From Bacteroidota bacterium (GTDB taxonomy: Bacteria > Bacteroidota > Bacteroidia > Bacteroidales > VadinHA17), in the NCBI GenBank assembly GCA_030706785.1, contig JAUZNW010000015.1, positions 1 to 35,282 of the forward strand: a DNA stretch of 35,282 nt. The letters are read 5' to 3'. Under the pieces are notes generated by a model that was not told the origin of the DNA, made no database searches, and was given only the letters and a program-made list of their open reading frames with translations. This document shows, in pieces, positions 1 to 35,282 of this stretch. Position numbers and translations under genes: made by a program. The first letter of the stretch is position 1. Every line of letters starts with the position of its first letter.

Positions 1-1276
1 CAAGCTTCTCAAGCAGAACCGGCATACCGGCTTTAAAAGCTGCCGCATCAGGATAGAGTGATTCAGTCCTGGCAGTCAGTTGATTTTCAGGAATAGTACT
101 CTGGGTTTTGAAGCCGGTGTACCAGATATCATAAGGGCGCAAATCGCGTCCGAGCTTCTTCCGGATAAGAGCGCCCACCTTGGCAAGTTGCGGTGAGCTC
201 ATGTATGAATCAAAAAGAGCTTCAACCTCCTCCTGTGCAATCTCCATTTCAACCGAAAACTTTCGCAGAATGGCCGTGTTCATGGCTTCGCTGTAAGGAT
301 CGATCTCCATCATTGCCCGGAAGATATCAACTATGTGCCCATAACGGGCATCCGGTTCAGAAGCAGCATCGACCGGTGATCCATTTTTGCTGACCTTGTT
401 TGAGAAGGGAGCCCACTCATACCCGGGATTATTTATTACCACTTTTGGAATGTCCTGAGCAATAATATGTTCCATTACCTTATAGATCATTTCCTGTTTT
501 TCCTGTCCTTTTTCCTTGTCGGCATAATCAGCTTTCAGCTCATCACGCAGGTTCCAGTGCGACAGCAGTACCATATCATCTGGAAATAGTTGTTTGCCGT
601 CATCAGTTCTCAGGTGACCCATGCAGATATTGTATTCAGAGATATACATCTCGGCATTCCCGATAGCTGTATTGAGTCCCTGAATAAGATTTGCAGGTAC
701 CCTTGAAAAGAAATAATCCCCGAGACGGGCCATTGCCCAATCTTCACGGCCCCAGTCCGGACCAAGCTTTTCTTTTTCCTCAAGTGTATAATATGGGAAA
801 TTAAGCGCTACAAGAAATGCTATCTTATTGGCATAGAAGTCATCAGACATGTGGGAACTCACCGAATAGTTACCGAACATGCGGTCAACTTCATCTATCG
901 CACCGGTGGCTTCATCAAGATTCTTTTTAAGGTCTATGGTGATCTCGTTGAAATTTCCGTTAAGTGATTCGAAGTAGTTTGTGATTTTATTAAATACTTC
1001 TTTCCGCTTCTCAGGATTCGCTATATAGTTCTTTTTAACAAAGGCCGCGAATTCAGCCGGAGTGCCGTCCTCAACTTTCCATAAGGATGCGGCGTGCCTG
1101 ATTCCCTTATCAAGCAGAGCTGCATTAACAGCAGGATAGGAAGCTTTTACGCTGTCGATCGCTGCTGAAATGGTCGTTTCGTTAATAAAGGCTGTACCTT
1201 TGTCGGATACTTTGACAGTTTTTGGTGATGTGCAGGCAGACAATATTGCCAGAACGATAATGATTGACTTTTTCAT
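1..1276 (-). CDS. Large lipoprotein, possible peptidase (C-terminus cut by window edge)
   Basis: The ATG is at 1276 and the frame stays open to the left edge, so about 425 N-terminal residues are visible. It starts with MKKSIIIVLAILSACTSPK, a lipoprotein signal with lipobox LSAC and acylated Cys15, so the product should sit in the cell envelope. The rest is soluble and mostly helical, with a stretch LFPDDMVLLSHWNLRDELKA and, near the cut, LRPYDIWYTGFK. I saw no HExxH or other catalytic motif in the visible part; one may lie beyond the edge. It lies 153 bases after an M2-like peptidase on the same strand, which suggests a role in peptide breakdown, but that is context only. I do not recognise the family with certainty. 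Confidence 0.6.
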   Translation of the reverse strand, partial: MKKSIIIVLAILSACTSPKTVKVSDKGTAFINETTISAAIDSVKASYPAVNAALLDKGIRHAASLWKVEDGTPAEFAAFVKKNYIANPEKRKEVFNKITNYFESLNGNFNEITIDLKKNLDEATGAIDEVDRMFGNYSVSSHMSDDFYANKIAFLVALNFPYYTLEEKEKLGPDWGREDWAMARLGDYFFSRVPANLIQGLNTAIGNAEMYISEYNICMGHLRTDDGKQLFPDDMVLLSHWNLRDELKADYADKEKGQEKQEMIYKVMEHIIAQDIPKVVINNPGYEWAPFSNKVSKNGSPVDAASEPDARYGHIVDIFRAMMEIDPYSEAMNTAILRKFSVEMEIAQEEVEALFDSYMSSPQLAKVGALIRKKLGRDLRPYDIWYTGFKTQSTIPENQLTARTESLYPDAAAFKAGMPVLLEKL

Positions 1277-1399
1277 ATTTTATATTGTTAATTCTTTGAT
1301 TAATTTTTTAACCTGCGGGCATAGCGCTCTTCCTTCATTTGTGAGCCGGAATGAAATTTTCAGCTATGTCCTCTGTGCTCGTCGCGGTAAAATTTTCTT

Positions 1400-1430
1400 C
1401 TTCCGCCTTCTGTCTTCAGTCTTCCGCCTT
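1400..1430. repeat. Paired 10-base word in spacer
   Basis: The word CTTCCGCCTT occurs at 1400-1409 and again at 1421-1430, separated by a related stretch (CTGTCTTCAGT). The second copy runs into the stop codon of the minus-strand peptidase gene. Just upstream (about 1370-1393) the spacer has a CTCTGTG word followed by a GCGGTAAAATT run, which resembles words in the spacers near 7000 and 18175. Confidence 0.5.
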
Positions 1431-3094
1431 TACTCTACAAACTGCTTTGCGTAATATTTTGCAGTCAGCTTTTCTCCGGTTGACTTTTCAATCATATCAT
1501 TCCAGTAATACTTTGCCCCCGGCATGAAGACTTTTTCCCTGAAGTAATCACCTACCGCTTTCTGACCAACAAATGACTGATCCTTTGTAATATGTTCAGT
1601 AATATAATTGAGCCATTGTGAAGCAAGGAGATCTCCGAGCAGATAGTTGTGATAATAGCACGGATAAAGCGCTACATGGATTTTTGTTGACCAGTCAGGC
1701 ATGTTCCTTCCTTCAGGCTTTGAGATCATCTGGTATTTTTCAACAAGGTCCCACCAGAGCTGGTTTAGATTCTGGTCGGGATTCTCGTACATTGATTTCT
1801 CGAACCTGTACATGACCTGTGCCCATCTGCTGAATACAAGCATCTGAAGACGGAGGGCCTTCCTGCTGCTCTCTTCGATCCTTGCACTTTCAGCGGAATC
1901 GATGATTCCCATTTTGTTCATCCATTGGGGATTAAGAGCTTCCCGTTCGAACAGTTTTGCAATTGCTTCCGTTGTAAAAGTATGTGCTGCATCTCTTAGC
2001 GTGAATGGAAGGGATCTGTCGGTATAGTACGAATATACTCCATGACCCAGTTCATGGAGGAGAGTCCCCATCCAGTAGGAATCGGGCCTGACATTGTCCA
2101 GCGTACGTATATCCCCTTCACGGTCGATATCGGTACTGAATGCGTGCTGGTTTTTACCCGGTTTTTCATAAAGGTCGCTTTTAGCAAGTATGGCATCAAT
2201 GTTAAGCCCGATGCCGTTATAAAATGAAGCAACCAGCTTCACCGGATCCTGGTTTGCATAGTATTTGTCAAAATTAACCGGGTATATCTGCGGGGCTTCC
2301 TGGAAATACCTGTTCTGGTAATGCCACGGACGGAGCTCTGACACCTTTATTTTATAACGGTTTGCAAAATAGGTATCAATGTCACTTTTCAGCTGTGCGA
2401 AATTATTCCTGGTAAGTTTGTCAAGCTCATCAAATATTGCTGTTACTTCGGCCGGATCCTGTCCTGAAAGCTTGAGGCTCATTTCGTGATAATTGCTAAA
2501 GCCTATCTTTTTTGCTATCATGTTGCGGTGTCTGATAAGTTTGATTAAATCCTCAGCCACAACCGGACCAATCATTTTATGCCCCTCCCAGGCAGCCTGC
2601 AGCTCTTTGCTGTTGGTTGAGGTCCTGAGGATTTCCTCAACCTCATTGTCGGTAAGCTGCTTACCATTTACAGTCGCCCGGAAACCCGTGTATTTCTGTG
2701 TGATGTCAGTCTCCATTTTTATCTGTTCTGCGAGAAGTGACGGATCGACCTGCCCGCCGAGATAGGAGTCGTATAAAAGGTCAAGCTGCCGGGCGAGAAG
2801 AGAATCCTTCACAAATCCGGATTCCTTCAGCTCCTTGAGTTCAGCAAAAGCTGTACTGTCGGTGAAGACTTTTGCCAGCTCAAAGGATGCCCTTTCGCTT
2901 TTTGCATAGTCTTCCTTCGACCCTGAAACATTAGCATCCCACGATGCCAGGTTAGCTTCTTTATAGAGAGGGATCACCTTGGCTTCATAAGCGGTGATGA
3001 ATTGCTTCATCCGGTTTTCAGCCTTCTCCTGTCTGGATGTGCATGAGGTTAGAAATATTGCTGCTGCAGCAACTAAAAAGATCGTTTTTTTCAT
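1430..3094 (-). CDS. M2-like zinc metallopeptidase lipoprotein (peptidyl-dipeptidase type)
   Basis: This 554-residue protein starts with a lipoprotein signal (lipobox LTSC, Cys18), so it is probably an envelope-anchored peptidase. The zinc site is visible as HELGH at residues 347-351, with Glu348 as the catalytic base and Glu376 in HTFTTEA as the likely third ligand, 25 residues after the second His. The segment between them (YYTDRSLPFTLRDAA) resembles the equivalent stretch of angiotensin-converting-enzyme-type M2 peptidases. The family usually removes dipeptides from peptide C-termini; substrate here is unknown. It follows hutH by 36 bases on the same strand and precedes another lipoprotein, so the three are likely one transcript. 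M3-family oligopeptidase is the main alternative. Confidence 0.85.
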   Translation of the reverse strand: MKKTIFLVAAAAIFLTSCTSRQEKAENRMKQFITAYEAKVIPLYKEANLASWDANVSGSKEDYAKSERASFELAKVFTDSTAFAELKELKESGFVKDSLLARQLDLLYDSYLGGQVDPSLLAEQIKMETDITQKYTGFRATVNGKQLTDNEVEEILRTSTNSKELQAAWEGHKMIGPVVAEDLIKLIRHRNMIAKKIGFSNYHEMSLKLSGQDPAEVTAIFDELDKLTRNNFAQLKSDIDTYFANRYKIKVSELRPWHYQNRYFQEAPQIYPVNFDKYYANQDPVKLVASFYNGIGLNIDAILAKSDLYEKPGKNQHAFSTDIDREGDIRTLDNVRPDSYWMGTLLHELGHGVYSYYTDRSLPFTLRDAAHTFTTEAIAKLFEREALNPQWMNKMGIIDSAESARIEESSRKALRLQMLVFSRWAQVMYRFEKSMYENPDQNLNQLWWDLVEKYQMISKPEGRNMPDWSTKIHVALYPCYYHNYLLGDLLASQWLNYITEHITKDQSFVGQKAVGDYFREKVFMPGAKYYWNDMIEKSTGEKLTAKYYAKQFVE

Positions 3095-3130
3095 GTGATT
3101 TATATAGTTTATACAAAGATATTCAGTTTT

Positions 3131-4663
3131 TTATTCAAGACTGCCAGTTACTTTTTCAACTTCATTGAGAATCTCACAGGATCTGACCAGCTCTTTCATT
3201 GTTGTATGATCGGGATACAGCGGCCGGTCAATATCGAGAAAATCGACATGCCTTCTTATGACATCTTTTGCTGCCTGAACCCCTTTGCCAAACTTGTATT
3301 CTTCCTTCCTGAAGTCAAGAGCCTGGGCTGCAGCCATAAATTCTATCCCGAGGATACCGTACGCGCAATCGAGTATCTGGTTGTTTTTGATTGCTGTGTT
3401 CATTCCCATCGATACAAAATCTTCCTGGTCGGCTGCTGCAGGGATCGAATGAATGGATGCAGGATGTGACAGGATCCTCTGTTCAACGATCAGCGTATCG
3501 GCCGTATACTGGCTGAGCATCATCCCTGAGAACATGCCGGCCCCCTTTGTGAGGAAATCGGGTAGTCCGACGCTGAGAGCCTGGTTGTTAAGCCTGTTCA
3601 TCCTTCGTTCCGACATTACGCTTACCATGGTGATGCATGCTCCGGCCATATCCATAGGCACACAAACCGGTGAACCCTGGAAATTGGCTCCCGAAAGCTG
3701 CAGGTTCCTGTCAGGGAAGAAGATCGGATTGTCGCCGACACCGTTCAGTTCTATTTCGACCTGTGATCTTGCGAAAGCAAGCAGATCATGTGCAGCTCCG
3801 ATGACCTGCGGTGTTGATCTCATTGAATATGCATCCTGTACCTTCGATTTAACCCTGCCTTCCTTGAGGTCACCGCCTGAAATGCATTTGTTAATGGCAT
3901 TTGCGCTTCTTACAGCACCTTTGAATCCCCTTACTTCGTGAAGCAAGGGGGTATAGGGTTTCATATTTGCCTTAAGGGCTTCAAGCGACATTGATGCGGC
4001 AATTTCTGCCTGTTTGAGCCAGTTATTGGCATCATAAAGCCAGATGGCACTCATTGCGGTAAGCATATTTGATCCGTTGATGGCCGCCAGTCCATCGCGT
4101 GCCTGAAGGCCGGGGATTGGTATTCCGGCTCTTTTCATAGCCTCTCCGCCCTCAAGGAGCTCTCCTTTATAATAAGCTTTGCCTTCACCCAGAAGAAGCA
4201 AGGCTATCTGCGACATCGGAGCTAGGTCGCCTGAAGCGCCGACAGAACCTTTCTGGCATACATACGGAGTAACCCATTTGTTTAGCATCTCAACAAGGGT
4301 TTCCGTGATCTCCAGACGATTCCCGGAGTTGCCGTGAGCATGGACATTGATCCTTCCCAGCATTGCGCCCCTTACGATTTCAGCAGAAGCCGGCTCTCCG
4401 ATCCCGGCAGCATGGTTATATACCAGATATTTCTGGAAATCCTTTATCTGGTCGTCATTGAGGACAATTTCAGAGAATTCACCTATGCCGGTGTTAACAC
4501 CGTACATTATTTCATGTGCAACTATCTTCTTCTCTAGCATGGCCCGGCATTCGTTGATCCTTTTTCTTGCATCAGGATGGAGCTCAACCTTCAGACCGTA
4601 TAGTGCCACATTTACTACATCAGTAATTTTAAGATCAGAACCGGTGATTATTAATTTTTCCAT
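3131..4663 (-). CDS. hutH: Histidine ammonia-lyase (MIO-dependent aromatic amino acid lyase)
   Basis: This 510-residue protein has the usual length for the family, which deaminates L-histidine to trans-urocanate in the cytoplasm. The Ala143-Ser144-Gly145 triad in GSVGASGDLAPM forms the MIO electrophile. Tyr54 in YGVNTGIGEF and the QED at 413-415 (Glu414) match histidine-type lyases; Glu414 favours histidine over tyrosine or phenylalanine. Two positions are unusual: the selectivity loop reads Asn83-His84 where bacterial histidine lyases commonly have Ser-His, and Phe416 follows QED where His is common. The other hut genes (urocanase, imidazolonepropionase, formiminotransferase) are not next to it. 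It heads a minus-strand group with two envelope proteins. A related aromatic lyase or aminomutase is possible but less likely. Confidence 0.85.
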   Translation of the reverse strand: MEKLIITGSDLKITDVVNVALYGLKVELHPDARKRINECRAMLEKKIVAHEIMYGVNTGIGEFSEIVLNDDQIKDFQKYLVYNHAAGIGEPASAEIVRGAMLGRINVHAHGNSGNRLEITETLVEMLNKWVTPYVCQKGSVGASGDLAPMSQIALLLLGEGKAYYKGELLEGGEAMKRAGIPIPGLQARDGLAAINGSNMLTAMSAIWLYDANNWLKQAEIAASMSLEALKANMKPYTPLLHEVRGFKGAVRSANAINKCISGGDLKEGRVKSKVQDAYSMRSTPQVIGAAHDLLAFARSQVEIELNGVGDNPIFFPDRNLQLSGANFQGSPVCVPMDMAGACITMVSVMSERRMNRLNNQALSVGLPDFLTKGAGMFSGMMLSQYTADTLIVEQRILSHPASIHSIPAAADQEDFVSMGMNTAIKNNQILDCAYGILGIEFMAAAQALDFRKEEYKFGKGVQAAKDVIRRHVDFLDIDRPLYPDHTTMKELVRSCEILNEVEKVTGSLE

Positions 4664-4942
4664 AGTCTATATTTTCAAATTGTGTTTTCAGGTTTATTTA
4701 ATCAGAATAGAATTCACTACCTCGTAATGAGACAATCAGGAAGATGTAACGGAGAGGGATCTCCGGACAGGTTCAGCAGAGTCCTGAACGATTGATTTTT
4801 ATCTTGTATTCAAGCACCCAGGTGTATTCCATGGATTGAAAAGATATCCAAAAATAGAGCAATTATTGTTAACCGCAACCGGCACGATCAATTATTTATC
4901 TCCCGATTGTACTGATTTAATATATTTATTGAAAAAAGTGAA
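4664..4942. other. Divergent spacer between hutH and DUF1080 gene, with two small hairpins
   Basis: This 279-base spacer separates two divergent genes and must hold both promoters, though I see no clear Bacteroidota -33/-7 pair. It holds two neighbouring inverted repeats: GGAGA (4751-4755) with TCTCC (4760-4764), and GTTCAG (4771-4776) with CTGAAC (4784-4789). The second is followed by ATTGATTTTT, so on the plus strand it looks like a weak intrinsic terminator or attenuator. Confidence 0.35.
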
Positions 4943-5617
4943 ATGAAATACAGGGTTTTGAAGCAAATTCCGGTAGTATTAATTTTAGTTGCTATCAGTT
5001 TCATGCTGTCCACATGCAGACCAAGAAAAGCTGGCAGTATTACGAATGTTAGTTCCATTCCGGCAGACAGCACATATATTTTTGACGGCAAATCGCTAAA
5101 CGGCTGGGAAATTACAAATTTCGGAACCCAGGGACCTGTAACGATTTCCGATGGCGAAATCATCCTTGGTATGGGCGACGGATGCACTGGAATTACATGG
5201 AAGAGGGATTTTCCTTCATTGGATTATGAGGTCACACTTGATGCCAGGAGGGTCGACGGAAATGACTTTTTTTGCGGAATGACTTTCCCGGTCGGCAAAT
5301 ATCCGTGCACACTAATCGTGGGTGGGTGGGGAGGCACAATTGTGGGTCTGAGCAGTATAAACGGGATGGATGCCTCAGAGAACGAAACGACGACACTCAG
5401 AAAATTTGATAAAGACCGCTGGTACAGGATAAAGCTGGATGTGACCGGAGATGCTATCCTGGCATGGATCGATGATGAGAAGGTGGTGGATTTTACAATT
5501 GGTGATAATATATTATCAATACGTCCCGAAGTAGAACTATCCAGGCCGTTTGGTATTGCTTCATGGAGGACAACTGCAGCAATAAGGAACATCAGGGTTG
5601 TAAGGCTGGAGAGGTAG
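4943..5617 (+). CDS. DUF1080 (3-keto-disaccharide hydrolase-type) lipoprotein
   Basis: The 224-residue product has a signal peptide ending in lipobox LSTC (Cys25), so it is probably a lipoprotein. The mature part is one concanavalin-like beta-sandwich. It opens with the family signature YIFDGKSLNGWE and continues through ITISDGEI-like, GNDFFCGMTFP, KDRWYRIKLDV and AWIDDEKVVDF strands, a pattern typical of DUF1080. Members have been linked to hydrolysis of 3-keto-glycosides, but many are uncharacterised, and the fold is also used for binding. The next gene starts 165 bases away across a repeat-rich spacer, so co-transcription is uncertain. Family call is firm; substrate is not known. Confidence 0.8.
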   Translation: MKYRVLKQIPVVLILVAISFMLSTCRPRKAGSITNVSSIPADSTYIFDGKSLNGWEITNFGTQGPVTISDGEIILGMGDGCTGITWKRDFPSLDYEVTLDARRVDGNDFFCGMTFPVGKYPCTLIVGGWGGTIVGLSSINGMDASENETTTLRKFDKDRWYRIKLDVTGDAILAWIDDEKVVDFTIGDNILSIRPEVELSRPFGIASWRTTAAIRNIRVVRLER

Positions 5618-5726
5618 TTGGCAGTTGGCAGTAAGCTGTTGACAAATACCTGAATCTGCATACCCCGTACCCCGAACCCCGTACCCGTACCCCGTACCTC
5701 ACCAATCACCAATAACAAATATCCAA
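5616..5726. repeat. Three short tandem-word blocks in spacer
   Basis: The spacer after the DUF1080 gene is made of three different degenerate tandem words. AGTTGGC is repeated at 5616-5631, starting inside the TAG stop codon. A 6- to 7-base word, CCCCGTA and variants, is repeated about five times at 5661-5698. An ACCAATC/ACCAATA word runs from about 5700 to 5726. None of the blocks is coding on either strand as far as I can tell. Confidence 0.75.
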
Positions 5727-5782
5727 TCAAACTGTCAGATACTTGGTTGAGAATTGATGCGTTATATATGAAAACCTGACCG

Positions 5783-6823
5783 ATGAAAAACTATGCCATA
5801 ATTGTGCTGCTTGGTGCAATACTGGTTTCATGCAAAACCAATGAATTATATATCAATGTTTTGCAACCCGCACCAGTTACTATGCCACCTGAAATTAAGA
5901 AGGTGGGGATTATTAACCGCAGTATACCTACAGAAGAGACAAAGATTGTGGATGTGCTTGACAAGATTTTCTCCCTTGAAGGAGCTGATCTTGACAAAGA
6001 TGGTGCCTGGTCGAGTATCGGCGGCCTTTCTGACGAGCTTAAGAACAATGAAAGATTTACAGAGGTCAAGCTATTGAAGGATATTGACTTCAGAGCCTCA
6101 AGGATTGGTATATTACCTCCACCACTGAGGCCAAGGCTGGTCGACAGCTTATGCCGTGTCACCGGTACGGATGCATTGTTTGCCCTTGAGAGATTTGATA
6201 CTGATACAAGGGTCAGTTATTCAACTCCTTCGGGGAAGATAGGAACACCGCTGGGTAACTTACCGATAATCGGACTTGAAGTTTCAATGGAGACGATCAT
6301 CAAGACCGGATGGAGAATATATTCGCCTTCGAGACCAGAGATAATCGATGAATTCAATTTCGCTGAATCCCTGGTTTTTACCGGGAAAGGAATCAATCCG
6401 GTGGCCGCAGTGGCAGCCCTGACCGGACGAAAGGAGGCTGTTCAGGAGGTCAGCAGGAATGCGGGTCAGTCATATGCTACCAGAATACTACCTTTCCGGT
6501 TGAATGTAACCCGCGACTATTTTGTAAAAGGGACAAATAATTTCAAGATCGCAAAGCGTAAAGCCCAGACCGGAAAATGGGACGAAGCAGGGGATCTCTG
6601 GGCAACGGAGACCAACAATCCCAGGATGAGGATCGCCGGGAGGGCATGTTATAACATGGCCATTATCAATGAAATAAATGGTCAGCTTGATGACGCTCTG
6701 GGCTGGGCTCAGAAGGCCTGGGAAGATTACAAGACAAGGCTGGCGCTCAGGTATGTAAGGATTCTGGAAGACAGACTCTATAAGCGGGATCTGCTTCAGG
6801 TACAGGAAGAAGGGCTGCAATAA
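5783..6823 (+). CDS. DUF6340 family lipoprotein
   Basis: This 346-residue protein starts with a lipoprotein signal, lipobox LVSC (Cys17). The following residues, LYINVLQPAPVTMPPEIKK then VGIINRS, are the hallmark opening of the DUF6340 family found in Bacteroidota, whose function is not known. The C-terminal quarter (from about residue 270, NNPRMRIAGRACYNMAI onward) looks like one or two TPR-type helical hairpins, which suggests protein-protein contacts at the envelope. It starts about 165 bases after a DUF1080 gene and is followed by a repeat-rich spacer, so it may be transcribed alone. I can give the family and location but no biochemical role. Confidence 0.75.
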   Translation: MKNYAIIVLLGAILVSCKTNELYINVLQPAPVTMPPEIKKVGIINRSIPTEETKIVDVLDKIFSLEGADLDKDGAWSSIGGLSDELKNNERFTEVKLLKDIDFRASRIGILPPPLRPRLVDSLCRVTGTDALFALERFDTDTRVSYSTPSGKIGTPLGNLPIIGLEVSMETIIKTGWRIYSPSRPEIIDEFNFAESLVFTGKGINPVAAVAALTGRKEAVQEVSRNAGQSYATRILPFRLNVTRDYFVKGTNNFKIAKRKAQTGKWDEAGDLWATETNNPRMRIAGRACYNMAIINEINGQLDDALGWAQKAWEDYKTRLALRYVRILEDRLYKRDLLQVQEEGLQ

Positions 6824-7129
6824 TGTATGATGTATTATACATTATTTGCGATTTGAGCTGGTAGCATATAGCAGGAAACAGGGGTCCTGGAGCTCAGAGA
6901 ACAGAGCAAAAGGCACAGGCACTCTGGACCACAAGACTGCAGGACTGCAGGACTGCACGACTGCATGACCAATAATGGGACTGTTCCTTCTTCGAATCTC
7001 TGTGTAAGTTTATAATATTTGTGAGCAGAATGTTAATTCTTTGCGTTCTTTGCAGAAACTTAGCGCTCTTTGCGGTTAAAAGATCTTTACCCAATAGGTA
7101 TAATAATAATTAATCTAAATCACAGGTCT
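6824..7129. other. 306-base spacer rich in short repeated words
   Basis: I see no gene here. The spacer holds an 8-base tandem repeat at 6935-6966, a CTCTGTGTAA word near 6998, and three TCTTTGC words at 7038-7073 ending in GCGGTTAAA. An open frame with a TTG start at 7070 runs into the fucosidase gene, but the signal-peptide ATG at 7130 is a better start. The promoter of the fucosidase gene is presumably in this spacer. Confidence 0.5.
6935..6966. repeat. Tandem 8-base repeat, four copies
   Basis: The unit GACTGCAN is repeated four times without gaps (6935-6942, 6943-6950, 6951-6958, 6959-6966); only the last base of each unit varies. It lies in the spacer before the GH29 gene and is not part of any supported coding region. 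Confidence 0.8.
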
Positions 7130-8533
7130 ATGATTAAAAATCTACTCCTCGCATTCTCTTTATCTTTTTCCTTGACACTATCATCCCAAACTTACAAGCC
7201 AACCTGGGAATCGCTTGATAAACGCCCTGTACCGGGTTGGTTTGAGGATTCAAAATTCGGGATATTCATTCACTGGGGGATATATTCAGTACCTGCATGG
7301 GCTCCGTTTGGCGACAGCATTAGTGTATACGACAAATATGCCGAATGGTACTGGAACAAGCTCACCAGCAATGACAGCAAGGTGAACCGCTATTTCGTCA
7401 ATTTCCATAACAAAACTTACGGCAGGGATTTCAAGTACCAGGATTTTGCCCCGATGTTCCGGGCAGAACTGTTTGATCCTGATCAGTGGGCTGAGTTGTT
7501 CAGGAAATCTGGCGCCAGGTATATTGTTCTTACATCAAAGCATCATGAGGGTTTTGCCCTCTGGCCAAGCGCACAAAGCTGGAACTGGAACAGTGTGGAT
7601 ATAGGTCCTCACCGGGATCTTTGCGGTGACCTGACAAAATCAGTTAAACAGCAGGGTTTGCATATGGGATTTTACTATTCGCTCTATGAGTGGTTTAATC
7701 CTGTTTATAAAACTGATTTGAACAGTTATGTCGATAATCATATGATCCCTCAGATGAAGGATCTTGTAACCAGGTATACTCCGGATATCCTGTGGACTGA
7801 CGGTGAATGGGACAAGCCGAGCAAAGACTGGAAAAGTGAGGAGTTCCTTGCATGGCTTTTCAACGAATCACCGGTAAAGGAAAACATTGTTGTGAATGAC
7901 AGGTGGGGGAGCGAAACGAGAGGCAGGCACGGTGGCATATTTACATCAGAATATGGCCTTGCTGGCGACCAGGAGGGTCCTGTAGAAACAAATGCAAGGC
8001 CCTGGGAAGAGTGCCGGGGCATAGGCACCTCGTTCGGGTACAACAGGACTGAGAATGCTGGTGATTACACATCGTCAAAGGACCTTGTAAAGCTGCTTGT
8101 ATCAACTGTTTCAGCTGGCGGCAATCTGCTTCTTGACATAGGTCCCGCTGCCGACGGCACTATTCCCGTTATCATGCAGCAAAGGCTGCTGGATATCGGT
8201 AAGTGGCTTGAAACAAATGGAGAAGCCATTTACGGAACAAGGGCTTTCATAAAGACTAAAAGTCAGATGCAGATTAATCCTGAAGCCAATAAAAGTGTAT
8301 TTTTCACAAGGAAGGGAAAGGATCTTTATGTGATCTGCACGAACTGGCCCGTGAGAGGATTGGTTCTCAAAGGATTGAAAATGGAAGGCAGCATCAGGGC
8401 TGTTCTTTTGGGTTCGAAGGAAGCTGTCAGTTTAAAAAGGACCGGTGAAGGAGTTGTCATTGTCCCTCCGGTTTTGACCCCGGATGATTATCAAATGGCA
8501 TATGTTTTCAGGCTTAGCAACATTCTGGATTAA
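7130..8533 (+). CDS. GH29 alpha-L-fucosidase, exported
   Basis: I place the start at ATG 7130, which gives 467 residues beginning with a cleavable signal peptide (MIKNLLLAFSLSFSLTLSSQ); a longer frame from 7070 has no support. The GH29 barrel is clear: FIHWGIYSVPAW (His48), YAEWYW (Glu72, Trp73), TSKHHEGF (His138, His139), FYYSLYEWF, and ILWTDGEW with Asp224 as the expected nucleophile. Glu274 or the Glu292/Glu293 pair are candidates for the acid/base, whose position varies in the family. The enzyme removes terminal alpha-L-fucose and would act in the periplasm or at the outer membrane. It stands alone between two gene-poor spacers, so its regulation and target glycan cannot be read from context. 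Confidence 0.92.
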   Translation: MIKNLLLAFSLSFSLTLSSQTYKPTWESLDKRPVPGWFEDSKFGIFIHWGIYSVPAWAPFGDSISVYDKYAEWYWNKLTSNDSKVNRYFVNFHNKTYGRDFKYQDFAPMFRAELFDPDQWAELFRKSGARYIVLTSKHHEGFALWPSAQSWNWNSVDIGPHRDLCGDLTKSVKQQGLHMGFYYSLYEWFNPVYKTDLNSYVDNHMIPQMKDLVTRYTPDILWTDGEWDKPSKDWKSEEFLAWLFNESPVKENIVVNDRWGSETRGRHGGIFTSEYGLAGDQEGPVETNARPWEECRGIGTSFGYNRTENAGDYTSSKDLVKLLVSTVSAGGNLLLDIGPAADGTIPVIMQQRLLDIGKWLETNGEAIYGTRAFIKTKSQMQINPEANKSVFFTRKGKDLYVICTNWPVRGLVLKGLKMEGSIRAVLLGSKEAVSLKRTGEGVVIVPPVLTPDDYQMAYVFRLSNILD

Positions 8534-8917
8534 GGATATATAGTTTACTTATATATAATACATTTAAAATATACTGAAAATAGTATATACTAATATTAGT
8601 ATATAATGGAAATAAAATATATAAATAAATTATATATATCCATCAATTATATATCAACTACACTATTTTAAGATTATTTAACCCTGTACGCTCTTTTTTA
8701 ATCCACTTATCATAAAATATAATCACATAATTCTATAAAATCACGCATTCGGGAATCACCTGATAAAACTATTCGTAAATCATTGAAAATTAAACATTAA
8801 TAATTATACAGGAATATATTACTTACTCCGATTGTCTATTAATCGAAAAACCTGCTCGGATCAGAGATCGCTGTATCTCCTTTCCCGGAATAAACACTTT
8901 TTTAATAACCCTTATGA
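8534..8917. other. 384-base very AT-rich leader before the TonB/DUF4249 cassette
   Basis: I see no gene in this stretch. It is far richer in A and T than its neighbours, with repeated TATATA tracts between about 8540 and 8665, and it holds a 22-base perfect palindrome. It probably carries the promoter and control sites of the downstream cassette. No clear terminator for the fucosidase gene was found. Confidence 0.5.
8584..8605. promoter_or_regulatory. 22-base perfect palindrome, candidate operator
   Basis: Each arm is 11 bases (TATATACTAAT and ATTAGTATATA), with no central gap and no mismatch. It lies 313 bases before the first cassette gene, in an AT-rich spacer. The symmetry suits a dimeric regulator or a cruciform, but AT-rich DNA makes some palindromes by chance, so the operator reading is only a suggestion. 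Confidence 0.35.
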
Positions 8918-9652
8918 ATGCCTGATATGATCTATCTCAAGGGGAAAAGGATTTTTTTAATCAGTTCAATTTCACTGATAATAAGCTATATATCGGGTGT
9001 CGAGATTTATGGTGAATCCCCGGCTGGCCTGCCTGTAAAACCTGATTCAATTGAAAAGCAGATATTGTACAATGGGAGGGCATGGCGGAACCTTTACACG
9101 AAAATAAAGGGAGATCCTTTCCTGTTCAGTACCGATTTCCTCCCGGGAAACGTAACCATTGGCAAAAGAATCTTTGAAAACCTGAATCTGAAATATGATA
9201 TTTTTAATGATGAGCTTTTGATTATTACTGATCGCGGATTAATTCTTCAGGTTAACCATGAAATGATTGACTATTTCAATCTTACCTGGCTCGACAGGAA
9301 ATACCTTTTTAAAAGGATCGAAGCTGACTCACTTAATTCGCTCTCGGGTTTTGTAAACGTACTTTATGATGGTAATACACCGCTATATATCAAATACAGG
9401 AAGGAGATCCTACTTCTGGCGGTCGAGAATAAGTATGATATGTTTAATCAGGTTCAGAAGGTTTATATAAAAAAAGAGGGGAGAATCATCCTGATAAATA
9501 GCAGGAGAGATTTTCTTAATCAGTTAAAGGACCGCCAACAGCAGATTAAAAGTTATATAAGAAGTAATAAGCTCAGTGTCAGAAAAAACGACCCGTTAAG
9601 TTTCAGGCCGGTACTTGAATATTATGATAAATTGGGGCAATCCAGGAACTAA
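8918..9652 (+). CDS. Exported protein of unknown function, first gene of the TonB/DUF4249 cassette
   Basis: This 244-residue protein has a hydrophobic signal segment (about residues 11-30) after a basic start; ATG 8918 or ATG 8927 could both serve. I do not recognise the family firmly. The mature part reads as alternating strands, with LKYDIFNDELLIIT, GFVNVLYDGNTPLYIKYRKE and KVYIKKEGRIILINSRRD. It ends in a basic, helical tail (LKDRQQQIKSYIRSNKL). Its stop is one base before the ATG of the TonB-dependent receptor, so the two are almost certainly translated together. Proteins of similar look precede receptors in other Bacteroidota; a periplasmic partner of the receptor is a reasonable guess, not more. 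Confidence 0.75.
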   Translation: MPDMIYLKGKRIFLISSISLIISYISGVEIYGESPAGLPVKPDSIEKQILYNGRAWRNLYTKIKGDPFLFSTDFLPGNVTIGKRIFENLNLKYDIFNDELLIITDRGLILQVNHEMIDYFNLTWLDRKYLFKRIEADSLNSLSGFVNVLYDGNTPLYIKYRKEILLLAVENKYDMFNQVQKVYIKKEGRIILINSRRDFLNQLKDRQQQIKSYIRSNKLSVRKNDPLSFRPVLEYYDKLGQSRN

Positions 9653-9653
9653 G

Positions 9654-12386
9654 ATGAAACTAAGATTACAATTATTTATCCTTCTATTGTTTGTATCCCG
9701 GACCCTGACAGCGCAGGAGGAATTGAAGATTACATGGGATTACAGGGACCTCTCATTCCGGGAATTTGTTTCAAAGGCTGAGAGTTCCTTAAACCTTAAG
9801 TTCTTTTATAAGGATGAATGGGTTGAGGACCTTAAACCCGGCAATTTCCCTGGATTTACCTCATTGACTGATCTGCTCAACAACCTTTTCAGGGATAAAT
9901 CACTTTTTTATTTTATCGATGAGTCAGGAAATTTAATAATAACCAAGAATTTCGCAGTCAAGCTTTCAGAAGCTGCTCAGGGAGATGAAAAGGATTTTAT
10001 GGCTCCGACCGAATATTATGATTCAAAGGACAAAGAGAAATTATCAGGTAATATATTCCTCGATATCGGCAATCCGGCGGACCGTTACAAGCCGGGAAAT
10101 GTCACAATATCGGGATATGTGACAAACAGGGACACAAAAGAACCTGTTCCCGGAGTCACTGTTTATATCCAGAAACTTTCTATCGGCACGATTTCAAACC
10201 AGTATGGTTACTATACGCTTAATCTTCCCAGGGGAGTTCATCTACTCCAATTTTCCTTCATTGGAATGAAGGAAAAGCAGATCAATCTAAACCTCTACGG
10301 TACCGGTGAGCTGGATGTTGAAATGAACAGCATGCTGATACCATTGAAGGAAACCACTATTTCTGCTCAGAAAAATGTGATATTCCAGAGATATGAGGTC
10401 GGGGTTGAGAAGGTTAATATATCTTCCTTCAGGCTTCTGCCTACGTCGATGGGAGAATCTGACATAATCAAAAGCGTACTTCTGATACCCGGAGTACAGT
10501 CGATTGGAGAGGGATCGCAAGGCTTTAACGTAAGGGGAGGATCTTCCGATCAGAACCTTATTTTGCTTTACGGGGCACCCGTCTATAATTCTTCCCATTT
10601 CTTCGGATTTTTCTCTGCAGTCAATCCGGATATTATCAGGGATGTGACATTATACAAAGGAGGAATACCAAGCCGTTATGGCGGAAGGATCTCATCTGTT
10701 CTTGACATCACTTCAAAGGAAGGGAACAGGAAAGAATTCGCCGGGAATGCAGGTATCAGTCCGATAACCACCCATCTTATGGTAGAGGGTCCTATAAAAA
10801 AGGACACCTGTACCTACATCTTTACCGGCAGGACAACTTACTCAAACTGGGTCCTCGGCCTGATCAGCAATGCTGCCCTCAAGAAAAGCCGGGCTTCATT
10901 CTACGATTTTAACGGCAGGATAACCTATGACTTCAATAAAAACAACAAGATTGAGTTGTCATCCTATCTGAGTCATGATTCATTCAGGTTCAATACTGAT
11001 ACTGTTTACAGCTACAACAATAGTATCTTTGCAATCAGATGGCGGCATTTCTTCAACAGCAGGTTCTTTTCACTTATATCGGTTAACAACAGCAATTACA
11101 GATATGATGTGACAAGCACAAAGAACCCGACCGAGGGTTTCTCACTTTCGCACAGTATAAACAGCACTGGCCTTAAAGCCGATTTCAACTGGTTCCTTGG
11201 CAGGAATGAATTAAACTATGGATTTGATGCCAACCGTTACGCCGTTATTCCAGGAAAATTCATGCCTGTTGGCGACTCCTCACTTGTTGTTCCCAGGGAA
11301 CTGGAGACTGAAAAAGCAATTGAGACAGGGCTCTATGTGGATGATAAATTCATTGTTAATGATTTTATGTCGATAAATGCAGGCATACGATTTTCATCGT
11401 ACTTTGCGATCGGGCCAAGGAGCTTCCCGCTGTACGATCCCGACTATTCCCGTTCAAGATCGACAATAATCGACACTGTCACTTTCAATTCACATCAGCT
11501 TTACAGAACCTATGCCGGACCTGAATTCAGGGCCTCTTTGAATTTCAGGACTTCACCTAAAAGTTCGTTCAAGATCAACTACAACCGTACAAGGCAATAC
11601 CTTCATCTGCTGACAAATACTACTTCAATCTCGCCGACTGACACATGGAAGTTAAGCGATTATTATCTGAAGCCGCAGATCGGAGACCAGTATGCAGTCG
11701 GATTTTACCAGATGCTGTTCGGAAGCAAAATTGAATCATCAGTGGAGGTGTATTACAAGGAGATCAGGAACATGGTTGATTTCAAGGGAGGCACCAACCT
11801 GATAATGGATGAAAACATTGAAAAGGACCTTGTGAATGTAAAGGGTAAAGCATATGGACTGGAGCTGTCGCTTAAAAAGAATGAAGGCAGGATTCAATGG
11901 AACCTGGGCTACACTTACTCGAGGACCTTCCTGAAAAGCATCGGCAGGTTCAGCGACGAAATCATAAATAACGGAGGATGGTTCCCGGCTAATTTTGACA
12001 GACCGCACGACCTTGTGGCAACATTCAATTTCCTCTTTTCACGCAGGTTCAGCTTCTCGTCCAATTATACATGGAGCACAGGCCGGCCGATTACATATCC
12101 TGTTGCAACTTATTATATGGGAGATGTGCTTCTGGTACATTATTCCGAAAGAAATAAATACAGGTTGCCTGACTATATGAGACTTGATATCTCCTTAACG
12201 CTGAGCGGAAACCTGAAATCGCATAAAATAGCCAATCCGCACTGGATCTTTTCAGTCTACAATCTTCTCGGAAGACAGAATGTTTATTCGATCTACTTTA
12301 AGAATGAAAACAACACCGTTACAGGCTATAAACTTTCAGTATTCGGGAAAGCAATTCCTTCGGTAAGCTTCAACTTTGATTTTTAA
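9654..12386 (+). CDS. TonB-dependent outer-membrane receptor with STN-like and carboxypeptidase-regulatory domains
   Basis: I choose ATG 9654 because it gives a signal peptide (MKLRLQLFILLLFVSRTLTAQ) and follows the previous stop directly; the product is 910 residues. Domain order: an STN-like module at about 23-100 (ITWDYRDLSFREFV), a carboxypeptidase-D-regulatory-like beta-sandwich at about 150-240 (ISGYVTNRDTKEPVPGVTVY), a TonB plug at about 255-357 (GFNVRGGSSDQNLILLYGAP and LYKGGIPSRYGGR), then a beta-barrel to the end. STN domains often signal to an anti-sigma factor, but no such gene is nearby. It is followed by DUF4249 rather than SusD, so it is not a classic SusC. Cargo is unknown. 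Confidence 0.9.
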   Translation: MKLRLQLFILLLFVSRTLTAQEELKITWDYRDLSFREFVSKAESSLNLKFFYKDEWVEDLKPGNFPGFTSLTDLLNNLFRDKSLFYFIDESGNLIITKNFAVKLSEAAQGDEKDFMAPTEYYDSKDKEKLSGNIFLDIGNPADRYKPGNVTISGYVTNRDTKEPVPGVTVYIQKLSIGTISNQYGYYTLNLPRGVHLLQFSFIGMKEKQINLNLYGTGELDVEMNSMLIPLKETTISAQKNVIFQRYEVGVEKVNISSFRLLPTSMGESDIIKSVLLIPGVQSIGEGSQGFNVRGGSSDQNLILLYGAPVYNSSHFFGFFSAVNPDIIRDVTLYKGGIPSRYGGRISSVLDITSKEGNRKEFAGNAGISPITTHLMVEGPIKKDTCTYIFTGRTTYSNWVLGLISNAALKKSRASFYDFNGRITYDFNKNNKIELSSYLSHDSFRFNTDTVYSYNNSIFAIRWRHFFNSRFFSLISVNNSNYRYDVTSTKNPTEGFSLSHSINSTGLKADFNWFLGRNELNYGFDANRYAVIPGKFMPVGDSSLVVPRELETEKAIETGLYVDDKFIVNDFMSINAGIRFSSYFAIGPRSFPLYDPDYSRSRSTIIDTVTFNSHQLYRTYAGPEFRASLNFRTSPKSSFKINYNRTRQYLHLLTNTTSISPTDTWKLSDYYLKPQIGDQYAVGFYQMLFGSKIESSVEVYYKEIRNMVDFKGGTNLIMDENIEKDLVNVKGKAYGLELSLKKNEGRIQWNLGYTYSRTFLKSIGRFSDEIINNGGWFPANFDRPHDLVATFNFLFSRRFSFSSNYTWSTGRPITYPVATYYMGDVLLVHYSERNKYRLPDYMRLDISLTLSGNLKSHKIANPHWIFSVYNLLGRQNVYSIYFKNENNTVTGYKLSVFGKAIPSVSFNFDF

Positions 12387-12390
12387 TGTA

Positions 12391-13515
12391 ATGAAGATAA
12401 AGAACATCCTGATATTGTCCCTGATACTGATTGGCGGAAGCTGCATTACGCAATTCATACCACAAACTGATGAGGACAAAAATCTGCTTGTGGTGGAAGG
12501 ATTGATAACAGATCACCCTGATGATAATGTGGTAAAACTGTCATTATCGATGCCTCTCGGGAAAAAGTCAATCCTTAAACCATTGAAAGGATGTATCGTT
12601 ACCGTAACAGATGACAAGGGAAGTCAATATTATTTCTACGAAACTTCAACTGCGGGAACATATAAATCAACCATGCAGGGGAAAATCGGACGGAAATATA
12701 CTTTGCATGTAAGTACAAAGAATACTCAGACAAACTATTATTCATACCAGTCGCTGCCAATGGAAATGCTGCCTGTACCACCGATTGACAGTATATATTA
12801 TGAGAAGGTGACAATAGCAGAAAAAACTGCAGAAAGACCAGAGCTGAATGGATGCCAGATCTACCTGAACGCCCATGATCCTACAGGAAACTGCAAATAC
12901 TACAGGTGGGACTATAATGAAACATGGCAATTCCGACTTCCCTTTGGGTATCCGAAAAACAATACCTGCTGGATATCGAATAATTCAACCATAATAAATA
13001 TTAAGAATACAAAAGTTGTGTCGGAAGACAGGATAAACCGTTTTCCGCTCAGGTATATTTCAAACGAGACGGACAGGTTAAGTGTCAAATACAGTATTCT
13101 TGTCAATCAGTATTCACTTAACGTGGACGAATTTGATTACTGGGAGAAAATGCAAAATGTGACGCAGGATGTAGGCGGACTGTACGATATAATTCCTTCA
13201 ACTGTTACCGGGAATATTTTCTGCGTGGAGGAACCTTCTGCAAAAGTTCTGGGTTATTTCAGCGTTTCGGCTAAAACATCAAAGAGGATTTTTATAAAGG
13301 ATTATTTCTCCGGATTAGTCAACCTATATACCAGCTGCGCTCTTGAATCGGATACAATTCCTGGCAGTAATCCTGATATAGAAGGGCTTAACATCAACAC
13401 CTGGATACTCGAGCAAAATTGGTATTACACAGTAATAACAAAAAGCAGATACTGTGCCGATTGCACTACCAGGGGAACAACGACAAAACCTGATTTCTGG
13501 GATGATGGCAACTGA
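12391..13515 (+). CDS. DUF4249 lipoprotein, copy 1
   Basis: Start ATG 12391 lies four bases after the receptor stop and gives 374 residues with a lipoprotein signal (lipobox GGSC, Cys18). The N-terminal part (LLVVEGLITDHP, VTVTDDKG, GTYKS, GRKYTLHV) is a beta-sandwich, and the C-terminus has the family mark of a CADC pair followed by a KPDFW motif. DUF4249 proteins are regular partners of TonB-dependent receptors in Bacteroidota, but their job is not known; a surface-exposed partner, in the way SusD partners SusC, is an inference. Copies 2 and 3 are so similar in protein and DNA that they must be recent duplicates. Confidence 0.88.
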   Translation: MKIKNILILSLILIGGSCITQFIPQTDEDKNLLVVEGLITDHPDDNVVKLSLSMPLGKKSILKPLKGCIVTVTDDKGSQYYFYETSTAGTYKSTMQGKIGRKYTLHVSTKNTQTNYYSYQSLPMEMLPVPPIDSIYYEKVTIAEKTAERPELNGCQIYLNAHDPTGNCKYYRWDYNETWQFRLPFGYPKNNTCWISNNSTIINIKNTKVVSEDRINRFPLRYISNETDRLSVKYSILVNQYSLNVDEFDYWEKMQNVTQDVGGLYDIIPSTVTGNIFCVEEPSAKVLGYFSVSAKTSKRIFIKDYFSGLVNLYTSCALESDTIPGSNPDIEGLNINTWILEQNWYYTVITKSRYCADCTTRGTTTKPDFWDDGN

Positions 13516-13543
13516 TAGTATTGTAAAAAATAGTTCTCAGGTA

Positions 13544-15709
13544 ATGAGATCAACATGGATATTAATTTCCCTGATTCTCGGCTTTACTGTTGTATCAGGA
13601 CAGGAGCAGAGCAGGGTGATAATGTCAATTGCACAGAAGTTAAATTCTTATTGCTCTAAAATTCCGAGGGAAGAGATATATGTCCATACGGACAGAAACG
13701 ATTATGTTGCGGGAGAAGAGATCTGGTTTAGGGCATACCTGATTGACAGAAAGAGCTCAGAGCTATCCTCAGGAAGCAGGATAGCTTATTTTGAAGTTCT
13801 TAATCCTGAAAGCAGACCGGTCGTGCAGAAACGCATCCTGCTCCGGAACGGAGCCGGACCCGGACAAGCTCAGTTACCCGACACCCTGAGCACCGGGACC
13901 TATATTATCCGCGCCTACACGAACTGGATGAAGAATTTCCTTCCTTATAACTGCTTCATGAGCAAGGTATACATCTATAATCCTTTCAGGACAAAGGCCA
14001 GAAGTGTAAAATTAACTGAGTTAACCTTTAACCGGGGGATCACCACCACCGGGAAACAGGGAAATGTTCAGACTGAAGGATTTAGCCTGTCTGTAGGCAG
14101 AACCGGACAAAACGACCTTGATGTAAGCATAAATACAACGCGGAATTACCGGTCTGTATCAGGTACAACCTGTTATATGGTTATCCAGACACACGGTGTG
14201 ATCAATGTTCAGCGTCCGGTAAACCTTGTTTCTGACAGTACTAGTGTAGCAGTACCTGTTGCTCAGCTACTTCCGGGTATTAACCAGATAACGATATTCA
14301 ATTCTCTGGGAAGACCTGTCGCAGAAAGATGCATTTATACTCCTGCAAACAGCCATCAGCCTTTTTCAATCTCGGCACCGGACATTATCAGGAAAAGGGA
14401 GAAGATAGCTCTGGATATGCTGGTTACGGATAAAAGAGGCAACGACCTTATACCGGTAGGGCTGAGTGTATCCGTTGCCCCCCTGACTGAAAATCCTTCT
14501 GCCGACATCGCGGAGTATATGATCTTCGGAACGGAGTTTGGCTTTTTGCCTGACGAACTCAGCGAAGCCGGACCTGATAATATTCCGGCTGAGAAGCTTG
14601 ATGCTTTCCTTTCCGGCCTCAGAAGCAACTGGATTGACTGGAACAATATTTTGTCAGATAAGTTGCCGGATATTAAATATGGGAGGGAAACGGAGAATCA
14701 TTTCCTTCACGGCCGCCTTATCAATAAAAACACACAGGCACCTGACGTGGATAAATATCTCTTCCTTTCAATACCAGGCAAGAAAGCATATTTTCAATAT
14801 GCAAAGACTGATGCTGACGGAGACTTCTTTTTTACTTTACCGATCGATGAAAAAATCATGGATCTGATAATCCAGCCGGAGGACATGGCAAGGAATGATA
14901 ACATCAAGATTGAATCATCATTTTCAAACATATATCCTGAGTTGCATTTTACTAGAGACACTTCCGCTCAAAAGATTTCTTCAGGGGTTTCAAAGCTGGG
15001 GATTAATTACCAGGTAAAAAAGATTTACAGCTCGGAGGAAGCAGCCGCAAAATCTCAACCGGAATCCTATATATGGACAAATAAGAATTTCTACGGGAAG
15101 CCCGACATTAAACTGATGATGGATGATTACATCAAGCTGCCGGTTATGCAGGAGGTCTTTTTCGAACTTATGCCGGGTGTATTCCTGCGTAAGAAAAAAG
15201 CAGAATACGAGATCAGCATCGCTGATCCGGTCGAGAACAGGATCTATGACCGGCCTCCGATGCTTCTGGTCGACGGGGTAATTATTAATGACGCATCAGT
15301 CATAGCCAATCTTGATCCTGAGCATGTTGAAGAGATAGATGCCATTAAGGAGAGGTATTTTGTAGGGGATTACCTGTTCTTCGGACTGGTGAATGTCATT
15401 ACCAGAACCGGGGATTTCAGTAATATAACACTTCCGGACAATGCGGTAAGACTTCCGTACAGAGTGGTCGATCCGGTAAAATCATTCAATTATCCCGTAT
15501 ATGATACCCAGGTATCGAAACAGAGCCGGATCCCGGACCTGAGAAATACCCTTTACTGGAATCCCTCTGTTGAAACAGATGCGGGCGGAAAGGCCAGGAT
15601 TGAGTTCTGGACCTCGGATTTCACAACGGATTATGTTATAAACATTCAGGGGATGACTTCTGACGGGAAGGCAATTACATTCACAAAAACTTTAAAATTA
15701 CAGCAGTAA
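13544..15709 (+). CDS. Exported MG2/TonB-plug-like protein
   Basis: ATG 13544 gives 721 residues with a good signal peptide (MRSTWILISLILGFTVVSGQ). Upstream starts at 13502 or 13505 would overlap the DUF4249 end and hide that signal. An alpha-2-macroglobulin MG2-like strand set is at about 39-135 (EIYVHTDRNDYVAGEEIWFR). A plug-like stretch is at about 567-622 (MLLVDGVIINDASVIANLDP), and a final beta domain carries LYWNPSVETDAGGKARIEFW. This architecture is common beside TonB receptors in Bacteroidota but has no settled function; it lacks a barrel, so it is not itself a receptor. It lies between DUF4249 copies 1 and 2, which suggests it is part of the same envelope complex. Confidence 0.82.
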   Translation: MRSTWILISLILGFTVVSGQEQSRVIMSIAQKLNSYCSKIPREEIYVHTDRNDYVAGEEIWFRAYLIDRKSSELSSGSRIAYFEVLNPESRPVVQKRILLRNGAGPGQAQLPDTLSTGTYIIRAYTNWMKNFLPYNCFMSKVYIYNPFRTKARSVKLTELTFNRGITTTGKQGNVQTEGFSLSVGRTGQNDLDVSINTTRNYRSVSGTTCYMVIQTHGVINVQRPVNLVSDSTSVAVPVAQLLPGINQITIFNSLGRPVAERCIYTPANSHQPFSISAPDIIRKREKIALDMLVTDKRGNDLIPVGLSVSVAPLTENPSADIAEYMIFGTEFGFLPDELSEAGPDNIPAEKLDAFLSGLRSNWIDWNNILSDKLPDIKYGRETENHFLHGRLINKNTQAPDVDKYLFLSIPGKKAYFQYAKTDADGDFFFTLPIDEKIMDLIIQPEDMARNDNIKIESSFSNIYPELHFTRDTSAQKISSGVSKLGINYQVKKIYSSEEAAAKSQPESYIWTNKNFYGKPDIKLMMDDYIKLPVMQEVFFELMPGVFLRKKKAEYEISIADPVENRIYDRPPMLLVDGVIINDASVIANLDPEHVEEIDAIKERYFVGDYLFFGLVNVITRTGDFSNITLPDNAVRLPYRVVDPVKSFNYPVYDTQVSKQSRIPDLRNTLYWNPSVETDAGGKARIEFWTSDFTTDYVINIQGMTSDGKAITFTKTLKLQQ

Positions 15710-15782
15710 GTGCCTCAGCACAGGCATGATATTTGAGGTTTTAGGAATAGTCCACGACCTGCCTGGTCCAGATTTCAGTTAA

Positions 15783-16901
15783 ATGAAAATAAAGAGCATT
15801 ATAATATTAATCCTGATCTTTATTGGTGGAAGCTGCATAACCCAATTCATCCCGGAGACCGAAGAGGATAAAAACCTGCTTGTAGTGGAAGGATTGATAA
15901 CAGATCACCCTGAAGACAATGTTGTCAGGTTATCTTTATCAATGCCGCTGGGGGGAAAGGCAATTCTTAAGCCACTGAAAGGATGCATCGTTACCGTAAC
16001 GGATGACAAAGGGAGCTTATTTCGTTTCACCGAGACAACAACTGACGGAATCTATAAATCAGACATGCCGGGGATGATCGGTCGGAAATATATCCTGCAC
16101 ATAAACACAAGGAATCTGCTGACAAACTATCATTCATACGAATCCCTGCCGATGGAAATGAAGTCTGTACCTCCGATTGACAGTATATATTATGAAAAGG
16201 TGACAATCGCGGAAAAGACGGCTGACTACCCCAGGCAGGAAGGCTGCCGGATATACCTTGACACGCACGATTCTTCCGGGAATTGCAAGTATTACAGATG
16301 GGACTATAATGAGACATGGGAATTCCGTATTCCTTTTCCTGTTCCGAATAACACATGCTGGATATCCAATAATTCGACTCTAATAAACATTAAAAACACC
16401 AATGTAATATCGGAAGACAGGATAAACCGCTTTCCCCTTCGATATATTTCAAACGAAACCGACAGATTAAGTGTCAGATACAGCATTCTTGTAAATCAAT
16501 ATTCACTCAATGCGGACGAATTTGACTACTGGGAAAAAGTACAGAATGTGGCACAAAATGTTGGCGGACTATACGATATAATCCCTGCATCAATTCCGGG
16601 CAATATTTACTGTGTGGATAATCCCGCCGAAAAAATTCTCGGTTTTTTCAGTGTTTCGGCCAAAACCTCTAAGCGGATTTTTATTAAGGATTATTTCTCA
16701 GGTCTGGTCAACCCTTACTTCCATTGTTACCTTGAAGCGGATACCCTCGATAGTTATGCTGACCCGACAAAACAGAATATTACGTGGTGGATAATTGAAC
16801 AAAGCTTGTATTACACATTGATAACATATAGCAGATCTTGCGCCGATTGCACCACAAGGGGAACAACAACAAAACCTGATTTCTGGGACGAAGGCAATTG
16901 A
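15783..16901 (+). CDS. DUF4249 lipoprotein, copy 2
   Basis: This 372-residue protein has the same build as copy 1: lipobox GGSC, the LLVVEGLITDHP opening, YYEKVTIAEKTA, RINRFPLRYISNETDRLSV, FDYWEKVQNV, and the CADC pair with KPDFW at the C-terminus. The clearest differences are in the loop after PRQEGC and in a variable stretch of about 30 residues before the final motif, which differs in all three copies. It starts 73 bases after the MG2-like gene and ends 31 bases before copy 3. That pattern fits duplicates kept for different ligands or contacts, but this is inference. Confidence 0.88.
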   Translation: MKIKSIIILILIFIGGSCITQFIPETEEDKNLLVVEGLITDHPEDNVVRLSLSMPLGGKAILKPLKGCIVTVTDDKGSLFRFTETTTDGIYKSDMPGMIGRKYILHINTRNLLTNYHSYESLPMEMKSVPPIDSIYYEKVTIAEKTADYPRQEGCRIYLDTHDSSGNCKYYRWDYNETWEFRIPFPVPNNTCWISNNSTLINIKNTNVISEDRINRFPLRYISNETDRLSVRYSILVNQYSLNADEFDYWEKVQNVAQNVGGLYDIIPASIPGNIYCVDNPAEKILGFFSVSAKTSKRIFIKDYFSGLVNPYFHCYLEADTLDSYADPTKQNITWWIIEQSLYYTLITYSRSCADCTTRGTTTKPDFWDEGN

Positions 16902-16932
16902 TACAAACTGTCTGATCTGCATTTTTAGGCAA

Positions 16933-18057
16933 ATGAAAATAAAGAACATAATAGTAGTATTAATCCTGATCCTGATTGGAGCAAGCTGCATAACCAAATT
17001 TATCCCGGAGACCAATGAGGATAAAAATATGCTTGTGGTGGAAGGATTGATAACTGATCACCCTGAAGATAATGTTGTAAAACTTTCGTTATCGATGCCT
17101 CTCGGGGGAAGAGCAAATATTAAGCCCTTGAAAGGATGCACCGTCACCGTAACTGATGACAAGGGAAACTTATATTATTTCACCGAAACATCAACTGCCG
17201 GAACCTATAAATCAGGCATGCAGGGAATAACCGGAAGGAAGTATACCCTGCATGTAATCACAAGGGATATCCTGACAAAGAATTATTCATATTATTCACT
17301 GCCTATGGAAATGCAGCCGGTACCTTTAATCGACAGTGTATTCTATGAAAAGGTGACGATAGCTGAAAAAACAACTGAGAGACCAAAACTGGAAGGCTGC
17401 CAGGTTTACCTTAACACTCATGATCCTGCCGGAGAATGCAAATACTACAGATGGGATTTTAATGAAACATGGGAATTCCGCCTTCCTTTTGGGTATCCGA
17501 AAAACAATACATGCTGGATTTCGGATAATTCATCTGCAATAAATATAAAGAATGCGAGCCTCATGTCTGAAGACAGGATAAACAGGCTCCCAATTCGTTA
17601 TATTTCTAATGAAACAGACAGGTTAAAAGTCAGATACAGCATTCTGATAAATCAGTATTCGCTTAACATGGACGAGTTTGGTTACTGGGAGAAAATGCAG
17701 AATGTGATGCAGGATGTGGGTGGCCTTTATGATATTATCCCTGCCTTTGTTCCGGGCAATGTTTTCTGTGTGGAGGATCCTGCTGAAAAGGTCTTAGGTT
17801 ATTTCAGCGTTTCAGCTAAAACCTCAAAAAGGATTTTTATCAAGGATAATTTTTCGGGAATAGTTAACCTTTACGGAGACTGTATCAGAGATACTATTTA
17901 TGGAACCGGGCCGATCCCTAATCTGAATATCACTGTATGGATACTTGAACAGGAACTTTACGCAAGGCCCCCCTATACGGTTATTACTGATGCCAGAGGC
18001 TGTGCTGATTGTACTACCAGGGGAACAACAACAAAACCTTACTTCTGGGATCAGTGA
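16933..18057 (+). CDS. DUF4249 lipoprotein, copy 3
   Basis: This is a 374-residue third copy with lipobox GASC (Cys19), the same core motifs, and the CADC pair followed by KPYFW at the C-terminus, where copies 1 and 2 have KPDFW. It is the last gene of the cassette. Runs of DNA identical to copies 1 and 2 (for example the stretch encoding VVEGLITDHP) show that the duplication is recent or that gene conversion keeps the copies alike. The variable segment before the C-terminal motif is distinct again (CIRDTIYGTGPIPNLN). Role as for the other copies: an outer-membrane partner of the receptor is likely, cargo unknown. Confidence 0.88.
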   Translation: MKIKNIIVVLILILIGASCITKFIPETNEDKNMLVVEGLITDHPEDNVVKLSLSMPLGGRANIKPLKGCTVTVTDDKGNLYYFTETSTAGTYKSGMQGITGRKYTLHVITRDILTKNYSYYSLPMEMQPVPLIDSVFYEKVTIAEKTTERPKLEGCQVYLNTHDPAGECKYYRWDFNETWEFRLPFGYPKNNTCWISDNSSAINIKNASLMSEDRINRLPIRYISNETDRLKVRYSILINQYSLNMDEFGYWEKMQNVMQDVGGLYDIIPAFVPGNVFCVEDPAEKVLGYFSVSAKTSKRIFIKDNFSGIVNLYGDCIRDTIYGTGPIPNLNITVWILEQELYARPPYTVITDARGCADCTTRGTTTKPYFWDQ

Positions 18058-18109
18058 AACAAATAAATTCATAAAACCTACCTGTCCCGACACTTCGGTT
18101 GCGATACCC

Positions 18110-18125
18110 CACCTGAAAGGAGGTG
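18110..18125 (+). terminator. Weak candidate terminator after the DUF4249 cassette
   Basis: CACCT (18110-18114) and AGGTG (18121-18125) can form a 5-bp stem with a 6-base loop, followed by AAAATTG. There is no T-tract, so this is a weak call placed mainly because it follows the last gene of a long operon. Confidence 0.2.
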
Positions 18126-18172
18126 AAAATTGTAGAATTAATTAAGCTTCCTTTCTGGGATTCGGGTTAAAT

Positions 18173-18210
18173 CTCTGTGGATATCTATATCTTCTCTTTT
18201 GAACTCTGTG
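18173..18210. repeat. Paired CTCTGTG words in spacer
   Basis: CTCTGTG occurs at 18173-18179 (preceded by GGGTTAAAT) and at 18204-18210 (followed by TAACT), in the spacer before the Tat-exported isomerase gene. Similar words lie in the spacers near 1370 and 6998, always in gene-free DNA. Confidence 0.5.
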
Positions 18211-18256
18211 TAACTAATGTTCAGATTTCCTACTTTTATATTTTAAATTGCTAAAT

Positions 18257-19210
18257 ATGAAACAGAACAGGCGGAAATTTATCACGACCATTGCAGCAGC
18301 AGGAGCAGCAATACCATTTATTTCAGCCATTGAACCTCTGGATACATCCCCTGTAAATACAAAATTTCCAATACATCTTTTTTCAAAGCCCCTCGATGCA
18401 TACGAGTTTGATTTTATGTGCGAATGCCTTGTTAAATCAGGTATCGGCGGATTTGATTTGACCGTCAGGCCCAAGGGGAAGGCAGAACCTGCATACATTG
18501 ACTCTGTCCTCCCACGAATGGTCGAAGAAGCGAAGAAATATAACATTGCCCTCGATATGATGGTCACCGGAATCCTTTCAGCCTCGGATCCCATGACTGA
18601 GAAAATACTTAAAACCGCTTCCGGCCTGGGAATAAGAAACTACAGACTGGGCTGGTTTGAATACGACAATAAGACAGGGATACTCGAATCGCTAAAAAAA
18701 TATAAAGCTGAATTAAGGGCGATTGCCGAACTCAACCGGAAATTCAAGATACATGGTGATTATCAGAATCATTCCGGGACAATGGTGGGAGGCCCTGTAT
18801 GGGATCTGTATGAGCTGCTTCACGATATTCCGGCTGAATTAATCGGAAGCCAGTATGATGTCAGGCATGCGACTGTTGAAGGAGCCAGTTCCTGGATCCT
18901 TGGAATGCGCCTGATAGCTGATCATATAAGGTCGCTGGCAATCAAAGACTTCACATGGCTGACCATAAACGGAAAGCCCCAGGCAGTCACTGTCCCGCTG
19001 GGCGAAGGGATGGTCGACTGGGATCTTTATTTCAGCACCATAAAGGAGCTTAATATAAGCGGGCCCATCACACTGCATATCGAATATCCTCTTCTGGCAG
19101 AAGGTGAAGAAAAGCTGCCACTTTCAAAGCAGCAGGATATAATAGTTTTAAAGCTCAGGAAAGACATGGATTTCCTGAAGGGATACCTGAATAAATTCGG
19201 GCTTGTCTGA
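18257..19210 (+). CDS. Tat-exported sugar isomerase/epimerase-like TIM barrel protein
   Basis: ATG 18257 gives 317 residues starting MKQNRRKFITTIAAAGAAIP, a twin-arginine export signal, so a folded, probably metal-loaded enzyme is sent to the periplasm. The rest is a xylose-isomerase-like TIM barrel: FDLTVRPKGKAEPAYID, IHGDYQNHSG, YDVRHATVEGA, LAIKDF and LHIEY (Glu276). The usual IEHHD-type metal strand is replaced by the GDYQNHSG form typical of the exported subgroup. The reaction is not known; members isomerise or epimerise sugars or keto-sugars. It faces the GH92 gene tail to tail with 23 bases between the stops and is not part of the apiose operon. An enzyme acting on 3-keto-sugars is one possibility. 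Confidence 0.8.
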   Translation: MKQNRRKFITTIAAAGAAIPFISAIEPLDTSPVNTKFPIHLFSKPLDAYEFDFMCECLVKSGIGGFDLTVRPKGKAEPAYIDSVLPRMVEEAKKYNIALDMMVTGILSASDPMTEKILKTASGLGIRNYRLGWFEYDNKTGILESLKKYKAELRAIAELNRKFKIHGDYQNHSGTMVGGPVWDLYELLHDIPAELIGSQYDVRHATVEGASSWILGMRLIADHIRSLAIKDFTWLTINGKPQAVTVPLGEGMVDWDLYFSTIKELNISGPITLHIEYPLLAEGEEKLPLSKQQDIIVLKLRKDMDFLKGYLNKFGLV

Positions 19211-19233
19211 TACTATACTCTGTATCTGAAGGA

Positions 19234-21429
19234 TTATCTGACAGGCATAGGTTTGTCTGTCAGCTGAAGCGTGAACCTGCTCCCTCTGACTATATCTTCA
19301 TGGGTTATGTACAAGTAGGGATATACCCCTCCATTCTTTGTGATCGCCTTTATGTATTTACTTGTAGTATTGCTGCTTACTCCGCTGATAATGAAATACT
19401 TCTTGTCCGGTAGCTGGATCTTGACCTCGTCGAATACCGGTGTTGAGATCACATATTGGTTTGATGCCGGGCATACCGGATAGAATCCCATCATTGCAAA
19501 GACCAGCCAGGCTGACATCTGACCGGCATCCTCATTCCCGCTCAAACCTCCCGGGCCTGTCCCATACTCCTCCGAGATTACAGCAAATACCCTTTTCATT
19601 GTTTTCCCGGGGTCACCTGCCATTGTATACAGGAAAGGGATCTGTTGCCCGGGCTCGTTTCCATGCCAGTAATAACCCTCATCAAAGAATTTGTCGAGCT
19701 TTGAAATAAAAGCAATATTACCCCCCATCAAAGCTGCCAGTCCGTTAACATTCTGAGGTACATACCATGTATATTGAAAGGGCGTCCCCTCACAGATAAA
19801 CTTTACCTTTTCATTTGGATCAAACGGCTCAATCCAGGTGCCATCCGAATGCCTTCCCCTTACGAATCCGGTCCTTGTATCGAACACATTCCTCCAGTTT
19901 TCAGATCTTTTCATCAGGATCTGATAATCATCCTCCTTCCCGAGGACTTTAGCAAATTGCGCCAGTGCATAATCATCCAGGGCATATTCGAGTGTTCTTG
20001 AAACCTGTTCATTTTTATGAAAAGCCTCAGGTACACTATCTTCCAGTGGGATATAGCCATACTTCAGATAGCTTTCCAGGGCTCTCCTGCCTTTGCCGTC
20101 AATATATTCTTCCCTTGATGGTATCTCGAAAGCATTCTTTCTCATATACTTATAAGCCTCTTCAGCATCGATGCCTGTAATACCCTTGAGATAAGAATCG
20201 CAGATCATTGTGCTCACATGATCACCTATCATGGCAGCTGTATAGCTCGACCATGCAGGGAATATTGGCATCCAGCCTCCCTGCTCAGCCTTCAGGATCA
20301 ATGACCTGATCATATCACGGGTCCTTACAGGTTCGAGGATCGTAAGCAGAGGATGGAGAGCCCGGTAGGTATCCCACATTGAGAAATCATCATAATAATC
20401 AAACCCTTCTGCCCTGTGGATCAGAGTATCTTCAGCAAATCCCTGATATGATCCGTCAACGTCACTTACGATTCTCGGTAGCTGATAGCAATGATAAAGT
20501 GCGGTGTAGAATTTCTTCCGATCATCTTCAGTTCCTCCCCCTACAGTGATTTTCCCAAGGACCTGATTCCATGTATCTTCCGTTGCTTTTCTTACTGCAT
20601 TGAAATCCAATGTTGTTAACTCCTTCTCGAGGTTTTGCCTGGCAGCTTCTCCGCCTGTAAATGAACTGCCAATCTTTAATGTGACAGCCTGCCCAGTTCC
20701 AACCGAGATGACCAGCTGCTGACTGCTTTTAAGATATTCTGTCACAGTAAATGGCTTATCAGGCCGGATCAAAAACCATCCGCTGAAACCTGCAGGCTTA
20801 CCCCATCCCTGGTAAATGCGGTGAACAGGATTGGTCCCGATGATCTCATTTCTCTCTTTATCCACCCATATTCTGCCTTCGTTTTTGTCGCTGTTCATTC
20901 TTATCAGGATGAATCCGGCAGATTTCCCCTGGAAAGAGAACCTCATTATTCCTGACCTTACAGATCCAGTCATCTCAGCTGTGACCTGGTAATTATCGAG
21001 TGCAAGGCTATAATATGCCGGCGTTGCAATCTCATTCCTGTGGTTCAATTTTGAAGCCGGAAGGTATCTCAGGGTATCTGGTTTTAAGGAGGTGAACGGC
21101 ATTATGGTAATACTTCCATAGTCCTGCGTACAGCTTCCACTCATCCAGTGCGTACCGCGAAAGCCTGTTATATACTTGTCAGTATAATAGTATGGTGAAA
21201 CACACTTGGCTTCAGTAGTTCTGGTCTCGGGTGTCCACTGAGTCATGCCGAACGGTCTGCCTACCCCGGGAAATGTCTGACCCTTTTCTTCAGTATCGGA
21301 ACCATGTCTCCTTGCACTTTCAGTAGCTGCCGGAGCGGTACCGACAAGCGTATTTACGTACTGAATCGGAGGCTGGGCAATTAATATTGAGCTGGTAAGG
21401 AAAAGGAATATAATTGCAGGCGTTTTCAT
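19234..21429 (-). CDS. GH92 exo-alpha-mannosidase-type glycoside hydrolase
   Basis: I start at ATG 21429, 7 bases after the esterase stop, because it gives a signal peptide (MKTPAIIFLFLTSSILIAQ) and 731 residues; the open frame to 21501 overlaps the esterase. GH92 marks are plain: DDFSMWDTYRALHPL, EGTPFQYTWYVPQ with Glu547 as the expected acid, and GNEDAGQMSAW with Asp634 as a base candidate; GFYPVCPAS follows. The family removes alpha-linked mannose with calcium. One motif is unusual: HGNEP is followed by GQQ, where many members have a residue plus HH. That loop lines the sugar pocket, so specificity may differ. It is the last gene of the apiose operon, whose likely glycans are not rich in mannose, which makes the change notable. 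Confidence 0.9.
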   Translation of the reverse strand: MKTPAIIFLFLTSSILIAQPPIQYVNTLVGTAPAATESARRHGSDTEEKGQTFPGVGRPFGMTQWTPETRTTEAKCVSPYYYTDKYITGFRGTHWMSGSCTQDYGSITIMPFTSLKPDTLRYLPASKLNHRNEIATPAYYSLALDNYQVTAEMTGSVRSGIMRFSFQGKSAGFILIRMNSDKNEGRIWVDKERNEIIGTNPVHRIYQGWGKPAGFSGWFLIRPDKPFTVTEYLKSSQQLVISVGTGQAVTLKIGSSFTGGEAARQNLEKELTTLDFNAVRKATEDTWNQVLGKITVGGGTEDDRKKFYTALYHCYQLPRIVSDVDGSYQGFAEDTLIHRAEGFDYYDDFSMWDTYRALHPLLTILEPVRTRDMIRSLILKAEQGGWMPIFPAWSSYTAAMIGDHVSTMICDSYLKGITGIDAEEAYKYMRKNAFEIPSREEYIDGKGRRALESYLKYGYIPLEDSVPEAFHKNEQVSRTLEYALDDYALAQFAKVLGKEDDYQILMKRSENWRNVFDTRTGFVRGRHSDGTWIEPFDPNEKVKFICEGTPFQYTWYVPQNVNGLAALMGGNIAFISKLDKFFDEGYYWHGNEPGQQIPFLYTMAGDPGKTMKRVFAVISEEYGTGPGGLSGNEDAGQMSAWLVFAMMGFYPVCPASNQYVISTPVFDEVKIQLPDKKYFIISGVSSNTTSKYIKAITKNGGVYPYLYITHEDIVRGSRFTLQLTDKPMPVR

Positions 21430-21436
21430 AAATAAT

Positions 21437-22855
21437 CTATTCCCAGTCATCAGTCCTGAATGATGAAGCAGGAATTCCCTCGGTGTTGAACAGATCTCCA
21501 ACTATGAAATCCCTGAATGCGTACCTTACAGCGACAGGCTCATTTACAAACGGTGACATAAGTGTGATTCCCTGATTGGTAATGAATGCAACAGCCGGGA
21601 AGAAACGTTTGTTTGCTCCCGCAACTTCGAAACAGGAAAGGGTCTTGCCGAATGATGTAAGTCCGTTGGGTGCATTGTTGAAAGTAAGTTTCACAACCTG
21701 ACCTTCCACTTTCATATCCTTCACCACCGGACCTTCACATGCAAATCCTTTTTTCCCATAGGTTTTGACCAGGGCCTGATAGGCCAGTCTCTCACCGGCA
21801 GCTTTTTTGTTTGCCGGGTGTATGCATTCTTTTTCACCTGTGTCCATTACACAAGCCATTCCCATGTTCGGAGCCGATGCTGCATTCAGCTGTGCTTCAC
21901 GCAGGTATGCTGAATTCAGGCCTGATGAACCATAGTCATAGGGGGCTATCTGAACATAATAGAACGGGAACTCTCCAACTCTCCAGGCTGATCTCCAGTT
22001 TTCAGCCAGCCCGGGAAGAAGCTTCGCATATTCCTTCGGTTCATTCCTGTTGGATTCACCCTGGTACCAGATAGCGCCGCGTATCCCGTAACCTGCTATC
22101 GGATTTATCATCCCGTTAAAAAGCACCGTCGGAGTCTGGGGTGAAAGATTTTCCTGAGGAGGCGCTGATTTGTCGGGCAGTTTGACCCAGTCGAAATTCT
22201 TTAAGCCTTCTTCGTTTATCCATGGTTCGATCCTGGTGCCTCCCCAGCTTGTGCAGATAAGTCCGACAGGGACATTCAATAACTTGTTCAGCGACGATCC
22301 GAAAAAGTAGGCAGTCGCGCTGAAATCAACCACATTTTCAGGTTCACAAAGTTCCCAGGTACCAGTGAAATTATCCATGGCGGTCAGGCTGGTTGCATGC
22401 GGGACCGTTATTAATCTTATTCTGTCATTAGAAGATGAGGCAATTATCTCGTTTGATCCAAGCACGGGCTGGTTAAGGTATCCTTTCATGGGCATTTCCA
22501 TATTTGACTGGCCCGAGCATACCCAAACCTCGCCGATAAGGACATTTTTAAAACTGATTGTCTTTCCTCCGCTGACAGTCACTGTATAAGGGCCTCCTGC
22601 GGCTGGAGTTGACACTTTTGTTTTCCAGTTACCGTTTGCATCAGTCATAGCTGAATATGATCTTCCGTTCCATGAGGTTCTTACGGAAACTTTTGCTCCC
22701 GGGCTGGCCTTTCCCCAGAATGCAGCATCAGTCTGTTGCTGCAGTACCATATTGTCCCCAAAAATTGATGGAAGAGTCAGCTGAGCTTCAAGCAGTCCGG
22801 ATGGAGTAAAGAATAAAAACAAACAGGTTGAGAGTAGAAGAATCAGTTTTTTCAT
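21437..22855 (-). CDS. Sialate O-acetylesterase-type SGNH esterase, exported
   Basis: The 472-residue protein has a signal peptide (MKKLILLLSTCLFLFF onward) and the SGNH/GDSL marks of the sialate O-acetylesterase family: WVCSGQSNMEMP with Ser117 as the nucleophile, IWYQGES at 262-268, and a C-terminal catalytic His346 in KECIHPANK. A beta-sandwich of about 90 residues comes first (MVLQQQTDAAFWGKA, GGPYTVTVSG). In plant-glycan clusters such enzymes usually remove acetyl groups from sugars rather than sialic acid. It starts 65 bases after apnO and the GH92 gene follows by 7 bases, so it belongs to the apiose operon and may deacetylate the same glycan. The exact substrate cannot be read from the sequence. 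Confidence 0.88.
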   Translation of the reverse strand: MKKLILLLSTCLFLFFTPSGLLEAQLTLPSIFGDNMVLQQQTDAAFWGKASPGAKVSVRTSWNGRSYSAMTDANGNWKTKVSTPAAGGPYTVTVSGGKTISFKNVLIGEVWVCSGQSNMEMPMKGYLNQPVLGSNEIIASSSNDRIRLITVPHATSLTAMDNFTGTWELCEPENVVDFSATAYFFGSSLNKLLNVPVGLICTSWGGTRIEPWINEEGLKNFDWVKLPDKSAPPQENLSPQTPTVLFNGMINPIAGYGIRGAIWYQGESNRNEPKEYAKLLPGLAENWRSAWRVGEFPFYYVQIAPYDYGSSGLNSAYLREAQLNAASAPNMGMACVMDTGEKECIHPANKKAAGERLAYQALVKTYGKKGFACEGPVVKDMKVEGQVVKLTFNNAPNGLTSFGKTLSCFEVAGANKRFFPAVAFITNQGITLMSPFVNEPVAVRYAFRDFIVGDLFNTEGIPASSFRTDDWE

Positions 22856-22920
22856 AGCATGAATTATTACGGGTTTATCAGTTGTGAATTTATTTCTTTT
22901 AAGGCAATTAAATCAGCCAG

Positions 22921-23748
22921 TCAGGTGATAGCTAATATCTGTTCCTTCACATTTTCCGGTTCAAAGACCTTTTTCCAGTCCTCTTTAATAAACTCCCTGA
23001 GTCCCCTTTGAAGCGCTTTGTTGGCAGCATCGGAAAAGACCGCCCCGGGGAGCTCATTGAAAAGAACTGCCATCTGAATACGGAGGTGGCCAAGAAGAAA
23101 ATCTCTTGCAGCTTCAGCCGGCACTCCCCGTCGTACTACTTCGGACAGGCCCTCGCGAATTACATAAATACAGGTCGATGCGAGCGTTTCGACAAGAGCA
23201 GGTTCAAGAAGTCCCATCTGCTCGACAGTAATCCTGTGCGCCCGGGTGACAGGGGCGTAAAATATCCTGGCCAGTTGTTCCCCCTTTATATAATCATCGT
23301 CTGTTCCTCTCATCAAAGCACATACAATTGATTGTTTTGCTGCCGTACCTCCGAAATGATCCTTCATAGCTTCTTCCTTTGGCTCCCAGTTGAAAACTGA
23401 GGGATGCGTCGGGTGTGTAATGAAGTAAGAGACGTCAGGCCTTTCGTGGAGTTTACCCGCAAGCGCTGCTGCCGGATCGAGAGTTACAACCATAGATCCG
23501 GATTTCATTATCGGTAGCATTCTTCCCGATACATCTTTTAGAGCTACGTCGGGGACAGCGAGTATTACAATATCTGAATATTTCACCGGATCAGGAGATT
23601 CGGATACGATAACACCCATCTCCCTGAGCTTTTCAATCCCTGTAGAACTGACTTCAATGTAATACATATCATATGATGAATTCTTCAGGTTACGGGTAAG
23701 CCGGAGACCCATTTTGCCTCCTGCGCCGACTAAGGTAACTTTTAACAT
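22921..23748 (-). CDS. apnO: D-apionate oxidoisomerase-like dehydrogenase
   Basis: The 275-residue cytoplasmic protein starts with a Rossmann nucleotide site, VGAGGKMG (Gly8-Gly14), and continues with ILAVPDVALKDV and a THPTHPSVF stretch. The C-terminal helical half (EQMGLLEPALVETLASTCIY) matches the phosphogluconate-dehydrogenase C-terminal-domain family that contains ApnO. ApnO oxidises and isomerises D-apionate to 3-oxo-isoapionate with NAD. Gene order supports the call: it sits 17 bases after the apsD-like gene in an operon that also has apnL-like, oiaC-like and apiosidase genes. On sequence alone it could be another acid-sugar dehydrogenase of the same family. Confidence 0.8.
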   Translation of the reverse strand: MLKVTLVGAGGKMGLRLTRNLKNSSYDMYYIEVSSTGIEKLREMGVIVSESPDPVKYSDIVILAVPDVALKDVSGRMLPIMKSGSMVVTLDPAAALAGKLHERPDVSYFITHPTHPSVFNWEPKEEAMKDHFGGTAAKQSIVCALMRGTDDDYIKGEQLARIFYAPVTRAHRITVEQMGLLEPALVETLASTCIYVIREGLSEVVRRGVPAEAARDFLLGHLRIQMAVLFNELPGAVFSDAANKALQRGLREFIKEDWKKVFEPENVKEQILAIT

Positions 23749-23765
23749 AAATGCCTGTTTTACGG

Positions 23766-24800
23766 TTATTTAAACTCTTCAATACTTATCTTTTTTCCTG
23801 AAGACGCGGATTCATAACATGCCCATATGAGCCTTACTGTTTCAAGGTTATCCTGACCAGTGTTCTCTGCCCTGGCAATACCCAGCATATCATTCAGGAT
23901 GTTACGGTTAACGTGGATGCCGCTTTCATGATTTACGATATAATCCGGATCGGCCCATGCATAGGATGGGAATTTTACAATTTCCGACATTGTGCCTTGC
24001 CGTGTCGTTACTCTTATTTCAAATCCGGGTCCGAGAAAAGCTGATCCCAGTTCTCCTTCAGTAAGTACGTGGACGGTCGAAAAAGAGTCATGTTCCACAA
24101 TGGAAGCATATGACAACTCGGAGTAAACCGGCATGCCATCCTTCATTTTCATCATGACAGTGGCCAGATCCTCACCTTTTATTCCTTTATTGACTGCAAG
24201 GGTCTGACACCACAGTTCTTCGCATTCCCCGAACAGGAACCTTATCACATCAAGAATATGGGAACCCATATCAGTAAGAATGAAATGACCAAGCTCCTTC
24301 AGGAACGGCTGGTTATCGAATACAGGATATCCTGAAAGGAAGGAAACCCTGGCTTTGAATGGTTTGCCAATGATTCCTGAGTCCAGAATCTGTCTGTACC
24401 TTCTTACCGGAGCCTGCCACCTGTAATTCTCATGGATATAAAGCTTTGCTCCGCTGGCAGCGCATGAATTCACCATCCTTTTTGCTGTTTCAAAATCTGG
24501 CGCCATTGGTTTCTGGCAAATTATTCTTTTTATACCGTATTTAAGAGCCATTTCAACAAAATCGGAATGAGTGTCAACGTCGGTTATAATATCAACAAAA
24601 TCAAGGTTTTCCTTCCTGAAAAGCTCGTCGGGATTATCATACACTTTTGGCACACTAAAATATCCGGCAATCTTTTCAGCTTTCGATCTTGTCCGGTTAT
24701 ACACAGCGACCAGCTCCGCTCCTTCAACCTCTGTCCATGCGCCGATCTGGAATTTTGACCAGAATCCGCAGCCAAGTACAGCAAATCTTAGTTTTTTCAT
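23766..24800 (-). CDS. apsD: D-apiose dehydrogenase-like Gfo/Idh/MocA oxidoreductase
   Basis: The 344-residue cytoplasmic protein has the Gfo/Idh/MocA build. The nucleotide site is VLGCGFWS at 8-15. The catalytic lysine is Lys97 in CQKPMAP, where most of the superfamily has EKP. The C-terminal domain carries TDMGSHILDVIRFLFG with His181 and Asp184. The stretches HENYRWQAPVR (123-133) and FDNQPFLKELGHFILTDM are, as I recall the family, typical of D-apiose dehydrogenases, which oxidise D-apiose to D-apionolactone. The neighbours (lactonase, oxidoisomerase, decarboxylase, apiosidase) agree. Spacing is 25 bases after the oiaC-like gene and 17 before apnO, so it is within the operon. The main alternative is a dehydrogenase for another branched or keto sugar. 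Confidence 0.8.
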   Translation of the reverse strand: MKKLRFAVLGCGFWSKFQIGAWTEVEGAELVAVYNRTRSKAEKIAGYFSVPKVYDNPDELFRKENLDFVDIITDVDTHSDFVEMALKYGIKRIICQKPMAPDFETAKRMVNSCAASGAKLYIHENYRWQAPVRRYRQILDSGIIGKPFKARVSFLSGYPVFDNQPFLKELGHFILTDMGSHILDVIRFLFGECEELWCQTLAVNKGIKGEDLATVMMKMKDGMPVYSELSYASIVEHDSFSTVHVLTEGELGSAFLGPGFEIRVTTRQGTMSEIVKFPSYAWADPDYIVNHESGIHVNRNILNDMLGIARAENTGQDNLETVRLIWACYESASSGKKISIEEFK

Positions 24801-24825
24801 TATCTGAGATTATTTTCTTATCATT

Positions 24826-25638
24826 TTAGTCCCAAAGTATTGATTTCATGTACTTTATGCTTTTATCGGCCCAGTCGGATTCCTTTAACACTGTGTCATT
24901 TAATTCCGGTTCAGGAGGTGTCCAGAGCTCAAGTATTGCACTTTGGCATATTCCGATTTCATTCAATTCAGACAGAAGTTCCGGGATTTTAAGCATACCT
25001 TTCCCTGCAGGTCTGCCCTCAACGATCAGCCCCATCCTGTGCGATATCCTGAAAATTGTGAAATCCTTAACGTGGAAGTTGATAGTGTAAGGAATAAGTA
25101 TCTCAGAAACAGTTTCGAATCCCTCGCCGGCTCCCATCGAATTGACCGAGTCAAGGCAAATCCCGACCATGTTGCTTCCAACTGACAGAATTATTTTCTC
25201 AAATTCCCTTGCTTTGAACCTGTCATGATTCTCAATTGCGAGCTTTATCTTTCTTGATTCGAATTCCGGAAGGAGATCTTTAATAGTATCAATTACTGTT
25301 TGGAGTCCGGGTTCAAATCCCGGAGAATCGATGACCATTCTAAGTAGAGGTGACTGGAGTTTTTCGGCAGTCAGGAGGCAATTAATTGTATGTTCCGGAG
25401 TTAGACCTCTTCCGGCCATTTCGATTGATACATTTTTCCCTCTGGCATAGTTAAGAAGATCATCGAGCTTCTCTTCCCCCAGGTTTTCAAGAGGAAGATT
25501 ATCCGCAATCTGTAAAAGCTCAAGACTGGCATTGAAAGTCTTGTCGATCAACCCAATGTGGGATAAAGGGAATTCAGGCATAAAACCCGGAACACCGACA
25601 GCCCAGGTATATGTATATGAACTTAAACCAAGTTTCAT
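24826..25638 (-). CDS. oiaC: 3-oxo-isoapionate decarboxylase-like TIM barrel protein
   Basis: The 270-residue protein has no signal peptide and is a xylose-isomerase-like TIM barrel. Likely metal ligands are Glu136 (IENHD), Asp163 (CLDSV), His189 (NFHV) and Glu237 (ILELW). The opening LGLSSYTYTWAVGVPG and the LLQIADNLPLENL stretch resemble OiaC, which decarboxylates 3-oxo-isoapionate to L-erythrulose after ApnO. It lies 9 bases after the apiosidase gene and 25 before the apsD-like gene. On sequence alone this fold covers many isomerases and epimerases, so the reaction rests partly on the operon. No kinase or L-erythrulose isomerase follows, so the later steps would be encoded elsewhere. Confidence 0.72.
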   Translation of the reverse strand: MKLGLSSYTYTWAVGVPGFMPEFPLSHIGLIDKTFNASLELLQIADNLPLENLGEEKLDDLLNYARGKNVSIEMAGRGLTPEHTINCLLTAEKLQSPLLRMVIDSPGFEPGLQTVIDTIKDLLPEFESRKIKLAIENHDRFKAREFEKIILSVGSNMVGICLDSVNSMGAGEGFETVSEILIPYTINFHVKDFTIFRISHRMGLIVEGRPAGKGMLKIPELLSELNEIGICQSAILELWTPPEPELNDTVLKESDWADKSIKYMKSILWD

Positions 25639-25647
25639 CTCAGCCTC

Positions 25648-27039
25648 TCATGGTTTGTCAAAATTCCTTGAAGCATCGTCAAGCACCAGGATCCAGTCGT
25701 TTCCCCGCCCTCCGGATGGCGGAGTAAATTTTTTTGTGCCTTTTCCGGAAATCGTTTCAACCGGCTTCATTTCACCTGTTCTAGGATCATACCATGATAC
25801 ATTGATTTTTTCTGCACCTATCTTGTCAAGGACTATTTCGGCAGGCCATCCGGTCGGAAAGTATACAAAAGCGTATCCTTCGCCGCGTGTGGCAACCACA
25901 TAGTCAGTTTCAGGATAATACGAAGGCCCAATCAGCGACTGGTCAGGGATTCTTGAAAGGAATGGACGCGATTCTATCAGTCTCCTGGCATGAATAAGAT
26001 CGAAAGCTCCAGGCAGATCAAGTACATCATACCAGTTATGCCTGGCCAGTCCGACAGCTTCCCTTTCCGGCGTCTTCATTTGCCAGACCGGATGGCATCC
26101 ATAGGTGTGCCCGAAGGAACCGCTGAAGAGATTCCAGTAAAGTGCCTGCCGTATATCTTCATGATTGAACCAGCCAAGTACCTCAGGATTCCATCCGACC
26201 GGATGGTCTTCATACCTTGGTTCACCGTCAAAGCAGGGTTTGACAGGTTCCAGATTATAGTCGCGGACAATCAGTCTTTTATAAATAGCATAGCTGCGCT
26301 GTCCGTGACCTGTCTGGCACATATTGAAATCGAGCCATGTACTGTTCTGGAACCAGTCTGACGAACTGCGCTCACCTCCCGGATGGTAAGTCATCAAATG
26401 GTTCTTATCAACTGATTTTATGCCATTCCCTATAGCTTCCCACACAGGTTTGTTATCTCCGCCATCACGATCGCCACCATTTATCCAGATTATGTTCGGG
26501 AAATCCTTGTATCTCGATCCTATCCATTGCCCGTATCTGAAGGCATTATCCTTGTTGAAGATCACAGGTCCCTTTCCCCATTTTTTATCAACCTTGTCGC
26601 CCCATGTAGGAAGCAGCCCGATGTAAATACCCTTTTCAGCAGCTTTATTTATTACCCAGTCAACATGCCTGAAATAGGCTTCATCTGGTTTAAGGGGGTC
26701 ATTACCGATAAGCGGTTTGTTTCCTTCTGCATTTGGAGTATCGAGACCATCGAGTTCGGCCAGGACAACTGCCTGGATGACTGTGAAACCCTTCGCGCGG
26801 CGGTTCTCAAGGTATTTTTCCGTTTCTTCCTTATTAAGACGGTGGAAAAGCTCCCATCCGGTATCGCCCAGATAAAAGAAGGGAGTCCCGTCCTCATGTA
26901 TCAAAAAGCGTTTATTCTCCGATACTTTCAGATTGCCGTGAGATAAATCAACAGATGGTCCGTTCCAGAATTTTTCCTGGGAAAATCCTGCAGAAGAAAA
27001 TAAAATCAAACCTGTAACAAAAAAGAGGGATTTATGCAT
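25648..27039 (-). CDS. GH140-type apiosidase (DUF4038), exported
   Basis: The 463-residue product has a signal peptide ending near SAGFSQ and acts outside the cytoplasm. The DUF4038 barrel shows the expected marks: LKVSENKRFLIHEDGTPFFY, LGDTGWELFHRL, IIWINGGDRDG with Asp190, and CFDGEPRYED with Glu273, which fit the Asp/Glu catalytic pair of GH140. A C-terminal beta domain (about 375-463, YAFVYFPTGWPAEIVLDKI) is the usual collagen-binding-like module. GH140 hydrolyses the linkage between D-apiose and galacturonic acid in rhamnogalacturonan II. Not all DUF4038 proteins are apiosidases, but four apiose-pathway genes beside it make that reading likely. It lies 13 bases after the permease gene. 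Confidence 0.85.
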   Translation of the reverse strand: MHKSLFFVTGLILFSSAGFSQEKFWNGPSVDLSHGNLKVSENKRFLIHEDGTPFFYLGDTGWELFHRLNKEETEKYLENRRAKGFTVIQAVVLAELDGLDTPNAEGNKPLIGNDPLKPDEAYFRHVDWVINKAAEKGIYIGLLPTWGDKVDKKWGKGPVIFNKDNAFRYGQWIGSRYKDFPNIIWINGGDRDGGDNKPVWEAIGNGIKSVDKNHLMTYHPGGERSSSDWFQNSTWLDFNMCQTGHGQRSYAIYKRLIVRDYNLEPVKPCFDGEPRYEDHPVGWNPEVLGWFNHEDIRQALYWNLFSGSFGHTYGCHPVWQMKTPEREAVGLARHNWYDVLDLPGAFDLIHARRLIESRPFLSRIPDQSLIGPSYYPETDYVVATRGEGYAFVYFPTGWPAEIVLDKIGAEKINVSWYDPRTGEMKPVETISGKGTKKFTPPSGGRGNDWILVLDDASRNFDKP

Positions 27040-27052
27040 TTTGAGAAATTGT

Positions 27053-28054
27053 TTAACCGATTCTTGCCCAGACTATCAGGACAAGGCCTATCAGGTAGAA
27101 CGTAAACATCAGTGTTAAAAGCAGGTTTGTACCTTTTGGAGCGTCCCTGAATTCCTTCCAGACAAAAATTCCCCAAAACGCTGCCACAACGGGAGCCGCG
27201 TTGCTTAAACCGTAAGAGATTGCAGGACTTGCGGCTCCCACCGACATAAAACTTGCCGAATTGCCAAGACACCAGATGGCTCCGCCCAGCATTCCGATGA
27301 GGTGTGCCCTGACTGGGCCACTGAACCATTGCGATATTTTTACAGGCTTCCCCTGAACCGGGTTCGCCATAAAAAGCGGATTCACGAGAATAGTGCTGAT
27401 TAGAGCGCCGATGGAGAAAAAGACGACCGCAGTATACGAGCTTATCTTACCGGCATCGGCAGGAGAGAAATCTGATGCCAGAGATAAAGCAACAAACCTG
27501 TAGAAGAATGCTATACAGATACCTGCCAGAAATGCGAGCAGTATACCCAGAAAAGAAGGCTTTTTCAGAAAGGTTGCCAGCTTCCTGTAAGACTGCATGC
27601 TGAAAAGTATCGCAAGGATTATGATCAAAGTACCCCCAAAAAGCAGGTAGGGATTTCCTTCTGGTTTCCCAAGATAGTTGATAAGTATGCCAAGTGTCCA
27701 TCCAATACCTCCTCCAATTGGGAATGCAACTGACATTCCGGCTATCGATATAGAGGCTACGAGTAAAAGGGTACCGACATTCCAGATAAATCCGCCAACA
27801 GCCGAGGAAAACAGATAACGCAGATCAGCCTGCTCAACATCAGGTATAAAACTACGTCCCTGACTGCCAAGGCTTCCGAATGTAAAAGCCATTAATAGGG
27901 CAAAAAGAAGAATACCTATGGAATAATCCCAGTAATAGAGTTCGAACCGCCACTCTTTACCAATAAGATTCTGAGTGTTCTGCCATGAGCCCCAGCATAT
28001 CATAGCAATAAAACAAAGGAATACTGCAAGTGAATAGTTTTGAATAAGTACCAT
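27053..28054 (-). CDS. DMT-superfamily sugar permease, probable D-apiose importer
   Basis: The 333-residue protein is almost all membrane, with about ten hydrophobic helices, and belongs to the drug/metabolite transporter superfamily in the sugar/ureide permease-like group (GRP, RhaT or UPS-type). The first helices carry AMICWGSWQNTQNL and FELYYWDYSIGILL, and FPIGGGIGWTLGILIN follows. It lies between apnL and the apiosidase, 48 bases after apnL and 13 before the next gene, so it probably imports the sugar freed by the apiosidase, by proton symport in related proteins. That cargo is inferred from context. A related permease for another small sugar is the alternative. Confidence 0.8.
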   Translation of the reverse strand: MVLIQNYSLAVFLCFIAMICWGSWQNTQNLIGKEWRFELYYWDYSIGILLFALLMAFTFGSLGSQGRSFIPDVEQADLRYLFSSAVGGFIWNVGTLLLVASISIAGMSVAFPIGGGIGWTLGILINYLGKPEGNPYLLFGGTLIIILAILFSMQSYRKLATFLKKPSFLGILLAFLAGICIAFFYRFVALSLASDFSPADAGKISSYTAVVFFSIGALISTILVNPLFMANPVQGKPVKISQWFSGPVRAHLIGMLGGAIWCLGNSASFMSVGAASPAISYGLSNAAPVVAAFWGIFVWKEFRDAPKGTNLLLTLMFTFYLIGLVLIVWARIG

Positions 28055-28102
28055 GTGAGATGGGTTAGGTGATAATAAAATTAAGAAATTATTCAGTTGG
28101 AT

Positions 28103-30070
28103 TTATTTTTTAAGCCATCCTTCGATAAAACATATCGAAAAGGGTTCCATGATCAATGGCATACCTGCCCGGACCATTTTTTCACCGGTTTCTCCTCTCC
28201 ATTTATAATTTGAAGCCGCTTCACTGTAATTGCGGCTGTTTAATTCCCGAAGCCTCATCATTCCCTTGCATCCCGTTATTATTGCTGTTATCCTGTCTTT
28301 GGTAAAATTGACAAGTATCATTCTTACTTGTTTCCCATCCGACAGTACGAGCGAATCCGCAGACAGGGGTTGTGAGCTGGATGATCCTATTACTTTTAAG
28401 GATCTGTTTGCCTGGAGGTACCTGAAAATAAAATATACCGGGAAGATCATTCCGCTGTAAGCAGGGAATTCCTGCGGCCACCGGGAACTGTATTCTCCCT
28501 GCATGATACCTCTCTCACCCGCTGTTTCGTAGTACGTGACGCCGGCAATATTATTTCTGCAGAGGTATTTCAAACTGATCGCAGTCCAGCCTGCCCCTAA
28601 TAACGACATAATTCTTGCATCGATCTGTGGCGGAATTTCGTGACCGGTAAAAGGCTCTTCTATGAAAGATAAGTTCGCATTGAATCTTCTCTGGATGTTT
28701 ACAGGCGAGATCCATATTGCAGATCCGTCTGCAAACTCTGCAGCACTTCTTACAACATCTTCCTGTGCAGCTAGGTTCTCAATCAGCGTCTGGTTATCCG
28801 ATGCATGTTCCTGAGGTTGGATTGAAAAGGTAATGAAGTCGGCCAGTCGGGCTGGCTGCCGGTTCCTGTTCAACTGTACAAAGTTGGCATTTGTACCAGT
28901 CCCTGTCTTTATATCCGGTAAAAGAGTTTTAAAAACAGGAATAACCTTTTCTGCTATTTCCTTAGGTGTTGCAGGAAATGATTTATGAAATAACAGTAAG
29001 CATAAAACCCCGGGCTGTGCAGATTTAAGCCAATCACAAAATTCCTTCGTCTGTATTTCATAATTATCATCTACAAACAGGACGAACTCGATCTTTGCTG
29101 CAAGTTTTAAAGCTTCGTCCACCGCTTTTATAGCAATCTCTTTCCATCCATTTTCGAACAACCGGACTTCGATCCTGTAATGATCAAATCTCAGCGGCCT
29201 TAGCAATCTTAATTCTGCCCCGGAGAGAGGCTCTGCCCTGGTTGCACGGGCTATCCCAATTGACGGCACTTTTACTGATATTTGCGGATCGAGTGATATT
29301 CTTGCAGCCTTCTTTTCAGACTGATTTTGAACCGGGAAATTTTCGGCCCTGAAAACAATTCTCTGCTTTATTGAAGTTCCTTCATGGACAATGACCGGAA
29401 ATGGTTCGGAAAGAGGTGTGCAGTATGTTTTAAATGAAGCATCCGTCCAGTTCCGCTGATCCTCGGTTTCAAAAACGTCTCCTTCAAAATCAAGAGAACA
29501 GGTGCCTTCAGCTACCTGCCATTTCATTGATTTAATGTCCAGAAAGGGCTGATGAGGCTGAACAAACTCCGGGAAAAGAGAGTTTTCAACAATGCCATTT
29601 GTATGTGTTATAAAACATACTTTTCCTGCTGTGTTCTCAATGGGATGGAGGATACAAAAACCTATACGATTTTTTTTGAAGGTCCTGGTCGCAATACCGT
29701 CCATGCTGAAGATGATTGAATTATCAATTCGTCCTTCAATTTCAAACCTGGCTGTAAAATCAATTTCTGCTGAGATATATCTGCAGGAGAATTCTAACCG
29801 GAATGAATCAGATCTGATGTTGTATTTTTTTTCAGATATGGCGGGTGTGATTGTCAGCCATTCAGGATCTCTCACAGAAGCATAAATCCTTCTGATCAGC
29901 TCATTGTTCCCAATTGAAATATATCTCAGGGATCCATTAGATAAATGCATGGTGAGATTACCTGCCATGAGTGAAATTTCCAAAGGATCTGCTTCAGACC
30001 TGCCGGTATTTTTTATCCGATCCGGCAATTCCCGGATATATTGCATCATTGGGTCATGTACGAAATCCAT
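28103..30070 (-). CDS. apnL: D-apionate lactonase-like protein
   Basis: The 655-residue protein has no signal peptide, so it is cytoplasmic. An N-terminal beta domain (about 1-250) carries the motif EDQRNWTDASFKTY at 203-216, which I recall as typical of ApnL. A TIM-barrel-like middle part follows (about 260-560, with GTGTNANFVQLNRNR near 390-404), then a small C-terminal beta domain. ApnL opens D-apionolactone, made by ApsD, to D-apionate. It is the first gene of the minus-strand operon, with 48 bases to the permease gene. The start could also be Met8. The family assignment is by memory of the motif and context, and a search would settle it. Confidence 0.8.
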   Translation of the reverse strand: MDFVHDPMMQYIRELPDRIKNTGRSEADPLEISLMAGNLTMHLSNGSLRYISIGNNELIRRIYASVRDPEWLTITPAISEKKYNIRSDSFRLEFSCRYISAEIDFTARFEIEGRIDNSIIFSMDGIATRTFKKNRIGFCILHPIENTAGKVCFITHTNGIVENSLFPEFVQPHQPFLDIKSMKWQVAEGTCSLDFEGDVFETEDQRNWTDASFKTYCTPLSEPFPVIVHEGTSIKQRIVFRAENFPVQNQSEKKAARISLDPQISVKVPSIGIARATRAEPLSGAELRLLRPLRFDHYRIEVRLFENGWKEIAIKAVDEALKLAAKIEFVLFVDDNYEIQTKEFCDWLKSAQPGVLCLLLFHKSFPATPKEIAEKVIPVFKTLLPDIKTGTGTNANFVQLNRNRQPARLADFITFSIQPQEHASDNQTLIENLAAQEDVVRSAAEFADGSAIWISPVNIQRRFNANLSFIEEPFTGHEIPPQIDARIMSLLGAGWTAISLKYLCRNNIAGVTYYETAGERGIMQGEYSSRWPQEFPAYSGMIFPVYFIFRYLQANRSLKVIGSSSSQPLSADSLVLSDGKQVRMILVNFTKDRITAIITGCKGMMRLRELNSRNYSEAASNYKWRGETGEKMVRAGMPLIMEPFSICFIEGWLKK

Positions 30071-30206
30071 GAGTCATTAACTTTCTGTCCTGAAAAATTA
30101 TCCTGAATAAGCTAAAAATTAGTGAGCTCAAAGGCCGGAGAATAAAAAATAAAATTGAAATTTATATAAAAACTTCATTAGAAGCCTGAGAATTTAATAT
30201 TTACCT
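30071..30206. promoter_or_regulatory. Divergent promoter region of the apiose operon and a lipoprotein gene
   Basis: This 136-base AT-rich spacer lies between apnL (minus) and an alpha/alpha-toroid-like lipoprotein (plus), so it must hold promoters for both. I see no perfect Bacteroidota promoter, and no clear operator palindrome. No regulator gene is adjacent. Confidence 0.45.
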
Positions 30207-31823
30207 ATGAAAAGATTGATTTACATATTATTTGGAGTGTTCTTAATGCTTGAGTGCTCCCATAAAGGAAAAGTATCAACAGTACAGCCTTCAAATGACA
30301 CAGTACTTATCAGTGATACGATTCAGTACCATCCGGTAAGGGTAAGCAGACTGGACGGGTCTATATTACCGTGGTTCTCGGCCGATAAGGGTAAGTCGTT
30401 CGATACTGTGTTAATGCTTGTCTGGAATTTCTGGAAAAACATGGAAACGGACTCAAATGGGCTGAAGTACTACATGAATCATCAGGTGTGGAAACCGCAA
30501 CATGATATGAGAGGCCTGGGAGGTGACCAGATTAACATGGCGCTGTCTTCATGGGCTTTACTCTATGCATATGCCGGTGATACTGAGGTAGTTAAAAATA
30601 TGAGATACCTCGCTGATACTTACCTGGCAAGATCATTGTCAGCACCTACTGACAGCTGGCCTTTCATTCCTTACCCGTACAATACTGATGTTCATTTGGG
30701 TATATATGATGGCGACATGAGGAACGGGAAATTTATTACACAGCCTGATAAGGCCGGAAGTTTCGGATATGAACTGATAACCTTGTACAAGATCACCGGA
30801 AACAAAAATTACCTGGAAGCGGCCAAACAGATAGCTGGAACGCTCATCAGCAAACTGCAAAAAGGAGATGAGACAAGGTCTCCGCTACCGTTCAGGGTGA
30901 ATGCAAGAACTGGACAACCGGGATATCTGACTGAAGATACAAGATCAGGTAAACTGGTACAGCCTGCATTGTATACTTCAAACTGGACAGGCACCATGAT
31001 GCTGCTTGAGGAATTGAAGAAGCTGGATTCTGAGAAGAAGGTGTATTATGAGACAGCCTTTAATAGAATACTTGACTGGATGAAATCATACCCTCTCAAA
31101 ACAAATAAATGGGGACCCTTTTTTGAGGATGTCCCCGGCTGGAGCAATACCCAGACCAATGCTATCACATTTGCCATGTTTATTCTGAACCATCGTGACC
31201 TTTTTCCTGAATGGAAAAAGGATGTAAAAAGCATAATTGACTGGACCTATTCAGAACTAGGAAACCACGATTATGAAAAATACAAGGTGGTAGTGATGAA
31301 TGAGCAGACCGTGTACAGGGTCCCGGGTAACAGTCACTCTTCGAGACAGGGATCTGTCGAGCTGATGTATGCTGTACTCTCAGGCGATACCTCATATACT
31401 AAAAATGCAATCCGTACCCTGAACTGGGCTACCTATACAGTTGCCGGTGACGGCCGTAACCGTTATATCCGCGATGATATCTGGCTGACAGACGGTTATG
31501 GCGATTATGTCCGTCATTATCTCAGAGCAATGGCTGCCATGCCTGAGCTGGCTCCTCCCGGCAGGAACAGGTTACTGGGATCAAATTCGGTTGTGAAGTA
31601 TATCAGATACCTATCAGGATCAATAACTTACACCACCTATGATCCAGAATCAAGGGAGGTGCTGCGTCTGACTTCCAGGCCAGTATCTGTCATGGTCAAT
31701 GGGGCAAAGCTGAGTGAATCAACAGGCAGCACCGGAGAAGGGTGGAACTGGGAACCTCTTGGTACCGGAGGAATTTTAAGGATCTGTCACTCATCCGGAG
31801 TGAATGTAAAAATAGTTCTTTAA
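30207..31823 (+). CDS. Alpha/alpha-toroid-like lipoprotein, unknown glycan-active enzyme
   Basis: The 538-residue protein has a lipoprotein signal (lipobox LECS, Cys17). The main part, about 70-430, is a row of helical hairpins of the six-hairpin-glycosidase kind: SSWALLYAYAGD, FGYELITLYKITGNKNYLEA, NWTGTMMLLEELKKL, NTQTNAITFAMFILNHRDLF and SVELMYAVLSGDTSY. A C-terminal beta domain (about 460-538) follows. I do not recognise a catalytic motif or a named family. Similar folds include glycoside hydrolases, uronyl epimerases and lyases. It is divergent from the apiose operon and may share its control. Its stop overlaps the stop of the methyltransferase gene by 4 bases. Confidence 0.65.
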   Translation: MKRLIYILFGVFLMLECSHKGKVSTVQPSNDTVLISDTIQYHPVRVSRLDGSILPWFSADKGKSFDTVLMLVWNFWKNMETDSNGLKYYMNHQVWKPQHDMRGLGGDQINMALSSWALLYAYAGDTEVVKNMRYLADTYLARSLSAPTDSWPFIPYPYNTDVHLGIYDGDMRNGKFITQPDKAGSFGYELITLYKITGNKNYLEAAKQIAGTLISKLQKGDETRSPLPFRVNARTGQPGYLTEDTRSGKLVQPALYTSNWTGTMMLLEELKKLDSEKKVYYETAFNRILDWMKSYPLKTNKWGPFFEDVPGWSNTQTNAITFAMFILNHRDLFPEWKKDVKSIIDWTYSELGNHDYEKYKVVVMNEQTVYRVPGNSHSSRQGSVELMYAVLSGDTSYTKNAIRTLNWATYTVAGDGRNRYIRDDIWLTDGYGDYVRHYLRAMAAMPELAPPGRNRLLGSNSVVKYIRYLSGSITYTTYDPESREVLRLTSRPVSVMVNGAKLSESTGSTGEGWNWEPLGTGGILRICHSSGVNVKIVL

Positions 31824-32821
31824 AGGATTGAGGCTTTCCTCATAGCCAGAAGGTTTTTATGAGGGGTCAGAACTGTTATTTCACAGCCGGCAGCAAGCAG
31901 ATATTTCTGATCTTTATATTTTTCAACCAAGGCTCTTGAAAAGCTGTAGACTTCTTCTTCTGATTTATCCTGGACAAATACCGGATTAATATTTCCACCC
32001 AGTACAACATTGTTCCCAAGGATATCTCTTGCCCTGTCCAAATCAACCTGCCAGTCAAGATCAATGATATCAGTATTTAGATCTTTCAATGATTCAAGCA
32101 GATGTGTTATATCGCCGCAGATGTGCAATTTAACGGAAGTTCCTGATTCGTGGATATATGAAATAAGTTCCATGTGCCTTTGTTTAATATAGGTGTCATA
32201 GGTACACTTATCGATCTGTGAGCAAATTGCATCCCCGATACCGATAAGATCACAGCCGGCTTCGATCTGTGCCCCGGCAAAATCCTTCGCGGTGATCATG
32301 CATTTGTCTATCAGTGAATTTGAGAGGTCAGGGTCTGTCATCAGATAGTAAAGCATCTCACTGACCCCGGTAAGATCGCATGCCTCAGCAAGTGGCCCTT
32401 CAATCCATCCGCTGACCGGGACACTGCCTTTAAGAAGCTTCTTATAATATTCTGCCCCTTTTATCCTGTCGAGGGTCCGTTCACATTTATAGACATCCGG
32501 ATTACGAAGATCTCTGACATCCTCAGGCGTTTTCACAATATTATTAAGACACCTTGGGACCCCTTCCTCAATATACTCAATCCTTGCTCCGAAAGCCGAA
32601 GTTTCACGATAAGGATCGGAGATCAGAGAGACCATGTCTGTATCGAAATATTCCATTGCCCGTATATTGCTTTCAACCAGGATCTTATAATCTGAAGCAA
32701 ATTTGCCGTAGGTTGTACGATTGAATCTTGCAGCAAAATGCATGAGGATAGGGCGGAAAAATACTTTATTCCCATTTTTACTGCCGCTTAATAATGACCT
32801 GTACTGTTCAAGTTTATTCAT
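31820..32821 (-). CDS. URO-D/MtaA-like zinc methyltransferase
   Basis: The 333-residue cytoplasmic protein has the uroporphyrinogen-decarboxylase fold. A likely zinc site is visible: His233 and Cys235 in KLHICGD and Cys313 in AAGCEI, the His-x-Cys...Cys pattern of MtaA/CmuA-type corrinoid methyltransferases. True HemE enzymes lack this site. Such enzymes move a methyl group between a corrinoid protein and a thiol. No corrinoid protein is encoded nearby. It follows a DUF6259 gene by 52 bases on the same strand. Removal of methyl groups from methylated sugars is a possible role but is only inferred from the glycosidase neighbours. Confidence 0.72.
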   Translation of the reverse strand: MNKLEQYRSLLSGSKNGNKVFFRPILMHFAARFNRTTYGKFASDYKILVESNIRAMEYFDTDMVSLISDPYRETSAFGARIEYIEEGVPRCLNNIVKTPEDVRDLRNPDVYKCERTLDRIKGAEYYKKLLKGSVPVSGWIEGPLAEACDLTGVSEMLYYLMTDPDLSNSLIDKCMITAKDFAGAQIEAGCDLIGIGDAICSQIDKCTYDTYIKQRHMELISYIHESGTSVKLHICGDITHLLESLKDLNTDIIDLDWQVDLDRARDILGNNVVLGGNINPVFVQDKSEEEVYSFSRALVEKYKDQKYLLAAGCEITVLTPHKNLLAMRKASIL

Positions 32822-32873
32822 TTTCCTGTACCTGTTAATTTGAAGTTCCCGTCATTGCAGTCAGAACCACCGG

Positions 32874-34691
32874 TTAAATTCCATTTGCGATATCAAACAT
32901 TTTTTCTACAGCAGGATTCGGATTTGAAATTTCATCAGGTCTCCGGATAACTATTGTAGGTATACCACCGTGTTCAAGATGAATTTTCATTCTTATTTCC
33001 TCATCTTTATTTTTCCCGCTTAAGCCACTGTAACCTATTATTTTACATAATTTCCCGAAAAGCAGCTGGTTGAGATCACACCCGCCGGTTCTCTCAATAC
33101 CTTCAATAGAGCTTTGCCAGCTTTTAAAGAGATGAGCCTGAGCGAAAGAAAGTCCCTGCATGGTTATTTCATTCAGCCCTTCTCCCGCTACAACTACGCC
33201 ATTATCAAGCGATCCCATATGTTCGATAAGCAGCTTCATTCCTTCTGTGGAGCTTGTAGATTCGATAAGGCTGTTGTACAGGTTGAGAGTAACGAGTGTG
33301 ACATCAATGAAAATAGTGTCAAGCCTCAGTTCCACAACTGCTTTATGTATATTCTCTCCAAGTATTGACCTCCACATTGACAATCCCGGATGGACCTTAA
33401 CCATCACATTGTTCTCCCTGTTATACATGCGGCTGAAGTTTGATTCAGGAACTCCGATGGATCTGCCCTCGATCCAGCTCCAGCCCTTGATCTGTTTGGT
33501 TTCAAGATCGCGGTACTGGAAATCACGGATAAGATTATATACCGGATTTGAAGGATCCATATCATTTGCATTGAAGTGGGGCATGACATGGAATCCGTCC
33601 TGCTGACATTTCTTAATAAATGCTCTCCCTTTTTCACTCGGATTATAGTCAGGATAATTCTGATCATATTTATCAGTTCTCCAGTCAGGGTAGTGGATCA
33701 GGACTTTGGATGGTGATATCTTTTTTGAAAGGGCATCGAGTATTGCCGGATCACCGGGGCACCAGCTGAGAGCGAGCCTTATATTATTGATCCATGATCT
33801 GCGGTTAGCTTCAGCTTTTTCCAGCTCATAGGCTGCCCAGAGCCACTCCCGGTATTTCCGGGCAGGGACATGCCAGTCTCCTTCAAAAACATTTATTCTC
33901 CAGCATAAGCCGCCTGCTGCCAGATTATTATCTATCGGGCCATATGCCTCTGAGTCAAGCCCAAGGACAAAGGGATAATTTGCCGAACCGACCTTAAGGG
34001 CTTTGTACCTGTATTTATTGTCCCTGGTATAAATACAGAATCCACCTGCAGGCGACTGAATGATTGCCAGTCCGGCTTCCCAGTAAAATGGCCAGGGCCA
34101 TCTTGTATTACTGATAAGTTTATCATCAAGCTTAAGCTTTATTCCCTGGAAGAATGGCGCCACCAGATCAAGCTCAGGCCTGATCCCAGGAATATTCCAT
34201 CTGCATGCAATCACACCGGGCCGCGATGAAAAGGCTGATGGTTCAACAAGCAGGTCTCCCGTCATATCATCAGTGTATATCGAAACAACCCCATCGCCAT
34301 GCCAGCAATTGAAAAAAATCTCGACCCGCTGATCCGATACCTGGTGAAGCCTGATTCTGGTGAAGTTCTTTTCATTGAATTCTACGATCTCATTACCAGG
34401 ATATATGAGTTGAAGGGCGGCATGATCTGCTGTATTGAATTCATTTATATACTCTTCCCCGCTTTTTTTGTTTTTAAGGGAAGTCAGTAATCCCCCGGAA
34501 ATAGTTGCAGATAATGTGGCTGTATCTATATAAATTCCGTTATCCCGTATAGAAACTGTTGATATATAGTTATCCGCAATTACACTTCCCTTTACCGGTT
34601 TTGATCCGGCATCCATGTGACTGATTGATGATGCCAGCGGTGTGAAGGCCAGGATACCGCCTGATTTCCTGATGAAATTTCTTCTTTTCAT
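32874..34691 (-). CDS. DUF6259 family glycosidase-like protein, Tat-exported
   Basis: I choose ATG 34691 (605 residues) because it gives a clean twin-arginine signal, MKRRNFIRKSGGILAFTPLA; an alternative TTG at 34709 would overlap the upstream stop. The order is an N-terminal beta domain with FNCWHGDGVVSIYTDD, a central part with WPFYWEAGLAI and VFEGDWHVPARKYREW, and a barrel with VLIHYPDWR and DTIFIDVTL. Asp463 and Glu504 (AGEGLNE) are candidate catalytic residues. DUF6259 proteins resemble GH36/GH101-type enzymes, but the substrate is not known. The upstream partial gene also looks like a glycoside hydrolase, so a shared substrate is likely. Confidence 0.75.
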   Translation of the reverse strand: MKRRNFIRKSGGILAFTPLASSISHMDAGSKPVKGSVIADNYISTVSIRDNGIYIDTATLSATISGGLLTSLKNKKSGEEYINEFNTADHAALQLIYPGNEIVEFNEKNFTRIRLHQVSDQRVEIFFNCWHGDGVVSIYTDDMTGDLLVEPSAFSSRPGVIACRWNIPGIRPELDLVAPFFQGIKLKLDDKLISNTRWPWPFYWEAGLAIIQSPAGGFCIYTRDNKYRYKALKVGSANYPFVLGLDSEAYGPIDNNLAAGGLCWRINVFEGDWHVPARKYREWLWAAYELEKAEANRRSWINNIRLALSWCPGDPAILDALSKKISPSKVLIHYPDWRTDKYDQNYPDYNPSEKGRAFIKKCQQDGFHVMPHFNANDMDPSNPVYNLIRDFQYRDLETKQIKGWSWIEGRSIGVPESNFSRMYNRENNVMVKVHPGLSMWRSILGENIHKAVVELRLDTIFIDVTLVTLNLYNSLIESTSSTEGMKLLIEHMGSLDNGVVVAGEGLNEITMQGLSFAQAHLFKSWQSSIEGIERTGGCDLNQLLFGKLCKIIGYSGLSGKNKDEEIRMKIHLEHGGIPTIVIRRPDEISNPNPAVEKMFDIANGI

Positions 34692-34705
34692 ATTCCGGTT
34701 ATTTT

Positions 34706-35282
34706 TCAATATATCTGCCTTATCTCGAACACGTTTCCGTCATAATCATTTGTCAGGATTACATTAAATCCTTCGGTTGCCAGTTGCTTCCCTGTCAGGA
34801 CAGTCACAGATTTTCCCAGCGGTGCCAGCAGGACTGAATATCTTTTGTATGGATCGAGACCGGGGAAAGTTACAATCCTGGATTTTTCCCTGGATCCCTG
34901 CCTGAAGACTCCCAGGATTCCTCCGTTCTTTTTTTCGGTGTTAATGCGTGCCCAGGCATCCCAGGAACCTTCAGCCGGTTCCCCGAAACCGGGAAGATCC
35001 TGCCTGAAAGACATATAATCATACTTACCCTGCATGCTTACCATCCAGTCAGCCCACTTCTTTATTTCTGCCCTTTTCTCCTGTGACAGCTTTCTTGGAT
35101 CACCGAGAACGATAGGAAGTGTCCCTATCAGTGATTTCAGGTCGAAATCGAAGTTTTTACTGTCAAGAGGAAGGTTTCCTATCACGAGTGATCCTGCCGG
35201 TACTGCAGGAGATCGCCACCATGCCAGTTGCCTCATTCTGAGAGCTCCGGTCGGGAATGGCTCTTCAATGTTCGACAGCCAG
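34706..35282 (-). CDS. C-terminal part of a probable exported glycoside hydrolase
   Basis: The frame is open to the right edge and the first 15 codons (from 35281) read in phase with the first visible Met, so this is the C-terminal end (about 190 residues) of a longer protein. It has the look of the end of a catalytic barrel (AWWRSPAVPAGSLVIGNLP, LIGTLPIVLGDPRKLS and KWADWMVSMQGKYDYMSF) followed by a C-terminal beta domain (LLAPLGKSVTVLTGKQL, GFNVILTNDYDGNVFEI). It resembles the end of GH36- or GH97-like enzymes, but I cannot name the family. Its stop lies 14 bases before the ATG of the DUF6259 gene, so the two are likely co-transcribed. Confidence 0.55.
   Translation of the reverse strand, partial: WLSNIEEPFPTGALRMRQLAWWRSPAVPAGSLVIGNLPLDSKNFDFDLKSLIGTLPIVLGDPRKLSQEKRAEIKKWADWMVSMQGKYDYMSFRQDLPGFGEPAEGSWDAWARINTEKKNGGILGVFRQGSREKSRIVTFPGLDPYKRYSVLLAPLGKSVTVLTGKQLATEGFNVILTNDYDGNVFEIRQIY

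Follow-up and report, generated by a model that had tools for sequence, protein, structure and literature searches.

The window, i.e., the whole stretch of 35,282 nucleotides from a Bacteroidota genome that was analysed here, very probably carries a real operon for the release and use of apiose. Eight co-directional open reading frames, as taken from the ORF list of the window, occupy its minus strand from position 30070 down to 19234 (Table 1), and they are likely to constitute an inducible-looking D-apiose release-and-use operon that follows the full scheme GH140, permease, ApsD, ApnL, ApnO and TIM barrel. In transcription order the intergenic gaps amount to 48, 13, 9, 25, 17, 65 and 7 bp, whereby the last value holds for the GH92 start being taken as the ATG at 21429, as the TTG start at 21501 would overlap the esterase gene. 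With this ATG, recomputation reproduced the row of eight minus-strand genes and the range of 7 to 65 bp given in the preliminary description. Its designation as an eight-gene apiose operon holds for the six genes that were named in it, but not for the SASA-type esterase and GH92 genes, which have no role on the way from apiose to L-erythrulose.

Table 1. Genes of the apiose row, listed in transcription order with positions in the window
Product	Position	Strand	Length (aa)	Basis
ApnL-like D-apionolactonase, no signal peptide seen	28103..30070	-	655	NF049900 259 bits
GRP/DMT-type sugar permease	27053..28054	-	333	Ureide_permease 87 bits, Sugar_transport 33 bits
GH140 apiosidase, N-terminal export signal	25648..27039	-	463	PF13204 414 bits and PF12904
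OiaC-like TIM barrel, proposed 3-oxo-isoapionate decarboxylase	24826..25638	-	270	PF01261 AP_endonuc_2 70 bits and context
ApsD-like D-apiose dehydrogenase, Gfo/Idh/MocA family	23766..24800	-	344	5uhw match, reciprocal Ensifer match, tree
ApnO-like D-apionate oxidoisomerase	22921..23748	-	275	PF16896 PGDH_C 204 bits
SASA-type carbohydrate acetylesterase, exported	21437..22855	-	472	PF03629 59.5 bits
GH92 glycoside hydrolase, exported	19234..21429 (or TTG start 21501)	-		PF07971 558 bits, TIGR01180 578 bits

The suggested mechanism assumes that the exported GH140 enzyme cuts beta-apiosyl links in the periplasm, where the esterase and GH92 may assist it on the same glycan, and that the GRP-type permease subsequently imports apiose. 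ApsD would then oxidise apiose to apionolactone, the ring of which would be opened by ApnL to yield apionate. Next, ApnO is assumed to oxidise apionate with migration of the hydroxymethyl group, and the 3-oxo-isoapionate thus formed would finally be decarboxylated to L-erythrulose by the TIM barrel. Export signals were found for GH140, the SASA-type esterase and GH92 and not for ApsD, ApnL, ApnO and OiaC, the N-termini being judged by eye and hydropathy rather than by a dedicated predictor.

Three of the proteins, GH140, ApsD and ApnO, gave strong full-length matches to solved proteins. The GH140 protein exceeds by far the cut-off of the Pfam Apiosidase model PF13204 (26.5 bits), and its best matches in the structural database are 8t9w, which is named Apiosidase (494 bits), and 3kzs/5msy (313 bits), the latter entry 5msy presumably being BT1012. 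Asp190 (within GGD) and Glu273 (within DGEP), which we take to be the catalytic pair, align with acidic residues that are conserved throughout the three chains, so that the assignment as a GH140-type apiosidase was substantiated and the secreted enzyme, judged by its sequence, is likely to release apiose, a branched plant sugar, from larger molecules. A search of viral contigs with this protein returned no relative. The ApsD-like protein is, among Gfo/Idh/MocA proteins, closest to 5uhw, which we assume to be an apiose enzyme (229 bits over residues 2-340, as compared to 85 bits for the runner-up). The match to the Gfo/Idh gene adjoining the Ensifer apnL gene is reciprocal, as Ensifer ApsD retrieved the window gene with 231 bits versus 42 bits for the runner-up of the same genome, the identity of both proteins being 34%. 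For the ApnO-like protein 5t57 was identified as best match (288 bits, followed by 3c24 with 206 bits), and full-length identity to rhizobial proteins is about 50%. No NCBIfam model identified either this protein or Ensifer ApnO as ApnO; PGDH_C architecture, full-length homology and the apiose gene context all agree with the proposed assignment. None of these best matches (8t9w, 5uhw and 5t57) led to a different pathway.

The ApnL assignment stands in part. The protein is homologous to the D-apionate lactonase model NF049900 over residues 19-593, i.e., full-length homology was found, but its 259 bits remain below the equivalog cut-off of 750 and hence make it a homologue outside the equivalog as drawn, whereas Ensifer ApnL reaches 816 bits. 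Identity amounts to 46-49% for five of the six congener/Ensifer rows and to 26% for Ensifer ApnL. No Pfam model matched the protein, and its predicted fold is GH-like (pLDDT 91.7). The permease, which has seven hydrophobic segments, scores 30 bits with the RhaT model, far under the cut-off, and relatives of it adjoin a ribokinase gene in three Bacteroidota plasmid records; it is likely to be the apiose importer.

The operon is conserved and not unique to this genome. In loci from related genomes apsD directly precedes apnO on the same strand (13/16), the row GH140-OiaC-ApsD-ApnO is kept in 8 of 16, and the SASA-type esterase and GH92 genes come after apnO in 5/16 and 3/16, respectively. Of the 15 congeneric genomes that encode a full-length ApnO, 12 possess the OiaC relative and 12 possess ApnL; two genomes (G053 and G080) lack both and one (G062) lacks OiaC. 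The same gene types are clustered in several phyla. When the best 80 of 198 loci with relatives of the TIM barrel were examined for neighbouring genes, ApnO (59/80), ApsD (51/80), ApnL (42/80) and a strong GH140 (25/80) were found, all of them together with the OiaC-type gene in 13 loci, while 12 of the 80 were without ApnO, ApsD and ApnL in the stretch examined, several of these being short contigs. The earlier claim that the genes form one apiose pathway thus gained support from the family matches, the recurrent order and the context in these best 80 loci. That the genes are adjacent by chance and do not form a unit is extremely improbable given the 7-65 bp gaps and an order recurring in related genomes and other phyla, against which the chance-level frequency of sigma-70-like (28 versus 30.1 in shuffled sequence) and terminator-like sites (12 versus 12.5) is uninformative in either direction. 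Upstream of apnL, the Bacteroidota-type promoter motif TAnnTTTG occurs once among ten loci (L056) and not in the window, and no 9-mer is common to four or more of the ten; scanning the window for Rfam families and tRNA genes gave no hits. The spacing suggests that all eight genes may be transcribed as one.

Around the row, a TonB receptor gene at 9615-12386 adjoins genes for DUF4249 proteins, and no SusD family match was obtained among the window ORFs scanned, so that the locus does not qualify as a SusC/D polysaccharide utilisation locus. RG-II is conceivable as the sole source of apiose, and the GH106 matches found at six places on five contigs of the own genome bear on that.

It was considered whether the operon serves another branched or keto-sugar glycan, with dehydrogenase, lactonase and oxidoisomerase homologues of shifted substrate. 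The low identities to the Ensifer proteins (ApnL and ApsD) are compatible with this, as are the SASA-type esterase and GH92, which point to other sugars and are not explained by apiose, and the Pfam Apiosidase family includes proteins of other function. However, the occurrence of GH140, with its score to the named Apiosidase, beside the full catabolic set in 13 of the best 80 loci means that two independent lines converge on one sugar, which renders this explanation improbable.

Within the apiose pathway, the identity of the TIM barrel as OiaC is the least direct of all role assignments, and it is the gene context that suggests it. No NCBIfam model matched the protein, leaving the earlier OiaC-like claim to be carried by context and by RuBisCO-like proteins being absent from the ApnO-bearing congeners (0/15), which argues against the OiaX/OiaT branches. 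Alternatively, the TIM barrel may isomerise or epimerise L-erythrulose or a keto-sugar related to it, while 3-oxo-isoapionate, a beta-keto acid, would lose CO2 spontaneously or by another enzyme. Its nearest solved folds (model pLDDT 96.1) are the Art22 isomerase and D-tagatose 3-epimerases, with E136, D163, H189 and E237 being invariant. Moreover, OiaX/OiaK homologues adjoin it in 12 of the best 80 loci, which would have no need of a second decarboxylase; this counts against the OiaC role, and OiaX-bearing rows are nested within OiaX-free rows of the tree rather than forming a separate group. This alternative is nevertheless rated as rather unlikely, as none of the 15 ApnO-bearing genomes of the genus has an OiaX/OiaT candidate, leaving the TIM barrel as sole local candidate, and as a distant relative of it shares an Erwinia operon with ApnO and a kinase of the DAK type, which would be expected for OiaC.

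The decarboxylase reading leaves L-erythrulose without a known exit, as a Dak1 (DhaK-type) kinase was found neither in the own genome nor in any of 16 genomes. The own genome likewise holds neither a RuBisCO-like protein nor an SBD_N kinase, i.e., neither mark of the OiaX/OiaK branch; SBD_N kinases occur in 4 of 16 genomes of the genus, never on the ApnO contig. No new candidate for an L-erythrulose kinase emerged from a scan of ten proteins encoded in apiose loci from other taxa, which comprised components of ABC transporters, sulfatases, one OiaK-like protein, one DUF6786 protein and one DUF5060/Apiosidase protein. These absences, and the occurrence of the TIM barrel with and without OiaX, prompt the tentative and somewhat doubtful idea that apiose breakdown in this genus is completed by a route not recognised so far, in which the TIM barrel would have a function other than or beyond decarboxylation, such as the isomerisation of L-erythrulose to supply a novel kinase or aldolase. 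A gap is thereby exposed, namely the entry of L-erythrulose into central metabolism without a DhaK-type kinase.

The non-phosphorylating D-apiose pathway ApsD-ApnL-ApnO-OiaC was reportedly described by Carter et al. in 2018 (Nat Chem Biol). The window holds adjacent homologues for all four steps but adds GH140, has a GRP-type permease in place of the ABC transporter, and differs by an ApnL under the NCBIfam cut-off and an OiaC assigned by context. The Ensifer canadensis pT173d locus shares ApnO, ApsD and ApnL with it, but possesses an ABC transporter and OiaX (NCBI's name) and no GH140 within the 18.8 kb examined. On the Erwinia sp. E602 plasmid the TIM barrel likewise adjoins ApnO, yet both TIM barrels share just 25% identity, and Erwinia has a DAK-type kinase and a TIM-type isomerase for the next steps and no GH140. 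Like BT1012 of Bacteroides thetaiotaomicron (5msy), the window enzyme is of the GH140 type, but it is closer to 8t9w and its gene lies among those of intracellular apiose enzymes. An excerpt of PMC7939467 describes BT1012 as a beta-apiosidase in RG-II breakdown, and an excerpt of PMC11747546 reports growth on D-apiose for a strain that possesses genes for an apionolactonase, ApsD, ApnO, OiaK and OiaX. Searches of the open-licence PMC literature listed no paper that deals with a GH140-ApsD-ApnL-ApnO-OiaC cluster. Taken together, the chemistry is known from other bacteria and the kind of system is not new, the window holding a conserved variant of it; what is new is that GH140 and a GRP-type permease are joined to the known apiose pathway in Bacteroidota. 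Apiose release, uptake and oxidation would thus be united in a single Bacteroidota operon, and apiose use becomes predictable in genomes that the ApnL cut-off of NCBIfam would miss.

Eight open reading frames, all on the minus strand, occupy positions 19234-30070 and are separated along the transcription order by 48, 13, 9, 25, 17, 65 and 7 bp, which matches the spacing given in the preliminary description. Its interpretation of this row as an operon for D-apiose release and catabolism was upheld overall, with reservations concerning the OiaC-like TIM barrel, the ApnL-like protein, which scores below its family cut-off, and two extra genes (SASA and GH92). Upstream lie minus-strand genes for a UROD/MtaA-type protein, a DUF6259 protein and a GH36 C-terminal fragment (31820-35281). 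A convergent plus-strand set (4943-19210) encodes a 3-keto-disaccharide hydrolase, DUF6340, GH29, a TonB receptor, three DUF4249 proteins, an MG2 protein and a second TIM barrel, and members of this set also adjoin the ApnO gene in the fetched loci L023, L028, L030, L031, L035, L036 and L037.

Genes of the candidate apiose operon in transcription order
Gene product	Position	Strand	Order	Match
ApnL-like lactonase	28103-30070	-	first	NF049900, full-length
Permease	27053-28054	-	second	
GH140	25648-27039	-	third	Pfam Apiosidase
TIM barrel (OiaC-like)	24826-25638	-	fourth	PF01261
Gfo/Idh dehydrogenase (ApsD-like)	23766-24800	-	fifth	5uhw
PGDH_C protein (ApnO-like)	22921-23748	-	sixth	5t57
SASA esterase	21437-22855	-	seventh	
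GH92	19234-21429 or 21501 (start alternatives)	-	eighth	

The chemistry assigned to each apiose step reportedly goes back to Carter et al. 2018. The ApsD-like protein was matched across its whole length by 5uhw (229 bits; runner-up 85 bits, 67 sequences matched), which we take to be an Agrobacterium apiose enzyme whose database label is only oxidoreductase. The Gfo/Idh gene adjoining ApnL in Ensifer canadensis retrieved the window gene with 231 bits, the second-best match in the window's genome reaching 42. Among solved proteins, the ApnO-like protein matched 5t57 (288 bits) and 3c24 (206 bits), and it is about 50% identical to rhizobial proteins. The ApnL-like protein reached 259 bits against NF049900, one third of the cut-off, as compared to 816 bits for Ensifer ApnL; its confidently predicted structure (pLDDT 91.7) holds a glycoside-hydrolase-like barrel, the top structural matches being GH30 xylanases with query TM-scores near 0.4, hence a partial match. 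An invariant cluster was identified in this lactonase type, comprising E201, E203, D204, R206, N207, W208 and D210.

The GH140 protein matched Pfam Apiosidase with 414 bits. Among solved proteins its top scores are 494 bits with 8t9w, which bears the name Apiosidase, and 313 bits with 3kzs/5msy, whereby its GGD and DGEP acids align with those of these structures. Judged from the N-termini by eye and hydropathy, export signals are carried by GH140, SASA and GH92 and are absent from ApsD, ApnL, ApnO and the TIM barrel, so that the natural reading would be release of glycan apiose outside the cytoplasm by GH140, import by the permease and four subsequent cytoplasmic steps. The permease family is close to ribose transporters, and relatives beside ribokinase in Spirosoma (two genes apart), Parabacteroides and Flammeovirga records are fitting for a pentose substrate; in apiose loci of other taxa a ribose-type ABC transporter replaces the permease. 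GH28-like and GH141-insertion-domain proteins adjoin relatives' apiose operons (L031:1367-2671, L033:3862-4854, L026:11616-13733), hinting at a pectic apiose source. The GH140 gene of L026 (5686-6935) is split into two reading-frame pieces, by frameshift or sequencing error.

Full-length ApnO was found in 15 of 117 family genomes, all of the window's genus, next to two further weak matches; of 394 further genomes sampled across the phylum, one carries it. Sixteen loci were fetched, 15 belonging to 14 congeners and one to another family, and many of their contigs are cut. ApsD directly precedes ApnO in 13 of the 16, the order GH140-OiaC-ApsD-ApnO is retained in eight and ApnL-permease-GH140-OiaC-ApsD-ApnO in five, while SASA and GH92 occur downstream of ApnO in five and three, respectively. 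Genome-wide, an OiaC relative and ApnL were each found in 12 of the 15 ApnO-bearing genus genomes. Genomes G053 and G080, in which ApnO has diverged furthest within the genus (66-67% identity), hold neither, G062 is without OiaC, G056 without ApnL, and G058 carries both on another contig than ApnO, all of which speaks against strict linkage with ApnO. A gene of 421-426 aa lies 3' of ApnO in L023, L026, L030 and L035 and encodes a PQQ_2 beta-propeller protein in the three scanned (L023, L026, L035). Two ApsD clades hold one operon position in the genus, the window type (76-82% identical to the window's) and another (43-51%) which clusters with Prolixibacteraceae, as if the gene had been replaced in place; the split sets L024, L027, L028, L029, L034 and L035 (L029 and L034 partial) apart from the remaining congener loci.

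Scanning an OiaC alignment over 84,980 species genomes gave matches in 230 stretches. Of these, 198 are relatives, and the top 80, which take in contigs of the window's congeners, were kept. Of these 80, ApnO is present in 59, ApsD in 51, ApnL in 42, GH140 (at least 300 bits) in 25, the permease in 21 and an OiaX-like gene in 12. ApnO, ApsD and ApnL occur together in 33, of which 13 have a strong GH140 and 10 OiaX; 12 of the 80 have none of the three. The arrangement is shared beyond the window's genome, since full sets with GH140 are also found in Fibrisoma, Flexithrix, a KSB1 MAG and an Ulvibacterium MAG. GntR-type regulators with a periplasmic-binding-like domain occur in related apiose loci (L026, L032, L038, also e.g. 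L058 and L065); no such regulator was observed in the window operon.

As to the branch taken after ApnO, a RuBisCO-like protein was found in none of the 15 genus genomes (one is present in genome G235), and the SBD_N kinase family, present in 4 of 16 genomes and never on ApnO-bearing contigs, is missing from the window's genome, which points to the OiaC branch. This assignment is weakened by the fold of the TIM barrel and by its company. PF01261 is its sole family match, NCBIfam gave none and PDB matches are weak; the folds nearest to its model (pLDDT 96.1) are Art22 isomerase and D-tagatose 3-epimerases, with no decarboxylase among the 50 structural matches listed. Moreover, it co-occurs with the OiaX-like RuBisCO-like protein in L074, L084, L086, L093, L094, L096, L104, L105, L107, L108, L115 and L123, rows nested among OiaX-free ones in the TIM barrel tree; in L074 an OiaK homologue also lies between OiaX and ApnO, the OiaX-like and OiaK-like proteins there both scoring under their own NCBIfam cut-offs. 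The contigs of L093 (filed as Bacteroidetes MAG), which in two trees falls into a tight group with Chloroflexi rows, and L127 (Bifidobacterium breve MAG) look misplaced. For the step that would follow L-erythrulose, Dak1 is absent from all 16 genomes, control genomes having given matches.

The operon is useful for genome annotation. Growth on D-apiose is reported for a strain of Rhodobacteraceae whose genes include those for apionolactonase, ApsD, ApnO, OiaK and OiaX (PMC11747546). Ensifer canadensis shows the order ApnO, ABC transporter, ApsD, ApnL and OiaX (as named by NCBI), and Erwinia sp. E602 holds, between ApnO and a DAK-type kinase with a triose-phosphate-isomerase-like protein, a TIM barrel distant from that of the window (25% identity). 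The window operon is a variant of the known apiose pathway.
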